Below, piece after piece: positions 1 to 64,000 of a stretch of 64,000 nucleotides of DNA. This DNA is from Corallococcus macrosporus (lineage in GTDB: Bacteria; Myxococcota; Myxococcia; Myxococcales; Myxococcaceae). Within the stretch, counting starts at the first letter, position 1. Each line of letters opens with the position of its first letter. Made by a program: the position numbers and the translations under genes. Location of the stretch: contig NZ_JAFIMU010000006.1 of the NCBI RefSeq assembly GCF_017302985.1, positions 434,001 through 498,000 of the forward strand. The letters run 5' to 3'. Below the pieces are notes generated by a model. It made no database searches. It was not told the DNA's origin and saw only the letters and a program-made list of their open reading frames with translations.

Positions 1-935
1 CAGAGGTGGTGTTCAATCTGGTAGTTCAGCCACAGGTGGGCGTAGTCGTTGAGGTCGCCTCCGGTGGCGTAGTTCGCGCTGCCCACCACCTGCTGCACCA
101 TGCGCTCGGCCTTGTTCGCGGGCGCGGAGTCGAAGCGGTACAGGTCCTCGCCGGTGTGGTTGGGCCCCACCACGAAGAACGTGTGCAGGTTGGTGACGAC
201 GTCCGCCAGCACGGAGTTGCAGAACACGCTGAACGCCGCCCACGGCCCCAGCACCAGGAACGCCGCCGGGTACAGCCCGAAGAAGACGGTCGCGTACGGC
301 AGGTAGCAGCGCGTGAACAGCTCCCACAGCTCCGCGCGCGTCAGCGCCCCACCCTCGCGCCGCCCCTTGCGGCGCAGCGACCCCAGCGTCTCCGGCGCGT
401 AGTAGCTCGCGCGCCACGTGACGGCCAGGAGCGCCAGCTGCACGTAGCGCAGGGGCAGCGGCCGGCGGTTGTCGCGCAGCGAGCCCTCCGCGTTGCGCTC
501 CAGCAGGTCCGGATCCGCGTCCTCGCCGGTGTGCGAGTGGTGCAGCACGTTGTGCTCGAAGACCCACGCCTCCGGCAGCATCCAGTCCAGCCAGTCCACG
601 AACCGGCGCGACCCCTTCGCGAAGCCCTTGCTCGTGCGCGACGCGGGCATGCCCGGCACGCGGTCATAGCCCCGGTGCCCCACGTGGTGCATGAGCAGCC
701 AGCGCGTGGAGCGGCCCAGGCCCAGCGCCACCGCGCTCAACGGATTGGGTGCGATCCACGCCGTGGCCACGCCCAGCACCGACGCCACCTTCCCCCAGCG
801 CTCCATCTTCCGCAGGTGCGCCGCGTCCGGCTCGCCCAGGTTCGCGTCCAGCCGGGCGCGCAGCTCCTTCAGCTCCCGGTAGAAGCCCTCCACGTCCACG
901 GAGGCCAGGTCGAAGTCAGGGGTGGCGCGGGACAT
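1..935 (-). CDS. Fatty acid desaturase, membrane di-iron type (3' end cut by window edge)
   Basis: The protein starts with ATG at 935; on the coding strand a GAGGAG ribosome site lies about 8 bases upstream. About 311 residues are visible and the C-terminus lies outside the window. Three histidine clusters of membrane fatty acid desaturases are present in order: HHVGH near residue 88, HNVLHHSH near residue 134, and a late NYQIEHHL just before the edge, with hydrophobic stretches between them. The family uses a di-iron centre bound by these histidines to insert double bonds in acyl chains in the membrane. It lies about 90 bases downstream of a MaoC-like gene on the same strand and may be cotranscribed. 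Substrate and regiospecificity cannot be read from sequence. Family call is firm. Confidence 0.9.
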   Translation of the reverse strand, partial: MSRATPDFDLASVDVEGFYRELKELRARLDANLGEPDAAHLRKMERWGKVASVLGVATAWIAPNPLSAVALGLGRSTRWLLMHHVGHRGYDRVPGMPASRTSKGFAKGSRRFVDWLDWMLPEAWVFEHNVLHHSHTGEDADPDLLERNAEGSLRDNRRPLPLRYVQLALLAVTWRASYYAPETLGSLRRKGRREGGALTRAELWELFTRCYLPYATVFFGLYPAAFLVLGPWAAFSVFCNSVLADVVTNLHTFFVVGPNHTGEDLYRFDSAPANKAERMVQQVVGSANYATGGDLNDYAHLWLNYQIEHHL

Positions 936-1028
936 GCGAAGGACTCCTCGGGAGCGGGACGGGGACCACGGCCGATGCCGGCCGCACGGTAGCCTCCACC
1001 CGCGCTCACGCAAAGCGTCACGTCCTGC

Positions 1029-1505
1029 TCACCCGCTCGCCGGGCGGCGGGGCAACACCAGCTTCGCGACCAGCACCTGCACCACGTCGCCCTTCTGGTT
1101 GCGCGTCTCGCTGCGCACCGTGGCGATGCCCCGGTCCGGCCGCGTGCGCGAGGGCGTCACCTCCAGCACCTCGCTCTCCACGTGAAGGACGTCCCCTGGG
1201 CGTGTGGGCCTGGGCCAGCGGATGTCCCCGCCCGCCCCCACGATGCCACCCTTGAAGGGCAGCCCGCTCTGGACGTTGAGCTTCATGGTGAGCGCCGCCG
1301 TGTGCCAGCCGCTCGCCGCCAGCCCCTCGAAGAGCGTGTCCTTCGCCGCGGCGTCGTCCAGGTGGAAGCCCTGCGGATCGAACTCCCGCGCGAAGGCGAT
1401 GATCTGCGCCGCGTCCAGCGTGTGCGTGCCGCTGATGAACTTCTGCCCCACCGACAGGTCGTCCAGGAACAACGCCTGCCGCCCACCCTCTTCCGTCGAA
1501 GCCAT
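1029..1505 (-). CDS. MaoC-like (R)-specific hydratase / hot-dog fold protein
   Basis: A 158-residue protein with the hydratase signature FDPQGFHLDD followed by the FEGLAASGWHT stretch, matching MaoC/R-hydratase proteins, which hydrate enoyl-CoA or use related acyl thioesters in the cytoplasm. I chose ATG at 1505 over an in-frame start at 1556, because an AGGAGG site lies about 8 bases upstream of 1505 and homology-like sequence begins only after it. A 38-base dyad (1521-1558) lies directly upstream of the ribosome site. It precedes the desaturase at 935 on the same strand, which suggests a joint role in acyl-chain metabolism (inference). Confidence 0.87.
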   Translation of the reverse strand: MASTEEGGRQALFLDDLSVGQKFISGTHTLDAAQIIAFAREFDPQGFHLDDAAAKDTLFEGLAASGWHTAALTMKLNVQSGLPFKGGIVGAGGDIRWPRPTRPGDVLHVESEVLEVTPSRTRPDRGIATVRSETRNQKGDVVQVLVAKLVLPRRPASG

Positions 1506-1520
1506 GCCCGCGCCCCTCCT

Positions 1521-1558
1521 GGATGCATGCATATCCAGATGATGAGGATAATGCATCC
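1521..1558. promoter_or_regulatory. AT-rich two-part inverted repeat between divergent genes
   Basis: GGATGCAT (1521-1528) pairs with ATGCATCC (1551-1558), and TATCC (1532-1536) pairs with GGATA (1546-1550) inside it. The dyad lies 16 bases upstream of the MaoC-like start and about 60-100 bases upstream of the Omp85-like start. It looks like a repressor operator or a 5' leader stem; the regulator is unknown. Confidence 0.5.
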
Positions 1559-1620
1559 TCCTGGTGAGGACTGTTCTCCAGGGTGCACCGGCGTATTGAA
1601 CCAGCCGGAGCCCGAGGGGC

Positions 1621-3042
1621 GTGCGGTATGAGCAGGGTGTGCCGCTCCCCCGCTTCCGCCATCACCTGTCCGTCCTCGCCGTCGCCCTGGCGGGACTGAG
1701 CGCCCCCGTGGCCCACGCCGACGAGGAGCCGCCCGTGTCCCCCACGCTCCACCGCCCGGAGGTGGCGGAGGTGACCGTGGAGGGTGCGAACAAGACGACG
1801 TCCTCGACGGTGCGCTCGTTCGGGCAGTTGGACGTGGGCGACGAGGTGGACGGCGCGGAGCTGGAGAAGGTGGAGCGGCGGCTCCTGGCCACAGGGCTGT
1901 TCCAGGACGTGCACGCGAGCACGGAGCCCCTGGACGACGGGCGTGTGCGGCTGGTGCTGCGGGTGAAGGACAAGGCGTCGTGGGTGGTGGCCCCCACGGT
2001 GGCGCTGTCCTCCGCGAACACCGGCGGCGGGCTGCTCTACGCGGAGAACAACCTGGGCGGCCGCGCGAAGAAGCTGGCCGTCGCGGCGCAGGTGAGCACT
2101 GGCGAGAGCGGCCTGTACGTGGGCTTCCTGGACCCCATCGTCTTCGGCCTGCCGCAGCTCAAGTTCAGCCTGGAGGGACAGCTGCGCAGCGACCGCGTGG
2201 ACGAGTACCGCCCGGACGCCAGCCAGGACGACCCGGAGATCCTCCGGCGCACGCGCCTGAACTCCGCGTCCCTCAGCTCCGAGCTGGGCTTCATCCTCTT
2301 CGAGCGCGTGCGCGCGGCGGCGAAGTACCGCGTGTCCAGCATCGACGCGCAGTCCCCGGATCCGAAGAAGCCGGTGACGTCGGAGGCCTTCTCCACCGGC
2401 CCTTCCCTGCGCGACACGTCGCTGCGCTTCATGGTGGGCCTGGACTCGCGCCAGACGCTGCACGCGGTGACGGAGGGGCTCAACCTGGAGGCCTCCTACG
2501 AGGTGTCCGTCCCGGGCGTGTGGAGCGAGTTCCGCTACCGCAAGTTCGGCCTCCTCTACCGCCAGGGCCTGCGTTTCTTCAGCGAGAACAACCTGGTGCT
2601 GCGCGGCGAGCTGGCCGTGGGCAAGGACCTGCCCTTCCACCAGGAGCTGACGATGGGCGGCACCACGCTGCGCGGCTTCCAGTACCGGCAGTTCCGCGGC
2701 GACACCCGGCTCACCTTCACGGCCGAGTACCACTTCCCCCTCTTCAAGGTGAAGTCGCTGGCCTTCCGCGGCGTGGGCTTCTCCGACACGGGCGCCATCG
2801 CGTGGCGGGACCTGCCCTCCGACGGAATCCTGTTCGACGCCAGCGGACGCAACATCCGCGGCTACCTGCGGGAGTCGTATTCGCCGACCCAGCCGACCGT
2901 CACCGTGGCCCAGGGCGTGGGCGCGGGCCTGCGGCTGTACCTCAACAACGTCGTGCTGCCGCTCCTGGGCGTGGACGTCGCCTACGGCGTGAACTCCGGC
3001 CAGGTGCGCTTCTACCTCGTGGCCGGAGTCACGCCCTCGTGA
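1621..3042 (+). CDS. Small Omp85/BamA-like outer-membrane protein with one POTRA domain
   Basis: A 473-residue protein. A signal peptide ends near residue 33 (AHA). One POTRA-like segment follows at about residues 48-118 (it contains a GLFQDV stretch), then about 350 residues of alternating amphipathic strands ending in a beta-barrel. The glycine-rich segment GGTTLRGFQYRQF fits the RGF motif of the Omp85 lid loop. Omp85 proteins insert or translocate proteins or lipids at the outer membrane. BamA normally has five POTRA domains, so this is a reduced family member, not BamA. A GTG start at 1621 has GAGG 3-4 bases upstream; GTG at 1639 is an alternative that still leaves the signal peptide. It converges on the DUF5995 gene with a 9-base gap. 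Confidence 0.82.
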   Translation: MRYEQGVPLPRFRHHLSVLAVALAGLSAPVAHADEEPPVSPTLHRPEVAEVTVEGANKTTSSTVRSFGQLDVGDEVDGAELEKVERRLLATGLFQDVHASTEPLDDGRVRLVLRVKDKASWVVAPTVALSSANTGGGLLYAENNLGGRAKKLAVAAQVSTGESGLYVGFLDPIVFGLPQLKFSLEGQLRSDRVDEYRPDASQDDPEILRRTRLNSASLSSELGFILFERVRAAAKYRVSSIDAQSPDPKKPVTSEAFSTGPSLRDTSLRFMVGLDSRQTLHAVTEGLNLEASYEVSVPGVWSEFRYRKFGLLYRQGLRFFSENNLVLRGELAVGKDLPFHQELTMGGTTLRGFQYRQFRGDTRLTFTAEYHFPLFKVKSLAFRGVGFSDTGAIAWRDLPSDGILFDASGRNIRGYLRESYSPTQPTVTVAQGVGAGLRLYLNNVVLPLLGVDVAYGVNSGQVRFYLVAGVTPS

Positions 3043-3051
3043 GACAGCCTG

Positions 3052-4011
3052 CTAGCTGGCGCGGGCGCTGACGGCCCCGTCCGCTTCCGGCGTGGGCAGC
3101 ACCACGCCGGGCCACGCCTCCGGCGGCAGGCCCAGGCTGAACGGCGGCGCCTCGCCGCGCACCGTCCGCCACAGCGCCTTGTCCGCGCACAGGGCCTGGG
3201 CGATACGGCCGGACGTCGTGCGCACGCGCTCCACGACGGCCTGGTGCTCCTCGGGCGTCTGCGCCTCCAGCATCGCGACGACGTTCTCCCAGACGCGCTG
3301 CCGCCAGACGATGAGCATCTGCATGACGGCCCGCTCCACCACGGGGCGGCTGAAGGGCACCTTCAGCAGCAGCTTCGTGGACGTGCAGTGATAGCGCTCC
3401 GCGAGCAGGTCCAGGCACTCCGGGATGCACGAGCGGAGGATCTCGTTCACGTGGAAGTAGTCGTGCCGGTAGCGCGCCATGCGACGCGCGTCCGCCGGCG
3501 GGGACTGGTGCGCGATGTTGTCGTAGACGACCATTCCCAGGTCGTGGTTGATGTGGGCGCTCACGCCCAAGAGCGCGTCCTGATACGGCTGCGTGAGCCC
3601 CTGGGCGGGATAATGCGTCGCGAAGCGCCACGCCGCGGTGGGCAGCGGCAGGTTCTTCAGCGAGTCGCGCACCGCGATGAGGGCTTCTTCCGCGAAGCGG
3701 CCCGTCAGGTGCGACAGCCACTCGGGCTCCATGAAGCCGCCCGCGTCCGGCCTGCTCAGCAGGTGGACGACCTTGCGGGTGACGATGGCGTAGATGTCCA
3801 GGAAGATGGCGCGTGAGTCATTGCGCGCGTTCAGCCGGCCGAGGATCTTCTCCAGCCCCTCCAGCGCCTCCTCGGCGTTGACCGGGTTCCAGAGAACGTC
3901 ATCCAACTGGATGGGGCCCTGCGCGTCCGGCGCCTTCGTCTCGTGGAGGTGGACGGGCTTCTTCGGACGCTGCGTGCGGTGGGACGAGGGGGACGCCGGT
4001 GAAACAGTCAT
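3052..4011 (-). CDS. DUF5995 family protein
   Basis: A 319-residue soluble protein without signal peptide or membrane segment. The central part, with HYPAQG...YQDALLGVSAHINHDLG around residues 135-160 and later HDYFHVNE, resembles DUF5995 proteins, whose function is not known; the conserved His/Asp/Glu residues hint at metal binding (inference). The first 30 residues are a basic, proline- and threonine-rich tail. It lies downstream of the cytochrome operon but is separated from it by a terminator-like hairpin at 4119-4146, so it probably has its own promoter in 4012-4118. Confidence 0.75.
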   Translation of the reverse strand: MTVSPASPSSHRTQRPKKPVHLHETKAPDAQGPIQLDDVLWNPVNAEEALEGLEKILGRLNARNDSRAIFLDIYAIVTRKVVHLLSRPDAGGFMEPEWLSHLTGRFAEEALIAVRDSLKNLPLPTAAWRFATHYPAQGLTQPYQDALLGVSAHINHDLGMVVYDNIAHQSPPADARRMARYRHDYFHVNEILRSCIPECLDLLAERYHCTSTKLLLKVPFSRPVVERAVMQMLIVWRQRVWENVVAMLEAQTPEEHQAVVERVRTTSGRIAQALCADKALWRTVRGEAPPFSLGLPPEAWPGVVLPTPEADGAVSARAS

Positions 4012-4118
4012 GGAATGACGCTCCGCGGGTGGGGGAACGACTTCGCATGAAAGCTTATATCAACCTGAACTTCCGGTGACACCGGCCCACCCCGGAACGG
4101 ATGAAACCTTTGCACTGA

Positions 4119-4146
4119 CCCCCGCGTGTCGACACTCACGCGGGGG
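4119..4146 (-). terminator. Hairpin terminator of the cytochrome operon
   Basis: CCCCCGCGTG (4119-4128) pairs perfectly with CACGCGGGGG (4137-4146) around an 8-base loop. It lies 24 bases beyond the stop codon of the three-haem cytochrome gene. No U tract follows. Confidence 0.65.
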
Positions 4147-4169
4147 CATTTGTCACACCGTCGTCAAAC

Positions 4170-5423
4170 TCAGGGGGCGGTGCCTTCGCTGACGCCGCCG
4201 CCCGTCTTGCCCAGGACGTACTTCGCGAGCGCCAGGGCGTTGTTCTCGTCGACGAGGGACTCGTAGGTGGGCATCTGCGTGCCGGGCTTGAAGGACTCCG
4301 GGTTGCGGATCCACTTGGCCACCTCTTCCGGGGCCTTGCCCTTGGCGCCCTGGAGCTTGGCCTCGTAGGCCTTGCCGGGGGCGTGGCAGGTCGCGCAGCC
4401 CAGGGAGCTGAACATCTTCTCCGGGTCCGCGGAGGGCTCCGCCTTGGGACGGCCACCGGCGGGGGGCGGCACGACCTTGTCGTTGGGCTTCATGGAGCGG
4501 ATGAAGGTGTAGAGGGCCGAGAGCTCCACGTCGTCCGCGTAGCGGTACTTGGGCATGGGCGGGCGCAGGATGTAGCCGCCCGGCGTCACGCCGGTGACCA
4601 TCGCGTGCTTGAACTCATCCAGCGTCCACTTGCCGATGCCGGCCGTCTCGCTGGCGGAGATGTTGGGCGACAGCAGCTTGCCCTCGCCGCCCAGCGGGGT
4701 CAGGTCGAACTCGAAGCCGCCGCTGAGCACCGTGTCCGGGTGCTGCAGCTTCACCGCGCTGCCGTCGAAGCCCGGCGAGTGGCAGAAGACGCAGTCGTAG
4801 ACGCTGCCGGCCAGGTAGCGGCCGTACTCCACGGAGTCCGCCGACTTCGCGGGCACGGCCACCGGCTCCGTGCGGCTCTTGTCGTTGATGCCCATGGCGA
4901 ACGCGAACACCATGCGGCCCGGGGGCGTCAGCTCGGAGCGCGGCGGCTGGGCCTTCTCCGGCGCGAAGTCCGGGTGCCCGGAGCGCATGAAGCCGATGAC
5001 CGCCGCGATGTCCTTGTCACCCATGTTGGGGAACGCGGGCATGGGGCGGAAGTGGTGGTTCTTGTCGATGCCGTTGATCACCATGCGGGCGATCTCCTGG
5101 TCCGTCCAGGCGCCCACGCCCTTCTCCATGTCGGACGTGATGTTCGCCGAGTAGAAGGTGCCCAGGTCGGGCGGGAAGTCGTGCATCCGGCCGCCGACGG
5201 GCTTGGTGTTGCCACCGCCCGCGTGACACTCGCCACACACCGCGCGGAACACCTGCTCACCGCGGGCAATGCCCTCCGGCGAGCTGTCGCGCGTGATGTT
5301 GGGCAGCGCCACATAGTCATACGTCTTGTTGATCTTGTGGGTGGCCACGCCCATGGCGGTACCCGCGCCAATCAAGACCAGGGCGACCAGCACTCCAATG
5401 GCCAGCAGGATCTTCTTCATCAT
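4170..5423 (-). CDS. Membrane-anchored three-haem cytochrome c
   Basis: A 417-residue protein with an N-terminal membrane segment (residues 3-25, KKILLAIG onward) and three CXXCH haem c sites: C63-H67 (CGECH), C211-H215 (CVFCH) and C343-H347 (CATCH). Each site begins a cytochrome c domain, with later Met-containing segments (MPAFPNMG, PPMPKYR, GTQMPTYE) that can supply axial ligands. The domain pattern is like cytochrome subunits of membrane-bound dehydrogenases and it should act on the periplasmic side. Adjacent Met codons at 5423 and 5420 could both start the protein. It is the last gene of a leftward operon with a lipoprotein and a five-haem lipoprotein, about 106 bases downstream of the former. 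Confidence 0.88.
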   Translation of the reverse strand: MMKKILLAIGVLVALVLIGAGTAMGVATHKINKTYDYVALPNITRDSSPEGIARGEQVFRAVCGECHAGGGNTKPVGGRMHDFPPDLGTFYSANITSDMEKGVGAWTDQEIARMVINGIDKNHHFRPMPAFPNMGDKDIAAVIGFMRSGHPDFAPEKAQPPRSELTPPGRMVFAFAMGINDKSRTEPVAVPAKSADSVEYGRYLAGSVYDCVFCHSPGFDGSAVKLQHPDTVLSGGFEFDLTPLGGEGKLLSPNISASETAGIGKWTLDEFKHAMVTGVTPGGYILRPPMPKYRYADDVELSALYTFIRSMKPNDKVVPPPAGGRPKAEPSADPEKMFSSLGCATCHAPGKAYEAKLQGAKGKAPEEVAKWIRNPESFKPGTQMPTYESLVDENNALALAKYVLGKTGGGVSEGTAP

Positions 5424-5529
5424 GGGGAATGTTGCTCCGGACGAACGGGGACGAAACACGGACGCTCCGTCCTCCCCACGGGGAGGGGAAACGGAGCGCA
5501 GGCGTTGGGACGGGTGCGGCGGCTAGCGA

Positions 5530-6672
5530 CTACTGCCCGGGCACGCAGGTGCTGGGCGGGGGAAGCGAGGGGGTCGCCGAGGGGACCGCGGGCGCCATCT
5601 GCAGGCCCGCGAACGTGACGAGGCCCGGGATCTGCGGAAGGTCGAGCGGCATCAGCGACCAGGGGCGGTTCTCCGCCGCGCTCGTCGTGGCGTCCTTCGC
5701 CGTGTACCGCACCACGCCCGGAGGTCCCATCAGCGGCGGGTGGACGATGGCGACCAGGCCCAGGCTGCTGTTGGGCGCCGGCGTACCGCCAGGAGGCGTG
5801 GGCGGGATGAAGAAGCCACGCGTGGACTGGAAGGCCGCGAGCGCCGGCGGCAGCGCGCCGACGGGCGCCCACTCGATGTTGAGCACGCGGCCGGACGTGG
5901 CCTCCACGGTGGTGTTGGCCGCGGGCACGCGGAACACCGGGAAGCCCGGCTGGTACAGCCAGAAGACCGTGATGCCGCCGAAGCGGGCCGGGTTGAGCAG
6001 GTCCGCCACCGTCACGGGCGCGCCACCGGTGGCGGTGAGGTACTTCGCCACCGCCTCCAGGATGCCCTTGTCGCTCACCTGGAGCGCTTCCAGGCCCACG
6101 CACGCGCTGTGCGCCGGCACCACCGGGCGGATGGTCAGCGTGGTGACGTAGTTACCTTCCGGCACCGGCGGCAGCGGGAACGGACCCTGGACGTCGTTGG
6201 CCAGCTGGGCCTGGCCGGGCGCCCCGGGCACGGACAGGACGAAGAACGGCGGGCCCCGGCGCGTGGGCACCTTGTCCAGGGTCCACAGACCGGCGGCGTT
6301 GGAAACCGTGGGCGGCGGCGGATCCGGCGGTCGGCCCGTGGCCGGGTCCGGCACCGTGTCCTGCAGGGTGACGAGCGCGTTGCGCACCACCGCGCGCTGC
6401 AACAGCGGGCTGAACTCCGCGTAGAGCGGCGGCAGCGCGCAGCGGGCGGGCGGCGGCGCGCAGTTGGCCAGGTTGATGAAGTAGGCCTCCGGGTCCACCG
6501 TGAAGCCGGTCAGCCGGGAGGTGAGGCCCTCCGGCTCGCGGTTCTCATAGGTGGGGCGCGGCGTGAACGTGGACGACGCGGGGGAGTTGGAGGATTCCGT
6601 GCAGGCGGCGTTCAGCAGGGCCGCGCCGAGCAGGGTTCCGACGTAGAGGGCTTTTCGCATGGCGGGTCGCAT
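5530..6672 (-). CDS. Lipoprotein of the multihaem cytochrome operon, function unknown
   Basis: A 380-residue protein with a lipoprotein signal ending LLNAAC, so the mature protein is lipid-anchored at Cys24. It has no haem motif. The body is proline-rich and looks like beta-sandwich domains; it includes a stretch (ALVTLQDTVPDPATG... AAGLWTLDKVP) that resembles a carboxypeptidase-regulatory-like or transthyretin-like fold (inference). The gene starts 3 bases after the stop codon of the five-haem gene, so the two are almost certainly cotranslated. I do not recognise the family. A plausible role is to help assemble or anchor the extracellular electron carrier on the envelope. Confidence 0.75.
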   Translation of the reverse strand: MRPAMRKALYVGTLLGAALLNAACTESSNSPASSTFTPRPTYENREPEGLTSRLTGFTVDPEAYFINLANCAPPPARCALPPLYAEFSPLLQRAVVRNALVTLQDTVPDPATGRPPDPPPPTVSNAAGLWTLDKVPTRRGPPFFVLSVPGAPGQAQLANDVQGPFPLPPVPEGNYVTTLTIRPVVPAHSACVGLEALQVSDKGILEAVAKYLTATGGAPVTVADLLNPARFGGITVFWLYQPGFPVFRVPAANTTVEATSGRVLNIEWAPVGALPPALAAFQSTRGFFIPPTPPGGTPAPNSSLGLVAIVHPPLMGPPGVVRYTAKDATTSAAENRPWSLMPLDLPQIPGLVTFAGLQMAPAVPSATPSLPPPSTCVPGQ

Positions 6673-6675
6673 CCC

Positions 6676-8586
6676 CTACTTCGCGGGGAGGATGTGGCCG
6701 GCGGGGAGCTGATCGCCCCCGTGGCACGTCTGCGCGCAGTTGCCGAACTTGCTGGGCGTGCCGCGCTGGTTGAAGGCGATCTGGAAGAACTCGTCCCCGT
6801 GCTGGGAGATGTGGCACGAGCCGCACAGCGCCAGGCTGGGCCGCTCCGTGCTCTTGCGCGTCAGGTGGCACACGGTGCAGTCCGCGCGGTTCGCCGGGTA
6901 GCTGGGCGAGTTCATGTGGATGCGGTGCACCATCTCCTGCGTGCGGCCCACCGTGTCCGTGTCGTAGTGGTGGCAGACCTTGCAGCTCTCGATGTGGTCC
7001 ACCGACAGGCCGTGGCGCAGGTTGTCCAGCGACAGCACGCCGCGGTGGCAGATCTGGCAGTTGCCCACGTTGCCCGGGTACGTCGTGGGCTCGTCCTGGC
7101 CCACCTGGAAGAAGAACGGGTTGAGCTTCGCGACGCGCTCGCCCATGGACGCGCGGTTGAACTTCACCAGCGCCACGTAGGTGCCCGGCTTCGCGTCCGG
7201 GGGCAGCGTGAACGTCTGGCGCGTGGGCCACTTGTAGTCCATCAGGCCCGGCGTCAGGCCCGTGAGCGTGGCGTCATCCAGCACCGCGAACGGGAATGGC
7301 TTCGCGAAGAACTGGGGCTTGTCGCTGGGGTTGCCCAGCACCTGGAGGTCCTGGAGGGGACCGGCGATGGCCACGTTGGAGATGGAGTCGTTCTCCGTGA
7401 CGGTCGCGATGACGTTGGGGACGAACGTCTGGATGCCGTTGGACTGGCCGCTGATGATCTCCTTCGCGCTGGGCAGCAGGTCCTTGGAGTGCAGGTGGGC
7501 GCCCGCGCTGTCGCGCAGGTCCACGTAGACGCTCACGTCCTCGCCGGGCTTGTAGAAGCTGCCCTCCTTCGGAGGAGCGAACACCAGCCGCGAGTCCAGG
7601 CCCGGGCTGCACTGCACCGGGTTGCCGGCGTCGTCGGTGCAGGTGGAGGGGCGCTCATCCGGGATGACGTACGTCACCGGGAAGTAGAACGGCTTGTCCG
7701 GCAGCTGGCTCCAGGTGGCCTTGAGCGCGCCGGGGCCCGACAGGCGCGGGATGCGCAGCACCTTGAACGGGTTGGTGCTGCCCACCATGTCCACGCGCGC
7801 GATGGTGCGGGTGGTGGCGCTCTGGTCCAGGCCGCCCGCGAAGCCCGTCACGGTGCCGGGGTCCTTGTCGCCGGGGAAGCGCGGCGGCTTGAGGTTCTCA
7901 GACCGCCAGGAGAAGCGGCTGTGGCCCGCGTAGGGCGAGGACGCCAGGAGCTCCGAGCGCAGGTAGGTCTGGCTGGCGCGCGAGGTGCCCGTCTCGTCCA
8001 GCACCTCCACGGTGATGGTGTCGTCCTTCGCCTTCTGCCAGTTCGCGTTGCCGAACTGCACCTCACGGGTCCAGCAGTCCTCCACGGCGCCGGCGAGGCT
8101 GTAGAAGCTCCACTCGTCCGGACCCTGGTTGACGTTGGTCCAGTCCAGGCCCGCGAAGACCGTCTGGGTCTTGATCCAGTTGAGCGCGGCGGTCTGGTCG
8201 TTGGGGTTGTTGTGCTGGTTGACCACCGTCTCCGACACGGAGAACTGGTTCAGGAAGTACTGGTTGTCCGAGAGGATCTGCAGCGTCCCGGTGGGCGGCG
8301 ACAGCGTCAGCGGGTTCTGCGCGAGCGGCGTGATGCACACGTCCGGGTACGGGACGGGCACGCCGTTCTTCGCCACCATCTGGCCGTTGGGCAGGAAGGC
8401 GCAGCCATTGATGTACTGGAGGCTGAGCCGGATCGCGCCGGAGTTGAGCCCCTGGTAGGGGTCGAACCGCTTGGCACCGCGACCCGTGGTGGACCCCTCG
8501 TCGTCAGTGACCTTGAGGAGGTTGCAGGACAGCAGGGGCACCAGCAGGGCGCACCACGCGCTCTTCAGCAGGATTGAGCGATTCAT
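6676..8586 (-). CDS. Five-haem lipoprotein cytochrome c, OmcA/MtrC-like
   Basis: A 636-residue lipoprotein (lipobox LLSC, Cys21). About 500 residues of beta-rich sequence are followed by a compact haem domain with CQICH (510-514), CKVCH (535-539), CTVCH (570-574), CGSCH (588-592) and a final CAQTCH (617-622), which has three rather than two residues between the cysteines. Further histidines between them (HGLSVDH, HRIH, HISQH) can be second axial ligands. The layout resembles the surface multihaem cytochromes of metal-reducing bacteria but with fewer haems. It is the first gene of the operon with the lipoprotein at 5530 and the three-haem cytochrome at 4170, so electrons could pass between inner membrane, periplasm and an outer lipoprotein (inference). 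Confidence 0.85.
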   Translation of the reverse strand: MNRSILLKSAWCALLVPLLSCNLLKVTDDEGSTTGRGAKRFDPYQGLNSGAIRLSLQYINGCAFLPNGQMVAKNGVPVPYPDVCITPLAQNPLTLSPPTGTLQILSDNQYFLNQFSVSETVVNQHNNPNDQTAALNWIKTQTVFAGLDWTNVNQGPDEWSFYSLAGAVEDCWTREVQFGNANWQKAKDDTITVEVLDETGTSRASQTYLRSELLASSPYAGHSRFSWRSENLKPPRFPGDKDPGTVTGFAGGLDQSATTRTIARVDMVGSTNPFKVLRIPRLSGPGALKATWSQLPDKPFYFPVTYVIPDERPSTCTDDAGNPVQCSPGLDSRLVFAPPKEGSFYKPGEDVSVYVDLRDSAGAHLHSKDLLPSAKEIISGQSNGIQTFVPNVIATVTENDSISNVAIAGPLQDLQVLGNPSDKPQFFAKPFPFAVLDDATLTGLTPGLMDYKWPTRQTFTLPPDAKPGTYVALVKFNRASMGERVAKLNPFFFQVGQDEPTTYPGNVGNCQICHRGVLSLDNLRHGLSVDHIESCKVCHHYDTDTVGRTQEMVHRIHMNSPSYPANRADCTVCHLTRKSTERPSLALCGSCHISQHGDEFFQIAFNQRGTPSKFGNCAQTCHGGDQLPAGHILPAK

Positions 8587-8655
8587 GGAAGACGAGGCCG
8601 GAGGCAGTCAGGGGGAGGAAAAGGAGCAGGTGTCCTCACGCGCGGGCCCACGCGT

Positions 8656-8720
8656 CCCACCCTTCCCCACGCCGCCAGCGCTCCGCCACGCGGAGACGGT
8701 GAGGCCCGGGAAGGGTTGGG
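8656..8720 (-). other. Compound stem-loop between menA and the cytochrome operon
   Basis: CCCACCCTTCCC (8656-8667) pairs with GGGAAGGGTTGGG (8708-8720) with one bulged base; inside it CTCCGC (8681-8686) pairs with GCGGAG (8690-8695). It lies 61-126 bases past the menA stop and 70 bases before the five-haem gene. It could terminate menA or form the operon leader. Confidence 0.4.
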
Positions 8721-8781
8721 AGGAGAACACCTCATCGGTTCAAACTGACCACATTATGAGAGTCCGCGCAATTCGAGGACT

Positions 8782-9708
8782 TCAGAAGCTGAGGCCCACG
8801 GAGAGCAGCAGCGCGAAGACGAGTCCCAGCCCCGCCGTCTTGCCCAGATGCGGGTTGAGCGCGCTGCCGTCCTCCCTCCAGATGGCGCGGATCTGCTTCA
8901 CCGCGAGCGGCAGGGCCGCCAGCGTGAAGAGCCAGGCCCAGCGGTGCTCCGGCATCAGCAGCCAGGCGAGCACCGGCAGCACGAACGCGCCGCCCACCGC
9001 CAGCGTGTACTCCCACTGCCCGAAGCGCTGACCGAAGCGCACCACGAGCGTGCGCTTGCCGGCGACGACGTCCGTCTTGCGGTCGCGCAGGTTGTTCACC
9101 GCGAGGATGCCCGCGGAGAACAGCCCCATGGACAGCCCCGCCAGCCACACGGCCGGCGTGACGTGGTGCGTGAGCACGACGTAGCTGCCGCTCACGCCAA
9201 AGAGGCCGAAGATGATCAGCACCAGCACGTCCCCCAGCCCCAGGTAGCCCAGGGGGATGGGGCCCGCGGAGTAGAAGACCGCGCCCGCGAGGCAGAAGGC
9301 GCCGCCCGCGAACACCCACCACCCTTCCGCCTGCGTCAGGAGCAGCAGCGCGAGCGCCGAGCCGGTGAACGCCAGCGCCGCGGCCGTCGCCACCTCGCGC
9401 GCGGACAGCCAGCCCTTCTGCGTGACGCGCGCGGGCCCCAGGCGCGCCTCGGTGTCCGCCCCGCGCTCGAAGTCCGCGTAGTCGTTCACCAGGTTGCTGA
9501 CGATCTGCATGAGCACGAAGCCCACCAGGAACGTGAGCGCGGGCACCGGCCGCCAGCTGCCCTCCGCGTTGGCGAAGGCCCAGCCCAGCACCGTGGGCGC
9601 GATGGAGGCGGTCAGCGTCTTGGGCCGCAGCGCGAGCCACCACACGCGGGCCAGAGGGGGTCTTGCTTCAAGCGTGACACTCGACGACGGGAGACTCGGA
9701 GTGGCCAT
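8782..9708 (-). CDS. menA: 1,4-dihydroxy-2-naphthoate polyprenyltransferase
   Basis: A 308-residue UbiA-family membrane protein with about eight or nine hydrophobic helices. The first aspartate-rich motif NDYADFERGADT is at about residues 74-85 and the second, NNLRDRKTDVVAGKRT, at about residues 205-220; these bind Mg2+ and the prenyl diphosphate. The early RPKTLTAS stretch is typical of MenA. MenA attaches the isoprenoid tail to dihydroxynaphthoate, the membrane step of menaquinone synthesis. The call over other UbiA members rests on these motifs. It lies 195 bases upstream of the cytochrome operon on the same strand, which fits a respiratory neighbourhood. The start at ATG 9708 opens on a 254-base divergent regulatory gap. 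Confidence 0.9.
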   Translation of the reverse strand: MATPSLPSSSVTLEARPPLARVWWLALRPKTLTASIAPTVLGWAFANAEGSWRPVPALTFLVGFVLMQIVSNLVNDYADFERGADTEARLGPARVTQKGWLSAREVATAAALAFTGSALALLLLTQAEGWWVFAGGAFCLAGAVFYSAGPIPLGYLGLGDVLVLIIFGLFGVSGSYVVLTHHVTPAVWLAGLSMGLFSAGILAVNNLRDRKTDVVAGKRTLVVRFGQRFGQWEYTLAVGGAFVLPVLAWLLMPEHRWAWLFTLAALPLAVKQIRAIWREDGSALNPHLGKTAGLGLVFALLLSVGLSF

Positions 9709-9795
9709 GGATGTCCGGGGGAGGGCAGCAGGCGCACGGTAAAGCTACAGGCCCGCCAGCCGCAAGAGCACCCAATGCTTCGCATTCATTGCCCT

Positions 9796-9815
9796 CATGT
9801 ATCACCTGATACATG
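9796..9815. promoter_or_regulatory. Perfect 20-base palindrome between menA and the OB-fold lipoprotein gene
   Basis: CATGTATCA (9796-9804) and TGATACATG (9807-9815) form 9-base arms around CC. It is AT-rich in a GC-rich background and lies about 90 bases upstream of menA and 150 upstream of the divergent lipoprotein gene. It has the form of a dimeric repressor operator. No regulator gene is adjacent. Confidence 0.6.
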
Positions 9816-9867
9816 CCCGTACCGACGGTAGTAGACGCGCCTTGTCAACATTCCGTGTGCCTACCGC

Positions 9868-9882
9868 CTGACTCAAAGTCAG
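9868..9882. promoter_or_regulatory. Short inverted repeat, possible second operator
   Basis: CTGACT (9868-9873) and AGTCAG (9877-9882) are separated by CAA. Found in the same intergenic gap as the stronger palindrome at 9796; short enough to be chance. Confidence 0.3.
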
Positions 9883-9934
9883 ACGCCAGTCCCACTTCAG
9901 GTGAATTCTAGAACAACTTGAATTCATTGAATAA

Positions 9935-9956
9935 CTTGTACGGGGAATGGTACAAG
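9935..9956 (+). promoter_or_regulatory. Inverted repeat overlapping the translation start region
   Basis: CTTGTAC (9935-9941) and GTACAAG (9950-9956) flank an 8-base spacer and end 6 bases before the ATG at 9963. If transcribed, the stem would cover the only purine-rich sequence upstream of the start codon; otherwise it could be an operator. Confidence 0.4.
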
Positions 9957-9962
9957 GCGCCC

Positions 9963-10655
9963 ATGAACCCTTCCTCCTTCTCCTCCCCTGCCCTGTCCCT
10001 TTCGCGCCGGGGTGCCCTGGCGCTGCTGGGCGCGTTCGCGCTCGTGTTCGCCGGCTGCCAGCCGGTCCTCTCCATCGCCGACGCGCGTACGCGCGCCAAC
10101 GGTTCCGAGGTGACGGTGCAGGGCGCGGTGACCGTGGCGCCCGGCACCTTCGTCTCCGCGATGGGGGACGAGGGCTTCGCGCTCCAGGACGACACCGGCG
10201 GCCTCTACATCAAGATGGCGGAGAAGCAGTCCTTCGGGCTGGGGGCCCGCGTGCGAGTCACCGGCACGCTGGATGAGCAGAACCAGCTGCGCATCCTCAA
10301 GACGGTGCCCATGGACGTGGACCTGAAGCCCGGCACGGAGCAGGTCGCGCCCCGGACCGTCTCCACCGGCGGCGTGAACGAGTCCGTGGAGGGCCAGCTC
10401 ATCCGCGCCAGCGGCGCCATCACCCAGGCCTTCGTGGACGACTCGCCCTACGGCTACAAGCTCTACATCGACGACGGCAGCGGTGAGGTGCAGGTGTTCG
10501 TCCACGTGTCCGCCGGGTTCGACAAGGCGGCGCTCCAGGCCCTCACCGTGGGGCAGCGCATCAGCGTGGTGGGCCTGGCAGCCCAGTACGAGACCACCTA
10601 CGAGGTGGCGCCCCGCATGCCGAGCGACCTGGCTGTCGAGACAATCATCCCCTGA
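9963..10655 (+). CDS. Lipoprotein with two OB-fold-like domains
   Basis: A 230-residue protein starting at ATG 9963, chosen because it begins a normal lipoprotein signal (RRGALALL ... VFAGC, lipid-anchored at Cys32); an in-frame start at 9918 would put 15 odd residues before it. The mature part contains two similar beta segments, about residues 45-115 and 135-225, each with the pattern V-x-G-A-V/I ... D-D-G/S-G ... V-x-G, typical of small OB folds. Such envelope OB proteins are often of unknown role. It is transcribed away from menA and followed by a long hairpin at 10717-10776. Confidence 0.8.
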   Translation: MNPSSFSSPALSLSRRGALALLGAFALVFAGCQPVLSIADARTRANGSEVTVQGAVTVAPGTFVSAMGDEGFALQDDTGGLYIKMAEKQSFGLGARVRVTGTLDEQNQLRILKTVPMDVDLKPGTEQVAPRTVSTGGVNESVEGQLIRASGAITQAFVDDSPYGYKLYIDDGSGEVQVFVHVSAGFDKAALQALTVGQRISVVGLAAQYETTYEVAPRMPSDLAVETIIP

Positions 10656-10716
10656 CGGGCAGGCGGGCGCCCCTGGGTATGTAGCACCCCAGGCGCCAGT
10701 CGAGCGGACGACGGGC

Positions 10717-10776
10717 CGTTGGCTTTCGTGCAGCACCCCGGATGTGTGCCCGGGGCCGGATGCACGAAAGACAACG
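10717..10776 (+). other. Long imperfect hairpin in the gap before the lytic transglycosylase gene
   Basis: The arms 10717-10732 and 10761-10776 pair at 15 of 16 positions (core CTTTCGTGCA with TGCACGAAAG), and an inner CCCCGG/CCGGGG stem (10736-10741 with 10750-10755) extends it. It lies 61 bases after one stop codon and 89 bases before the next start. No U tract follows. It could be a terminator, a leader structure or a palindromic element. Confidence 0.55.
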
Positions 10777-10865
10777 CGCGCCTGGCAAGCAGTCAGCCGG
10801 GCAGGTTCCAAGCGCACCGGCAGTGCCAATCCATCGGGGTCCCTGGCGGACGAACGAGGGCTGGC

Positions 10866-13316
10866 ATGGACGGACTTCGAGGAACAGCTGCGGTCTTGCT
10901 TGCGTGCGCGGGCCTGTGGGCCCCGGGCGCCGCGTGGGCTCAGGCCCCCGGTGAGGACGACTCCGGCGACGTGATGTCGGAGGAGAAGCTGGAGGCCCTG
11001 CTCGACACGCCGACGGCGCAGCCCTCCCAGGACGAGGTGACGGCGGAGGCCTTCGGGCCGGAGCGCCTGACGCCCTACTTCGCGGAAGGCCTGCTGGCGA
11101 AGGCGAAGGCGGAGTTCGACCGCGGCCGGTACAAGTCCGCGCGGACGCTGCTCGCCACGGAGTCGCCCCCTTCCCTCCCCGGCCGCTTCCTCCAGGCGCA
11201 GGCCGCGTTCCTCGCGCGCGACTTCACCACCGCCGCCGCGGAGTTCACCGTGCTCGCGGAGGACTACGTCCCCTTGCGCGACCACTGCCTCATGAAGGCC
11301 GCGCAGTCGCATGAGCGGCTGCGCAAGCCGCTGCGCGCGGCGGAGCAGTATGGCCAGGTGAGCCCCAGCTCCCCGCTCTACCCGCAGGCCCGCTTCACCA
11401 TGGCAAGCGTGCTCAAGCGCCAGCTGAAGATCCCGGAGGCGCTGGCCGCGCTCCAGGAGTTCATCGACAGCCGGCAGGCCCGCGGGCCGGACGCGCTGCG
11501 CATGAAGGCGCTGCTCGCGTACTGCGACCTGGCGCGCGCGGCGGGCCAGTACAACGCCGAGCACCGCGCGCTGCTGGAGGTCTGGGCCACCGCCCCGCTG
11601 TCGAGGGAGGCGGACCGCGCGCGCGCCCTCTTGCGCGACCTGCCCCTGCCCATGAAGTGGCGCGTGCGCCGCGCGGAGTCACTGGTGGAGCTGCACCAGA
11701 ACGTCGCCGCCATGAACATGCTGGCCCGCTCCGGGCCCCGCACGGAGCTCCCGGACGAGCTGGCCTGCCGCGCCCAGCTCACCCTGGGCCGCGCGCTGCG
11801 CAAGGAGCGCCAGCACCGCCGCGCCATCCAGGTGCTGGAGCCGGTGGCGCGCGAGTGCCAGTCGCCCGAGCAGCGGCCGCAGGCGCTCTACCTGCTGGCC
11901 TATTCGCAGTCCGTGGTGCAGCCGGAGGCGGCGGTGGAGACCTACGCCACGCTGGCGCGGGACTACCCGGAGCACGGCTACGCGGACGACGCGCTCTTCT
12001 TCGAGGCCTGGACGCAGCAGCGTCTGGGCCGCGCGGACGAGGCGCTGCGGAACTATGAGGCGCTGGCGAAGCGCTACCCCGCCGGCAACTTCGCCGCCGA
12101 GGCCCTCTTCCGCGCCTTCTGGCTGCACCTGCGCAAGGACGAGACGCAGCCGGGCCTGGCGTCGCTGATGGCGGTGGAGCAGTTGCCGGAGGCCGCGCGC
12201 ACCGACGAGGCCCTGTGGCGCGCGCGCTACTGGCAGGCGCGCGTCCAGGAGAACGGCGGCGCGCTGGAGGCGGCGCTCGCGCGCTACGAGCTCATCGCCA
12301 CCGAGCGTCCCACGGCCTGGTACGGCCTGCTCTCCCGCACGCGGCTGGCCCAGCACGCGCCGGAGCGGCTGGCGCGGCTGACGGAAGCCTCCGCGCAGGC
12401 CGTCCCCGCCAGGACGCTGAACACCGCCGCGCCGGCAAGCGACGAGGTCTGGCCCCTGCCCCCGGGTCCGCTCCAGAAGGATCCGCGCTTCGCGGCGGGT
12501 GTGGAGCTGCTGCGCCTGGGACAGCCGGGCGTGGTGGAGGAGCTGCTCGCGGTGGACACGCGCGGCCTGGCGGAGGCGCCCGCGCGGCTGCTCTACCAGA
12601 CCATGCGCCGCACCGGCCGGGGCCGGGCCACGCGGCAGGTGGCCCGCGTGACGCTGCGCCAGGAGGCCGCGGGCCCCTTGAGCGCCGCGTCCCGCCCGGT
12701 GTGGGAGGCGACGTGGCCGCTCGCGTTCCGGCCGCTCATCCAGAGCTACTCGAAGGCCGCACGCGTGGATCCGGACCTGCTGCAGGGCCTCATCCGCGAG
12801 GAGAGCCGCTTCAACCCGACCGCGCGCTCCTCCACCGGCGCGCTGGGGCTGGCGCAGCTCATGCCGCAGACGGCGCGGGAGGTGGCGGACTCGCTCAAGC
12901 TGGCGTCGTTCGAGGTATCGTCGCTCCTGCAGCCCGCGCAGAACATCCGGCTGGGCGCGGCGTACCTGGGCTCGCTGCTCAAGCACTTCGACGGCAACCC
13001 CGCCTACGCCGTGGCCGCCTACAACGCGGGCCCCGCGGCGGTGGAGCGCTGGCGCAAGGCTCTGCCCCAGGCGGAGCTGGACGAGTGGGTGGAGCACATC
13101 GCCTTCGACGAGACCCGCGACTACGTGAAGCGCGTGCTCAGCAGCTACAGCGCCTACAAGCTGCTCTACGCGAATGAAGTCCCGGCCTCCTTCGCGCCCG
13201 CGCGCAAGGCTCCGCTGGAGGCCAAGCGCACGCCCGCGGTGAGCCCCGCCACCGGCGTGGGTGGCAGCGGCCGGAACGTGGCGACGCCCACGTCCTCCGT
13301 CTCCGGAGGACGCTAG
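10866..13316 (+). CDS. Soluble lytic murein transglycosylase (Slt type) with TPR-like solenoid
   Basis: An 816-residue secreted protein. ATG at 10866 begins a signal peptide (LRGTAAVLLACAGLWAPG ... AWA); an upstream in-frame start would add 49 unstructured residues. Residues about 60-600 are helical repeats of TPR type. The SLT domain is at about residues 625-770, with catalytic Glu646 in IREESRFNP and the motifs STGALGLAQLMP and AVAAYNAGP. This is the layout of Slt70, a periplasmic enzyme that cleaves peptidoglycan to 1,6-anhydro products. A Pro/Ala-rich tail of about 50 residues follows. It converges with the lipoprotein gene at 13374 across a shared terminator. Confidence 0.9.
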   Translation: MDGLRGTAAVLLACAGLWAPGAAWAQAPGEDDSGDVMSEEKLEALLDTPTAQPSQDEVTAEAFGPERLTPYFAEGLLAKAKAEFDRGRYKSARTLLATESPPSLPGRFLQAQAAFLARDFTTAAAEFTVLAEDYVPLRDHCLMKAAQSHERLRKPLRAAEQYGQVSPSSPLYPQARFTMASVLKRQLKIPEALAALQEFIDSRQARGPDALRMKALLAYCDLARAAGQYNAEHRALLEVWATAPLSREADRARALLRDLPLPMKWRVRRAESLVELHQNVAAMNMLARSGPRTELPDELACRAQLTLGRALRKERQHRRAIQVLEPVARECQSPEQRPQALYLLAYSQSVVQPEAAVETYATLARDYPEHGYADDALFFEAWTQQRLGRADEALRNYEALAKRYPAGNFAAEALFRAFWLHLRKDETQPGLASLMAVEQLPEAARTDEALWRARYWQARVQENGGALEAALARYELIATERPTAWYGLLSRTRLAQHAPERLARLTEASAQAVPARTLNTAAPASDEVWPLPPGPLQKDPRFAAGVELLRLGQPGVVEELLAVDTRGLAEAPARLLYQTMRRTGRGRATRQVARVTLRQEAAGPLSAASRPVWEATWPLAFRPLIQSYSKAARVDPDLLQGLIREESRFNPTARSSTGALGLAQLMPQTAREVADSLKLASFEVSSLLQPAQNIRLGAAYLGSLLKHFDGNPAYAVAAYNAGPAAVERWRKALPQAELDEWVEHIAFDETRDYVKRVLSSYSAYKLLYANEVPASFAPARKAPLEAKRTPAVSPATGVGGSGRNVATPTSSVSGGR

Positions 13317-13325
13317 CGGTACGAC

Positions 13326-13358
13326 GCCGGACGGGAGGGGGGAAGACCTCCGTCCGGC
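13326..13358. terminator. Bidirectional hairpin terminator
   Basis: GCCGGACGG (13326-13334) pairs perfectly with CCGTCCGGC (13350-13358), extended by AGG/CCT inside. It lies between two convergent genes, 10-15 bases from each stop codon. Confidence 0.75.
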
Positions 13359-13373
13359 ACACGCCTTCCCGGA

Positions 13374-14186
13374 CTACTTCACGCCCGTGGGCTGCGTGAT
13401 GGACTCCGACCGGATGGTGTACTGGCCGGCGATGGCGTTCGTGTCGATGCCCGTGAAGTGACGGTACGGGTACGCGCCATCCGCGATGGTCTCGATGAAC
13501 TCCACCGAGTCACCCGTGATGGACTTGCCGCCGACGTTGACCGTGAAGGTGTTCTTCTCCGCGTCCACGCGCCACACGCACGCGCCCACGTTCGTCTCCG
13601 CGGAGCCGGTGGACAGCCCGTCGATGTCGAAGTCGTTCAGGAAGTGGTGGTGCATCTCCGCCCAGCGGAGGAAGTCCCGGAAGTTGGTGAAGACGATCAT
13701 CATCCCGGCCGGCTGCTGGCTGGTGCCCTGGAGCACGCCGCCCCGGTAGATGTTCATCCGGTACGCGGAGCCGCCCGGCGAACCCGTGAACGTGGGCACC
13801 ATGTTGACCGTGTTCGCCTCGCGGCCCGGGGTGACCTTCAGCGTGCTGACGACCTGGTCGCCGTCGCGCGCGGCCAACTGGTAGCCGCCCTGCGCGCCCA
13901 GGCTCATCGCCACGCGCTGCTCCCACTTCACGGCCTGCGCGAAGCTGCTGGAGACGCCGTCCTTCTGCGTGAGCAGCCCGGACACCGCCAGCCCGTCCGC
14001 CACGGCGTCGACCTTCGCCTGGCCCAGCGCACAGGTCGTGATGCCCTCGAACTTCTTCACACACTGGGACGCCGCGGACTCCTGCGCGCTCAGCGGACCG
14101 GCGGCCTGGGTGTCGTCGCCGCCCGCGCAGCCCGTGATGCTCAGCAACATGGAAGCCAGCAGGGAGCCCGTCATCTTCAGGTGCAT
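13374..14186 (-). CDS. Lipoprotein, function unknown
   Basis: A 270-residue protein with a lipoprotein signal (SMLLSITGC, Cys20). The mature part starts with a low-complexity linker, then a domain with two cysteines near residues 42 and 52 and a long mixed alpha/beta region. The segment FLRWAEMHHHFLNDFDIDG (about residues 172-190) has clustered histidines and acidic residues, which could bind metal. I do not recognise the family. Its upstream gap has a dense set of AT-rich inverted repeats (14261-14336), so expression is probably controlled. Confidence 0.7.
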   Translation of the reverse strand: MHLKMTGSLLASMLLSITGCAGGDDTQAAGPLSAQESAASQCVKKFEGITTCALGQAKVDAVADGLAVSGLLTQKDGVSSSFAQAVKWEQRVAMSLGAQGGYQLAARDGDQVVSTLKVTPGREANTVNMVPTFTGSPGGSAYRMNIYRGGVLQGTSQQPAGMMIVFTNFRDFLRWAEMHHHFLNDFDIDGLSTGSAETNVGACVWRVDAEKNTFTVNVGGKSITGDSVEFIETIADGAYPYRHFTGIDTNAIAGQYTIRSESITQPTGVK

Positions 14187-14260
14187 GCACTACCTCGTGG
14201 TGTGGGGTGGACTGCCGGCCGCCCCACTGCACTCCCCGAGCCAACACATGGAGTCCGTCT

Positions 14261-14336
14261 GTTTTCACTCTTGCAATTCATTGCATGAGAAAACAAGAGT
14301 AGCGTTTCATGTTACATGAAACATACGCCATGTAAC
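14261..14336. promoter_or_regulatory. Cluster of five overlapping AT-rich inverted repeats
   Basis: Pairs: GTTTTC 14261-14266 with GAAAAC 14289-14294; ACTCTTG 14267-14273 with CAAGAGT 14294-14300; TGCAAT 14272-14277 with ATTGCA 14280-14285; GTTTCATGT 14304-14312 with ACATGAAAC 14314-14322; GTTACATG 14311-14318 with CATGTAAC 14329-14336. They fill the divergent gap between the unknown lipoprotein and the M28 peptidase. Probably a multi-site operator. Confidence 0.6.
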
Positions 14337-14461
14337 AGCCCGGGTCTCACGCGGAGCGGCAGGGCGCCCCACGCGCGGCGGAACTTTGCCGTGGCGCACA
14401 ACTCCCGGGGTGGCCGGTCGGATAATCTGGGGAGCGCGGTTCCTCCCCCGGACTCCCCACC

Positions 14462-15874
14462 ATGGCCTCGAAGATCAACGACAGCTCGCGTCCCCTCACC
14501 TCCGTCTCGCGGCTGTCCTCGCAGGACGCCCGGAGCGCGGAGGCGAAGCCCCGGAACCGCCCCCTCGCGTTCAAGGACGGCTTCGAGTCCTCCGGCGCGC
14601 GTCCTGGCGCCAGGCTGCCGCAGCTGCCGGCGCCGCCGCCGGTGCTGTCGCTGCCGCCGCCCGCCACCACGCCGCCGGTGCCGCCGGAGACGCCCACCGA
14701 GCCGCCCGTGTCGCTCGACTCGGATCCGATGAAGCACATCGAGTACCTGGCGTCGGACGCGCTGAAGGGGCGTGACAGCCCCTCCGCGGGCCTGGACGCG
14801 GCCTCCGCCTACGTGCAGGCGCACGCGGAGAAGTACGGGCTGGTGGGGCCGAACTCCAACAACCCGGAAAACCCCTTCCAGCAGAAGTTCAACGTCTACT
14901 CCTGGCTGGGCGCGGACAAGGGCGGCGGGACGGAAGGGGCCCACGCGGGCCACGCCGAGCACAAGCAGTTCGGCCACAAGATGTTCCAGGAGGGCTTCTA
15001 CCTGGACGAGAAGATGCCCAAGGACACGCTGAAGCTGCTCAACCAGCAGTACGAGCAGACGATGAAGGCGGCGGGCCAGACGGTGGTGCCGGCGCGCGCG
15101 GGCCAGCAGCGCAGCGTGGAGGAGCTCAAGCAGGTGGCCACCGCCACGGGCCAGGCCGTGAACACGATGGCGATGCTGCCCGGCACCGGTCCGCACAAGG
15201 ACGAGGTGATTGTCGTCATGGCCCACCTGGACCACGTGGGCGTGGACCGCAAGGGCAACGCCTACAACGGCGCGGACGACAACGCGTCCGGCAGCGCGGT
15301 GCTGATGGCGGCGGTGCCGGAGCTGGCGGAGGCCGCGAAGAACGGCAAGCTGGACCGCTCCGTGCTCTTCGTCTGGACGGGCGCGGAGGAGAAGGGGCTG
15401 GTGGGGTCGCAGTACTTCGTGGACCACCCCATCCCCGGCCTGGAGCTGAAGAACATCGCGGGCGTCATCAACACGGACATGGTGGGCCGCTGGGATGATC
15501 AGCGCCTGTCCGTGGTGGACACCAACACCAAGGGCCAGCCCAACTACTTCCGCGACGTGGTGGACCAGGCGAACCAGCAGCTGGCGGATCCGTTCGACCG
15601 CATCAACCGCGACATCAACGTCTACCGCGACCGGCAGGACGGCGCGTCCTTCGGGCGCAAGGGCGAGGACGTCCTCTTCCTCTTCGAGGGCCTGTCCAAC
15701 CCCGAGGGCGGCGGCGACCTCATCCCCGAGTACCACCGGCAGGATGACGACATCGAGAAGATCATCGAGGACAACGGCGGCAACAAGCCCCGCCGCGTGA
15801 AGGACCTGCTGCTCAACGTCATCAACATCGCGGCGAACCGCACGACGGAGCCGCAGCAGCCGCAGCCCAAGTAG
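14462..15874 (+). CDS. M28 family zinc metallopeptidase
   Basis: A 470-residue protein. The first 80 residues are basic then proline-rich, without a typical signal peptide. The M28 core follows, with all expected two-zinc ligands: H255 in AHLDH, Asp in NGADDNASG, the Glu pair in WTGAEEKGL, Asp in INTDMVG and a late His in EYHRQDD. M28 enzymes are mostly aminopeptidases or carboxypeptidases with a co-catalytic zinc pair. About 100 residues inserted between N-terminus and core (NPENPFQQKF ... EEL) are not standard. Export route is unclear. A strong hairpin terminator follows the stop codon, and an IS element lies 55 bases downstream. Confidence 0.88.
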   Translation: MASKINDSSRPLTSVSRLSSQDARSAEAKPRNRPLAFKDGFESSGARPGARLPQLPAPPPVLSLPPPATTPPVPPETPTEPPVSLDSDPMKHIEYLASDALKGRDSPSAGLDAASAYVQAHAEKYGLVGPNSNNPENPFQQKFNVYSWLGADKGGGTEGAHAGHAEHKQFGHKMFQEGFYLDEKMPKDTLKLLNQQYEQTMKAAGQTVVPARAGQQRSVEELKQVATATGQAVNTMAMLPGTGPHKDEVIVVMAHLDHVGVDRKGNAYNGADDNASGSAVLMAAVPELAEAAKNGKLDRSVLFVWTGAEEKGLVGSQYFVDHPIPGLELKNIAGVINTDMVGRWDDQRLSVVDTNTKGQPNYFRDVVDQANQQLADPFDRINRDINVYRDRQDGASFGRKGEDVLFLFEGLSNPEGGGDLIPEYHRQDDDIEKIIEDNGGNKPRRVKDLLLNVINIAANRTTEPQQPQPK

Positions 15875-15884
15875 CGCGGCCCCC

Positions 15885-15915
15885 TTCCGCCGGAAGCAGC
15901 TGCCTTCCGGCGGAA
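15885..15915. terminator. Bidirectional hairpin terminator
   Basis: TTCCGCCGGAAG (15885-15896) pairs perfectly with CTTCCGGCGGAA (15904-15915), with a further CC/GG flank. Before the IS arrived it separated the M28 gene from the convergent desaturase gene. Confidence 0.75.
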
Positions 15916-15929
15916 AAGGCCCTGGACCG

Positions 15930-15933
15930 CTAG
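15930..15933. repeat. Left target-site duplication CTAG
   Basis: CTAG flanks the left inverted repeat; the same four bases flank the right one at 17258-17261. IS5-type elements commonly duplicate a 4-base CTAG-like target. Confidence 0.85.
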
Positions 15934-15950
15934 CAGGCTGCTGAAAAACT

Positions 15951-15978
15951 CCGGTGCGGGGTCGACCTCCCGCACCGG
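15951..15978 (+). other. Perfect hairpin at the left end of the IS
   Basis: CCGGTGCGGG (15951-15960) pairs perfectly with CCCGCACCGG (15969-15978). It lies just inside the left inverted repeat and 36 bases before the transposase start. In other IS elements such hairpins limit transcription or translation entering from outside; this role is inferred. Confidence 0.6.
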
Positions 15979-16013
15979 GGCATGATCTCCTCCTGCCCTG
16001 GAGGGTCGCGGAC

Positions 16014-17096
16014 ATGCGTGGAGAGGTTAGGGGTCAGTCGAGCTTCAGTCTGGTGCAGCCGGCGCAGCGGGTGCCCCAGGGCCACCCCATCCGGCGCATC
16101 AAGGACCTCGCGGATGCCCAACTCAAAGGACTCTCGCCCGTCTTCGACGCCATGTACTCGGGCACGGGGCGTCCGGGGATTCCGCCCGAAATGCTGCTCA
16201 AGGCATGCCTGCTCATCGCGCTCTACAGCGTGCGCAGCGAGCGACAGTTCTGCGAGCGGCTGGAGTACGACCTGCTCTTTCGCTTCTTCTTGGACATGAG
16301 CCTGGACGAGCCGAGCTTCGATGCGTCGAGCTTCGCGAAGAACAAGCAGCGGCTCTTGGACGCCGACGTGGCTCGCCGCTTCTTCGAGGGCGTGGTGGGC
16401 CAGGCCAAAGGCCAGGGGTTGATGTCGGCGGAGCACTTCACGGTGGACGGCACGCTCATCGAGGCGTGGGCCGGAGTGAAGTCCTTCAAGAAGAAGGGCG
16501 GCAAGGACGAGGGGCCGCCGGACGACAAGGGCAACCCCACCGTCAACTTCCACGGGGAGAAGCGAGGCAACGCCACGCACGAGTCGACGACGGACCCGGA
16601 GTCGAGGCTGGCGCGCAAGGGCGGCAACGGCGCGAAGCTCTCCTACTCGGCCAGCGTGCTGATGGAGAACCGCACCGGGCTGGTGGCGGACATCACGGTG
16701 GAGTTGGCGACGGGTGAAGCGGAGTGGGTGGGCGCGCTGCGGATGCTCGACCGGCAGAAAGAGAAGGGGCTGGTGCCCACGACGCTGGGGGCGGATGCCG
16801 GCTACGACGTGCAGCGCTTCGTGGATGCCACGCGCGAGCGCGGGGTGACACCCCATGTGGCCCAGACGCGCGACGTGCGCCGCGCCAGCCGCGTCGACGG
16901 ACGCACGACACGCCACGGGGGGTATGCCCTGAGCCAGCGCGCCAGAAAACGAGTCGAGGAGATATTCGGCTGGATGAAGACTGTGGGCGGCTTCAGGAAG
17001 ACACGCTACCGAGGCCAGGCGAGGACGGGCCTGTGGGCCTACTTCGTCGCTGCCGCGTACAACCTGACACGCATGGCTCGACTCATGCCCGCCTGA
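16014..17096 (+). CDS. IS5 family transposase
   Basis: A 360-residue transposase. It begins with a DUF772-type N-terminal domain (residues about 15-110, with RPGIPPEMLLKACLL). The DDE catalytic core has Asp in FTVDGTLIEAW, Asp in GADAGYD, and the EEIFGWMKTVGGFRKTRYRG region with the final Glu. I chose ATG 16014 because GGAGG lies 9 bases upstream and the longer frame would start inside the terminal hairpin. The reading frame is complete, so the enzyme could be functional. Base use is close to that of neighbouring genes, so the element is adapted to a similar GC-rich host. Confidence 0.92.
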   Translation: MRGEVRGQSSFSLVQPAQRVPQGHPIRRIKDLADAQLKGLSPVFDAMYSGTGRPGIPPEMLLKACLLIALYSVRSERQFCERLEYDLLFRFFLDMSLDEPSFDASSFAKNKQRLLDADVARRFFEGVVGQAKGQGLMSAEHFTVDGTLIEAWAGVKSFKKKGGKDEGPPDDKGNPTVNFHGEKRGNATHESTTDPESRLARKGGNGAKLSYSASVLMENRTGLVADITVELATGEAEWVGALRMLDRQKEKGLVPTTLGADAGYDVQRFVDATRERGVTPHVAQTRDVRRASRVDGRTTRHGGYALSQRARKRVEEIFGWMKTVGGFRKTRYRGQARTGLWAYFVAAAYNLTRMARLMPA

Positions 17097-17137
17097 CACG
17101 TCGCTTGCCTGCCGGGTAGCAATTCGCCCCGGGTGGC

Positions 17138-17183
17138 CTGGCGACAGGGCTGCACCGCAGCGGGGCGCCTCCCCGGTCGCCAG
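17138..17183 (+). terminator. Hairpin at the right end of the IS
   Basis: CTGGCGAC (17138-17145) pairs with GTCGCCAG (17176-17183), followed by AAAA. It lies 40 bases past the transposase stop and may end its transcript. Confidence 0.35.
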
Positions 17184-17257
17184 AAAACCTCTCATTGACG
17201 AGCCGGACCTTCGTGGAGCAGCGCGTCCGGCCCGAAACCGACTTCTTCAGCAGCCTG

Positions 17258-17261
17258 CTAG
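17258..17261. repeat. Right target-site duplication CTAG
   Basis: Matches CTAG at 15930-15933. On the minus strand bases 17260-17258 read TAG and are the stop codon of the desaturase gene. Confidence 0.85.
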
Positions 17262-18142
17262 GCGGCCAGCTTCTCCCCGCTGTTCGCCGCGGGCCGGCCA
17301 GCGAGCGCGTCGACCTCGTGCTCGCTCAGCACCAGCTTCTCCTCGGAGCCGCGCCACACGAACGGGATGCCCGGCTGACGGTAGAGGTTCGCGGGGATGT
17401 CGCGCGCCAGCTGCGCGTGCAGCTCCGGCAGCTTGGACCAGTGCAGCCCGTGCCGCGTGTGGTGCGCGGTGTGGTAGCCCAGGTTGCCCGTCATCAGGTT
17501 GTAGCCCTTGTGGAGGATGTTGTACGAGGCCTCCGAGTGGTTGGCCGTCTCCAGCCCCACGTGGTGGAAGTACGTCGCCCAGACCGTCACGTAGAGCGAC
17601 GCCATCATGGGCAGCAGGAAGACGAACAGCGCGTTGTAGGGGTTCACCCAGAACAGCCCCGCCAGCAGCACCACCTGGAGCGCGGCCATCCACACGAACA
17701 CGCGCAGCGCCTTGGGGTGCTGCTTCTTCCCGACCTGGAACGCGCGCGGGTACGCCGTCAGCGCCGTGCTCAGCGAGTACTCCAGCTCCGCCATCGTGGA
17801 GCCGTCCGCGCGCTTCCAGCGCGACTCGTCCTGCGTCTGGTCCAGGTAGTTCTTGTGGTGGCCCAGCACGTGGTGGAGGAACCACGCCTGCGACGTCACG
17901 CCCGTCTGGAAGCCGAAGACGATCTCCAAGAGGCGGTTGGGCAGCGCGTGCTTGAAGAAGGACAGGTGCTGGTGGTGGTGGTTCCACGAGCAGATCCACC
18001 CCTTGGGGATGATGCCCAGCCCGAACCACAGCACCGGCACCCACCAGCTTCGCGCCGTGAGGAACACCGTCACGTCGAGCGCGAACACGCTCAGGAACAT
18101 CAGGACCGGGATGCGATCTTCAGGGTGCCGGAACAGGGTCAT
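17258..18142 (-). CDS. Fatty acid desaturase, membrane di-iron type
   Basis: A 294-residue membrane protein with the three histidine boxes NHHHQH (residues 54-59), HHVLGHH (90-96) and HTAHHTRHG (late), and four to five hydrophobic helices. ATG 18142 (MTLFRHPEDR) was preferred to an in-frame start 40 residues upstream, because the extra sequence is basic and unlike the family. The gene ends at the CTAG duplicated by the IS, so the insertion leaves the whole protein intact but replaces the 3' flank. It is divergent from a haem-oxygenase-like diiron protein, with an AT-rich 221-base gap between them; joint action on acyl chains is possible (inference). Confidence 0.9.
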   Translation of the reverse strand: MTLFRHPEDRIPVLMFLSVFALDVTVFLTARSWWVPVLWFGLGIIPKGWICSWNHHHQHLSFFKHALPNRLLEIVFGFQTGVTSQAWFLHHVLGHHKNYLDQTQDESRWKRADGSTMAELEYSLSTALTAYPRAFQVGKKQHPKALRVFVWMAALQVVLLAGLFWVNPYNALFVFLLPMMASLYVTVWATYFHHVGLETANHSEASYNILHKGYNLMTGNLGYHTAHHTRHGLHWSKLPELHAQLARDIPANLYRQPGIPFVWRGSEEKLVLSEHEVDALAGRPAANSGEKLAA

Positions 18143-18363
18143 GAGCCTTCCACGACAAGGGGGACGAGGCAGAAATGCCGATTTTCTGACTGTAGGACGG
18201 CAGCCCCCACCCCGAACAGCCCGCCCTTGCCTGCCTGCACGTTCCACACTGACGGTAAACAACGTAGTCGTGTTGAACTTGTCTTTCCACTATTCCAAGA
18301 ATCGCAGTCCTGCGTTGTGATAAACGCCGACCCAGCCCTTTTGGACCCAACCTGGAGGCGGCA

Positions 18364-19026
18364 ATGCGGAACCAGACCATCGAGGCGGCGCTCGCGAAGA
18401 ATCCCCACCGTGAGCAGCTCATCAAGCATCGGTTCTTCGAGGTGGTGGATGAGAAGGCCTTCAGCCGGGACCAGGCGGAGATGGTGCTGGGGCAGTGGTG
18501 GCACCCCCTGCACTACTTCCCCAACTTCCTGAGCAAGCTCATCGCCGTCTGTCCGCAGATGGAGATGAAGACGGCGGTGACCCACATCCTGAACCAGGAG
18601 GTGGGCGAGGGAGACCCGGCGCGCGCGCACGAGCGCTTCTTCATCCAGACGATGACGGACGCGGGCTTCACGAAGGCGGGCGTGTCGGAGGCGGACATGA
18701 CGCCCGCCACGCGCCGGCTCATCGACGGCTACCAGCGCTCCACGGAGAACCACCTCACCGGCCTGGGCTTCCTCTACGGCACGGAGGTGGCGGACCTCAC
18801 CATGGTGGCCAAGCTGGGCAAGCTGGTGCGCCGCACCACGGGCCTCAAGTCCCTGCCCTGGGTGGACATCCACGTGAAGCAGGAGCCGGACCACGTGGAG
18901 ACGGCCGGCCACACGGTGGGGCTCCAGTACACCGACGAGGAGCTGGCCACCATCACCCGGGGCGCCGAGGAGATGTGGCAGCTGTGGGTGGGATTCTTCG
19001 AGGAGCTGCGCAACCGCGTCGTCTGA
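18364..19026 (+). CDS. Haem-oxygenase-like diiron (TenA/PqqC-fold) protein
   Basis: A 220-residue all-helical soluble protein. A GGAGG site lies 5 bases before ATG 18364. Residues that fit the metal ligands of haem-oxygenase-like diiron oxidases are Glu79 and His89 (NQEVGEG ... HER) on one helix pair and H170, D176 and H177 in DIHVKQEPDH on a later helix. Members of this superfamily oxidise amino acids or fatty acids, or hydrolyse thiamin; which applies here cannot be read. The divergent desaturase gene makes a lipid or fatty-acid-derived substrate plausible. Confidence 0.75.
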   Translation: MRNQTIEAALAKNPHREQLIKHRFFEVVDEKAFSRDQAEMVLGQWWHPLHYFPNFLSKLIAVCPQMEMKTAVTHILNQEVGEGDPARAHERFFIQTMTDAGFTKAGVSEADMTPATRRLIDGYQRSTENHLTGLGFLYGTEVADLTMVAKLGKLVRRTTGLKSLPWVDIHVKQEPDHVETAGHTVGLQYTDEELATITRGAEEMWQLWVGFFEELRNRVV

Positions 19027-19059
19027 GCGGCCCCTTGCGTCAAGCGCAACCCCCTGGAA

Positions 19060-19079
19060 TCCGTACGTTTTCGCACGGA
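19060..19079 (+). terminator. Small hairpin after the diiron gene
   Basis: TCCGTACG (19060-19067) pairs with CGCACGGA (19072-19079) at 7 of 8 positions around TTTT, about 35 bases after the stop codon. Confidence 0.4.
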
Positions 19080-19196
19080 ACACTGGCGAATCTCTCCAGG
19101 TAGGGTAGTCACTCCCCGCGTCACGGGAGCGTCACACCCCAGCGCCACCTCCCGCGGCGGACCGCGCCTGTCCCTCCAGGCGCCGAGGGAGACCCC

Positions 19197-19823
19197 ATGC
19201 TCGAAAAGCTGATGCCGAAGTCGGACGAGTTCTTCGACGACTTCGACGCGCAATGCGCAAGGACCGTCGAGGGAGCGAAGCTCCTGCACGCGCTCCTGGC
19301 GGACTACCGGGACGTGCCCACGCGCGTCCAGGCCCTGAAGGACGTGGAGCACAAGGGCGACGAAGTCACCCACGCCGCCTTCAACCGCCTCCACCAGCAG
19401 TTCATCACCCCGTTCGACCGCGCGCAGATCCACACGCTCCTGTCGCGCATCGACGACGTGCTGGACCTGACCAACGCGGCGGCCGCGCGCCTGCTGTACT
19501 ACGAGATCGAGACCAGCCGGCCGGACGCCACGGAGCTGGCGCGGCTGCTGGTGCTCTCCACGCAGAAGGTGCAGGAGGTCGTCGCGGCGCTGCGGCTCAT
19601 CAAGAAGCCGGAGCAGATCCTCGCGGGCTGCATGGAGATCAAGCACCTGGAGACGCAGGCGGACGAGGTCCTGCGCGCGGGCATGGGCCGGCTGTTCAAG
19701 AGCGGCGTGGACACCCTGACCATCATCAAGTGGAAGGAGATCTACGACCTCATCGAGACGGCCACCGACAAGTGCCAGGGCGTGGCCAACGTCATCGAAG
19801 GCGTCGTGCTGGAGCACTCCTGA
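19197..19823 (+). CDS. DUF47 family (PhoU-like) accessory protein of the Pit transporter
   Basis: A 208-residue helical protein of the DUF47/PhoU-like superfamily. It has the repeated acidic E/D-x-x-x-D pattern of that fold: EHKGDEVTHAAFNRLHQQFITPFDR (about residues 51-75) and IKHLETQADEVLRAGMGRLF (about residues 148-167). Members are cytoplasmic and usually encoded directly before a Pit permease, whose activity they are thought to control. Here the stop codon is one base before the Pit start codon, so the two are cotranscribed. A GGGAG site precedes ATG 19197. Confidence 0.88.
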   Translation: MLEKLMPKSDEFFDDFDAQCARTVEGAKLLHALLADYRDVPTRVQALKDVEHKGDEVTHAAFNRLHQQFITPFDRAQIHTLLSRIDDVLDLTNAAAARLLYYEIETSRPDATELARLLVLSTQKVQEVVAALRLIKKPEQILAGCMEIKHLETQADEVLRAGMGRLFKSGVDTLTIIKWKEIYDLIETATDKCQGVANVIEGVVLEHS

Positions 19824-19824
19824 G

Positions 19825-20850
19825 ATGCTGCTCGCCGCGGTCGTTCTCATCGTCATCGTCGCGCTCGTCTTCGACTTCATCAACGGCTTCCACGACGCGG
19901 CGAACTCCATTGCCACCGTGGTGTCCACGCGCGTGCTGTCGCCGAACCTGGCCGTGGCGTGGGCCGCGTTCTTCAACTTCGTGGCGGCCTTCGCGGGCGG
20001 CGTGCACGTGGCCAACACCATGGGCAAGGGCATCATCAACTTCGAGATGCTCCGCGCGGCCGGCCCCACGGCGGTGCTGATGGTCATCTTCTCCGCGCTC
20101 ATTGGCGCCATCGCGTGGAACCTGCTCACGTGGTGGTGGGGGCTGCCCTCGTCCTCGTCGCACGCGCTGGCGGGCGGGATGATTGGCGCCACCCTGCCGG
20201 TGCTGGGCTTCCAGGGGCTGGTGGGCAGCGGCATCGCGCGCATCGCCGCGTTCATCGTGCTGTCGCCGCTCATCGGCATGACGCTGGGCATCGGGATGAT
20301 GGTGGCCAGCACCTGGGCGGTGCACCGTCAGACGCCGCTGCGCGTGGACACCTGGTTCCGCCGGCTGCAGCTGGTGTCGTCCGCCATCTTCTCCTTCAGC
20401 CACGGCACCAACGACGCGCAGAAGGTCATGGGCATCATCGCGGTGGTGCTCTTCGGCACCATCTGGCGCGACCGCCCGTTCCACATCGACTGGTGGATGA
20501 TCATCTCCTGCCACGCGGCCATCGCGCTGGGCACGTTCTTCGGCGGCTGGCGCATCATCCGCACCATGGGCCACAGCCTCACGAAGCTGGCGCCCATTGG
20601 CGGCTTCAGCGCGGAGACGGGCGGCGGCGTCACCATCATCGCGCTGGCGGAGATGGGCATCCCCGTCTCCACCACGCACACCATCACCGGCGCCATCGTC
20701 GGGGTGGGTTCCACGCGCGGCTGGCGCGCCGTGAAGTGGGGCGTCGCCGGCCGCATCATCTGGGCGTGGGTGTTCACCATCCCCGCCGCCGCGCTGGTGT
20801 CCGTCATCGTCTACGGACTCACGCTGGCGGTGGTGCGGATGGTGGGCTGA
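19825..20850 (+). CDS. Pit-family inorganic phosphate transporter
   Basis: A 341-residue membrane protein with about ten helices and the two halves typical of the PiT family, each with its signature: FDFINGFHDAANSIATVVSTRVL near residue 12 and FSHGTNDAQKVMGIIA near residue 190. PiT proteins import phosphate, as a metal-phosphate complex, with protons in low-affinity uptake. It follows the DUF47 gene with a one-base gap. A perfect GC hairpin at 20862-20886 ends the operon. Confidence 0.93.
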   Translation: MLLAAVVLIVIVALVFDFINGFHDAANSIATVVSTRVLSPNLAVAWAAFFNFVAAFAGGVHVANTMGKGIINFEMLRAAGPTAVLMVIFSALIGAIAWNLLTWWWGLPSSSSHALAGGMIGATLPVLGFQGLVGSGIARIAAFIVLSPLIGMTLGIGMMVASTWAVHRQTPLRVDTWFRRLQLVSSAIFSFSHGTNDAQKVMGIIAVVLFGTIWRDRPFHIDWWMIISCHAAIALGTFFGGWRIIRTMGHSLTKLAPIGGFSAETGGGVTIIALAEMGIPVSTTHTITGAIVGVGSTRGWRAVKWGVAGRIIWAWVFTIPAAALVSVIVYGLTLAVVRMVG

Positions 20851-20861
20851 AGCAGCACCCG

Positions 20862-20886
20862 GGCGCGGGGGGAAGGCCCCCGCGCC
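20862..20886. terminator. GC-rich hairpin terminator
   Basis: GGCGCGGGGG (20862-20871) pairs perfectly with CCCCCGCGCC (20877-20886). It lies between the Pit gene and the convergent membrane protein gene. Confidence 0.75.
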
Positions 20887-20905
20887 ACGGTCCTACCGCC
20901 CTTCC

Positions 20906-22684
20906 CTACCGGACGTTGAGCGCCGCCGCCGGCCCGCCCACGGACGGCGGAACGAAGGGAATCACCTTCTTGTTCTGCCACTGGACCAGCTTCAGCGACG
21001 GGTCCTCCAGCGGCACGTCGAAGGTGTAGGAGATGCGCGTGGGGAAGTTCCCGTCCATCTCCTCAATCCGCACCTTCATGCCCTTCATGTCGAACTCCTG
21101 CCCCAGGGTCACCGGGTGGCGCGCGGCGCGGTGGATGCGCTCCTCGATGGAGTCCAGGAAGTGGCCGCCCTTGGGCAGTGACAGCTCCAGGGAGTTGGGC
21201 CCGGTGCGCGTCACCTTCTGCTCGTTGAGCGAATAGGACAGCACCCACCAGGCCTTCGGCAGCGGCATGCCCGTGGACCACCAGCGCACGGAGCCGTAGA
21301 TGCCGATGATGCCGTTGGGGGCGTTGACCACCACCACCCGCTGCTCGGGCAGCTTCGACTCGTCAAAGGCCTCCTCGTAGCGGGCCTGCACGCGCGCCAT
21401 GAGGGCGTCCGTCTGCGAGTAGGCCTCCATGGTCTGCCACCAGATGTAGGGCGCGGCCACCACGTGCAGCAGGGCCATCACCGCGGCGCCGGCCAGCACC
21501 GCGCCCGCGCGGAGCGTGCGCGCGCGGCCCCGCCACGCCTGGCGCAGCACCACGGCCATGCCCACGGCCATGCCCAGGCTGGGCACGATGAGCGTGCGCG
21601 AGCCGGCGAACGCGGAGTTGGACAGCCACGTGGACACGAACGCGCCCGTCAGCATCCAGCCCACCGTGCGCCGCTCCGCGGCCGCCAACTGGGGCCACAC
21701 GCCCCACACGAGCAGCGCGAACAGCGCGAGGCCCACGGCGCCGAGGATGCCGAACAGGGGCACCAGGGACTGGTCGAAGATGAAGTCCGGGGGCGCGTTC
21801 AGCGTCAGGCCCGCGATGGCGGCCGGGACGCGGGTGAGCATGGCCTTGAACCAGTCCACCGGCGTGCCCACGGCGTCCAGGTACATGTCGGACGCGCCCG
21901 CGCCGTAGCCCATCGCGCGGTACGCCACGAAGTAGCAGGCCATCAGCACGGCGAACGGGATGAGCCCCTTGAGCTTGTCCTTCGCCTGCCCCGGTCCGGA
22001 GAAGGCCTCGTAGGCCAGCACGTACGGGCTGAGGATGACCATGGTCTCGCCGCACAGCAGCGCCAGCGCGAAGGACACCAGCGCGCCCACCAGGAAGTTC
22101 GTGCGCTTCTCCTCGCGCCACTTCACGTGGAAGTAGAGGCCGAGGATGCCGAAGAGCAGCGACATCACCACGCTGCGGTACGACAACCAGCCCAGCACCG
22201 CCGAGTGCGAGCCCCAGATGGCGAAGAGGAACATGGACACGCCCGCCAGGGCCGTGGGCAGCACGCGCTTGAGCAGCACGCCCGCCAGCACCACCAGGCC
22301 CACGTACCAGAGCACCGAGTGGATCAGGTAGCCCGTGGCGGCGCGGTTGTAGAGCAGGTGATCCAGTCCGTAGAGCAGGCTGCCCAGGGGCCGGAAGAAC
22401 GAGACGCGCACCGAGGGCTCCACCCACCACGGGAAGACGCCCACCTCCGCCAGCCGCAGCGTGTGCTCCGGGATGCCGGTGGCCGTGCGGTACACGTCCA
22501 GGGGCGTGTTGCCCAGCGGCGCGGGCGGCGGCACGTGGTCCCAGACACCCAGCCAGATGTAGTCATCCGGCATGAAGCCCGCGCGCAGCGCCAGCAGGCC
22601 CAGCACCAGCGCCAACACGGTGGAAATCCAGAAGTATCGTTTAAACGGCCAACCCGGGGCGGCTGGCGGGGGAGAAGTATCCAT
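20906..22684 (-). CDS. Polytopic membrane protein, glycosyltransferase-like, unknown
   Basis: A 592-residue protein with about ten membrane helices in the first 430 residues and a soluble C-terminal domain of about 160 residues. The first loop has MPDDYIWLG followed by a long outward-facing segment and SFFRPLG, a layout seen in membrane glycosyltransferases of the GT-C fold, where an early acidic residue is catalytic. No decisive family motif is visible. The C-terminal part (VVVVNAPNGIIGIYG ... ISYTFDVPL) looks beta-rich and probably faces the periplasm. Orientation is convergent to pit and divergent from the radical SAM gene. Confidence 0.7.
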   Translation of the reverse strand: MDTSPPPAAPGWPFKRYFWISTVLALVLGLLALRAGFMPDDYIWLGVWDHVPPPAPLGNTPLDVYRTATGIPEHTLRLAEVGVFPWWVEPSVRVSFFRPLGSLLYGLDHLLYNRAATGYLIHSVLWYVGLVVLAGVLLKRVLPTALAGVSMFLFAIWGSHSAVLGWLSYRSVVMSLLFGILGLYFHVKWREEKRTNFLVGALVSFALALLCGETMVILSPYVLAYEAFSGPGQAKDKLKGLIPFAVLMACYFVAYRAMGYGAGASDMYLDAVGTPVDWFKAMLTRVPAAIAGLTLNAPPDFIFDQSLVPLFGILGAVGLALFALLVWGVWPQLAAAERRTVGWMLTGAFVSTWLSNSAFAGSRTLIVPSLGMAVGMAVVLRQAWRGRARTLRAGAVLAGAAVMALLHVVAAPYIWWQTMEAYSQTDALMARVQARYEEAFDESKLPEQRVVVVNAPNGIIGIYGSVRWWSTGMPLPKAWWVLSYSLNEQKVTRTGPNSLELSLPKGGHFLDSIEERIHRAARHPVTLGQEFDMKGMKVRIEEMDGNFPTRISYTFDVPLEDPSLKLVQWQNKKVIPFVPPSVGGPAAALNVR

Positions 22685-22904
22685 GTTTCAAAGATCTATC
22701 AGCACGGCCCCCACACGAGATAGGTCCTCCTGGGTCGTCCGCTGACACCGGAAACACGCGCGGTGTGGCGCGTGCGACGGAGATCCTTTGCCACTGCCCG
22801 GACTCCGGGTGATCCTCGGCGGACGAAGGGGGACGCAGTCTGGCAGGTGCAACCACGCACGGGCGCGGACCGTTTCCATCCGCGCCGCCGCCGGGCTCGC
22901 ACGC

Positions 22905-24377
22905 ATGCGCATCGCCATCATCGCCACGTACACCCATCCGACCCGGCTGCGGATCAAGGAACCCTCCATCATGCAGTCCTCGGTGCCGGAGCTCATCGCG
23001 GGCCTGTGCCCGGAGCACGCCGAGGTGGAGATCTTCAACGAGAAGGAGGCGGACCTCCCGTTGGATCGGCACTGGGACCTGGTCTTCTTCTCGTACCTGC
23101 ACTCGTACTACGAGCACACGAAGGTCCTCTCCACCCTCTTCCGCCAGCGAGGCATGACGACGGTGGCGGGCGGCCGGCACGCGAGCCACTTCCCCGACGA
23201 CGCGGCGAAGTACTTCGACGCGGTCATCACCGCGGAGCCGGAGTCCAACGTGCCCGCGCTCATCGCGGACTTCGAGAAGGGCGAATTGAAGCCGCGCTAC
23301 AGCCTGCCGTCCCACGGCGCCGCCGCCATCCGGCCGTACCGCTACGAGCTCATCGACTTCACGCACAACAAGGTGCGGCTGCCGGGCATCGAGGCGTCGC
23401 GCGGCTGCCCCTTCACCTGCAACTTCTGCGTGCTCACCGGCCACGAGCGCTACCGCTTCCGGCCCGTCCCGGAGGTCATCGACGAAATCCAGACGCGCAT
23501 GCGCTGGAACCCGAACTTCCTGGGGCTGATGGGGGACGCGTTCGTCTTCCTCGACAACAACCTGGGCGGCTCGCCCAAGTACCTGCGCGCGCTGTGTGAG
23601 GCGCTCATCCCGCTGAAGAAGACCTGGGGCTGCGCCCTCACCTTCAACGTGCTCAAGGACGAGTCGCTGGTGAAGCTGATGGCGAAGGCGGGCTGCCGCT
23701 ACGTCTACACCGGCCTGGAGTCGCTCAACCCGGACTCGATCAAGGCGATGAACAAGGGCCAGAACAAGCTGTCGGAGGTGGATGCCGTCATCCGTCGCGT
23801 CTTCTCCGCCGGCATCCTGTTGTCCTTCGGGCTCATCGTCGGCTCGGACGGGGACACCAACGAGTACCTGCACCGGCTGCCGGAGTACCTGGCGGACCTG
23901 AAGTACTTCTCCGTCACGTTCCTGGGCATCGTGTGCCCGTACCCGGAGACGCCCTTCTTCCGTGAGCTTCAAGCGGAGGACCGGCTGCTGCCCGGCACCA
24001 CCAGCCGCGACTACGACGGCTACACGCTGTGCCACCGGCCCAAGCAGATGCACGCGTCGGAGGTGGTGGAGCACTTCCAGCGGCTGTGCCACACGCTGGG
24101 GAGCCTGCCCAACGTCGCGCGGCACTACGCGTCCAAGCTGATGATGAGCGACCTGCCCCGCTACAAGCAGACCATCCTCTTCTCCGGCCCGGAAATCGTC
24201 AGCATCCGCAACCCGGTGAAGAACCCGGCGCGCCGCTACATCGCGGGCCTGGATGCGATTGAAGCCTGGGACGCGGAGCAGATGGCCCGGCTGGGCCTCA
24301 CGCCGCAGGTCTTGACTGGACCCGGGACGGCAGGCGCACGTCCCACGCCAGCCCCAGGCCTCGCAGCGCACGGATGA
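22905..24377 (+). CDS. B12-binding-domain radical SAM protein
   Basis: A 490-residue protein. ATG 22905 (MRIAIIATYTHP) is preferred over an upstream in-frame start. Residues 1-150 resemble a B12-binding Rossmann domain (VAGGRHASHFPDDA). The radical SAM cluster motif CPFTCNFC follows after GIEASRG at about residue 167, with the GLESLNPDSIKAMNKGQN strand later. Such proteins use an iron-sulfur cluster and S-adenosylmethionine for radical chemistry such as methylation or ring formation on lipids and natural products; the substrate is unknown. Its last 80 bases overlap the convergent desaturase gene, so its final residues (a Gly/Pro/Ala-rich tail) are probably not part of the fold. Confidence 0.85.
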   Translation: MRIAIIATYTHPTRLRIKEPSIMQSSVPELIAGLCPEHAEVEIFNEKEADLPLDRHWDLVFFSYLHSYYEHTKVLSTLFRQRGMTTVAGGRHASHFPDDAAKYFDAVITAEPESNVPALIADFEKGELKPRYSLPSHGAAAIRPYRYELIDFTHNKVRLPGIEASRGCPFTCNFCVLTGHERYRFRPVPEVIDEIQTRMRWNPNFLGLMGDAFVFLDNNLGGSPKYLRALCEALIPLKKTWGCALTFNVLKDESLVKLMAKAGCRYVYTGLESLNPDSIKAMNKGQNKLSEVDAVIRRVFSAGILLSFGLIVGSDGDTNEYLHRLPEYLADLKYFSVTFLGIVCPYPETPFFRELQAEDRLLPGTTSRDYDGYTLCHRPKQMHASEVVEHFQRLCHTLGSLPNVARHYASKLMMSDLPRYKQTILFSGPEIVSIRNPVKNPARRYIAGLDAIEAWDAEQMARLGLTPQVLTGPGTAGARPTPAPGLAAHG

Positions 24378-25128
24378 AGAGCCAGCCCGGGTCCCACTGC
24401 CACCACACCCAGCCGTGCCGCGCGGACGCGGGGAAGGCGTGGTGGTTGTTGTGCCAGCCCTCGCCCAGCGCCAGCACGGCCACCCACCACACGTTGCGGC
24501 TCTGGTCGCGCGTGTCGTGGACGCGGTGGCCGAACGCCGCGTGGCACACGGAGTTCACCGCGTAGGTGCTCTGCATCCAGCACACCACCGGCAGGAAGAA
24601 GTACGCGGGCACCGTGCGCCAGCCGAACGTGAGCCCCACGAACAGCACCGCCAGCACCTGCGGCGCGATGCGGTAGCGCAGGAGCCAGTGGTAGTAGCGG
24701 TCGTCCGCCATGTCGCGGCACCAGGTGCGCCAGCCGTCCTCTTCCGTGGAGGCCTCGTTGAGGATCCACCCCATGTGCGCGTACCAGAAGCCGCGCACCG
24801 GCGAGTGCACGTCCCCTTCCGCGTCCGCCTTCGCGTGGTGCAGCCGGTGGTTCGCGGCCCACAGGAGCGGACTGCCCTGCGCCGTCAGCATGGCCACCGT
24901 CACCAGCGCGTACTCCACCCAGCGGGGACACGCGAACGCGCGGTGGCAGAGCAGGCGGTGCAGCCCCACCGTCGTGCCCAGGCCAATGGACACGTACACG
25001 GCCAGCGCCACCGGCAGCGCGTACGGCGGCCAGGGCAGGAAGAACGCCAGCGCGGCCAGCGCGTGCACCACGAGCATGTAGCCGACGATGACGGGACTGA
25101 GCTGGAAGCGGAGCGGTGCGGTGGTCAT
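24298..25128 (-). CDS. Acyl-CoA/acyl-lipid desaturase, delta-9 type
   Basis: A 276-residue membrane protein with the classical stearoyl-CoA-type boxes: HRLLCHR (HX4H) near residue 57, HRLHHAKAD near residue 94 and HNNHHAFP near residue 226, with four hydrophobic helices around them. The family makes monounsaturated fatty acids by O2-dependent delta-9 desaturation. Its 3' end overlaps the convergent radical SAM gene by 80 bases. It is the third di-iron desaturase in this window and belongs to a different subfamily from those at 1 and 17258. Confidence 0.9.
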   Translation of the reverse strand: MTTAPLRFQLSPVIVGYMLVVHALAALAFFLPWPPYALPVALAVYVSIGLGTTVGLHRLLCHRAFACPRWVEYALVTVAMLTAQGSPLLWAANHRLHHAKADAEGDVHSPVRGFWYAHMGWILNEASTEEDGWRTWCRDMADDRYYHWLLRYRIAPQVLAVLFVGLTFGWRTVPAYFFLPVVCWMQSTYAVNSVCHAAFGHRVHDTRDQSRNVWWVAVLALGEGWHNNHHAFPASARHGWVWWQWDPGWLFIRALRGLGLAWDVRLPSRVQSRPAA

Positions 25129-25206
25129 GGCCCGGTGCGGATGCGAGGAAGAAGCACGCAGTCTAGGAGCCCCGCCTGACGGGACAAGGAATGCGCTTTC
25201 CGCGCG

Positions 25207-28200
25207 TCACATCACGCGGACGTCACGGGCGCCGGGGGCCTGGGGCAGCGGCAGCGCCTCCGCGGGCGGAAGCTGCGTCGCGGCCTGGAAGCGGTCCACG
25301 CGGCGCAGCTCCGCGCGGGCCTCCACCTGGGTGAAGAGCTCGCGCGCGCGGGCGAGGAAGGCCTCGCGCCGGTGCGGCAGCGCCACCGCCGCGTCGAAGT
25401 AGGCCACGCCCGTCTCCCAGCGGTTGGGGCTCTTCTCCAGGACGGCGATGGCCTCCAGGAACACCGGCTCCGCGGCCTTCGGGCCCTTGCGCAGGGCCAG
25501 CGAGCGCGCCGTCACGCGCAGCGCCGGGCCCTTCAGGTACGGGTAGAGCCCGGCGATGACGCGCGCCTTGATGCAGGACAGCCGCACGACCTTGAGCAGC
25601 TCCTTGCGCGGTACCACCGTGGCGCCCTCCTCCAGCGCGAAGAGGGCGGCCTCCGCCGCGTCCACCAGCCCCACCTGGAGGAAGGGCACGAGCACGTGGT
25701 AGCTCCAGATGCTCTTGAAGCAGCGCACCGCGACGAGCGCGGCCTCCTCCACCTGGTGCTCGCGCACGGTGACGTTGGCCAGGTGGTTGAGGCTGGCGCA
25801 CTGGTTGGCCAGGTCCGCCACCTCCTCGCTGATGCGCAGGCCCTGCTCCAGCTCCGCGCACAGCTCGCCCACGTCGCCCTCGCCCAGGAGGTAGCGGCAC
25901 ATGGGCGCCCACGAGTGCGCCCAGCCCTGATGCATCAGCGCGTTGAGCTCCACGCCAATGGTCTTCATCTGCTCGTAGAGCGACTCCGCCTTGCGGAAGC
26001 GCGAGTGGAGGAACTCGCCCGTCGCCTGCATCATCAGGGACGTCTGGCGCTCCCAGCGCTCGCCCACCTGGCGCAGCGTGGAGACGGCCTCCTCCTGGAA
26101 CTCGGAGGCCCGCTGCAGCTCGTTGGCGAAGAAGGCCTGGATGCCCAGGCGGCTGAGCGCGAGCCCCTCCGCCACCGGGTCCTTGGAGAGTCGCGCGTAC
26201 TCCAGCGCCTTCTCGCAGTGGTAGCGCGCGCGCTTGAGCAGGCCCGCGCCGAACAGGAGCGTGCCGTAGTAGCCGCGCGCCAGGCTCCGGGCGTAGTCGC
26301 TGCGCGAGCGCTCCGCCATGTTCGTGGACACCAGCGTCGCCCACGTGAGCTTCATGATGTCCGCGAAGTAGTAGATGCGGATGAGCGAGTTGAGCGTGGA
26401 CAGCTGCTGGAGGTAGTTGGTCAGCCGGGAGGCCGGCAGCGGCCGCAGGACGAACGGCAGGAGCGACGCCAGCCCCCGCAGCAGCAGGTTCGCCAGCGTG
26501 CGCAGGCCCAGCGCGGCCAGGCTCCCCGGCAGGCTGCGGCCCCGGAGCACCAGGGACTTCTCCAGGTGCTGCGTGGCGAGCGCGGACTCGCCCTTCTCCT
26601 GGTGCGCGCGGCCCAGGCCCAGGTGCAGCTCCGCCTGGCGTTGGGGGTCCTCCTCGTCCACCAGGCACTGCTCGAACATCAGGATGGCGTTGGCGTAGTG
26701 GCCCGCCTGGAGCAGCGTCTCCGCCAGCTCCTGCATCACCCGGCGCATCTTGACGAGCATCGCCTCCTTGTCCACGGGGGCGACGGTGCCCAGCAGCTCC
26801 ACGCCGCGGTTGTAGTGGTAGAGCGCGTCGTCGTTCGCGTACTGCGCCCGCGCGCTGCGGGCCGCCATCAGCGTGTACTCCAGGCCCTTGTCCTCCACGT
26901 TGCCCGCGAGGAAGTGGAACGCGAGCAGACCCGCGGAGGCCGCGAGGTTGTCGTTCGCGCGGACCTCCAGGTAGCGCGCGAGCCGGCGGTGCAGGTCCTC
27001 GCGCGCCGACACCAGGAGCGTGTTGTAGGCCACGTCCCGGATGACGATGTGCTTGAAGAGGCAGGTGTACGGCTCCTCCTGCTCCAGGAGGATGAGGCCC
27101 AGGCGCTGGAGCGTGTCCATGGCCTCGCGCAGCCGCTGCGTGCCCAGCGTGGGCACCAGCGCCGCCACCGCGTCCAGCGTGAAGATGCGCCCGATGACGG
27201 ACGCCACCTTCACCACCAGCTTCTCCGTCTCACTGAGCAGGTCGATGCGCGACAGCACCACGTCCTGGATGGAGTCCGGCAGCAGCAGGTCCTGCAGGCC
27301 TCGCTTGAGCTCCATCCGCGTGGAGCCGGGCTCCGCCAGGCCCAGGTAGCCCTGCTCCGCCAGGCCCTCCACGATGGACTCGATGAAGAACGGGTTGCCC
27401 TGCACCTTCGCGAGCAGCCGGTCCTCCAGCGCGACGTCCGGCGGCGACAGGCGCAGGTGCACGCGCAGCAGCGCCCGCGTGTCCTCGTCGTCCAGGCTCA
27501 CCAGGTCCACGGGGTGGAACTCGGGCAGCTCGCGCAGGCCCCTGAGCTGATCTCCCGGGCGCATCGTCGCCAGCACCATGATGCGGTGCGAGCCCACGCG
27601 CACCGCGAGGTACTGGAGCAGATCCAGCGAGATGTAGTCCGCCCAGTGCAGGTCCTCGAAGAAGAGCAGCAGCGGCTGCGAGCGGCTCAGGCTCTCCACG
27701 AGCTGGAAGACGATCTGGAACACCTTCTGCTGCTTGCGCCGTGCGTCCATCCCCGACGTGGCGGACGTCTCCTCCAGCGACATGCCGAGGATGCCCGCCA
27801 TCACGGGGATCCACTCCGGCCCCACGTCCTCCAGGCCCTCCAGCCCCTGGCGCAGGCGCGTCAACTGCGTCTCCGTGTCGTCCGAGTCGTGCAGACCGAA
27901 CGCCTGGAGCAGCACCTCCTTCCAGGGGAAGAAGGGGGTGAAGGCCTCGTAGGAATAGCAGACGCCGTACAGCGCCCGCGCGCCGCCCTCCTCCGCGTCC
28001 TCCAGCACGCGCGCGCCCAGCCGCGACTTGCCGATGCCCGCCTCGCCGGACACCACGCACACGCGGCCCTGGCCTGCGAACGAGGCGGTGAGCGACTCGT
28101 GCAGCACGTTGAGCTCGCGGCTGCGGCCGATGATGTCGCCCCGGCCCTTGATGAAGAGGCCGCGGCGCGTCTCCCCCAGCAGCCGGTACACCGGCACGGA

Positions 28201-29508
28201 GCGCGAGACGCCCTTGAGCTTCGCGTCCTCGACGAACTCGGTGGCGAAGCCGCCCTGCCGCGAGCGCGTCTGGGTGTTGGCGCACAGGTGCACGCCGCCC
28301 TGGCGTCCGCCGTGCGTCATCAGGCGCGCGGCCATGTTCACGACCTCGCCCAGCGCCGAGTAGCCCTTGCGCGTGGGCGAGCCCATGTCGCCGCAGTAGG
28401 CGTGGCCGGTGGCGATGCCGATCTGCAGCTCGTCCAGGAACGGGAACTGCTCCCGCGCCTTGAGCAGCTTGCAGGCCAGCCGGCACGCCAGCACCTCCTT
28501 GTTCTGCTGGGCGGTGGGCGCGCCGAACAGGACGTAGAGCACGTTGCCCTTGTCCGTGAAGTCCGTCATCAGCAGCACGCCACCGTGGTGGGCGCTCTCG
28601 CGCTGGACGAACTCGTAGTAGGCGTTGAGGTCGCGGGTGAAGGTGTCCGGATCCGTGCCCGCCGACGCGTGGGTGAAGCGCACGAAGAAGCAGGTGACGT
28701 CGCGGAAGTCGCCCGCGAACTCCTGGTGCGCGGTGGTGATCTTCGTGAAGAGCACCGGGTGCAGGAGCAGCGCGCACCGGCCCACCAGCTCCGCGCCTCC
28801 CGTGGGCGCGGGCAGCGGGCGCTTCTCGGCCTCCACCGGAGCGTCGAGCGCCAGCCGGTGGTTGCCCCCTTCGCGCGGCTCGCCCCGGCGCACGGCCTCC
28901 GGCAGCGCCGCCCAGGCGCGGGGGCTCAGGACGACCTCCGACACCGTGGCCTGCTTCTCCGCGCCCACCGCCTGCGCCAAGGGCTCGCCCACGAGCGCCG
29001 GGTGCATCCACAGGCCGGTGGCGCCCATCACGATGCGGGTCGCCTCCCCGAAGCCGATGCCGATGCGCGACGACACGCCGAAGCGCTGGCCCAGCAGCTC
29101 CAGCCGGGCGAAGCGCGCGAGCCTGCGCTGCACGCCCAGCGCGCACACCGCCGCGCGCTGCACGACGTCGCCGTCCGCCTCGCCGGGCGCGGCCTCGAAG
29201 CACGCGAGGATGGAGTCGCCGGCGAACTGGTAGATGTCCCCGCCGTGGTCGCGGACCACGTCGATCATCTCCGTGTAGTAGTTCGTCAGCAGGCGCTGGA
29301 GCGCGTCGATGCCGCGCGGGCCCGCGCCGCTCAGCCCCACCACGATGGGCGTGAAGCCCGCGATGTCCAGCAGCAGGATGGCGCCCCGCACCCCTTCCGA
29401 CAGGGGTAGCGCGTCCGCGTCCTGGCTCCCGAGCCGCGCGAGGATGGCCGCCGGCATGTAGGGCGCCAGCGTCGCGACGACGGGGTCAATGGGCTGCGTG
29501 GAGGGCAT
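25207..29508 (-). CDS. Giant adenylate/guanylate cyclase-AAA ATPase-TPR signalling protein
   Basis: A 1433-residue soluble protein. Residues about 35-180 are a class III cyclase domain (LLLDIAGFTPIV ... YQFAGDSILACFEA), and about 260-430 a second, more divergent one (CFFVRFTHAS ... ALGEVVNMAARL). An AAA/NB-ARC-like ATPase follows, with Walker A GEAGIGKSRL near residue 487 and Walker B LLLFFEDLHWAD near 605; the last 550 residues are TPR-like helices. This is the layout of large cyclase-ATPase regulators common in myxobacteria. Whether the cyclases are active is uncertain, as key metal-binding residues vary. ATG 29508 is chosen; an in-frame start at 29568 would overlap the upstream gene. That upstream gene ends 18 bases before it. 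Confidence 0.85.
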   Translation of the reverse strand: MPSTQPIDPVVATLAPYMPAAILARLGSQDADALPLSEGVRGAILLLDIAGFTPIVVGLSGAGPRGIDALQRLLTNYYTEMIDVVRDHGGDIYQFAGDSILACFEAAPGEADGDVVQRAAVCALGVQRRLARFARLELLGQRFGVSSRIGIGFGEATRIVMGATGLWMHPALVGEPLAQAVGAEKQATVSEVVLSPRAWAALPEAVRRGEPREGGNHRLALDAPVEAEKRPLPAPTGGAELVGRCALLLHPVLFTKITTAHQEFAGDFRDVTCFFVRFTHASAGTDPDTFTRDLNAYYEFVQRESAHHGGVLLMTDFTDKGNVLYVLFGAPTAQQNKEVLACRLACKLLKAREQFPFLDELQIGIATGHAYCGDMGSPTRKGYSALGEVVNMAARLMTHGGRQGGVHLCANTQTRSRQGGFATEFVEDAKLKGVSRSVPVYRLLGETRRGLFIKGRGDIIGRSRELNVLHESLTASFAGQGRVCVVSGEAGIGKSRLGARVLEDAEEGGARALYGVCYSYEAFTPFFPWKEVLLQAFGLHDSDDTETQLTRLRQGLEGLEDVGPEWIPVMAGILGMSLEETSATSGMDARRKQQKVFQIVFQLVESLSRSQPLLLFFEDLHWADYISLDLLQYLAVRVGSHRIMVLATMRPGDQLRGLRELPEFHPVDLVSLDDEDTRALLRVHLRLSPPDVALEDRLLAKVQGNPFFIESIVEGLAEQGYLGLAEPGSTRMELKRGLQDLLLPDSIQDVVLSRIDLLSETEKLVVKVASVIGRIFTLDAVAALVPTLGTQRLREAMDTLQRLGLILLEQEEPYTCLFKHIVIRDVAYNTLLVSAREDLHRRLARYLEVRANDNLAASAGLLAFHFLAGNVEDKGLEYTLMAARSARAQYANDDALYHYNRGVELLGTVAPVDKEAMLVKMRRVMQELAETLLQAGHYANAILMFEQCLVDEEDPQRQAELHLGLGRAHQEKGESALATQHLEKSLVLRGRSLPGSLAALGLRTLANLLLRGLASLLPFVLRPLPASRLTNYLQQLSTLNSLIRIYYFADIMKLTWATLVSTNMAERSRSDYARSLARGYYGTLLFGAGLLKRARYHCEKALEYARLSKDPVAEGLALSRLGIQAFFANELQRASEFQEEAVSTLRQVGERWERQTSLMMQATGEFLHSRFRKAESLYEQMKTIGVELNALMHQGWAHSWAPMCRYLLGEGDVGELCAELEQGLRISEEVADLANQCASLNHLANVTVREHQVEEAALVAVRCFKSIWSYHVLVPFLQVGLVDAAEAALFALEEGATVVPRKELLKVVRLSCIKARVIAGLYPYLKGPALRVTARSLALRKGPKAAEPVFLEAIAVLEKSPNRWETGVAYFDAAVALPHRREAFLARARELFTQVEARAELRRVDRFQAATQLPPAEALPLPQAPGARDVRVM

Positions 29509-29525
29509 CCCCGGGGGCTTTCCGC

Positions 29526-29927
29526 TCAGGACAGCGTGGCGTAGCGCAGGTAGAGGGCGCCCAGGCACACGGCGCCGTAGAGGGGAATCTCCGCCGTCTC
29601 CGTCCAGGGCTGCTGCTTCATCACCGCGCCCCAGATGTGCACCGCCGTCATGATGCCGCCAATGAGGCCGATGAGCTCGAAGATGACCAGGTGGCTCTTG
29701 GGGTCCGGGATGAACTGCACCACCGCGATGATGACGGACAGCGCCAGGCCGCCCAGGCAGCGCGCGAAGTAGACCGTCAAATCATTGTTGCCCGCGGGCA
29801 GCTCCCAGCCGAACCACCGCGCCCAGCGCAGCGGCACGAAGAGCAGCGGCAGCGCGTAGAAGATCGCGAAGGTCGAGGTGGAGACCGCGAGGAACCAGCT
29901 GGCCAGCGGATAGTCGGGGTTGATCAT
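29526..29927 (-). CDS. Small four-helix membrane protein, unknown
   Basis: A 133-residue protein (MINPDYPLASW start at 29927) with four hydrophobic segments: about 8-30, 45-65, 75-98 and 110-130. The charged loop FVPLRWARWFGWELPAGNNDLTV lies between the first two. An in-frame ATG at 29993 would add 22 residues; neither start has a well-placed ribosome site, so the N-terminus is uncertain. No family is recognised. It lies between the LOG-family gene and the cyclase-ATPase gene on the same strand, 18 bases before the latter, which suggests cotranscription. Confidence 0.65.
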   Translation of the reverse strand: MINPDYPLASWFLAVSTSTFAIFYALPLLFVPLRWARWFGWELPAGNNDLTVYFARCLGGLALSVIIAVVQFIPDPKSHLVIFELIGLIGGIMTAVHIWGAVMKQQPWTETAEIPLYGAVCLGALYLRYATLS

Positions 29928-30061
29928 GATGGCGGACGCAGCAAGGGCCCCGGGCGTCCACCTGCCGGGCGCACCCTGCCCCACGCCGTCCATCCTAGAA
30001 TCTTTTCCCTCCCCGTGGGGTGCCTTCCCCCCCACCCTGCCCCCGTCAGCCCGGCTGCCGC

Positions 30062-30592
30062 CTAGCGGGTGGCCGCCAGGAGGAACTCCGCCACCCGCTC
30101 CAGGGAGGTGGTGCGCTCGGCCTCCGCCGGGAAGCGCCGGAAGGCCTCCGGTGGCCCGTGCAGGATGAGCGGCTTGCCATAGCGCAGCGCCAGGACGGCC
30201 TCCGCCGCGGTCCCCGCCCCTCCGGGCAGCGCGACCAGGGCGTGCGGCGTCAGCACGTTGATGTGGTTGCGGCTCATGGGGTCCGTGCCCTGCTCCCCGC
30301 TGAGCGGCAGGTGGGTGTAGATGGGGATTTCGATGTCCGTGTTCGGGTAGCCGGGCCGGGGCTGGTAGCGGCCATCCTCCCCGACGGTGCCGGGGATGAT
30401 GCCGATGGCCGCTCCCCGCCGCCCCTCCACCTGGACGAAGGCCGCCGTGGCCACGCTCATGACGCCGCCGCCCGCCCCGGTCAGCAGGTCGAAGCCCGCC
30501 TCGGCGATCCACCGCGCCAGGGGGACGACCCACTCCTCGTGGGTCTCCGTGCCGGAGCCGAAGACTCCGATGATGCGGCGGTGTCTGCGCAT
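30062..30592 (-). CDS. LOG-family (SLOG, lysine-decarboxylase-like) nucleotide-binding protein
   Basis: A 176-residue Rossmann-like protein. It has IIGVFGSGT at the start, the GAGGGVMSVATAAF loop near residue 40 and the family signature ALPGGAGTAAEAV near residue 121. Proteins with PGGxGTxxE include cytokinin-activating LOG phosphoribohydrolases and predicted molybdenum-cofactor carriers. The length and the RYQPRPGYPNTDIEI segment fit the shorter bacterial group (TIGR00725-like). The exact ligand cannot be decided. It is the first gene of a leftward run toward the cyclase-ATPase. Confidence 0.8.
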   Translation of the reverse strand: MRRHRRIIGVFGSGTETHEEWVVPLARWIAEAGFDLLTGAGGGVMSVATAAFVQVEGRRGAAIGIIPGTVGEDGRYQPRPGYPNTDIEIPIYTHLPLSGEQGTDPMSRNHINVLTPHALVALPGGAGTAAEAVLALRYGKPLILHGPPEAFRRFPAEAERTTSLERVAEFLLAATR

Positions 30593-30835
30593 GACTGCGT
30601 CCTCCCCGAAAGACCGGAACTACGTGAGCCCCTGTTCCATGCGAATCCCCGGCCAACGCCGCAAGGGCTCACGGACCGGCGTGCGGCGTTCGTCCCGTCC
30701 ACCCGTGGAAGGTGCGCACCGCGAGCGTCGCCTGGCCATCGCTTCCCTCCTCCCGGAGCGCGAGGCCTTCCCGCACGACCCGTGATGTCGGACCCCTGCT
30801 CTACCTTCGTTCGCGAGTGAGCGAGGAGGCCGCCC

Positions 30836-31141
30836 ATGTTCGACGCCTGTGGAGGTTGTGAGCGCCGTGGCACCGCCGGAGAGGTGTTCGACTGGTGCGC
30901 GCACTGCGAATTGTCCCTGTGCCCCGGCTGCCTCCAGCGCGGCTGCTGCGGCAGCGTGCCGGCGGACTCCGGGCGGGGGGCCCCGAAGGAGCTGCCCGAG
31001 CCGCCCCCGCCCGAGCGCGAGCTGCTGCCGGAGCACTTCGGCGGCCGCTGCTGCACGCACGCCCGCGCGGTGGCGTGCTCGTGTGCCTTCCACTGGGTCT
31101 GTGTGCGCCACGGCGACCTGCACGTCGGCACGCACGACTGA
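30836..31141 (+). CDS. Cysteine-rich mini-protein, probably zinc-binding
   Basis: A 101-residue protein with a strong GAGGAGG site before ATG 30836. Fourteen cysteines and several histidines are arranged in CXXC-like clusters: CGGC and CAHC/CPGC in the first 35 residues, CCG, then RCCTHARAVACSCAFHWVCVRHGDLH near the end; an acidic proline-rich linker separates the halves. There is no signal peptide, so it should be cytoplasmic and hold two or more zinc ions in treble-clef or ribbon-like folds (inference). No family is recognised. It is divergent from the LOG gene and about 110 bases before the next gene. Confidence 0.7.
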   Translation: MFDACGGCERRGTAGEVFDWCAHCELSLCPGCLQRGCCGSVPADSGRGAPKELPEPPPPERELLPEHFGGRCCTHARAVACSCAFHWVCVRHGDLHVGTHD

Positions 31142-31250
31142 GGACGTGAAGCCTCACCCCCGTGCGGGCGTTGACACACGGGCGGCGCGTCCACGACGGT
31201 ACCCACCCTGGCGGGCACTCGGGCCCGGACACAGCACGGAGCACGGCACC

Positions 31251-31643
31251 ATGGGCCTCGCGGAGCGGACGGAGATGGCCACGTTCAAGCAGGAGTCCTT
31301 CGCGTCGAAGGTGGAGGAGCTGAAGCAGGCCGCCGCGGGCGCGGACCTCCGCGTGACGCTGGACGAGGCGAGCTTCACCACCGGGGGCGCCATCCAGATG
31401 CTCTCCAATGGCATCTTCGACCGGCTCATCGACGACATGAAGTCCGTCTGCCGCGACGACATCGGGCGGCAGGCCGTCCGGGAGGGCATCCAGACGGTGC
31501 ACATCGTGCACAAGGACGCGCCCGGCTACACGCTGGACCTGAAGGACGGCACGTTCGTCATCCAGGCGAAGATGGACGGCTCCATCGGCGAGGACCTGCC
31601 CGGCTACGGCGCCTACCGGAGCTTCCTGCTGAAGAAGCTGTAG
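31251..31643 (+). CDS. Small soluble protein, unknown
   Basis: A 130-residue protein (MGLAERTEMATFKQ start at 31251; ATG 31275 is equally good, as both have GGAG 9 bases upstream). The sequence is one compact alpha/beta domain without signal peptide: helix (FASKVEELKQAA), strands (LRVTLDEASF; TVHIVHKDAPGYTLDLKDGTFVIQAKM) and a terminal helix-like end with SFLLKKL. No recognised motif. Third-position GC is typical of the region and it has its own ribosome site, so it is a real gene. It converges with the STAS-kinase gene. Confidence 0.65.
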   Translation: MGLAERTEMATFKQESFASKVEELKQAAAGADLRVTLDEASFTTGGAIQMLSNGIFDRLIDDMKSVCRDDIGRQAVREGIQTVHIVHKDAPGYTLDLKDGTFVIQAKMDGSIGEDLPGYGAYRSFLLKKL

Positions 31644-31705
31644 GGCGCACGGCCTGGACGCCGGACCGGGGGAGGTGTTCCCCGGCCCGTGTCATCACGT
31701 CCGGC

Positions 31706-34700
31706 TCAGGGCACGTCGAGCGCGACGCCCTGTCCCGGCACGGCCATCACCCAGCGGACCACGTCGGGCTTGCCGCCGCAGGTGACGCGCACCTCGAACT
31801 CGCGTCCCGCGGGCATGGGGCTGGCGAGCGGCGTCTGGCCCTGGAGCACCTGCGAGCCCAGCGCCACGCGGCAGCCCTGGGCACCGGTGACGCTGAGCGT
31901 GCCCCGGGCATCCGCCTGGGGCGCGGCGTCCGCGAGCGTGCGCAGGTCGATGTGCTCCGACTTCGGCACCTTGCCGAAGCGGTGCAGCTTGCCCTCCACG
32001 GCCGTGGAGACGAGCCAGCCGGAGGGGTCCTCCGGCAGGGCGTTGCTGCCTTCCAGCAGCACGCCGGACACGTAGACGCGCTCGCCCTCCTGGGCGTTGC
32101 GCACCTCCACGCCGCCCTTGGGCAGCAGGAACACCAGCGCGAGCCCCGCGAGTACCAGGCCCACGCCGCCCACGACGAGCCCCTTGCGCTGCCCGGACGT
32201 CAGCCCCTTCCCCGACGTGTCGGCCGCGGGCACCGGAGCCGCGGAGGCCACGGCGTGGACGGGCGCTGGCGGCGCGGCCACGGGAGCCGCCGGAGGACGC
32301 GCGGGCGGGGCCACCTGCGGAGGCGGCGGAGCGGCGACGGGCGGCGGAGGCGCGGGATGGTTCCCCCCGTAGGCCGCGTGCGTGCCCGTCTGCGGCGACG
32401 AATGGGTGACCGGCTGCTGCGGCGGCGCGTATTGCGCGTGGGTGCCCCCGTGCTGCGGAGGGGCGGGCGGCACGGCGGGCGGCGGCGGGACCGAGGTCAG
32501 CGGCGCCACGGAGGGCACCGACACCGACGGACGCGCGGGGGCCTGCGGCGGAGGCCCCACGCGGGTGGGCACGTTGGCGGAGGCCGCCGGGCGCACCGCG
32601 GTGGGCGGCGGCAGCGGCGACGCGGGCGGAGCGGCGGCCGGGCGCGAAGGACGGGGCGCGGGCGCGGCGGCCACGGGCGGGGCTGGCGGATGCACCGCTC
32701 CCGGAGTGGCCACCGGGGGCGGCACGGGAGGACGCGTCGGATCCGAGGTCACGGAGACGACCTCGGTGCCGCGCTCGGCGGCCTCCGGCGGCGAGGCCAC
32801 CGGAGGCGGCTCCATGCGGGGCATGCTGCCGGAACCGCCGCGCACGGGCGGACGGGACAGGTCGGACGGGGCCCGCATGTCGCTGCCGGAGCCCGTGCCC
32901 GGGACGCGCGAGTGCGAGCCCGTGCCCGGCATCAGCGCCCGGGGGTTGGAGCCCGTCCCCGAGCCGGCGATGGACGACGGCGCGTACTCGGAGAGCCGGT
33001 CGCCCAGCGCCTCCTTGAAGAACTGCGCTACCGACGCGGGCGACGAGGACAGCCGATGGTGCGCGATGACGGCTTCAATCTCCTCGCGCATCGCCGCCGC
33101 GGAGGGCGTGCGGCGCGCGGGGTCCTTCACCAGCGCGCGCAGGATGAGGTCCGACACGTCCTGCGGGATGTGGGGCCGCAGCTGCGAGGGCACCGGCGCG
33201 GGCTCGCGCACGATGGCCGCGAGCGTGGCCGCGTCGTGGTCCCGGCGGAACGGCAGCTGGCCGGTGAGCAGCTCGAAGAGCACCACGCCCAGCGCGAACA
33301 CGTCGTTGCGCCAATCCAGCGGTCGTCCGCTGGCGGCCTCCGGGGAGAGGTACGAAATCTTCCCCTTGATGACGCCCGCCTGCGTCTGCTCCTCGCCCTG
33401 CACCTTGGCGATGCCGAAGTCCGACAGCTTGATGGCGCCGTCCAGCGACACCAGCACGTTGTGGGGGCTGACGTCGCGGTGCACCACCGGGTGCGCCGTG
33501 CCGGACGGGTCCACGTAGCTGTGCGCGTAGTGCAGGCCCGCGGCCACCTCCGCCACGATGCGCAGCGCGTGCTCCAGCGGCAGCGCCATGCCCTTGCGGC
33601 GCAGCTCCGTGAGCAGGCGCTTGAGGTCCGGGCCGCGCACGTACTCCATCAGGATGTACGCCACGCCGTCCGTCACGCCCACGTCGAAGGTCTGGACGAT
33701 GTTGGGGTGCGTGAGGCGCGCGTTGGCGCGGGCCTCCGCGAAGAGCATGTCGACGAACTCAGGATTCTCAGCGAACTGCGCGAGAATCTTCTTCATCACG
33801 ACGAACTTCTCGAAGCCCTTCACGCCCTGCTGCTTGGCGAGGAACACCTCCGCCATGCCGCCCTGCCCCAGCCGGCGGATGATCTGCAGCCGCGCGCCGC
33901 TGTTGTGCGTGTCCGTGGCGGACGTGCCCTTGGCGCCGGGGTCCTGGTTGGTGGAGCCGAAGAGGTACTGGCTGAGCGCGCGCTGCTCCAGCGCCTCGAT
34001 GTCCTCCAGCGGCTTGTCGGTGAGCGGCGTGCGCGCGAGCAGCCCCTGGAACTGCGCGAGCGCCGGAGCCCGGGCGTTGCCGCCGCAGACGGGGCACACG
34101 CGGTCCATGGTGCCCTTGGCGCGCAGGACCTCCAGGTATTCGGAGGTCTGGATGCGATGGTGGGTGACCTGGCCGCAGTTGCGGCAGTCGCACGGCAGCC
34201 ACAGCGTGGCCAGCTTCGCCGGCAGCGGCTTGGTGGACTTCGCCAGCACGCTGAGCAGCGGCGGCGGCACGCGGCAGAGCACCACCTGGGCGCCCTGCGA
34301 CGCCACCTCCAGCACCTGTTCAATCCGCGGCAGCGCCTCCGGCTCCACCGTGCTCACGTGGCAGCAGTCGAACGCGACGCGCCCCTCCAGGCCGGACGCC
34401 AGCCGGCGCACGTTGAGGTCGCCCTTGAGCGTGCTGGCCAGGGTGATGAAGGTGATGTCGTCCTGGACGATCTTCAGGTGCGAGGACAGCTCGGACGGCT
34501 CGTTCGGGAGGCCCGCGCGCAGGTAGCGCAGCACGGCGGGGTCCACGGCGGAGAACTGCTGGCGGCGCGCGAAGTCGAAGAACTCCGTGGGCTCGTCCGC
34601 GAACTCCAGCGGCTGGGCGCACACGGGGCAGTGGTGCGGCGGCGCACCGCCCGCCTCCACGACCTTGCTCTCCTCCACCAGGCGGACCAGCCGCAGCCGG

Positions 34701-35047
34701 TCCTCCTTGCAGAAGCGGCACGAGTACGGCGCCAGCAGCGAGAGCACGCGCGCGACGCCCGCGAAGCCCTCCACCATGTTGAGCTGATCCACCACCACCG
34801 GCGGTGCGTTGACGACGTACAGCCCCGAGACGCCCTGCGGCGGGTGGCCGGCGAACTCAATCCACCGGCGGACCCCGAAGGAGCTGATGCGCTCCACCAG
34901 ACCCAGGTCCACCACCACCAGGCCCTGGAGGCCCTTGGACGCTGGCGAGAGGGGGAAGGTTTCGTCGATCACCCCGGCCACGCGCACGTGGGTCAGACTG
35001 CCCACGCGCAGGGAGGTGATGCTGGCATTGGAAGTTTGGCTCTCCAC
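31706..35047 (-). CDS. Tandem STAS/zinc-ribbon Ser/Thr protein kinase
   Basis: A 1113-residue protein with a GTG start at 35047. Residues 8-105 are a STAS-like domain whose VERISSFGV loop aligns with the phospho-acceptor Ser loop of anti-anti-sigma factors. A zinc ribbon follows (C110, C113, C140, C143). A second STAS-like segment lies at about 195-280, and a second ribbon at C286/C288/C291 and C318/C321. A Hanks kinase follows (about 388-665: glycine loop GQGGMAEV, Lys419, HRD 523-525, Asn530, DFG 543-545), so it should be active. Then come about 270 Pro/Ala/Gly-rich residues, one membrane helix (about 955-975) and a 138-residue C-terminal domain, probably periplasmic. It lies 4 bases after the RsbW-like gene. 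Confidence 0.85.
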   Translation of the reverse strand: MESQTSNASITSLRVGSLTHVRVAGVIDETFPLSPASKGLQGLVVVDLGLVERISSFGVRRWIEFAGHPPQGVSGLYVVNAPPVVVDQLNMVEGFAGVARVLSLLAPYSCRFCKEDRLRLVRLVEESKVVEAGGAPPHHCPVCAQPLEFADEPTEFFDFARRQQFSAVDPAVLRYLRAGLPNEPSELSSHLKIVQDDITFITLASTLKGDLNVRRLASGLEGRVAFDCCHVSTVEPEALPRIEQVLEVASQGAQVVLCRVPPPLLSVLAKSTKPLPAKLATLWLPCDCRNCGQVTHHRIQTSEYLEVLRAKGTMDRVCPVCGGNARAPALAQFQGLLARTPLTDKPLEDIEALEQRALSQYLFGSTNQDPGAKGTSATDTHNSGARLQIIRRLGQGGMAEVFLAKQQGVKGFEKFVVMKKILAQFAENPEFVDMLFAEARANARLTHPNIVQTFDVGVTDGVAYILMEYVRGPDLKRLLTELRRKGMALPLEHALRIVAEVAAGLHYAHSYVDPSGTAHPVVHRDVSPHNVLVSLDGAIKLSDFGIAKVQGEEQTQAGVIKGKISYLSPEAASGRPLDWRNDVFALGVVLFELLTGQLPFRRDHDAATLAAIVREPAPVPSQLRPHIPQDVSDLILRALVKDPARRTPSAAAMREEIEAVIAHHRLSSSPASVAQFFKEALGDRLSEYAPSSIAGSGTGSNPRALMPGTGSHSRVPGTGSGSDMRAPSDLSRPPVRGGSGSMPRMEPPPVASPPEAAERGTEVVSVTSDPTRPPVPPPVATPGAVHPPAPPVAAAPAPRPSRPAAAPPASPLPPPTAVRPAASANVPTRVGPPPQAPARPSVSVPSVAPLTSVPPPPAVPPAPPQHGGTHAQYAPPQQPVTHSSPQTGTHAAYGGNHPAPPPPVAAPPPPQVAPPARPPAAPVAAPPAPVHAVASAAPVPAADTSGKGLTSGQRKGLVVGGVGLVLAGLALVFLLPKGGVEVRNAQEGERVYVSGVLLEGSNALPEDPSGWLVSTAVEGKLHRFGKVPKSEHIDLRTLADAAPQADARGTLSVTGAQGCRVALGSQVLQGQTPLASPMPAGREFEVRVTCGGKPDVVRWVMAVPGQGVALDVP

Positions 35048-35051
35048 CCGC

Positions 35052-35897
35052 CTACCCTCGTTCCAGACAGAACAGCAGCGACTTGGGCTGCGCGGCCCGG
35101 CGGCGCGCGTCCCCCAGGTCCACCGCGCAGGCGAACTGGGTCCGCTTCCCCGGAGTCACCCGCACCGCGACCGCGTCGCTGTGCTCCAGGATGCGCCGCA
35201 GGCCCAGGCCCGCGCCACCGCCCGAAGCATCCACCTGCGCCTTCTCACCCCACGCCTTCACCACCCGCACCAGCGGTGACACCGACAGGCGGCCGAAGCG
35301 ATCCGTCGCCTCCAGCCAGGCCCGGCCGTCCGCCACCGCCCAGGACAGCAGGCAGCGATCCTCCTCCGCCACCGACTGCACCTGCCCGCGCCGATGGGCG
35401 TACTTCGGCTCGCCGCCCGCGTCCACCGGCGCGTCGAGCAGTGCGTTCACTCCAATCTCATGGACGACATCCGCCACCCGGCTGGCCGCGGATCTGGAGG
35501 CGCCAGCCTGGAGGACGGCCTCCGCCGCGCGCTCCCCCGCCGCCGTCACCTCCGAGACACTGCCCAGCCACGCCACGGACGTGGCGGCCTCCCGGGGAAT
35601 CATGGGCTCGCCGCGAAGCAGCGCGCCGAGCAGCCGCGCCTCCCAGGCGGACGGCTGGCCGCCCTCACCGCGCGTGGCCATGAGCAGCGCCGGGGGACGC
35701 CGCTCCAGCAGCGCCGCGTGGGCGGGGGTGAACCGCCCGTCGAACAGCACCAGGTGCGGCGCCGCGTCGTCACCGCGCCCCAACAGGACGCCGTCCCTTG
35801 CCAGCACCCCGGAGGCCTTCTCCAGCGCCTCCGGCGTGAGCGTCGTGTCCGGCGTCAACTTCAGGGGAGCATCCTTCACGGCGGCGACGGTATCCAA
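35052..35897 (-). CDS. RsbW-like HATPase (anti-sigma-factor-type kinase)
   Basis: A 281-residue soluble protein, TTG start at 35897 with AGGT about 8 bases upstream. The C-terminal half is a GHKL ATPase of the HATPase_c_2 type: N box HEIGVNALL (Glu147, Asn151), G1 box with Asp199 (ATDRFG) and G2 box GGGAGLGL (226-233). There is no phospho-acceptor His domain, so it resembles anti-sigma kinases such as RsbW/SpoIIAB rather than sensor kinases. The N-terminal 110 residues look like a Rossmann-like regulatory domain. It is encoded between the TonB receptor (8-base gap) and the STAS-kinase (4-base gap); the STAS domains of the latter are its likely substrate (inference). Confidence 0.82.
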   Translation of the reverse strand: MDTVAAVKDAPLKLTPDTTLTPEALEKASGVLARDGVLLGRGDDAAPHLVLFDGRFTPAHAALLERRPPALLMATRGEGGQPSAWEARLLGALLRGEPMIPREAATSVAWLGSVSEVTAAGERAAEAVLQAGASRSAASRVADVVHEIGVNALLDAPVDAGGEPKYAHRRGQVQSVAEEDRCLLSWAVADGRAWLEATDRFGRLSVSPLVRVVKAWGEKAQVDASGGGAGLGLRRILEHSDAVAVRVTPGKRTQFACAVDLGDARRRAAQPKSLLFCLERG

Positions 35898-35905
35898 ACA
35901 GCGAC

Positions 35906-38509
35906 CTAATAATGGAGTCGAACTTCTGTGAAGACGCCCAGCGGCGGAGCGGGGAAGCCGTGGGACTCCTCGTACTTCGCGTTGAACAGGTTCGTGCCCA
36001 GCAGGGACACCGCCACGCGCTCGTGGACGTTGAAGCCCACGCGCGCGGTCGCGGTGATGTAGCTGGGCAGCTTCACGCGGGTGGTGGTGCCGGCGTTCTC
36101 GTCCACCACGAAGCCCGGATCATACCGGGCGCCCACGAACAGGCCGTAGAGCTCCACGAAGGCGAACTTGCCGATGTTGGTGCGGCCGCGCAGGTAGACG
36201 CGGTGGGTGGGCGCGTAGTCCAGCGGGTAGCCGGCCCCGCCTCCCACCGGCAGCGCCTGGGCGTCCAGGAACTGGTAGGCCACGTCGAAGGACGAGTTGA
36301 TGGACGGCACCTGCGCCGCGGCCTCCGCCTCGAAGCCCGCCACGCGCGCGTCGCCCAGGTTCTTGAACTGGGACGTGGAGCCGAAGAGGAGCTCCTGGTT
36401 GATGAAGTTGCGAGCGCGGTTGTAGAAGCCCGTGCCCGTCAGGCGCACCCGGCGGTCGAGCGGCCAGAAGTCCACCGCCGCCTCCACCGTGTCCAGCGTC
36501 TCCGCGCGCAGGGACGGGTTGCCCAAGAGCGTCGCGGCGTACATCTGCTGGTTGATGGCCAACTCCGCCAGCGTGGGCGCGCGGAAGGCGCGGCCGTAGT
36601 TGGTGCGCAGCGTGAGCAGCTCCGGGATGGCGTGGAACACGACGCTGGCGCGCGGGGACACCTGGTCCGTCTTCGCCTCCCAGACCTTGGAGGGGATCTG
36701 GTAGTTGTCGTAGCGGGCGCCCGCGCCCACCACCAGCCGCTCCGTGATGCGGTACTCGGCGTCCACGAAGCCGCCCAGGATGGTCTGCTTCGTGTCGTCC
36801 AGGGTCAGGCCGGGCAGCACGTTCTGGTTGTTCACCTGGTCGGCCTTCACGTCGCCGCCCACGGTGACGGACAGCTTGTCCAGGGAGAACAGCGCGCGCG
36901 CCTCACCGCCCAGGCGGCTGCGCTTGCCCAGCGTGTCCTCCAGCGCGCCGGTGACTTCATTCTCCAGCGTCACGTTGCGGCGCTTGAAGAACGTGTAGGC
37001 CTGGGCGAACACGCGCACGTTGTCCGTCACCTGCTGATCCAGCTGCAGGGCGGCGTTGAGGTTCTGGACGTGCTCGTTGTCCTGCGCGGTGTAGTGGCAG
37101 CGGCCGCAGTTGCCCACGGTGGAGATGTTCTGGCCACCGGGCCGGCCGATGTTGCCGTCGGTGAAGTCGGCGTCCAGCGCGAGGGGCCCCACGCGGACCT
37201 TGCCGTTCACCTGGTGCACCAGCGAGTCCTCGTTGGTGTCCGTCTGGCCCAGTTGCTGGTTGTTGAAGAGCTGCGGGCCGTCCGAGCCGAAGCCGTAGTA
37301 GCCGAGCAGCGCCTCCACCGGACCGCCGCGGCCGGCGACGTTGGTCTGCAGGCGCCACGTCTTGTCCTGGCCCGCGAGGATGCGCGCGTCCGCGCCCACG
37401 TTCTGGCCCTTGGCGATGAGGTCCGCGGGCTGGCGTTCAATGATGTTGATGACGCCGCTGAAGGCGTTGGAGCCGTACAGCGACGAACCCGGGCCGCGGA
37501 TGACCTCCACCTGCTTGAGGTTGGTCATCGGCGTCGTCTCATCCGCGTAGAACTGGCCCGTCCAGGGGTCCGTCAGCGGACGGCCGTCCTTGAGGAGCAG
37601 CAGGCGGTTGGACAGGTAGTTGGAGCCCAGGCCGCGCGCGCTCACCGCCGCCTTGCGCATGGAGCCCCGGCGGCACTCCATGCCGGGGAAGTACTGGATG
37701 GCCTCGCAGAGCGAGAACTGGCCGGTGCCCTCCAGCTCCTCCGCGGGAATCCACGACACCGTGAGGGGCACGTCGGAGATGCGCTGGCTGCGCTTGGACG
37801 CCGTGGTGACGACGGCCTCGCTCAGCGCCAGGTTGATGTTCTTCTCCAGGTCGTCGCCGCCGCCCAGGTCCGGGCCGTCCAGGCCGGAGAGGCTGGAGGG
37901 CGGAGGCAGCGCGCGGTCCGTGGTGGGCTCCGTGAAGGGCGCGCGGTCCGGGACGTTGTCGGCCGGCCGGGGCTGCGACGCCGGCAGCATCGCGCCAGCG
38001 CCCAGCGCCGGGGCGGGCTGCGGGTTGGACGGGATGTCGGACGTCAGCGGCCCGTCATAGGGCGACGTCGAGGCGGGCGTGCCGGGCGAGGCCACGGGCA
38101 TCGGATCCGCGACGGACGGACCGGCGCCGGGGCCGGCCATGGGCGCGGGCTGCGCGGGCGGCGGCTCGGTGGCGAGCACTGGGTCCTGCGCTGCGGGCTC
38201 CTCCCCGCGAATGGGCTCCGGCTCCACCGGCGGAGGCGGCGTCTTCGCGCCCCGGCGCGTCTTCGCCGTGCGCGGAGGCTTCGTGCCCGGGGTGGCGGCC
38301 TTGGTGCCGGGCGTGGCGGCCGCGCGCTTGCGGGCCGTCTTCGTGCGCGTCTTGGAAGCAGGCTCCTGGGCCTCCTGGGCCCGGGCCGTCTCCACCGCGA
38401 ACAGCGACAGCGCGCAGACCACCAGCGTAAGGCATGCGCGCGCGCTCAGCCGACCGGCAAACCCCTTCACCGCGTTGGTGCGCGGCCCACCGTACTCAGT
38501 CGAGTCCAT
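35906..38509 (-). CDS. TonB-dependent outer-membrane receptor with a CXXCH motif
   Basis: An 867-residue protein; ATG 38509 begins a signal peptide ending near ARAQ. Then comes an unusual 150-residue basic and proline-rich stretch with short ATPGTK repeats. The plug domain follows (about 205-330; SDVPLTVSWIP ... NLKQVEVIRGPGSSLYGSNAFSGVINI) and a 22-strand-type barrel ends in a C-terminal aromatic (RLHY). These receptors import scarce ligands (siderophores, B12, metals, glycans) using TonB energy. C468-H472 in the barrel region read CGRCH, a haem c-type motif that is rare in such receptors. It heads the operon with the RsbW-like and STAS-kinase genes. Confidence 0.88.
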   Translation of the reverse strand: MDSTEYGGPRTNAVKGFAGRLSARACLTLVVCALSLFAVETARAQEAQEPASKTRTKTARKRAAATPGTKAATPGTKPPRTAKTRRGAKTPPPPVEPEPIRGEEPAAQDPVLATEPPPAQPAPMAGPGAGPSVADPMPVASPGTPASTSPYDGPLTSDIPSNPQPAPALGAGAMLPASQPRPADNVPDRAPFTEPTTDRALPPPSSLSGLDGPDLGGGDDLEKNINLALSEAVVTTASKRSQRISDVPLTVSWIPAEELEGTGQFSLCEAIQYFPGMECRRGSMRKAAVSARGLGSNYLSNRLLLLKDGRPLTDPWTGQFYADETTPMTNLKQVEVIRGPGSSLYGSNAFSGVINIIERQPADLIAKGQNVGADARILAGQDKTWRLQTNVAGRGGPVEALLGYYGFGSDGPQLFNNQQLGQTDTNEDSLVHQVNGKVRVGPLALDADFTDGNIGRPGGQNISTVGNCGRCHYTAQDNEHVQNLNAALQLDQQVTDNVRVFAQAYTFFKRRNVTLENEVTGALEDTLGKRSRLGGEARALFSLDKLSVTVGGDVKADQVNNQNVLPGLTLDDTKQTILGGFVDAEYRITERLVVGAGARYDNYQIPSKVWEAKTDQVSPRASVVFHAIPELLTLRTNYGRAFRAPTLAELAINQQMYAATLLGNPSLRAETLDTVEAAVDFWPLDRRVRLTGTGFYNRARNFINQELLFGSTSQFKNLGDARVAGFEAEAAAQVPSINSSFDVAYQFLDAQALPVGGGAGYPLDYAPTHRVYLRGRTNIGKFAFVELYGLFVGARYDPGFVVDENAGTTTRVKLPSYITATARVGFNVHERVAVSLLGTNLFNAKYEESHGFPAPPLGVFTEVRLHY

Positions 38510-38744
38510 CGTTCTCAATTCCACGAGGGGGAAGCAGGGACGTCCGCGGTTCTTGCGCCAGGATCCAGAGCCGGTGCGACTGGCAATCGCCTTCAGGGGC
38601 GACCATCCACCCCTGAACGGTGGCGTTCCGCTCGACTTCTCAAACTACCGCAATAACTCACCTAAGGCCAAGTCGTGGCTGTCGATCCGGGCAAATCCAG
38701 CGGACGGAGACGGGGGCACCGTCCGCGGATCAGCCACGGCGCAA

Positions 38745-39671
38745 TCAGTCATCCGGCTGTTCCGCGGACACGGCCAGGTCGTCCGCGAACGGGGGCAGCG
38801 CGGGACCCAGCGACTCCGCCTGCACGAGCACGGACGACTCCACCCGCAGGTCGGGTGCGTCCGCGAGGACGGGCTGGCGGCGCGGGGGGCCCTGGGTGAC
38901 GAGCTTGCGGAAGTCCTCGAACTCGCGGCCCTGGATGCGGGCGAAGGCGTCGAACGGGGCGACCACACCCACGGAGGACAGGGCCTGGGACAACGCGTCC
39001 GCCCCGCCCTTCAGGTCCACCAGCACGGCGCCCGGCACCCGGGCGCTCTTGAAGAGCACGCGCACGTCCCTGGGCACGTGCGTCACCGGCACGAGCGCGG
39101 CCTCCGCGCCCTTGGCCTCCAGCATCTTCACCGCCGACTCCACGTTGGGCACCGGCACCAGCTTGAAGTGCTTCTGGGCATCCAGGTCGCCGCCCAGCAC
39201 GACGTGGGAGACGAACTTCGGATCCGCGGGGCCCGCGCCCTTCACCAGCGCCATGCGCTTGCCGGCGAGGTCCTTCACGGTGCCCTTCTGGGTGGAGATG
39301 ATGGCCCAGCGCTGCTGCGTCTCACCGGAGCGCGGCGCGTACGCGACGGCTTGCGCCTTGGCGCCCAGTTGCACCGCGGCCCAGCCGTCCACCACGGCGA
39401 AGTCGATCTGCCCCTCCCCCACCGCCTTGGAGAAGTCCTCGTAGCGGCCGAAGCTCTTGGCGCCCACGGGGCGGCCCAGGCTGGCCTCCAGCTTCTGGGC
39501 CAGGGCCTCCGCGTACTGGAAGCGCTCCTGGCCGTCCGACAGCGTGGTGGCGAGGAACACGCCCAGCGTCGCCTTCTTCGGCGCGGCGGACGCGGGACGG
39601 GCAACGGCGACGGCGAACAGCACGGCGGCGAGCAGGAGGCTCCCCCGCGCGACAAGGGATGGCGTCTTCAC
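38745..39671 (-). CDS. PhnD-type periplasmic substrate-binding protein (orphan)
   Basis: A 308-residue secreted protein (signal peptide ending near ASA) with a two-lobed binding fold of the PhnD/phosphonate-phosphite family: LGVFLATTLSDG at the start, FSKAVGEGQIDFAVVDGWAAVQL around residues 80-105 and KDLAGKRMALVKGAGPADPKFVSHVVL near 135-160. No ABC permease or ATPase is nearby, so it is more likely a ligand sensor than an importer component (inference). The GTG start at 39671 overlaps the stop codon of the TPR gene by four bases (GTGA), so translation is coupled. The ligand cannot be read from sequence. Confidence 0.8.
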   Translation of the reverse strand: MKTPSLVARGSLLLAAVLFAVAVARPASAAPKKATLGVFLATTLSDGQERFQYAEALAQKLEASLGRPVGAKSFGRYEDFSKAVGEGQIDFAVVDGWAAVQLGAKAQAVAYAPRSGETQQRWAIISTQKGTVKDLAGKRMALVKGAGPADPKFVSHVVLGGDLDAQKHFKLVPVPNVESAVKMLEAKGAEAALVPVTHVPRDVRVLFKSARVPGAVLVDLKGGADALSQALSSVGVVAPFDAFARIQGREFEDFRKLVTQGPPRRQPVLADAPDLRVESSVLVQAESLGPALPPFADDLAVSAEQPDD

Positions 39672-42193
39672 GGCGTCTCCTCCGCGACCCCGGTGGCCGG
39701 CGTGGCGCCCTGCGCGTCACCCAGTCCATAGAGGCCCTGCAGGCGGTCCTTCCATTCACGCACCTGGGCGGCGCGGGGGCCCGCGCCGGAGACCAGGTAG
39801 CGGCGCCAGGCCTCCACGGCCTCGGCGGGTTCATGCCGGCGCTCCTGCGCGTCGATGCCCAGGTTGAGCGAGGCGACAGGCACGGCGGTCTCCAGGCGCT
39901 TCCACGTCGCGAGCGCGGAGGCCGCGTCGCCCTGGCGCCAGTCCACGCACGCCAGGTTGTGCTGCACCAGCACGTCGTCGGGCGTCGCGGCGAGCGCGGC
40001 CTTCAGCGCCTTCTCCGACGCCTTCATGTTGCCGGAGGCGTACGCGAGCGCGGCCTCGCGGCGCAGCAGCGCGCCGGTGAGGTGGCCCATCCACTTCGGC
40101 TGTCCGGGCATGGGCTTCTTCTGCGCGGTGGCGAGCAGCTTGCGCGCGGGCGCGACCTTGCCCTGGCGGTAGAGCACCCAGGCATCCGCGAGCGTGCGCG
40201 TGTTGGGCCACGCCCACTCCGGCGCCGGGGTGAGCGAGCGCTTGATGCCGGCGGTGGCCTCCGCGAACCGCCCCTCTTCCGCGCGCGTGAGCGCCCGGGC
40301 GAAGGTGGCCAGCTTCGCCAGGTCCGCGCGCTTGCCGGTGCCCAGGCGGTCCACCGCGTCCAGGTCCCGGTTCGCCGCGGCCGCGTCTCCGGCCTCCAGC
40401 TTCGCCAGGGCGCGGCGCACCAGCACGCGGGGCAGGTTCGCCTCCGCCACCTTCGAGGCCGTCTTGGAGGGGCCCGCGTCCGTCAGCCGCTGCACGGCGG
40501 CGTCCACCTGGCCCAGCTCCACCTCCGCGAGCGCGGCGCCCGCGGACGCCTCCGCGCGCTGATCCGGCTCCTGCGTGGCCTCACCGGACTGGGTGAAGGC
40601 GGCGAGCGCTCCTTGCGCATCGCCACTGCCCAGCCGCGAGTAGCCCAGCAGCAGGTGCTCACGCCAGGTCGCGCCCGGCAGCGTCACTGCGCCCTCCATC
40701 ACCTTGCGGGCCTCCGCGTACTGGTGGCTGTCCAGGAGCGCCGCGCCCAGGCGGCGGGCCATGGGCACGGAGCGGTCCAGGTCGTACGCGCGGCGCAGGT
40801 CGCGCGCGGCGTCGTCCAGGCGCTGCGTGCCGGCGCGGTCACGTGCGCGGTGCGCCAGCGCCCGGGCCAGCCACTGCTTCGCGCCGGGGTGGCCGGGCTC
40901 GACCTGGAGCGCGTTGCCGTAGTCCTCGATGGCCTGGTCCCACTGGCCGGTGGCGAAGTGATCCGCGCCCAGCAGCATGTGGCCCAGCGCCTGGCGCGGA
41001 GCCATCTCCACCACGCGCCGGTGCACCTCCACCGCGCGCTGGTAGCGGCCGGCGCGGCGGTTGACGGAGCCCAGCGTCGCCCACAGCTCCAGGCTGCCGC
41101 CGCCCGTCTTCACCGCGGACTCGAGGAACTGGATGGCCTCCTCGTGGCGAGCCTGCGCCTGGAGCGCCTTGCCCACGGCGATCTGCCCCAGGAGCAGGCC
41201 CGGCTGCAGCTCCAGCACCTTGCGGAACTCGGCCTCCGCCTGCGCGGGCTGCTTCTGCGCGAGCCGCACGTCACCCAGCAACAGGTGCGCGGCGGGCGTC
41301 GAGCCCAGCTTCATGAGGGCGGTGGCCTGGAGGTCCGCGCGCGGCACGTCGCCCGCGGCGAGGTACTGGCGCGCGAGACGCTCCTTCGGCTCGGCCACCT
41401 GCGGGTACTTCGTCACCAGCCGCTCCAGGAGCGCGCGGGCCTCCGGCACGCGGCCCTCCAGCTCCAGCACGGCGGCGAGGCCAATCTGCGCGGTCGCGGA
41501 CTCGGCCCGGCCGGCCTGCGCCTTCTCGAACGAGGCGCGCGCGGCGCCAGCGTCGCGGCGGATGAGGTGCGCCTTGCCCAGCAGTTCGTGGATCTGGAAG
41601 TCGTTGCCCGCGAGCTTCTCCGGGCGCAGCGCCAGGTAGCGCTGCAGCCGCGTCACGGCCCGGTTCCCGTCCTGGACGTACAGGTAGTAGCTGGCCAGGT
41701 AGTAGTGGACGATGAGGTGGTCCGGCTGATCCGCGGCGGCCACCTGCTCCAGCACCGGTACGGCCTCCGGGAAGCGGCGCAGCTTGAAGTACGCCGTGCC
41801 CAGCGGGTACGCGAGCGACAGCTCCTGCGGGTTCTGCGCGAACACCGGCTGGAGGCGGGCCACCGTGCGCTGGAAGTCCTGGAGCGCGTTGGCGGCGCTG
41901 CCCAGTCCCGCGGCGGCGTACACGGACTGCGGCTCCTGCGCGAGCGACTGCTCGAAGAGCTGGAGCGCCTTCTTGAACTTCTCCTCCGCCTCCTTCTTGT
42001 CGCCCTTGGAGAGGGCGGCGTTGGCGGACACGAGGGCCTGTTCGCCCTGCACCGTCATGCGCTGCGCCTCGGTGGCGGGCGGCGGGCGGAACTGGGCGAG
42101 CGCGGCCGGAGGGCCGGCCAGGGTGGCCAGCAGGGCGAGCGCGGTGGAGACGCGGCGCGGGGAACGGATGAATGGGCGCATGCGGTTCGTCAC
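39668..42193 (-). CDS. Large periplasmic TPR protein
   Basis: An 841-residue protein with a signal peptide ending at ALA (about residue 33). The rest is almost entirely TPR repeats (for example AYPLGTAYFKLRRFPEAVPVLEQ and ALGHMLLGADHFATGQWDQAIEDYGNAL), giving a superhelical scaffold of some 18-20 repeats. It should mediate protein contacts in the periplasm. Its GTG start overlaps the SpoIIE-phosphatase stop by four bases (GTGA) and its own stop overlaps the PhnD-type start the same way, so the three proteins are made in a fixed ratio and probably act together. An ATG 12 bases into the frame is an alternative start. Confidence 0.82.
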   Translation of the reverse strand: MTNRMRPFIRSPRRVSTALALLATLAGPPAALAQFRPPPATEAQRMTVQGEQALVSANAALSKGDKKEAEEKFKKALQLFEQSLAQEPQSVYAAAGLGSAANALQDFQRTVARLQPVFAQNPQELSLAYPLGTAYFKLRRFPEAVPVLEQVAAADQPDHLIVHYYLASYYLYVQDGNRAVTRLQRYLALRPEKLAGNDFQIHELLGKAHLIRRDAGAARASFEKAQAGRAESATAQIGLAAVLELEGRVPEARALLERLVTKYPQVAEPKERLARQYLAAGDVPRADLQATALMKLGSTPAAHLLLGDVRLAQKQPAQAEAEFRKVLELQPGLLLGQIAVGKALQAQARHEEAIQFLESAVKTGGGSLELWATLGSVNRRAGRYQRAVEVHRRVVEMAPRQALGHMLLGADHFATGQWDQAIEDYGNALQVEPGHPGAKQWLARALAHRARDRAGTQRLDDAARDLRRAYDLDRSVPMARRLGAALLDSHQYAEARKVMEGAVTLPGATWREHLLLGYSRLGSGDAQGALAAFTQSGEATQEPDQRAEASAGAALAEVELGQVDAAVQRLTDAGPSKTASKVAEANLPRVLVRRALAKLEAGDAAAANRDLDAVDRLGTGKRADLAKLATFARALTRAEEGRFAEATAGIKRSLTPAPEWAWPNTRTLADAWVLYRQGKVAPARKLLATAQKKPMPGQPKWMGHLTGALLRREAALAYASGNMKASEKALKAALAATPDDVLVQHNLACVDWRQGDAASALATWKRLETAVPVASLNLGIDAQERRHEPAEAVEAWRRYLVSGAGPRAAQVREWKDRLQGLYGLGDAQGATPATGVAEETP

Positions 42194-44001
42194 GGCGAGG
42201 GGGCGGGGCTGAATTCGGCGACGATGACGGTGATGTCGTCGCGCTGGGGCTGACCGGCGCTGTACGCGCGCACGTCCGCGAGGAGCGCGTCACGAAGGGC
42301 GTCGGCGGGGAGGTGCGCGTGGGCCTGGAGCGCGGCGGCCAGGCGCTGCGTGCCGTAGAGCCGGTTGGCTCCGTCGCGCGCCTCCGTCAGGCCGTCCGTG
42401 TACCAGACGATGATGTCGCCAGGGCTCAGCTGCGCCTGGCGCGACGTGAACTGCGACGCGACGTTCGCGCCCAGGAGCGGTCCGCGCGCCGGCAGCGACG
42501 CCATCTGCCGCGTGTTCCGGTTGTAGATGGCCGCCGCCGGGTGGGCGCCCGCCGCGTAGTCGATGCTGCCGCTGTACACGTCGATGACCGCGAGCGCGCT
42601 GGACATCTGGTGCTCGCCACGGCCCACGTTGGCCAGCGTCACGTTGAGCGCGGTGATGAGCATCTGCGCGTGCACCTGCGACGGCTCGCGCAGCGTCATC
42701 GCGGAGGCGAAGCCGCTGGTGGCGCTGGTGGCGACCAGCGACGTGGACAGGCCGTGGCCCGTCACGTCTCCAATGCCGATGACGACGCGCCGGTCGTCCA
42801 GCGCGGCGCGGAACCACCAGTCGCCGCCGCACGCGTCCGCGGGCACCACCAACCCGGCCAGCCGCAGCGGCCCCACCGTCACGGCCTCGCGGCCCGGGAG
42901 CAGCGTCTCCTGCACCGTGCGCGCGAGCGACACCTCGCGCTCCAGCTGCGCCTTGGCGCGCACGTCCTCCAAGAGGACCTTGATGCGCTCCGCCATGTGG
43001 TTGAACACCACGCCCAGCGTCGTCACCTCGCGGCCCGCGCCCGGCGCCGTGCCCGCGCGAGCGCCCAGGTCACCGGCGGCCAGCTGCATCACGCGGTGGG
43101 TGAGGACACCCAGCGGCTTGGTGATGCGTCGGCTCTGGAAGGCGGCCAGCACGCCGGCCAGCACCACGAAGCCCACGCCCAGTCCCACGATGCGCAGCGT
43201 GTTCGCGCGCACCGCGGCGCGGTTGGTCTCCTCCAGCTCGTGGAGCTGCTTCTGCAGGTCCTCCAGCGAGTAGCTGATGACGACCACGCCCTTGCCGCCC
43301 TGCGAGCCGTAGTCGAGCGGCTCCTGGAACTCGAAGACGGGCTGGCCCTGGAAGAAGGCGCTGGCCCAGCGGCGCTCCGCGGTGCGGCCTCCGGAGGACT
43401 CGCCCAGCTTCGCGGCCGGGTCGCTGTCCGCGACGAGCTGCCCGTCCGCGTCGAACATCTGCACGCGCAGGATGTTGCGGTTGTCCGCGATGATGGAGCG
43501 CGCGACCTCCGTGAGGAACGCGTAGTTGTTGTCGCGCAGGCTGGTGGCCGAAGTGAGCGCCAGCGTGTGGCTCACCGTCTGGCCCAGCTCGCGAGCCTGG
43601 GACTGGAGCCGCTGCGTGAAGCGATCCGACGTCGCGGTGAGCTGCGCCTCCGTCGTCTTCGCCGACAGCGCGGCCAAGAGGCCCACGATGATGATGACCA
43701 GCGCGCCCGTGGTGAGCAGCAGCAGCTGATCCAACCGCAGCCCGCGGATGGCGGCCACGTTGGGCAGCTCTCCCGCCTCCATGGGCGCGATGACCGTGCT
43801 CGTGGGCTCCGCGGCCGGCAGCCCCAGCGCTCCCGTCAGGCGGGTGGCCGTGTTCTCCCCTCGCAGGGCGGTGAGGTCCCGGGAGTGGGTGCCCGTGTAC
43901 TCCGGAGGAGGGGGCGGGGTGCCGGGCCCTGCGTCGTGGGAATCTCCGGACGCGTCAGGGGAGTCAGGCACGGGGTCGAGGCGCGTGTTCGTACGGGACA
44001 A
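42190..44001 (-). CDS. HAMP-linked SpoIIE/RsbU-type PP2C phosphatase
   Basis: A 603-residue membrane sensor phosphatase. A proline-rich cytoplasmic N-terminus (1-88) precedes helix TM1 (89-112), a periplasmic sensor region of about 150 residues with helical and PAS/Cache-like parts, TM2 (266-288), a HAMP domain (289-342) and a PP2C SpoIIE domain (370-600). The catalytic metal ligands are present: Asp394 (GGDWW), Asp412 (GDVTGHG), Asp536 (TDGLTEA) and Asp588/589 (RDDIT). Such enzymes dephosphorylate STAS proteins in partner switching. The TTG start at 44001 has only a weak ribosome site, so the first residues are uncertain. It heads the TPR-PhnD operon. Confidence 0.87.
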   Translation of the reverse strand: MSRTNTRLDPVPDSPDASGDSHDAGPGTPPPPPEYTGTHSRDLTALRGENTATRLTGALGLPAAEPTSTVIAPMEAGELPNVAAIRGLRLDQLLLLTTGALVIIIVGLLAALSAKTTEAQLTATSDRFTQRLQSQARELGQTVSHTLALTSATSLRDNNYAFLTEVARSIIADNRNILRVQMFDADGQLVADSDPAAKLGESSGGRTAERRWASAFFQGQPVFEFQEPLDYGSQGGKGVVVISYSLEDLQKQLHELEETNRAAVRANTLRIVGLGVGFVVLAGVLAAFQSRRITKPLGVLTHRVMQLAAGDLGARAGTAPGAGREVTTLGVVFNHMAERIKVLLEDVRAKAQLEREVSLARTVQETLLPGREAVTVGPLRLAGLVVPADACGGDWWFRAALDDRRVVIGIGDVTGHGLSTSLVATSATSGFASAMTLREPSQVHAQMLITALNVTLANVGRGEHQMSSALAVIDVYSGSIDYAAGAHPAAAIYNRNTRQMASLPARGPLLGANVASQFTSRQAQLSPGDIIVWYTDGLTEARDGANRLYGTQRLAAALQAHAHLPADALRDALLADVRAYSAGQPQRDDITVIVAEFSPAPSP

Positions 44002-44345
44002 AGGCAGACCTGGGAGAGCCCGCGGGGGAACGCGGTCGGGACGGCGCGGACTCTATCTCACTTCCTGATTGACGCGAGGAGTCCACCTGTCGGGCTTTCC
44101 CCTGGGAGCGCCCCTTCCTCCGGCCCCCCAGCGGCCGTGCGATCAGCCACCACCCCGGGTGTCCCCCCCTCCTGCGTGGAGCAGCACGTCAGAGGGGATG
44201 GATGAGTTCCGCTCATTGCCGCGTCGCGCCACCCGGGGGCCCAAACGGTGACGGCGAACACCCGTGACATCACCGCGCTTGAGTCGGGAGGCCGCGATCG
44301 GAGTATAGGGGCGTCCCTTTCCTTTCCCTTCGAGGTCGTCCGCCC
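44002..44345. other. Divergent intergenic region without a gene
   Basis: This is the only gap above 300 bases. It lies between the SpoIIE phosphatase start (leftward) and the E1 alpha start (rightward), so it should hold both promoters. A possible sigma-70-like pair for the rightward gene is TTGAGT (44279-44284) and TATAGG (44304-44309), but the 19-base spacing is long. I see no RNA gene or ORF with coding bias. Confidence 0.5.
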
Positions 44346-45353
44346 GTGTCCCGGCCCCGGTTGATCAAAGAAAACTCCGCGCCGCTTTCGCTCGCCCGAG
44401 AGCAGCTGATCCGCATCCACGACCTGATGGTGAAGGCGCGAGTCCTGGAGGAGCGCCTCATCCAGATGTACAAGCAGGGCCACGGCTACTTCTGGATTGG
44501 CGGCCCCGGTGAGGAGGCGTTCAACGTCCCCCTGGGCATGCTCATGAAGGTGGGCGAGGGCCCGGCCTACGACTACCTCCACGCGCACTACCGCCAGTCC
44601 GCGACGCTGCTGGCCATGGGCGAGGAGCCCATCGGGGCGCTGCGGCAGATGAAGAACACGGCCACGGACCCCTACTCCGGCGGCCGCAACTTCGCGGGCC
44701 ACTTCAGCCGGCGCTCGAAGAACATCGCCCCGGTCACCTCTCCCATCGAGGTGCAGTACGCCATCGCGCCGGGCACGGCCATGGCCCAGAAGCGCCACGG
44801 CGGCGAGGGCATCACCATCGTCACCGGCGGCGACGCGGGCACGGCCGAGGGCGATTTCGCCAGCGGCCTCATCTGGAGCAGCCGCCCGGCGAACCCGCTG
44901 CCCATCCTGATCATCGTCACGAACAACAAGTGGGGCATCAGCACCACGTCGGACGGTCAGCACGGCGAGACGAACATCGCGGACCGCGCGCGCGCCTTCA
45001 ACATCCCGGCGAAGACCATCAACGGCAATGATCCGGTGGAGTCCTACCAGGAACTGCAGGCCGCGATGGACTACGTGCGCAAGGAGCGCAAGCCGTACTT
45101 CATCGAGGCGCGCGTGTCGCGCCTGTACGGGCACTCGTCCGCGTCCGGCGCCAACTTCGTGAACGAGGAGCAGGACTGCCTGCGCCTGTTCGAGGCGCGG
45201 CTGGAGCAGGAAGGCGTCCTCGACCGCAAGCAGATGGAAGAGGTCCGCAACCGCTACACGGAGGAGCTGGCCGCCGCGGCGCGCACCGTGCGTGACGAGC
45301 CGCAGCCCTCTGGCGACTCCATCTGGGAACACATCTACGCGGAGAAGAAATAA
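44346..45353 (+). CDS. 2-oxoacid dehydrogenase E1 component, alpha subunit
   Basis: A 335-residue thiamine-diphosphate enzyme subunit. The TPP motif runs from GGDAGTAEGDFASGL (161-175) to VTNNKWGIS (191-199). The substrate-side His region is at YDYLHAHYRQ (75-84), and the family's regulated loop RLYGHSSASG is at 259-268. E1 alpha/beta pairs decarboxylate pyruvate, branched-chain 2-oxoacids or acetoin and pass the acyl group to an E2. The alpha/beta split points to the pyruvate or branched-chain type; myxobacteria use branched-chain oxoacids to make iso-fatty acids. The GTG start has GAGG about 10 bases upstream. The beta gene begins 2 bases after the stop. No E2 or E3 is in the window. Confidence 0.87.
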   Translation: MSRPRLIKENSAPLSLAREQLIRIHDLMVKARVLEERLIQMYKQGHGYFWIGGPGEEAFNVPLGMLMKVGEGPAYDYLHAHYRQSATLLAMGEEPIGALRQMKNTATDPYSGGRNFAGHFSRRSKNIAPVTSPIEVQYAIAPGTAMAQKRHGGEGITIVTGGDAGTAEGDFASGLIWSSRPANPLPILIIVTNNKWGISTTSDGQHGETNIADRARAFNIPAKTINGNDPVESYQELQAAMDYVRKERKPYFIEARVSRLYGHSSASGANFVNEEQDCLRLFEARLEQEGVLDRKQMEEVRNRYTEELAAAARTVRDEPQPSGDSIWEHIYAEKK

Positions 45354-45355
45354 CC

Positions 45356-46411
45356 ATGGCGAACATGGCACAGGCCATCCGCATGGCCCTGCACTACGCG
45401 GAAGAGAACCTGGGCGTCACCGACATCTTCGGCGAGGACGTGGGCGCCCCGCTGGGCGGCGTCTTCACCTGCACCCAGGGCCTGAAGACGGCGTGGAACA
45501 GCCCCCTGGACGAGCGCGGCATCATCGGCACGGCCATGGGCCTGGCGATGGCGGGCAACCGCCCCGTCGCGGAGATCCAGTTCTGCGACTACATCTACAA
45601 CACCATCGACCTGCTCAAGCTCGCGGGCAACACGCACTGGGCGACGAACGGTGACTGGGCCATGCCCATGGTGGTGCGCACGCCCGTGGGCAGCGGCATC
45701 CGCGGGTCGCTGTACCACTCGCATTCCTTCGACGCGACGATGACGCACATCCCCGGCTGGAAGGTGGTCATCCCCTCCACGCCGCTGGACGCGTACGGCC
45801 TGCTCATCTCCGCGTGCCAGGACCCCAACCCCGTCATGTTCCTGGAGCCCAAGGCGCTGCTGCGCGTGAAGGGCGAGGAGCGCATCCCCGGGGAGCCCGA
45901 GGACGACCGCGCGCTGTCGAAGATGATCGACGCGCCGCTGGGTGACCGCTCGCAGTGGAAGCCCCAGTGGCCCGCGCTGGAGGCGTTCGCCATCCCCATT
46001 GGCAAGGGCAAGCGGGTGCGCGAGGGCACCCAGGCCACCGTCGTCAGCTACGGCCGCACGATGCCCCTGTGCATCAAGGCCGCGGCGCAGCTGGCGGAGG
46101 AAGGCCTGAGCGTGGAGGTCATCGACATGCGCTCGCTCTGGCCGTACGACTGGGACCTCATCAAGGCCTCCATCCAGAAGACGGGCCGCGTGCTCTTCGT
46201 CAACGAGGACACCGAAGTGACGAACTTCGGCGAGCACCTGGTCCGGCGCACCGTGGACGAGCTGTTCTACTCGCTGCTCGCGCCGCCCCGCCTGGTCGCC
46301 GGCAAGTTCATCCCGGGCATCGGCCTGGCGGACGCGCTGGAGATGGCGTCGGTGCCGCAGCAGAACGACATCACCACCGCCCTGCGCAGCCTCTGCGGCG
46401 AGCAGCCTTAA
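45356..46411 (+). CDS. 2-oxoacid dehydrogenase E1 component, beta subunit
   Basis: A 351-residue partner of the E1 alpha protein. Typical sequence: FGEDVGAPLGGVFTCTQGL (22-40, contains the Glu that activates TPP), FCDYIYNTIDLLKLAGNTHW, the VVRTPVGSGIRGSLYHSHS segment and a C-terminal transketolase-like domain with VEVIDMRSLWPYDWDLI and LFVNEDTEV. It follows the alpha gene with a 2-base gap. Two GC hairpins (46423-46480) end the transcript. The beta subunit supplies part of the TPP site in an alpha2beta2 heterotetramer in the cytoplasm. Confidence 0.9.
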   Translation: MANMAQAIRMALHYAEENLGVTDIFGEDVGAPLGGVFTCTQGLKTAWNSPLDERGIIGTAMGLAMAGNRPVAEIQFCDYIYNTIDLLKLAGNTHWATNGDWAMPMVVRTPVGSGIRGSLYHSHSFDATMTHIPGWKVVIPSTPLDAYGLLISACQDPNPVMFLEPKALLRVKGEERIPGEPEDDRALSKMIDAPLGDRSQWKPQWPALEAFAIPIGKGKRVREGTQATVVSYGRTMPLCIKAAAQLAEEGLSVEVIDMRSLWPYDWDLIKASIQKTGRVLFVNEDTEVTNFGEHLVRRTVDELFYSLLAPPRLVAGKFIPGIGLADALEMASVPQQNDITTALRSLCGEQP

Positions 46412-46422
46412 AGCCGCGCGCG

Positions 46423-46480
46423 TTCCGCCGAGCGCGGAAAGTCACACGGGCCGCCGTTCCTCTTTGGAGGCCGGCGGCCC
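46423..46480 (+). terminator. Two consecutive hairpins ending the E1 operon
   Basis: TTCCGC (46423-46428) pairs with GCGGAA (46434-46439). GGGCCGCCG (46448-46456) pairs perfectly with CGGCGGCCC (46472-46480) and is followed by TGTCGTT. The second is the stronger candidate. Confidence 0.65.
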
Positions 46481-46526
46481 TGTCGTTAGAATCCCAACTT
46501 CCGTGTCCCAGCCCATCGTCCGCACC

Positions 46527-46997
46527 ATGACCCCCGCCCCAGACGCCAACGCCTTCCGGATCCGCCGCGCGCGCCGCGGCGACGCCGAGGTCATGGCCCA
46601 GCTGCTGCGCGAGCTGGGCTACCCCCAGGGTACCGATCAACAGACCGTGCACTGGGTCATCAGCCATCCGGAGATCGAGATCTTCGTCGCGGGAGACCCG
46701 CAGGACCGCGCGGTGGGCATGGTGTCCTTCTCCCACCGGCCGCAGCTGCGGCTACGCGGGCGCGTGGCCACCGTGGACGAGCTCGTCGTGTCCGAGGGCT
46801 GGCGCCGCCGGGGCGTGGGCCGCGCGCTGCTCGCGCAGGTGGCCCAGCGCGGCAAGGTGCTGAGCGTGAAGCAGCTCCAGCTCATCGCCCCCATCAACGT
46901 CACCGACGAGACGCGCGCCTTCTACCGGGCGTGCGGCTACGTGGAGGGCGACTCCGGGGTGTTCCGCCACGCGGAGTACGAGCAGCCGCAGAAGTAG
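46527..46997 (+). CDS. GNAT family N-acetyltransferase
   Basis: A 156-residue protein. The acetyl-CoA loop is in VVSEGWRRRGVGRALLAQV (motif A, R-R-x-G-x-G/A), preceded by the ATVDEL strand and followed by TRAFYRACGYVEGDSGVF (motif B). GNAT enzymes acetylate amines on proteins, antibiotics or small molecules; the substrate cannot be predicted. ATG 46527 is used; a GTG at 46503 is in frame and possible. It follows the E1 operon terminator, so it probably has its own promoter. Confidence 0.85.
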   Translation: MTPAPDANAFRIRRARRGDAEVMAQLLRELGYPQGTDQQTVHWVISHPEIEIFVAGDPQDRAVGMVSFSHRPQLRLRGRVATVDELVVSEGWRRRGVGRALLAQVAQRGKVLSVKQLQLIAPINVTDETRAFYRACGYVEGDSGVFRHAEYEQPQK

Positions 46998-47064
46998 CGG
47001 CGGTGGTGGAGGTCCCGCGAGGGCCCGGTGCTCACCCCGGGGCCCCGTCGCGGGTTGAAGCCGC

Positions 47065-47421
47065 TCAGCGCTTGAAGCTCGCGATCACGCGGCGCAGGCG
47101 CTCGTGGTCCTCTTCGCTCACGTCGATGAAGCGCACGCCGATGGCCTCCGCCTCGTCGCGCACCCAGGCGACGATGCCGGTGAGGTGGAACTCCTCGCCG
47201 TCCACCACCATGGCCAGCCGCACCTGCGAGCCCACGTCGTAGGACTTGCGCGTGCGCAGGCACAGCCCTCCGGCGGACAGGTTCAGCGAGTAGGCGCGCA
47301 GCGCGCGCGCCGCGTCCTCCATCTGCTCGAAGCGCACCTCGAACCGCGCCGCCACGCGCTCCTCGGCGCGGCGGTTCATGTACGGGTCTGGCTCTACCGG
47401 CCCATCCAACTTCGTGTTCAT
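47065..47421 (-). CDS. PilZ-domain protein
   Basis: A 118-residue protein. ATG 47421 (MNTKLDGP) is chosen; an in-frame start 63 bases upstream lacks support. It has the RRAEERVAARFEVRF beginning, the SLNLSAGGLCLRT motif (D/N-x-S-x-x-G) and the GIVAWVRDEAEAIGVRFID end of PilZ domains. In the family, RxxxR plus D/NxSxxG bind cyclic di-GMP; here RAEER and NLSAGG match, so binding is likely. Single-domain PilZ proteins usually control motility, secretion or exopolysaccharide. It is divergent from a Cys-rich lipoprotein gene. Confidence 0.87.
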   Translation of the reverse strand: MNTKLDGPVEPDPYMNRRAEERVAARFEVRFEQMEDAARALRAYSLNLSAGGLCLRTRKSYDVGSQVRLAMVVDGEEFHLTGIVAWVRDEAEAIGVRFIDVSEEDHERLRRVIASFKR

Positions 47422-47548
47422 GCGCACCCTGACCCCCTCGGTTCTCGGACCGGAAGTGTCGGCTGGTTTCCAGGCCCGGTTCAAGGGCCCCCGGACGACG
47501 GAACGGCTCGTGTAAGTCCCAGGCTACTTCGACGCCAGGAGTTTCCGG

Positions 47549-48439
47549 ATGCGTGCACGTCTCGTGTTGTTGGGTGGCGCCCTGATGATGGGGTTGTGGG
47601 TGGCGGGCTGCGACGACGAACCAACTGTCCGACCGCCAACGGATGCGGGTACTACCCTGGATTCCGGGACGGACGGCGGTGATTCCGGGACTGTCGATGG
47701 CGGCGATGGCGGCGGCGGTGGCTCCTCCGACTTCGCCTGCAACGTGGGGAAGCAGGAGGGCTGCGCCGCGGGCCAGGGCTGTCTGTACACGGACCTGGCG
47801 GATGGCGGCACGGGCAGCCAGTGCTTCACGGGCGCGTGCGACGTGGTCCGCCAGGACTGTCCGTCCGGGCAGCGGTGCACGTACGTGGGGCTGGACGGCG
47901 GGGGCTCGGAGCGCCAGTGCGTCGCGGCGGGCACCGCCACGGAGGGCGCGCCGTGCACGCTGGCCGAGTCGCCGCCGGGCCAGCGGTATGACACGTGCGC
48001 GGCGGGCCTCTACTGCAAGGACGAGTCGCAGGGCGACGGCGGCCTCGCGTTCTTCTGCCGCAAGCTGTGCCACGCGACGTCCGACTGCGGCTCCGGCGAG
48101 TGCAACACGGTGCTGCGCCTGAGCGGCACGCGCGAGCTGCCGCTGGTGTGCGGCCCGGCCTCCGCGTCGTGTGATCCGTTCGCGCAGGACTGCGAGAGCC
48201 CGCTGGGCTGCTACCCGGCCGCCAACGGTCCGGTGTGCGCGGGCCAGGGTTCGCTGGGCGAAGGCGCCTCGTGCGAGTTCAGCAACCAGTGTTCACGGGG
48301 AAGCACCTGCGTGGTGGCCGGCGGCAGCGGGACGTGCCGGACGCTGTGCCGCACGCCCGCCGGTTCACCGGGGTGCGCGAACGGCGCGGCCTGCCGGCCC
48401 ATCAACAACAACGGCGACGTGGGCGCCTGCGCCCCGTAG
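47549..48439 (+). CDS. Cysteine-rich lipoprotein, unknown
   Basis: A 296-residue lipoprotein (WVAGC, lipid Cys21) with AGGAG 8 bases before ATG 47549. After the anchor comes a 40-residue Asp/Gly/Thr linker (DGGDSGTVDGGDGGGGG). Then come about 24 cysteines in repeating short loops, such as GCAAGQGCLYT, CPSGQRCTYV, TCAAGLYCKD and QCSRGSTCVV. The pattern suggests several small disulfide-stabilised modules exposed at the outer surface. Such proteins are frequent in myxobacteria but have no known function. No enzyme motif is seen. Confidence 0.75.
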   Translation: MRARLVLLGGALMMGLWVAGCDDEPTVRPPTDAGTTLDSGTDGGDSGTVDGGDGGGGGSSDFACNVGKQEGCAAGQGCLYTDLADGGTGSQCFTGACDVVRQDCPSGQRCTYVGLDGGGSERQCVAAGTATEGAPCTLAESPPGQRYDTCAAGLYCKDESQGDGGLAFFCRKLCHATSDCGSGECNTVLRLSGTRELPLVCGPASASCDPFAQDCESPLGCYPAANGPVCAGQGSLGEGASCEFSNQCSRGSTCVVAGGSGTCRTLCRTPAGSPGCANGAACRPINNNGDVGACAP

Positions 48440-48654
48440 GCAAGGGATTGCCCACCGAAGGAAGCGTCCGGCCCGGGGTGGCGAGCGCGCGGGTCCTCCC
48501 GGGGGCCGTGCCGCCACCTTCAGGGGCGGAGCCTGCGCCGGCCGTTCCCGGCGCGGGGGATGTTCACGGCCTCCCGGATTGGCGCGCGCCATGAATCCCC
48601 GGGTCGCCGCGAAGGCACGTCGTGCACATTGTCTTGCGCCGGGAGGTCGTGGGC

Positions 48655-49926
48655 ATGGGTCTGAGGAAGGCGCTGCGCTGGGGATGTTTCGGGGTCCTGG
48701 GCCTGCTGGCGGGATGTGGGGGCATGGATGACGGCGGCGCGCCGGAGGAGGGCCTTGGCCAGGGCCACACGGACGCCGAGGTCACCGCGCCCGCGGATGG
48801 CCTGGAGGTTGCGCCCGCACTGACCCTGCACGACGAGCGCCGGGTGCAGGCCACGCCGCCCCTGGCTCCCCTCCCCGCCCGCTTCCAGCCCGCCTTCCAT
48901 CAGTCCCTGCGGGAGTCGGTCTCCGTGGGCACCGTCACCACGTACCGGATGAAGGTGCCGGTGGGGCGCACGGGCGGCCGCGTGCGGGTCACCTTCCGCT
49001 CCGGCGACGGCAGCCTGACGCTGCAGCGGGCCACGGTGGCGAAGGCTGGCGCCAACGGCGCGCTGACGTCCGCTCCGGTGGCGCTCACCTTCAACGGCGG
49101 CGCGGGCTTCACCACGGGCACGCGCACGCTGGTGACGTCGGATCCGGTCGCGTTCCCGGTGGCCTTCGGCGACGAGCTGGCCATCTCCTTCGAGGTGAAG
49201 GGCGCCCTGGGCAAGAGCCGCATCCAGGCGTTCCCGGACAGCTGGACGCGGGCCGGGGCGTACGCGACGGCGCAGGGCGCGCTGGGCGGCCAGGCCTGGG
49301 AGTTCGCCACGGGCGTGGCGACGGTGGACGTGGAAGGCACGCCGGGCCGGTCCTTCGTGACCATCGGCGACAGCATCACGGAAGGCTACATGGATGACCG
49401 GAACGACACGCGCGACACGTGGTCGTTCCTGACGCAGCGGCAGCTGGGCGTGCCGGTGGTGAACTCGGGGGCGTCCGGACAGGGCTTCTGGGACGCGAAC
49501 CTCCAGCTTCCGCAGGAGGTGCTGTCCCTGCAGGGCGTCACCGACTGCATCGTCCTGCTGGGCGTCAACGACCTGGCCGCGGCGGACATGACGGTCCCGA
49601 AGCTGCAGCAGCGGATGACGCAGCTGCTGGATCAACTCCAGCCCATGTGCCGGCTGTGGGTGAGCACGCTCCTGCCCAAGGAGAAGATGGGCGCGGACGG
49701 CGGCGACGTGGAGCTGATGAAGGCCCAGCGCCACGAGTTCAACGCGTGGATCCGCGGCCTGACGCGAGCGGACGTCATCGACCTGGAGGCCGTGACGCGC
49801 CAGCCGGGCAACGTGGACCTCTTCATCGATGGCCTGGAGACCGACGGCATCCACCCGAACGCGAAGGGCCACCAGCTCATGGCGGCCGAGGTGGTGCGCG
49901 TCCTCAAGGCGAAGGGCGGCCTGTAG
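48655..49926 (+). CDS. SGNH/GDSL-type hydrolase lipoprotein
   Basis: A 423-residue protein starting at ATG 48655 with GGGAGG 8-9 bases upstream; an in-frame start at 48622 lacks this site. The lipoprotein signal ends LLAGC (near residue 18). An N-terminal domain of about 200 residues looks like a beta-sandwich (carbohydrate-binding or jelly-roll type, inferred). The SGNH hydrolase follows, with block I TIGDSITEG (catalytic Ser), block II with GASGQG, block III LLGVNDL and block V DGIHPN (Asp/His). Enzymes of this type remove acyl groups from sugars or lipids; it should act at the cell surface. Confidence 0.87.
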   Translation: MGLRKALRWGCFGVLGLLAGCGGMDDGGAPEEGLGQGHTDAEVTAPADGLEVAPALTLHDERRVQATPPLAPLPARFQPAFHQSLRESVSVGTVTTYRMKVPVGRTGGRVRVTFRSGDGSLTLQRATVAKAGANGALTSAPVALTFNGGAGFTTGTRTLVTSDPVAFPVAFGDELAISFEVKGALGKSRIQAFPDSWTRAGAYATAQGALGGQAWEFATGVATVDVEGTPGRSFVTIGDSITEGYMDDRNDTRDTWSFLTQRQLGVPVVNSGASGQGFWDANLQLPQEVLSLQGVTDCIVLLGVNDLAAADMTVPKLQQRMTQLLDQLQPMCRLWVSTLLPKEKMGADGGDVELMKAQRHEFNAWIRGLTRADVIDLEAVTRQPGNVDLFIDGLETDGIHPNAKGHQLMAAEVVRVLKAKGGL

Positions 49927-50028
49927 GCGCCTGCCCGGCTGGAAAGCGCACGGGGGATTTGAATAGTTTCGGGGCCGCCGCGTCCAGGCGGCATTCCCCG
50001 TCTTTCCCTGCTCCCGGAGCCATCCCCC

Positions 50029-50382
50029 ATGCGCGCCCTTCCCGCCGCCCTCGTCGTCGCCTGCCTCGCCCTGCCCTCGCTCGTCCACGCGTCCGCGCTG
50101 CGCTGTGACAACAAGCTGGTGTCGGAAGGGTCCTCCAAGGCGGACGCGCTGGCCAAGTGCGGCGAGCCCGTGACGAAGGAGACCAAGACGCAGTACGTGA
50201 CCAACAAGGCCAAGACCGGGACGCGGGACCCGAGCCGCTACGACGAGGCCTCCACGGAGGTCACCACCTCCACGACCATCGAGGAGTGGACCTACAACTT
50301 CGGTCCCAACCGGTTCATGCAGACCGCCATCTTCCGCGACGGCAAGCTGGTGGACGTGCGCAGCGGCTCCTACGGCTACTGA
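50029..50382 (+). CDS. DUF2845 family periplasmic protein
   Basis: A 117-residue secreted protein (signal peptide to VHA, about residue 21). The mature part starts with ALRCDNKLVSEGSSKADALAKCGEP (the two cysteines of the family) and ends IEEWTYNFGPNRFMQTAIFRDGKLVDVRSGSYG, matching DUF2845. Function unknown. Between these is a Thr/Lys-rich insert that most members lack (inference). It overlaps the convergent gene's stop by 7 bases. Confidence 0.85.
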   Translation: MRALPAALVVACLALPSLVHASALRCDNKLVSEGSSKADALAKCGEPVTKETKTQYVTNKAKTGTRDPSRYDEASTEVTTSTTIEEWTYNFGPNRFMQTAIFRDGKLVDVRSGSYGY

Positions 50383-51107
50383 GTCTCACCGGACGGCGAG
50401 GTGGGCTCCAACAGCCCGTGCTTCTGGAGCAGCGCGGCCAGCGCGGGGGGCGCGAGCATCCAGTCCTCGCGGGTGGGCACCCAGCGCACGGGGGCTCCGG
50501 CGGCGGAGAGGCGTGCGTTCACCTCCGCGATCATCGGGGCGAAGGTGGGCTGCGGCACGTCCCAGCTGCCCACGCCCGCCTGGACCTCCACGGCGCCGGG
50601 CTCCACGCGCACCGCGGGCTGGCCCTGCACCGGCTGGATGGCGAAACCCGGCAGGTACGGCTGCATGGCGGCGGACAGTCGCTCCAGCAGTGACGGGTCC
50701 TCGAAGGGGTGCGCGCCCTCCAGGTCGAAGAAGGTGGGCAGCTGCGCCTGGAGCTCGTCGCGCAGCGGGTCCTCCTTGCTGTCACGCCAGGCGTGCTCGG
50801 CCAGGACGCGGGCCTCGTGGGGGATGCGGATCTCCCAGCGCTCCAGCAGCGCGAGCAGCTCCGCCACGCGCTCCACCTCCTCCCATGGAGGCTCCACGCG
50901 CGTAAGCCAGGACACCTCCGACACGGTCTGCCCCCGGCGAAGGCCCGTCACCCGGTCCCCCTTGCGCAGCTGGAAGGGCGGCGCCTGGGTGAACTCCGGA
51001 TCCGGATAGAGGGCGGTGTGCAGCAACCCCGTCCCGGCTTCCGGGCGCACACGCGCGAAGCCGTGCTTGGGGTTGATCTCCTCCACGACGAAGGTCTCCT
51101 GGGCCAT
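50376..51107 (-). CDS. Soluble protein downstream of ppc, unknown
   Basis: A 243-residue cytoplasmic protein. Residues 1-60 (FVVEEINPKHGFARVRPEAGTGLLHTALYP ... QLRKGDRVTGL) look like a small OB/cold-shock-like fold; this is a suggestion only. The middle is helical and acidic, the end resembles a compact alpha/beta unit (WDVPQPTFAPMIAEVNARLSAAG). It starts 9 bases after the ppc stop codon and is thus cotranscribed with it. A link to PEP carboxylase control is possible but not shown. Confidence 0.65.
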   Translation of the reverse strand: MAQETFVVEEINPKHGFARVRPEAGTGLLHTALYPDPEFTQAPPFQLRKGDRVTGLRRGQTVSEVSWLTRVEPPWEEVERVAELLALLERWEIRIPHEARVLAEHAWRDSKEDPLRDELQAQLPTFFDLEGAHPFEDPSLLERLSAAMQPYLPGFAIQPVQGQPAVRVEPGAVEVQAGVGSWDVPQPTFAPMIAEVNARLSAAGAPVRWVPTREDWMLAPPALAALLQKHGLLEPTSPSGETQ

Positions 51108-51116
51108 GGCTCTTCT

Positions 51117-53786
51117 CTAACCGGTGTTCCGCATGCCCGCAGCGATGCCGTTGAGCGCCAGCAGCAGCGGCCGGTCGCACTCCGTGTCGCCGTCGCGCTT
51201 GCGCTTGAGCAGCTCCACCTGGAGGAAGGACATGGGGTCCACGTAGGGGTTGCGCAGCGCGATGCTCCGCTGCAACTGCGGGTTGTTGTCCAGGAGCTTC
51301 GCCTCGCCGGTGAGCGACTTCACCGCGCGGCGCGTGCGCGAGTGCTCCTGCTGGATGCGCAGCCACAGGGGCCGCGTGGCCGCGGGGGCCAGCTTCGCGT
51401 ACCGCGCCGCGATGGCCATGTCCGTCTTGGCCAGCACCATGGTCACGTTGTCGATGACCGTGTGGAAGAAGGGCCATTCCTTGTACATGCGCTGCAGCAG
51501 CGCCGCGCCCTCCGGCGTGGCCGCGTACGCCTCCAGCGCGCTGCCCACGCCGTACCAGGCCGGGAGGATGGCGCGCGTCTGCGTCCACGCGAAGCTCCAC
51601 GGAATCGCGCGCAGCGTCTCCAGACCGCCCGCCTTGCGCTTGCTGGGGCGCGAGCCGATGGGCAGCGCGGCGATCTCCTCCACCGGCGTGCCCGTCATGA
51701 AGAACTCCACGAAGCGCGGATCCTCCCAGACGAGCCCGCGGTACGCCTTGCGCCCCTCCTCCGCCAGCACGTCGAAGGCGGCGCGGAAGGCGGACTCGTC
51801 CTCCGGGGACGGGCGCGGCTGCGCGTCCAGCGTGTGCAGCAGCACGCCGCCCACCACCAGCTCCAGCGTGCGCTGCGTGAGCTCCGGGCGCGCGTACTTG
51901 TGGTCCATCGCCTCGCCCTGCTCCGTGGCCTTGTAGGCCCCGGCCACCGTGCCCGGCGGCAGCGCGAGGATGGCCGTCTGCGCGGGACCGCCGCCGCGCG
52001 CCACCGTCTCACCGCGGCCGTGGAACAGGCGCAGGGGCACGTCGTGCTCGTCCGCCACGTGGGTGAGCGCCACCTGCGCGCGGTACAGCGCCGCGGCCGC
52101 GGCGAGCAGGCCCACCTCCTTGCCGGAGTCGCTGTAGCCCACCATCACCTCCTGCACGCCCCGGCCCTTCAGGTGCTGGCGGTACTCCGGATGCGCGAAG
52201 AGCTGGCGCAGCACGTCCGGCCCGCCGTCCAGCGCGCCCAACTGTTCGAAGAGCGGTGCCACGTCCACCGTGGCGCACTGCCGCGCCGGGTCCCAGAGCC
52301 CCGCGTGCTTGAGGCACTGGAAGGCCGCGAGCACGTCCTCCGCCGTGGAGGCCATGGAGAGGATGAGCGTGCGGCAGACGGACTCGCCGCCCTCGTCCTG
52401 GCCCTCGCGCAGCTTCGCCAATACTTCGATGAGCCGCTTGCCGCCCTCGGTGGGGGCCGGACCGCCGTTGAAGGACGCCGCCGCGCTCACCGCGTCCTCC
52501 GCGGGGGCGCGCACCTCCAGCTCGCCCAGCCCCAGGCCCAGCGCGCGGACGCGCTCGGACATGCGGCGCACCTCGCGCAGGCCCGCGTGCTCCGCTCTCG
52601 CCGCGAAGAGCGACCGCTCCAGCACCGCCAGGTCGTCGCCCAGCGCCTCCGGTGAGCGGTAGGCCCCGGGGGCCAGCGTGGACGCCTGGCCCTGCCGCCG
52701 CGCCAGCACGTGCTCCAGCGCCAGCGACAGCCGCTCCTCCATGAAGCGCAGCTTGCGGCGCCACGGCTCGCCCAGCGTGCGCGGGCCCTGCTGCTTCGCC
52801 ACGTCCGGCAGCGCCTTCGCGTCCTCCTCCAGCGAGCGCTCCAGCTCCTGCGTGGGGCGCGCGTGCCGCTCCGACTGCGACAGCATGCCGCCCAGCCGCT
52901 CCACGTCGCGCAAGAGCAGCCGCAGCCCCCGGGCGCGGTGCGCGCGCAGCGTGTCCGCGAACACCTCCGGCGTCACCAGCGGGTTGCCGTCCATGTCGCC
53001 GCCCACCCACGAGTGCACGCGCACGGGCGTGTCCAGCGCGCCAAGGGGCTCGCCGTAGGCGCGCTCGAAGGCCCAGTCCAGCGCCTCCGGCAGCCGGGCC
53101 ACCGGCTCCGACAGCATCTCCTCCACGTACCAGTGGACGTTCTTCACCTCGTCGCCCACGGTGGGGCGCTCGCGGCGCAGCTCGTCCGTCTGCCAGAGCG
53201 CTGTAATCTCCTCGCGCATCGCCGCCAGGTTCGCGGCGGACTCGCGCGGGGTGAGCGCGCAGCGGTCGCGCTCTTCCAAGAGCTGCGCCAGCCGGTAGAG
53301 CTTCTCCAGCAGCGTCCGGCGGACCGCCTGGGTCGGGTGCGCGGTGAACGTCAGCGTCACCTTCAGCGTGCCCAGCGTCTCACGCACCTTGTCGGCGCTC
53401 ACGCCCGCGGCCTTCAGCGTGAGCAGCGTCGCCTCCAGTGAGCCCTTCTGGGGCCGGGTGGCGGTGGGGCTCGCGTGGGCCCGGGCGCGGCGGATGCGGT
53501 GGTGCTGCTCGGCCAGGTTCACCAGCTGGAAGTAGACGGAGAAGGCGCGCAGCACCGGCTCCACCTGGTCCGACGGCAGCCTGCGCAACACCGCCGCCAG
53601 CTCCGCCGCCGCGGCGCGTCGTCCCGCCACCGGCCCGCGCCGGCGCTGGATGGCCAGGTGCCGGACCTCCTCCTCCTTGTCGAACAGGGCCTGTCCCTCC
53701 TGTTCCACCAACACCTCACCCAGAAGCCGGCCCAAGAGCCGGACATCCCGCCGCAGCGGGGGATCCACGGGACGTGTACGCGCCAT
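51117..53786 (-). CDS. ppc: Phosphoenolpyruvate carboxylase
   Basis: An 889-residue enzyme, normal length for bacterial PEPC. Active-site regions are recognisable: FTAHPTQAVRR with catalytic His150, VMVGYSDSGKEVG near residue 547 (conserved Lys), LFHGRGETVARGGGPAQTAI near 590 and the C-terminal MRNTG. PEPC makes oxaloacetate from PEP and bicarbonate to refill the TCA cycle. The usual FHGRGGSVGRGGGP loop reads FHGRGETVARGGGP here; the catalytic Arg/Gly residues are kept. It is divergent from the M6 protease gene and followed by an unknown gene 9 bases later. Confidence 0.93.
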   Translation of the reverse strand: MARTRPVDPPLRRDVRLLGRLLGEVLVEQEGQALFDKEEEVRHLAIQRRRGPVAGRRAAAAELAAVLRRLPSDQVEPVLRAFSVYFQLVNLAEQHHRIRRARAHASPTATRPQKGSLEATLLTLKAAGVSADKVRETLGTLKVTLTFTAHPTQAVRRTLLEKLYRLAQLLEERDRCALTPRESAANLAAMREEITALWQTDELRRERPTVGDEVKNVHWYVEEMLSEPVARLPEALDWAFERAYGEPLGALDTPVRVHSWVGGDMDGNPLVTPEVFADTLRAHRARGLRLLLRDVERLGGMLSQSERHARPTQELERSLEEDAKALPDVAKQQGPRTLGEPWRRKLRFMEERLSLALEHVLARRQGQASTLAPGAYRSPEALGDDLAVLERSLFAARAEHAGLREVRRMSERVRALGLGLGELEVRAPAEDAVSAAASFNGGPAPTEGGKRLIEVLAKLREGQDEGGESVCRTLILSMASTAEDVLAAFQCLKHAGLWDPARQCATVDVAPLFEQLGALDGGPDVLRQLFAHPEYRQHLKGRGVQEVMVGYSDSGKEVGLLAAAAALYRAQVALTHVADEHDVPLRLFHGRGETVARGGGPAQTAILALPPGTVAGAYKATEQGEAMDHKYARPELTQRTLELVVGGVLLHTLDAQPRPSPEDESAFRAAFDVLAEEGRKAYRGLVWEDPRFVEFFMTGTPVEEIAALPIGSRPSKRKAGGLETLRAIPWSFAWTQTRAILPAWYGVGSALEAYAATPEGAALLQRMYKEWPFFHTVIDNVTMVLAKTDMAIAARYAKLAPAATRPLWLRIQQEHSRTRRAVKSLTGEAKLLDNNPQLQRSIALRNPYVDPMSFLQVELLKRKRDGDTECDRPLLLALNGIAAGMRNTG

Positions 53787-53987
53787 ATCGGACCGGCACC
53801 GTAGTCCCCCGCCCCCCGGCCTCCCCTACCCAAACTTGATTTTTCGACCACCACCGAACGGATGACTCTCTCCGTCCTTGCAGGAAAAATTTAACCTCCC
53901 GGTCTTCCCTTTTGGGCATGGCTTCCATTAGAAAGTGGGCGCACCCGGACCCGCCGGGATGTCTGAACTGACCCTGAAGGAGTGGCA

Positions 53988-56336
53988 ATGCGGAAGAATC
54001 CGTCTTGGCTGGCCCTGGGCCTGCTCGCGCTCGCGCCGTCGGCGTACGCAGAGCGGGCTTGGTACGAGAAGCCGCAACCTGACGTCGCGGCGCCGGCCGC
54101 GTCGCTGCGCAAGTCCGTTGTGCAGGACGTCACGGACGACCTGCCCCACCGTCTGGGTGAGCAGCAGAAGGCCCTGAAGGCGCAGGCGCTGAAGGAGCGG
54201 CTGGAAGGCCGCGGTCAGCCCGGCAAGGTGCAGAAGCTGGCGAACGGCAAGTTCGTGGAGCTCGAGCTGGAGCGCACGGACCGCATCTTCGTGATCCTGG
54301 TGGAGTACGGCACGCAGATCCACCCGGTGTTCGGCAATCCCACCACCAACCCCGGCGGCAACATCCCGGGCCCGCTGCACAACGAGATTCCGGCCCCGGA
54401 CCGGTCGGTGGACAACACCACCATCTGGCAGCCGGACTACGACCGCGCGCACTTCGAGAAGCTCTACTTCGACACGACGCCGGGCGCGGACTCGGTGGCG
54501 AACTTCTACAAGGCCGCGTCGTCCGGCCGCTACACCGTGTCCGGCGCGGTGTCCGAGTGGGTGAAGGTGCCGTACAACGCCGCCCGCTACGGCAACAACC
54601 TGTGCGGCAGCTCCAGCTGCTCCAACTCCGTGTGGCCGCTCATCAGCGACGCCATCAAGGCGTGGACCAACGCGCAGCTGGCCGCCGGCAAGACGCCCGC
54701 GGAGATCAAGGCGTACCTGGACACGTTCGACACGTGGGACCGGTATGACTACGACGGCGACGGCAACTTCGACGAGCCGGACGGCTACATCGACCACTTC
54801 CAGATCGTCCACGCCGGCATGGGCGAGGAAGTCGGCGGCGGCGCGCAGGGCCCCAACGCCGTGTGGAGCCACCGCTGGTTCGCGTACAGCACGGGCCTGG
54901 GCCCGGACGGCATCGGCCCCGCGTACAACCAGAACGGCGGCACGCGCTTCGGCACGGGCGTGGACAAGTGGGTGGGTGACTACACCATCCAGCCGGAGAA
55001 CGGCGGACTCGGCGTGTTCGCGCACGAGTACGGCCACGACCTGGGCCTGCCGGATCACTACGACACGACGAACGCGGCGGACAACGGGACGGGCTTCTGG
55101 ACCATCATGTCGTCCGGCTCGTACCTGAACGACGGCACCACGGACATCGGCAGCCGTCCGGGTGACTTCTTCGCCTGGGACAAGCTGCAGCTGGGCTGGC
55201 TGGACTACGCCACCACGTCGGCGGGTCTGTACTCGTACCACAAGCTGGGCCCCGCGGAGTTCACGTCGCAGAACGCGAAGCAGGCGCTGCTGGTGAAGCT
55301 GCCCGGCAAGCCCATCGTGCAGCCCACGACCGCGCCGTTCGAGGGTCAGGGCATGTGGCAGGGCGGCCAGGGCAACAACCTGGACCGCGTGCTGGAGAAG
55401 ACGGTCAAGCTGCCGAACAAGACGCCCATCACCTTCTCCTTCCAGACGTGGTTCGACATCGAGGAGGACTGGGACTACGCCTACGTCGCCATCTCCGTGG
55501 ACGGTGGCCCGTTCGTCAACCTGCCCAGCCCCGTGAGCCGTGACACGAACCCCTGGGGCAACAACCTGGGCAACGGCATCACCGGCACGTCCAACGGCTG
55601 GATGCCGCTGTCGTTCGACCTGTCCTCCTACGCGGGCAAGAAGGTCACGCTGAAGCTGCGCTACAAGACGGACGGCGCGGAGTTCGGCAAGGGCTTCCTG
55701 GTGGACTTCGTGCAGCTGTTCGCGAAGAACACCTACGTCTTCGGTGACGACGGCGAGTGGGGCCACAAGTGGTGGGACAAGTCGACGTTCTTCGTGACGG
55801 ACGGCACCACCACCCTCTACGACCACTACTACCTGGCCGAGTGGCGTCAGTTCCGCGGCTACGACGAGACGCTGGCCACGGGCCCGTACAACTACGGCTT
55901 CAGCGCGGACGGCCTCTTCGACTGGGCGGAGCGCTACTCGTACAACCCCGGCCTGCTCGTGACGTACTGGGACACCTCCCAGGCCAACAACAACGTGTCG
56001 CAGCACCCGGGCGCTGGCCGCATCCTGCCCATCGACTCGCGTCCGCAGCCCCTGCAGCGCAGCGACGGCCGCTACTGGTCCGGCCGCGTGCAGACGCATG
56101 ACGCGACGTTCGGCCTGGACCCCAGCTTCCCGCTGTCGCTCAAGCCCAATGGCTTCCCGCGCAACGAGTACCCCTCGCAGCCCGCGGTGCCGGTGTTCAA
56201 CGACACGAACGAGTTCTGGTACGCCACCCAGCCGTACGCCGGCGTGAAGGTCCCGAAGACGGGCACCATCATCGAGGTGCTGTCCACGAACAAGACCGAC
56301 ACCGTGATGCAGGTCCAGGTGCGTCCGGTCGAGTAG
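53988..56336 (+). CDS. Secreted M6 metalloprotease, immune inhibitor A-like
   Basis: A 782-residue protein with AAGGAG 5 bases before ATG 53988 and a signal peptide ending AYA (residue 21). A propeptide-like segment (to about 90) precedes the catalytic domain. The zinc motif HEYGHDLGLPDHYD is at about 346-359, after a GDGNFDEPDGYIDHF segment that fits a calcium or substrate loop. Then come MSSGSYLNDG and beta domains (about 440-570, including WFDIEEDWDYAYVAISVDGG), possibly MAM/jelly-roll type. Bacillus InhA enzymes cleave host antibacterial proteins; in a predatory bacterium a role in prey digestion is plausible. A very strong terminator follows. Confidence 0.9.
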   Translation: MRKNPSWLALGLLALAPSAYAERAWYEKPQPDVAAPAASLRKSVVQDVTDDLPHRLGEQQKALKAQALKERLEGRGQPGKVQKLANGKFVELELERTDRIFVILVEYGTQIHPVFGNPTTNPGGNIPGPLHNEIPAPDRSVDNTTIWQPDYDRAHFEKLYFDTTPGADSVANFYKAASSGRYTVSGAVSEWVKVPYNAARYGNNLCGSSSCSNSVWPLISDAIKAWTNAQLAAGKTPAEIKAYLDTFDTWDRYDYDGDGNFDEPDGYIDHFQIVHAGMGEEVGGGAQGPNAVWSHRWFAYSTGLGPDGIGPAYNQNGGTRFGTGVDKWVGDYTIQPENGGLGVFAHEYGHDLGLPDHYDTTNAADNGTGFWTIMSSGSYLNDGTTDIGSRPGDFFAWDKLQLGWLDYATTSAGLYSYHKLGPAEFTSQNAKQALLVKLPGKPIVQPTTAPFEGQGMWQGGQGNNLDRVLEKTVKLPNKTPITFSFQTWFDIEEDWDYAYVAISVDGGPFVNLPSPVSRDTNPWGNNLGNGITGTSNGWMPLSFDLSSYAGKKVTLKLRYKTDGAEFGKGFLVDFVQLFAKNTYVFGDDGEWGHKWWDKSTFFVTDGTTTLYDHYYLAEWRQFRGYDETLATGPYNYGFSADGLFDWAERYSYNPGLLVTYWDTSQANNNVSQHPGAGRILPIDSRPQPLQRSDGRYWSGRVQTHDATFGLDPSFPLSLKPNGFPRNEYPSQPAVPVFNDTNEFWYATQPYAGVKVPKTGTIIEVLSTNKTDTVMQVQVRPVE

Positions 56337-56363
56337 GCGCCTGAGCATCAGCTCCACGCTGTA

Positions 56364-56409
56364 GACAGAGGCCGGTCCCGCTTCGCCGCGGGGCCGGCCT
56401 TTCTCTGTC
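56364..56409 (+). terminator. Long terminator hairpin after the M6 protease
   Basis: Arm 56364-56381 (GACAGAGGCCGGTCCCGC) pairs with 56388-56409 with one G.T pair and a small bulge. The 3' arm also pairs in a shorter alternative hairpin, CTGTCC (56405-56410) with GGACAG (56413-56418), so the two structures exclude each other. Confidence 0.75.
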
Positions 56410-56437
56410 CGGGGACAGGTGCCGCCGGGCCTGTAGG

Positions 56438-58786
56438 ATGGGCCCGCTCGTGAATGCTCCGTCCGCTCCGCCCCTCGCATCCCGCCCCTGGTTCGTTCCG
56501 GGGATGCTCGGACTCTTGTGCCTGCTTCACGTCGTCCTGGGGCTGACCCTGCTGCCGGAGTGGATGTTCGGGAAGTATCCGGACAGCGCCCGCATGCTGA
56601 GCCGGGGGACGCTGTCCGCCGAGCAGGGCGCGGACTTCAGCCCGCTCTACCTGCTGCTCAACGGGGTGCTCGCGCCCGGGCCCCTGCGCGTCGTCCAGAG
56701 CCTGGCGGGCGCGGTGGGGCTGTGGGCCGTGTACGTGCTGGGCTCGCGCGCGGTGTCGCGCGCGGCGGGGCTGCTGGCGGCGGGGCTGCTGGCGGTGACG
56801 GTGCCGGTGCTGCTGTACGAAGCCACGCTGGAGCCGGACCTGCTGGTGATGGTGTTCAACCTGGCGGCGCTGGCGCTGCTGGCCGCGGCGAGCCCGGGCT
56901 TCCGGACGCCTTCCGTGGTGGGCGCGGGCGTGCTGCTGGGGCTGTCCGGGGCGACGCGGCCCACGGGGCTGTTCATCCTGGGGCTCGCGGCGCTGTGGAT
57001 GGTGCGCGAGGCGTGGGGGCAGCCCGGACGGCGGTGGCTGGCGCCGGGAGTCCTTTTGGCCGTGGGCTTCGTGGCCTCCGCGCTGCCGACGCTCGCGGTG
57101 CGCGCGAAGGTGGGCTCGCAGGTGGGAGCGACGATGAGCGCGGGCGCGGTGCTGCACATGGGCAACCGGCCGGAGGGCACGGGCCTGGGCGCGCAGCCCC
57201 CCACGCTGGTGAAGCAGTACGAGGCGCAGCTGCGCTCCGTCGACCGCCCGGACTATGCCCACCACCTCTACCGGGAGTTCGCGCGCGCGGACACCGGCCG
57301 CGCCCTGTCCCCGGCGGACGCGGAGCTGTTCTGGGTGAAGAAGACGCTGGCCTTCGCGGCGTGGGAGCCCGGCACGTTCCTGGGGCTCATGGGCCGCAAG
57401 CTCGCGTTCTTCCTCTTCGGTCCGGACGGGCACGACCTCGTGGAGGTCCGTCGCGCGGAGGCGCGCCTGTCGGCGTGGCCGCTGGTGAGCGCGCAGGCGC
57501 TGGGGCTGATGGGGCTGGCAGGGCTGATCATCGCGCTGCTCCACCGTGCGAGGGTGGGCTGGGGCGTGCTGTACCTGTTCGCCAGCTCCGTGCTCGCGCT
57601 GGGGTTCTACGTGGTGAGCCGCTATCGCGTGGCCGCGCTGCCGGCGTGGGCCCTGTTCGCCGGGGTGGGACTGGCGGCGGCGTTCCAGGCGCGACGGCGG
57701 CCACGGGCGCTGGCGCTGTACGCGGGGCTGACGGCGGCGGTCTTCACGCTGCCGGTGCTGTTTCCCTTCGTGCGGGACGTGCAGCGGCTGTTCGAGCGCG
57801 GGGAGACGAACGCGGCGGACGCATCCGCGATGGCCTCCGCGCTGACGGCGGGGCGCTACGACGAGGCCACGCGCGCGTTCGAGCGGCTCCAGGCGGCGCA
57901 GCCCTTCACCGCGCTGCTGCGTCCGCTTCGCGGCGTGCCGTTCGAGTCTCCAGAGGTGGCGGCGCGCTCGGCGGCGCTGTCGCTCCAGCGGTTCGGCGCG
58001 GACACGCCCATGGACCTCTTCTTCATGGCGGAGCTGGCGCGGCGCGCGGGGCACTGCGAGCAGGCGCTGCCCGCGGCGGAGGCCGCGGCGGAGGCGGGGT
58101 TCCGGAGCGTGCTCTACGACACCTCGCTGGATCCCCTGCTGGTGTCCGCCCGGTGCAGGCTGGCCGGAGGTGAGCGGCAACAGTCCCTGGCGGATGCGGC
58201 GGAGTCGCTGAAGCGGCGCGGCGGCACGCTGGACGCGCTGGCCTTCGCCGTCGCGGGCGCGGAGGCGCTGGGAGACCCTCGCCGCGAAGCTTGGGATGAG
58301 GAGCTGTTCGCGCTGCACGACTCGCTGGATGCGCGGCATGCGCGGGCCTCCGAGCGGCTGGCATGGGGCAACGCGGCGGGCGCGCTGTCGGACGCCACGG
58401 AGGTGCTCAAGCTCTTCCCGGACCTGGCGCCCACGGAGTCCCTGCGCGCCCGGGCCCTGGCCGCGCTGGGACGGAACGCGGAGGCACTGCGGTCCTATAC
58501 GGCCGCGCTCCAGCGCACGCCGACGGCGGCCTTCCCCACCGCGCCCATGGAGGCGGCGGTGGCGGCGCGGCTCGCGGAGGCGCCGGAGGACTGGCGGGTG
58601 GTGGCGATCGCCGCGGAGCACCACCTGCGCGCGGGGCGGCTGGAGCTGGCCCGCGAGCTGTACGCGCGGGCCTCGGCGCTCTCACCGACGGACGCGGGGC
58701 TGGCGCGAATCGTCCGGGAGCTGACGGCGGCGACCCCGTCCGGCATCGCGGTGCCACCGCCCCCGGGTGTCACGGCCTCGCCCTGA
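56438..58786 (+). CDS. Membrane glycosyltransferase-like protein with TPR domain
   Basis: A 782-residue protein. About ten membrane helices fill residues 15-450, with an early outward loop (PDSARMLSRGTLSAEQGADFSPLYLLLNG) that fits the GT-C (GT39/ArnT-like) fold; acidic residues such as Asp in KYPDSAR could be catalytic. The last 330 residues form a soluble helical TPR-like domain (for example ALAALGRNAEALRSYTAALQRTP). GT-C enzymes use lipid-linked sugars at the periplasmic face. The fusion of a GT-C membrane domain to TPRs is seen in several exported-glycan systems; substrate unknown. The start at 56438 has only a short purine run upstream. Confidence 0.72.
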   Translation: MGPLVNAPSAPPLASRPWFVPGMLGLLCLLHVVLGLTLLPEWMFGKYPDSARMLSRGTLSAEQGADFSPLYLLLNGVLAPGPLRVVQSLAGAVGLWAVYVLGSRAVSRAAGLLAAGLLAVTVPVLLYEATLEPDLLVMVFNLAALALLAAASPGFRTPSVVGAGVLLGLSGATRPTGLFILGLAALWMVREAWGQPGRRWLAPGVLLAVGFVASALPTLAVRAKVGSQVGATMSAGAVLHMGNRPEGTGLGAQPPTLVKQYEAQLRSVDRPDYAHHLYREFARADTGRALSPADAELFWVKKTLAFAAWEPGTFLGLMGRKLAFFLFGPDGHDLVEVRRAEARLSAWPLVSAQALGLMGLAGLIIALLHRARVGWGVLYLFASSVLALGFYVVSRYRVAALPAWALFAGVGLAAAFQARRRPRALALYAGLTAAVFTLPVLFPFVRDVQRLFERGETNAADASAMASALTAGRYDEATRAFERLQAAQPFTALLRPLRGVPFESPEVAARSAALSLQRFGADTPMDLFFMAELARRAGHCEQALPAAEAAAEAGFRSVLYDTSLDPLLVSARCRLAGGERQQSLADAAESLKRRGGTLDALAFAVAGAEALGDPRREAWDEELFALHDSLDARHARASERLAWGNAAGALSDATEVLKLFPDLAPTESLRARALAALGRNAEALRSYTAALQRTPTAAFPTAPMEAAVAARLAEAPEDWRVVAIAAEHHLRAGRLELARELYARASALSPTDAGLARIVRELTAATPSGIAVPPPPGVTASP

Positions 58787-58801
58787 GCGCGGAGCCCCAC
58801 G

Positions 58802-58824
58802 ACCTGTCCGACAGTCGGACAGGT
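58802..58824. promoter_or_regulatory. Perfect 23-base palindrome, probable operator
   Basis: ACCTGTCCGAC (58802-58812) and GTCGGACAGGT (58814-58824) flank a single A. It lies 75 bases before the ATG at 58899 and 16 bases after the previous stop codon. A 1-base centre suits a protein dimer rather than an RNA hairpin. Confidence 0.6.
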
Positions 58825-58898
58825 TCGCGAGGTGCGAATCCGGACACCCGGCCCACGCTCGCGCATGACGTCCTCACCGAGGGCGCTACGGTGCCCTC

Positions 58899-59867
58899 AT
58901 GGCCGAGTGCCCTGTAGGCGGTCCCGCCTCCCCTTCCCCTCCTCCTGAACCGCCCTCCGACGTCGCGCGCACCGTGGCGCTGGAGCGCGAGGATCCGCTC
59001 TCCGTGCTCAACCAGGCCTTCCGCGACGCGTACGCCGCGCGCCGTGAGGCGGTGCTGTCCCGCATGGGCCCCGTCATCGCGCAGATCGACGACGTGCTCA
59101 TCCTGCGCAAGGGCGGCCAGCGCTTCGAGTCCCCCGCGCGTACGCGCCGCTATCACGAGTACAAGGCCGTCACCCACGTCCCCCTCGCGCTCCACGTCCT
59201 GCTCGCCAGCCAGCAGGATGCGCTCGACGACGACACCCGCACGCGCCTCACCGTGATGCGCGGCCTCATCCACGCGTCCGCCACGAGCCTGGACTCCCGT
59301 GGCCTTCCGGCCGAAGCGCTGGCGCGGCAGCACCGGATGCTCGACGCGTCGCTCGCGCTCGTGGACTCCGTGCTGGCCGCGAACCGCGTCACGCAGGCGC
59401 AGCTCTCCACGTTCATCCACGCCCAGGTGCCGGACCTCATGAAGAACGCGGAGGACTCGGCGAGGGATCAGATTGAAACGATGCACACGTCGGTCGAGGC
59501 CTGGAAGCGCCAGATGACGGAGGAGGAGCGCGGCCAGCTGCGCGCGGTGGTGGCCGCCTCGCACATGTCGCGGCCCGGCAACGTGGCGGCGCAGTACTTC
59601 TCCATCACGCTGGGGGACACCTGGGAGGGGCGCTTCCACGAGGAGGACCCGCAGCCCGGCAAGCGCGTCCTCTCCTCGGAGGCGACGTTCGACGAGCCCG
59701 CGGCGTTCGCGCTGCTCGCGACGCACGTGCTGGACGCGCGCACGTCGCGCGGCATCTTTGGCGAGGAGACGCGCATGGCCCGGGACCTGCTCGCGGACGC
59801 GGCCGAGCGCATCCTCGCGGACATGTTCCAGACGTCGCCCGAGCCGCCCGGCACCGGCACACCGTAG
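58899..59867 (+). CDS. Soluble helical protein, unknown
   Basis: A 322-residue protein without signal or membrane segment. The first 25 residues are proline-rich. The rest is helical and highly charged, with a basic motif KGGQRFESPARTRRYHEYKAV (residues about 67-87) and a later acidic segment (DTWEGRFHEEDPQ). No family is recognised. It lies downstream of a 23-base palindrome that probably controls it, and it converges with the sensor kinase gene with a 6-base gap. Confidence 0.65.
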   Translation: MAECPVGGPASPSPPPEPPSDVARTVALEREDPLSVLNQAFRDAYAARREAVLSRMGPVIAQIDDVLILRKGGQRFESPARTRRYHEYKAVTHVPLALHVLLASQQDALDDDTRTRLTVMRGLIHASATSLDSRGLPAEALARQHRMLDASLALVDSVLAANRVTQAQLSTFIHAQVPDLMKNAEDSARDQIETMHTSVEAWKRQMTEEERGQLRAVVAASHMSRPGNVAAQYFSITLGDTWEGRFHEEDPQPGKRVLSSEATFDEPAAFALLATHVLDARTSRGIFGEETRMARDLLADAAERILADMFQTSPEPPGTGTP

Positions 59868-59873
59868 GGCGGC

Positions 59874-61565
59874 TCAGGAGCGCGTGAGCGGCAGCTCCAC
59901 CTCGAACGTCGCGCCCTCGCCCAGGCGGCTGTCCACGGACACGCTGCCGCCCTCGGCCTCCACGATGGTGCGGGTGAGGTACAGCCCCAGTCCCAGCCCG
60001 CCGTAGTGCCGCTCGGACACCGCGCGGCCGTAGCGCTCGAAGAGGCGGGGCCGCTGCTCCGGGGAGATGCCAATGCCCCCGTCGCGCACGGTGATCCGCG
60101 CCAGGGACCCGTCCACCACGAGCCTCACGGATACCGGCGTGCCGGCGCCGTACTTGAGGGCGTTGTCCAGCAGGTGATCCAGCACCTGCGCCAGCCGGGC
60201 CCGGTCGAAGTTGCCGTGCACCGGCACTGGAGCGTCCACGCGGAAGTCGCAGTGCTCCAGGGCGAACCGGGGCGCGAACCGCGCGGCCGCCTCGCGCACC
60301 ACCTCCGCGACGTCCACGTCCTCGCGCTGGAGGCGGAAGGTGCCGGCGCTGATGCGCGACACGTCCAGCAGGTCGTTCATCAGCTCCGTGAGCCGGCGGA
60401 CCTGGCGGTGCCCCGTCTCCACGTGCGCCTCGATGACGGGCGCGAGCGGCGAGTCCGGGTGCGCCTTCACCGCGCGCGACAGCGCCTGGAGCTTCAGGCT
60501 CAGCGGCGTCAGCGGCGTCTTCAATTCATGGCTCGCGACGGACAGGAACTCGTCTCGCAGGCGGATGGCGTCACGCGCGCCCTGGAGCAGCCGCGCGTTG
60601 TCCACCGCGAGCGCGGCCAGGTTCGCCAGCTCCTGCGCGAACTGGAGGTCGTCGTTGCCATAGCGGCGGCCGGAAGTCGTGACCAGGAAGGTCAGCGCCC
60701 CCAGGATGTGGCCCCGGGCCAGCAGCGGCACCGTGAGCAGGGACCGGATGCCCACCGTGCGCATGGCCTCCAGGTGGTTGGGGTCCTGCGCCACGGCCTC
60801 CATCAGCGCGTCCGTGACCTCCGGCACGACGGTGGACCGGCCGGTGGCCAGCGCCACCGCGGGAGGATAGACGGGCCGCTCCCGGGGCACCGGCGGCAGC
60901 CGCTGCACCGCGGCCGCGAGCGACGCCAGGGCCGGATCCGCCGACACCACCTGGACGCGCTCGAAGTGGCCGTCCGAGTGCAGCACGTCCACGATGCACC
61001 AGTCCGCGAGCGTCCCCACCGACAGGTTCGCCAGCGACGCGAGCGTGGCGGCCGGATCCAGCGACGACGAGAACAGCTCGCTGGCCCGCGCGAGGAACGC
61101 GGCGCGCTCCTCGCCCAGGGCCTGCGCCTGGATGTCGATGCAGGTGCCCACCCACTCGTGCACGGTGTCATCCGGTCCCAGCACCGGCATGCCCCGGGCG
61201 AGCATCCACACATAGGTGCCGTCCGCGCGCCGCAGCCGGTAGCGCGTGGAGAACAGCTGCCGTCCCGCCTTGGCCGCCTCCCACGCCGCCAGCGCCCGTT
61301 CCCGGTCGTCCGGGTGCAGGGACTGGAGCCAGCCCCGGTTGCGCAGCGCTTCCTGCGGCTGTCCGGTGAAGGCCGTCCACGAGGGAGAGATGGGCGACCG
61401 CGCGTCGCCCAGGCGGTCCGTCCAGATCACGGTCGCCGCGGTCTCGAGCAACCGGCGGAGCCGTTCAGCCTCCTGGCGAAGCTGGGAGACCTCCTCTCGC
61501 AGCGCGGCCTCCGCGCCAGTGGCGGGAACGGAGGGAGCGCCGGGTTCGACGAAAGGAGCCGTCAT
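59874..61565 (-). CDS. PAS-GAF sensor histidine kinase (orphan)
   Basis: A 563-residue soluble histidine kinase. Order: coiled-coil start (20-42), PAS (about 45-150), GAF (about 155-325), HisKA with His346 (SVASHELKTPL) and HATPase_c (N box LLDNALKYG, G1 DGGIGI, G2 GLGLGL). It has no membrane helix, so the PAS or GAF domain senses a cytoplasmic cue. No response regulator gene is adjacent. It lies 9 bases after the mltG stop codon, so the two share a transcript; a role in cell-wall or envelope stress signalling is an inference from that. Confidence 0.88.
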   Translation of the reverse strand: MTAPFVEPGAPSVPATGAEAALREEVSQLRQEAERLRRLLETAATVIWTDRLGDARSPISPSWTAFTGQPQEALRNRGWLQSLHPDDRERALAAWEAAKAGRQLFSTRYRLRRADGTYVWMLARGMPVLGPDDTVHEWVGTCIDIQAQALGEERAAFLARASELFSSSLDPAATLASLANLSVGTLADWCIVDVLHSDGHFERVQVVSADPALASLAAAVQRLPPVPRERPVYPPAVALATGRSTVVPEVTDALMEAVAQDPNHLEAMRTVGIRSLLTVPLLARGHILGALTFLVTTSGRRYGNDDLQFAQELANLAALAVDNARLLQGARDAIRLRDEFLSVASHELKTPLTPLSLKLQALSRAVKAHPDSPLAPVIEAHVETGHRQVRRLTELMNDLLDVSRISAGTFRLQREDVDVAEVVREAAARFAPRFALEHCDFRVDAPVPVHGNFDRARLAQVLDHLLDNALKYGAGTPVSVRLVVDGSLARITVRDGGIGISPEQRPRLFERYGRAVSERHYGGLGLGLYLTRTIVEAEGGSVSVDSRLGEGATFEVELPLTRS

Positions 61566-61574
61566 CGTCGGGTC

Positions 61575-62591
61575 TCAGTACACGTTGTACTTGGCCCGGA
61601 GTGCCTCGTGCTCCTGCGCGTTGCGGGACGGGTGCAGGACCTTCTGCGCGTCGTGCAGGTAGTACCAGAAGTCACTCTTCACCGGCCGCAGCGCGGCGAC
61701 GAGCGAGTCCACCGTGGGCGCGCCAATGGGGCCCGGCGGCAGGCCCGCGCGGGTGCGCGAGTTCCACGGATCCGAGTTGTCCCGCAGCCGCTTGAGGAAC
61801 GCCTTGCGGTCGTTCCACTCCGCGAGCTCGTAGCGGCTGGTCGCGTCCACGCCCAGCGGGAAGCCCTTGTCCACGCGCTTCCAGAGGATGCCCGCGACGA
61901 GCGCGCGCTGGGACGGCACCGGCTCCTCGCGCTCCAGCATGGAGGCCATCACGACGATGTCGTGCAGCGACCGGCCGCTCTTGGCGATCTCCTCCTGGTG
62001 CGCGTCGTAGAAGCGCGCGCGGAAGGTGTCGATCTGCCGCTGGATGAACGCCTCCACCTTGAAGTTCTCCGCGACGATGCCGTAGGTCTCCGGGTAGAGG
62101 TACCCCTCCAGGCTGCGCGTGGGCAGCGGGAACGGCGCGGTATAGCGGTCCGTGCGGGTGGCCGCGGCGATGTACTCGCCCGGCTTGATGAGGCCCTGGG
62201 CCGCGAGCACCTGGTCGGTGTCGCGCAGGCGCCAGCCTTCAATCATCGCGAAGGGCACGTCCTCCGGCAGCGGCGGCCCTTCCAGCGCGGTGGCCAGCTC
62301 CGCCACGGACGCGGTGGGGCTCAGCATGAAGCGGCCGGCCTTCACGTTGAGGCTGCCCCGGCGCCACAGGTGGAAGCGCCAGACCGTCGGGTCATCCAGG
62401 AAGCCCTGGGCCTGGAGCTGCTGGCCCAGCGAGCGCGCGGACGCGCCCTTCTTCACGATGAACTCCTTGGGCGCCGGGTCCGCCGCGGCGTGCGGCGCGG
62501 TGGTGGCGTTCTGGAAGTGCATGAACGCTCCGCCCACACCCGCGACCGCCAGGACGATGAGCACGAGGAGCGCGACCAGGATCTTCTTCAT
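61575..62591 (-). CDS. mltG: Endolytic murein transglycosylase MltG
   Basis: A 338-residue protein with one N-terminal membrane helix (KKILVALLVLIVLAVAG). The LysM-like/YceG domain follows, with SLEGYLYPETYG near residue 165 and the active-site segment MASMLEREEP (catalytic Glu in LERE) near residue 210; PLGVDATSRYEL and AGLPPGPIGAP are also typical. MltG cuts nascent peptidoglycan strands at the inner membrane and influences glycan length. ATG 62591 was chosen because the membrane anchor starts there; an upstream in-frame start would add 31 basic residues. It heads the transcript with the histidine kinase. Confidence 0.9.
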   Translation of the reverse strand: MKKILVALLVLIVLAVAGVGGAFMHFQNATTAPHAAADPAPKEFIVKKGASARSLGQQLQAQGFLDDPTVWRFHLWRRGSLNVKAGRFMLSPTASVAELATALEGPPLPEDVPFAMIEGWRLRDTDQVLAAQGLIKPGEYIAAATRTDRYTAPFPLPTRSLEGYLYPETYGIVAENFKVEAFIQRQIDTFRARFYDAHQEEIAKSGRSLHDIVVMASMLEREEPVPSQRALVAGILWKRVDKGFPLGVDATSRYELAEWNDRKAFLKRLRDNSDPWNSRTRAGLPPGPIGAPTVDSLVAALRPVKSDFWYYLHDAQKVLHPSRNAQEHEALRAKYNVY

Positions 62592-62724
62592 GGGGCCCCA
62601 ACCTATCAAAGGCCCTGACGCTTCCAACGAGAACCACCTGTCTCGCGACCGGGCAGGCGGACGCAAGCGCCCCCTTCTCAACACCCACCGATGAGGGGGC
62701 CCCTTCCTGCGGGCGTCGTCTAGG

Positions 62725-63639
62725 ATGGCAGCCTTGTTCGTCGATCCCCGCCGGCTCGAAACCTTCCGTGTCGTCGCAACGACCGGGCAGATCTCCGCGG
62801 CCTCGCGTCAGCTCCACCTGTCGCAGCCCGCCGTGACGGCGCAGATCCGCCAGTTGGAAGCGGACTGCGGTCAGCCGCTGCTCGTGCGCACCGCCCGGGG
62901 CGTGCGGTTGAACGCGGCGGGGCGCGTGCTCCTCGACTACGCCCAGCGCATCCACGGCTTGCTGGACGAGGCGGCGCTCGCCATCGCGGCGGAGGAGACG
63001 CTCACGGGCGAGCTGGCGTTGGCGGCCAGCACCACCATCGCCAGCGCCATCGTGCCCGGCCTGCTGGCGTCGTTCCTGCGCACCCATCCGGAGCTCCAGG
63101 TCCGTCTGGAAGTGGGCAATACGCGCGAGGTGCTGACGTGGCTCGCGGAGGGCCGGGTGCCGCTGGGGCTGGTGGAGGGGCACGCGCGGGCGCCGGGCAT
63201 CCGGCTGGAGCGCTACCTCGACGACGAGCTGGTGCCGGTCGTCGCGTCGCGGGGGCCGGCGGAGTGGCTGCGGATCCGCACGATGGACGCGCTGCGGGAG
63301 GTGCCGCTGCTCTGGCGGGAGCAGGGCTCCGGCACCCGCGCCGTGCTGGACCGGGCCCTGCGCAAGGCGGGCGTGCGCAAGGGGCCCCAGCGCGGCGACC
63401 TCCAGTTGGGCAGCACGGAGGCCATCAAGCGGGCCGTGTCCCTGGGCCTGGGCGTGGCGCTGTTGTCCCGCTGGAGCATCGACGGCGAGCTGTCCCTGGG
63501 CCGCTTCCAGGTGCTGCCCGTGCCCGGGCTGCGCATCCCGCGCGCGTTCTCCTGGGCCCTGCCCGTGGACGAACCATCCGGAGCCGCGGGCCGCTTCCTG
63601 CGCCATGCGCGCGCCGCGCCGCCCCTGCTGCTGCCCTGA
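62725..63639 (+). CDS. LysR-family transcriptional regulator
   Basis: A 304-residue regulator. An N-terminal winged helix-turn-helix (residues 8-65, TGQISAASRQLHLSQPAVTAQIRQLEADCG) is followed by a LysR substrate-binding domain (about 95-300) with the LELxxxVGN-like stretch VRLEVGNTREVLTWL. LysR proteins bind a small co-inducer and act on nearby genes. The convergent neighbour is a YeiH-type transporter; in enterobacteria the related YeiE regulates yeiH and sulfite tolerance, so the same pairing is plausible here, but in a convergent rather than divergent arrangement. Confidence 0.88.
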   Translation: MAALFVDPRRLETFRVVATTGQISAASRQLHLSQPAVTAQIRQLEADCGQPLLVRTARGVRLNAAGRVLLDYAQRIHGLLDEAALAIAAEETLTGELALAASTTIASAIVPGLLASFLRTHPELQVRLEVGNTREVLTWLAEGRVPLGLVEGHARAPGIRLERYLDDELVPVVASRGPAEWLRIRTMDALREVPLLWREQGSGTRAVLDRALRKAGVRKGPQRGDLQLGSTEAIKRAVSLGLGVALLSRWSIDGELSLGRFQVLPVPGLRIPRAFSWALPVDEPSGAAGRFLRHARAAPPLLLP

Positions 63640-63678
63640 AGCCTCGCGTCGCGCCCCGCCGTGGCCTGAGCGCACGGT

Positions 63679-64000
63679 TCAGCCGACCCAGCCCAGGCGC
63701 AGCGCGCCCAGGCACAGCCCCGCCATGAGCAGCCACAGCACCACCGCCTGCGCGAGCGGCCGGAGCCCCACGGCGCGCAGCGTGTCGCGCGTCAGCCCCG
63801 CGCCCAGCAGGAACAGCGTCACGACGAGCACCTGCCGCGCGACGGCGGCCACGCCCTGCCCCACCGGCTGGAGCGCCGGGAACACCGTCACCACCGCGGC
63901 CGCGCCCAGGAACCCGGCGATGAACCACGGCCGGCGCACCTTGCCTGCCACCGCGCCGCCGCCGCGCCGGTGCCAGGCGGCCAGCCCCACCGTCAGCGGG
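63679..64000 (-). CDS. YeiH-type (UPF0324) putative sulfate/sulfite exporter, C-terminal part
   Basis: About 107 C-terminal residues are visible; the gene continues beyond the right edge. They contain PWFIAGFLGAAAVVTVFPALQPVGQGVAAVARQVLVVTLFLLGAGLTRDTLRAVGLRPLAQAVVLWLL in membrane-helix form, with the LGAGLTRDTLRAVGLRP segment conserved in the YeiH/UPF0324 family of putative anion exporters. It converges with the LysR gene with a 39-base gap. Family call is good; substrate is by analogy. Confidence 0.75.
   Translation of the reverse strand, partial: PLTVGLAAWHRRGGGAVAGKVRRPWFIAGFLGAAAVVTVFPALQPVGQGVAAVARQVLVVTLFLLGAGLTRDTLRAVGLRPLAQAVVLWLLMAGLCLGALRLGWVG

Follow-up and report, generated by a model that had tools for sequence, protein, structure and literature searches.

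The SiaABCD system of Pseudomonas aeruginosa combines a PP2C phosphatase (SiaA), a HATPase kinase (SiaB), a STAS-like protein (SiaC) and a diguanylate cyclase (SiaD), as set out in the accessible part of PMC7647112. We compared it with a set of six genes found on the minus strand of the window, that is, the whole stretch of 64,000 nucleotides of Corallococcus macrosporus DNA that was analysed. Both have a sensor PP2C phosphatase, SiaA being the best NCBIfam match of the one studied here, a SiaB-type HATPase (6kko, Z 10.6), an anti-sigma-antagonist-like switch protein and an enzyme, other than a sigma factor, as output. The six-gene set differs in that its proposed output is a Ser/Thr kinase carried on the same protein as STAS, with a switch serine of the RsbS type, and in that it adds a TonB-dependent receptor, a PhnD-like protein and a TPR protein. 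Moreover, no diguanylate cyclase is present among the six conserved genes, and the phosphatase reaches 87.4 bits with the SiaA family (NF038263), under the cut-off of 700.

RsbS is phosphorylated at Ser59 by RsbT, according to the portion of PMC3944199 at hand. The serine of the first STAS domain of the set (STAS1) occupies that position, the unannotated protein X281 has an RsbW fold by prediction (6m36, 6m37) and a PP2C is present, all of which recalls RsbRST and RsbU-RsbV-RsbW. Contrarily to these, the conserved six include no separate RsbR, RsbT or sigma-B gene, and have CxxC motifs after STAS, a membrane kinase as output and outer-membrane and periplasmic parts. X281 could play the role of RsbT, the present data fitting RsbT and RsbW alike. 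Its HATPase part also resembles the Leptospira response regulator LvrC (9qih, Z 9.2 over X281 residues 103..262), although LvrC/LvrB has other partners and the receiver-like part of X281 is, as judged by eye, short and degenerate. Fusions of STAS (COG1366) to eukaryotic-like kinases, as in the window protein, are reported for Sorangium cellulosum, and M. xanthus is said to be without a comparable number of STAS proteins; in its accessible text, the same survey (PMC2887360) describes no set of TonB receptor, PhnD, TPR and HATPase. Finally, the available part of PMC10942540 describes BstABC, proposed to move sterols and including the sterol-binding BstB, and TPAT (TPR-associated TRAP), in which a PhnD-family periplasmic protein has a TPR-like partner. 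The conserved six differ in having no BstA-like transporter and in being tied to a phosphatase and a switch. In the open-licence PMC literature, we found no paper joining PhnD, TPR and SpoIIE, none combining a STAS domain, a Ser/Thr protein kinase, SpoIIE and partner switching, and none that brings together four or more of a TonB-dependent receptor, an anti-sigma factor antagonist, SpoIIE, a periplasmic binding protein and a partner switch. The accessible text of a STAS review (PMC8256260) has no mention of kinase domain, zinc, fused, Myxococc or TonB. The six-gene set is probably partner switching in a new variant. In slime bacteria, it appears to relay a signal from the outer surface, via a phosphate switch, to a protein kinase of the inner membrane.

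The phosphatase, TPR and PhnD-like genes

The upstream half of the set encodes a SpoIIE-type PP2C phosphatase (42190..44001, minus strand; 603 aa, TTG start), a TPR-repeat protein (39668..42193, minus; 841 aa, GTG start) and a PhnD-like periplasmic binding protein (38745..39671, minus; 308 aa, GTG start), the third-position GC of each ORF being 0.95. The first-pass annotation had described this trio as translationally coupled through two 4-base GTGA overlaps. Both are genuine when read on the minus strand (SpoIIE/TPR, 42190..42193; TPR/PhnD, 39668..39671). For the relatives, gene starts were set by a script, at whichever start codon lay closest to the position estimated from homology. In 33 of 34 loci, TPR and PhnD overlap by exactly 4 bases, and in the remaining one by 1 base, whereas the overlap between SpoIIE and TPR measured 4 bases in 10 of 32, with gaps of 3-24 bases in the rest. 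The coupling is therefore constrained for TPR-PhnD and much less so for SpoIIE-TPR. In addition, the draft genome G090 has TPR-PhnD (L051) and SpoIIE-X281-STAS/kinase (L082) on different contigs which, together with the tighter TPR-PhnD junction, indicates that the phosphatase need not adjoin the TPR gene.

The phosphatase is laid out as a transmembrane segment (93-111), an extracytoplasmic Cache-like region, a second transmembrane segment (269-287), a HAMP domain (290-340; 42982..43134, minus) and a PP2C domain (402-597). Transmembrane segments were placed by hydropathy; in Pfam, PF07228 matched at E 1.1e-38 and HAMP at 4.1e-9, and the Cache matches were weak. The protein contains GGDW, GDVTGHG, TDG and RDD, which we take to be its metal-site motifs. 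The TPR protein matches Pfam TPR families with E down to 5e-33 and is probably periplasmic, judging by eye from its signal peptide; when the partial locus L053 was left out, its most conserved 34-residue stretch was 375-408.

The PhnD-like protein has a hydrophobic N-terminus by hydropathy and matches PF12974 (E 2.5e-12), a family that suggests it would bind a ligand. Its profile was compared with solved structures and best matched 7t1m (BstB; E 3.8e-6, 29.5 bits), with PtxB (5o2j) at E 1.7e-4. The scores remained under the family cut-offs, with 23.5 bits for the PhnD equivalog TIGR03431 (cut-off 261.1) and 18.8 bits for the NCBIfam BstB (cut-off 350). Among 14 Pfam-scanned ORFs at about 25-50 kb of the window, several of them maybe non-genes, there was no ABC permease or ABC-transporter ATPase, in agreement with the earlier remark that none is nearby. 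A search of the whole genome for PhnE (TIGR01097) gave nothing above the family cut-off and six weak matches, all on other contigs. The conserved neighbours in relatives (E1a, E1b, GNAT and the other three genes) likewise include no permease. Since no PhnE exceeded the cut-off and the PhnD equivalog score fell far short, phosphonate uptake was rejected. The earlier proposal that the PhnD-like protein is a sensor is partly favoured by the lack of a permease among the scanned ORFs, whereas we infer the ligand, the coupling through the TPR protein and the phosphotransfer.

The C-terminal tail of the PhnD-like protein is EQPDD (38748..38762, minus), and a [DE][QK]PD[DE] C-terminus was found in 35 of 35 loci. 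Such a tail is absent from L139 and from the PhnD-like ORFs read in four weakly related, unlinked loci. In the weak, unlinked relatives (L054-L058), tblastn with the TPR, SpoIIE and other proteins of the window gave no partner, and L054 had no clear PhnD frame. We did not adopt docking of EQPDD in a carboxylate clamp of the TPR protein, as the tail is missing in L139 and the canonical clamp pattern, looked for by eye at the helix-A positions of the repeats, was not seen.

The TonB receptor, X281 and the STAS-kinase protein

The downstream half of the set (31706-38524, minus) lies outside the region covered by the first-pass annotation. It begins with a TonB-dependent outer-membrane receptor (35906..38524, minus; 872 aa; Pfam E 9.2e-44, Plug 1.6e-18), which directly follows PhnD in 33 of the 35 loci read. 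The gap between the two genes is 220 bases in the window and 37-353 bases across loci, so the six genes may be transcribed as two units. A promoter and terminator scan of 38400-38900, a weak test in a GC-rich organism, found neither.

X281 (35052..35897, minus; 281 aa) consists of the receiver-like N-terminal region and a HATPase domain (residues 103-264; 35106..35591, minus), with an N-box (E147/N151), a G1 box (D199-x-x-G202) of the unusual form DxFG and a G2 box (GGGAGLG). The window protein has no Pfam match, and 2 of 25 family members reach HATPase_c, at best with E 0.13. Searched as sequence profiles against solved structures, X281 and the STAS region matched at chance level only, and fold prediction was therefore used for both. 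The X281 alignment contained 24 of 32 rows plus the window (A1), and nine rows were selected from the family as A6. The AF2 model of X281 (pLDDT 83.7, pTM 0.85) was closest by Foldseek to SpoIIAB (1l0o_A, E 2.3e-6), with SiaB (6kko_A) at 1.7e-4. By VIA, its nine top-ranking matches had Z scores of 10.1-11.8, with SpoIIAB, RsbW, SiaB and UsfX as fold neighbours. X281 is thus predicted to adopt the SpoIIAB/RsbW/SiaB anti-sigma kinase type of fold. In its distant hits, the E and N of the N-box are kept in 20/20 and GAG[LV]G of the G2 box in 19/20.

The last gene (31706..35047, minus) encodes a STAS-CxxC-STAS-CxxC-Ser/Thr kinase protein with one transmembrane segment (957-975) and a C-terminal part past it. 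The kinase domain was found at 388-653 (Pfam Pkinase, E 4.1e-42), and the N-terminus holds two STAS domains, with CxxC...CxxC after each of them. STAS1 (residues 1-108; 34724..35047, minus) was assigned from Pfam in family members and from fold: STAS_2 is matched in 22/22 and STAS in 20/22 aligned members when E values up to 1 are admitted (the lowest being 3.6e-8 and 4.3e-8, respectively), and the domain of the window protein itself scores 22.5 bits, below the cut-off of 29.2. Its predicted phosphorylation site is Ser56, in ISSFGVR (34880..34882, minus), which aligns with RsbS Ser59. This switch residue is a serine in all 22 distant STAS hits and in 11/11 rows of alignment A5, and the residue preceding it varies (serine in 5/22 distant hits). 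The SpoIIAA switch position is a Phe in STAS1; because the serine sits at the RsbS position instead, SpoIIAA rules may not carry over. STAS-like domain 2 (residues 186-285; 34193..34492, minus; VIA 1vc1_A, Z 7.6 over 186..282) has neither Ser nor Thr at the aligned switch site in the window protein. The model of this N-terminus was moderate (pLDDT 76), and Foldseek gave no match below 1e-3. The kinase alignment A2 comprised 21 of 32 rows plus the window, and A5 is made of 11 selected rows.

Gene order in relatives

The trio is indeed conserved, as 32 relative loci hold SpoIIE, TPR and PhnD, but these genes make up one half of a six-part set and are not the unit they had been thought to be. The other three genes follow in 31 of these 32 loci, and the 32nd (L062) stops at a contig end. 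Of the 35 relative loci read, 31 carry all six genes on one strand and in one order; contig ends truncate three of the remaining four. Since, in addition, the same parts recur elsewhere, the trio as a complete unit was rejected. Nor does the phosphatase hold up as the end of the pathway, X281 and the STAS-kinase protein being the likely next steps.

A second arrangement was found in two species of another family (L139 and L140), with the order TPR-PhnD-HATPase-STAS-SpoIIE-TonB receptor and without the kinase fusion. There, too, the TPR and PhnD-like genes share an operon with a Cache-HAMP-PP2C phosphatase. In BLASTP, the similarity of the X281-like protein of L139 to X281 is weak (E 0.001 over 42 aa), the link between them running via intermediate matches found by both queries. 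Around the distant X281 matches (19 loci), a STAS ORF lies on the same strand within 1 kb in 10, a STAS-kinase fusion within 1 kb in 7 and a PP2C within 1.3 kb in 6, so that 13 have at least one of the three.

In the sister genomes G072-G074, the gene next to that of the kinase protein is E1a, at a distance of about 410 bases, and no match was obtained to SpoIIE, TPR, PhnD, the TonB receptor or X281. These genomes retain the STAS-kinase while lacking the five remaining genes, indicating that the kinase can persist without the switch. G095 and G111 gave a match to E1a but to none of the six genes. Nearly all carriers of the set belong to one family, therefore its conservation partly reflects shared descent.

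A proposed relay and the neighbouring E1 genes

We consider it probable that the trio and the next three genes form one trans-envelope partner-switching system with a protein kinase as output. The model is built on gene content, order, conservation and joint absence, the conserved serine, the ATPase motifs and the predicted folds; from these, we infer the ligand, the physical contacts, the direction of the phosphorylation steps and the targets of the kinase. The window contains a SpoIIE-type PP2C domain (PF07228 and motifs), an RsbW/SpoIIAB-type HATPase (by predicted fold and N and G2 boxes, with no Pfam match in the window protein) and a STAS domain with a conserved, predicted phosphorylatable serine. 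Phosphatase, antagonist kinase and antagonist are thus all there, and a protein kinase is found where a sigma factor is expected. The TonB receptor would carry a ligand across the outer membrane, or report it there, and the PhnD-like protein, tied to the periplasmic TPR protein, would sense it in the periplasm. The receptor/PhnD/TPR complex would set the state of the Cache-HAMP-PP2C phosphatase. X281 would phosphorylate STAS1 at Ser56, or bind and hold it, the phosphatase would strip the phosphate, and the state of STAS1 would decide whether the attached membrane Ser/Thr kinase can act.

Other explanations overlap, and the weights we give them need not sum to one. X281 might sequester a sigma factor encoded elsewhere, STAS1 freeing it and the fused kinase being a separate module. 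This classical control accords with the anti-sigma type fold of X281 and with SpoIIAB with SigF (1l0o) as top Foldseek match, but we hold it unlikely, since the conserved genes include none for a sigma factor and the STAS-kinase fusions near X281 relatives (7/19 distant loci) point to the kinase as output. Unlikely, too, is a pathway in which the receptor, PhnD-like and TPR proteins move a substrate as in BstABC, the switch genes controlling it or riding along. TPR-like proteins that partner periplasmic binding proteins are known from TPAT and BstC (PMC10942540, in its available part), and the top solved match of the PhnD profile is the sterol-binding BstB; however, that match is weak, the conserved genes include no inner-membrane transporter, and the co-conserved phosphatase is of the membrane sensor type. 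The phosphatase and kinase, encoded within one set, could also oppose each other on common targets with the STAS domains as mere docking modules. This is highly improbable given the conserved STAS serine, the co-conserved HATPase with its N and G2 boxes, and the STAS protein of L139/L140, which is without a kinase and still accompanied by HATPase and PP2C. Finally, a trio in which PhnD senses, TPR relays and the phosphatase is the output, with unrelated downstream genes, is hardly credible despite its two genuine overlaps and the 220-base gap in the window, because the other three genes follow it wherever the contig allows, all six kinds of part occur again in a different order, and X281 and the TonB receptor are missing jointly with it in G072-G074.

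If the partner-switching model is right, such a switch is able to act on a eukaryotic-like kinase, and its input can come from a receptor in the outer membrane. The locus further draws attention to a HATPase family that lacks annotation and to a STAS-CxxC unit in which the serine is fixed.

Upstream of the phosphatase gene, and divergent from it, the window has two esgAB-like genes, E1 alpha and E1 beta by Pfam (44346..46411, plus strand), neighbours that we do not claim as part of the set. E1a is divergent and adjoins SpoIIE in 30 of 32 loci, and is out of view in two. In M. xanthus, esgAB is MXAN_4564/4565, as given in the accessible part of PMC4320627, and in 2014 the sensing of the E-signal was called unknown (PMC4048283, accessible part). 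Because esgAB, the conserved neighbour, is implicated in making the E-signal, the locus bears on this old question. The set might even represent a new class of signalling across the envelope and be the missing M. xanthus E-signal sensor, the TonB receptor, together with PhnD and TPR as a pair that binds lipid, setting the PP2C switch that drives the membrane Ser/Thr kinase, and a product of the branched-chain lipid pathway of esgAB being the ligand, an idea that we regard as very doubtful.

By gene order, the M. xanthus set includes the only SpoIIE phosphatase reported in that species, mxan4562, the sole SpoIIE-like one of the 2010 phosphatome according to the text available from PMC2887360, where sce8427 and adeh0917 are named as its orthologues; by the same criterion of gene order, X281 corresponds to MXAN_4558. 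The locus supplies this single phosphatase with what are likely its antagonist kinase, its switch protein and the kinase that serves as output. According to the same text, M. xanthus has three kinase-phosphatase pairs within five genes, which are not named; the pair of the six-gene set may be among these.

The six-gene set and its neighbourhood

The six genes lie on the reverse strand of the window in the order SpoIIE-type phosphatase (42190-44001), TPR protein (39668-42193), PhnD-like protein (38745-39671), TonB-dependent receptor (35906-38524), a 281-aa protein called X281 (35052-35897) and a 1113-aa kinase protein (31706-35047) whose Ser/Thr kinase domain spans residues 388-653. Pfam identified the families of all but X281, which had no match. 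A gap of 220 bases separates the PhnD-like gene from the TonB receptor gene, and the spacings among the TonB receptor, X281 and kinase genes are 8 and 4 bases. The first-pass annotation had taken the first three genes as a trio joined by two GTGA overlaps, and suggested a PhnD ligand sensor that acts on the phosphatase through the TPR protein. Both overlaps are present in the sequence, and Pfam upheld the three family identities. The source genome consists of 17 contigs (9.8 Mb); the closest named loci are from Corallococcus, those of other Myxococcaceae being more distant.

The PhnD-like protein was searched against 145 genomes of the order. Matches were found in 66 (61 strong, E < 1e-50, and 5 weak), and regions were fetched for 40 of them (35 with strong matches and every one with a weak match). 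All six genes occurred on one strand and in identical order at 31 of the 35 strong loci; L052, L053 and L062 are incomplete owing to contig ends, and L051, from genome G090, is the sole real exception. The trio is thus conserved but is not the whole unit, since the other three genes follow it in 31 of 32 trio-bearing loci. Judged by gene order, the unit is six genes, with the trio as one half. The TPR-PhnD overlap was 4 bases in 33 of 34 loci, and that of SpoIIE with TPR in 10 of 32. Strong X281 matches (E < 1e-60) were detected in 61 genomes, as were strong PhnD matches, and 60 genomes had both when counted from the two match lists; G049 has a partial X281 match only, and G084 has X281 without PhnD. 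Because nearly all carriers belong to one family, this conservation partly reflects shared descent.

A divergent E1 alpha gene (E1a) adjoins SpoIIE in 30 of 32 loci and falls outside the view in the other 2. The identical six-gene order adjoining E1a was also found at L108, from a named M. xanthus strain. Excerpts of earlier papers identify the M. xanthus E1 genes as esgAB, MXAN_4564/4565 (PMC4320627), MXAN_4562 as its sole SpoIIE-like phosphatase (PMC2887360) and MXAN_4559 as a TonB receptor detected in outer-membrane vesicles (PMC4158809). The last two identities agree with the six-gene order, from which the remaining MXAN numbers were deduced. The conserved neighbourhood, by itself, suggests that the set may be linked to the E-signal. 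The kinase-phosphatase pairing has possibly been seen before: besides reporting that S. cellulosum has STAS domains fused to kinases, PMC2887360 (2010) tallies for M. xanthus three cases, not named, in which a kinase and a phosphatase are paired within five genes.

Several other features were observed around these loci. A 1453-aa protein near the operon (25207-29568, reverse strand), which matches nucleotide cyclase and AAA_16 and, weakly, TPR, is also encoded 3' of the kinase gene in L103, L110 and L112. At 47549-48439 on the forward strand, a protein rich in Cys, Asp and Gly starts like a lipoprotein and has no Pfam match; several relatives gave matches to it next to their E1/GNAT genes. In G090, a single TGA lies in frame within the E1a match (G090:C359:3519-4514). 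A complete Myxococcus-like six-gene locus adjoining E1a (L111) lies on BNCN01000007.1, whose title names Comamonas sp. KCTC 72670; this record is probably mislabelled or contaminated.

A predicted partner switch with an envelope input

The predicted structure of X281 (pLDDT 83.7, pTM 0.85) gave SpoIIAB as best Foldseek hit (E 2.3e-6), followed by SiaB (1.7e-4) and RsbW (3.9e-3). Over residues about 100-262, VIA aligned it with 1th8_A (Z 11.8, rmsd 2.3, 129 residues aligned), RsbW (Z 10.8) and SiaB (Z 10.6); three more anti-sigma or LvrC proteins scored about 9 and histidine-kinase-like proteins about 6. Among 20 distant hits, the N-box E and N are conserved in all and the GAG[LV]G motif in 19, the exception, L099, carrying an in-frame stop; the G1 box is mostly DxFG. 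By eye and from whole-chain Foldseek hits to LvrC, the N-terminal 100 residues may be a degenerate receiver domain.

In the kinase protein, Pfam STAS_2 was matched in 22 of 22 and STAS in 20 of 22 aligned members (at E up to 1, with best values of 3.6e-8 and 4.3e-8); for the window protein itself, the STAS_2 match of 22.5 bits lies under the curated cut-off of 29.2. Foldseek ranked STAS proteins first for the modelled N-terminus (pLDDT 76; lowest E 1.1e-3). VIA fitted STAS folds to residues about 7-101 and 186-282 with a middling Z of 7.4-7.6 (below 8), and 1thn_B reached Z 9.0 over residues 7..174. Each STAS domain is followed by CxxC...CxxC. The residue aligned with the SpoIIAA phospho-serine, Ser58, is Phe. 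The ISSFGVR motif aligns Ser56 with Ser59 of RsbS, the residue phosphorylated by RsbT according to an excerpt of PMC3944199. This serine was found in all 22 distant STAS hits, preceded by a variable residue (S in 5 of 22), and Ser, Gly, Arg, Trp and four Cys are invariant in a chosen 11-sequence alignment. At the predicted switch site of the second STAS-like domain, the alignment gives Pro or another residue and no Ser/Thr in the window protein.

The PhnD-like protein stayed under the cut-offs for PhnD, BstB and the general phosphonate binder, and no PhnE match above cut-off was found in the whole genome. The closest solved proteins to its profile were 7t1m (BstB, E 3.8e-6), described as sterol-binding in an excerpt of PMC10942540, and then the phosphite-binding PtxB (1.7e-4). 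In all 35 loci the protein ends in a [DE][QK]PD[DE] tail, which is missing from the PhnD-like ORFs of four unlinked loci and of L139, a locus of different gene order; we would guess that the tail holds the TPR partner.

On the best reading, the set would act as a partner switch that takes its input from an envelope sensor and has the kinase as output. The partner-switch part of this reading is likely, and the PhnD-like protein, TPR protein and TonB receptor are the probable input for a putative ligand. The switch logic is that known from SiaABC and Rsb, but the combination of envelope sensor and kinase output would be new.

Probable loss, a second arrangement and wider spread

In G072, G073 and G074, the kinase gene directly adjoins E1a, with about 410 bases between them. 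Searches of these three for PhnD (E up to 1e-5), X281 (1e-4), SpoIIE (1e-60), a TonB receptor piece (1e-60) and TPR (1e-40; 69 of 141-148 candidates scored) gave no match. Since the full set of six is present in G075 (L048), a member of the same genus, loss of five genes is the simplest reading of these gene contents. The STAS motif of the three genomes is ISSFGVS vs ISSFGVR in 22 of 22 aligned members, probably a single event. At the same thresholds, none of the six was matched in G095 and G111, where E1a is kept. These joint absences tie X281 and the TonB receptor to the trio, and the kinase genes left beside E1a indicate that the kinase can be retained alone.

Outside the family, the PhnD profile (E up to 1e-10) matched one genome, G160 (E 1.7e-15). 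Its locus, L139, has the order TPR-PhnD-HATPase-STAS-SpoIIE-TonB receptor, with 4-base overlaps at TPR/PhnD and PhnD/HATPase. TPR, PhnD, Cache-HAMP-SpoIIE and TonB receptor were matched by Pfam; the HATPase had no Pfam match and the STAS protein no Pfam STAS match, and both were assigned by motif and alignment with relatives. In L140, from the same family (G159), the gene order is identical and sequence identity is 35-66%; the TPR gene there is truncated by a contig end. In both, the STAS protein stands alone without a fused kinase. The strongest indication that these parts function jointly is the recurrence of the same six part types in a different gene order, which does not imply that the TonB receptors of both arrangements are orthologous. 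A PAS histidine kinase gene (L139:4895-6322, reverse strand) is divergent from the G160 operon.

We also looked at 19 loci around distant X281 matches, using stop-to-stop spans and tblastn with the window proteins, by which misses are likely. A same-strand STAS ORF lay within 1 kb in 10, a STAS-kinase fusion was present in 7 and a PP2C within 1.3 kb in 6, at least one of these being found in 13. Moreover, in G090, SpoIIE, X281 and the STAS/kinase gene are together (L082) while TPR-PhnD is on a separate contig (L051). These loci therefore indicate that the switch core is more widely spread, with the envelope parts as a separable input. At L089, L090, L091 and L092, several STAS-CxxC ORFs, kinases and a HATPase are clustered. 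Related switches in Myxococcota seem to outnumber what the window displays.
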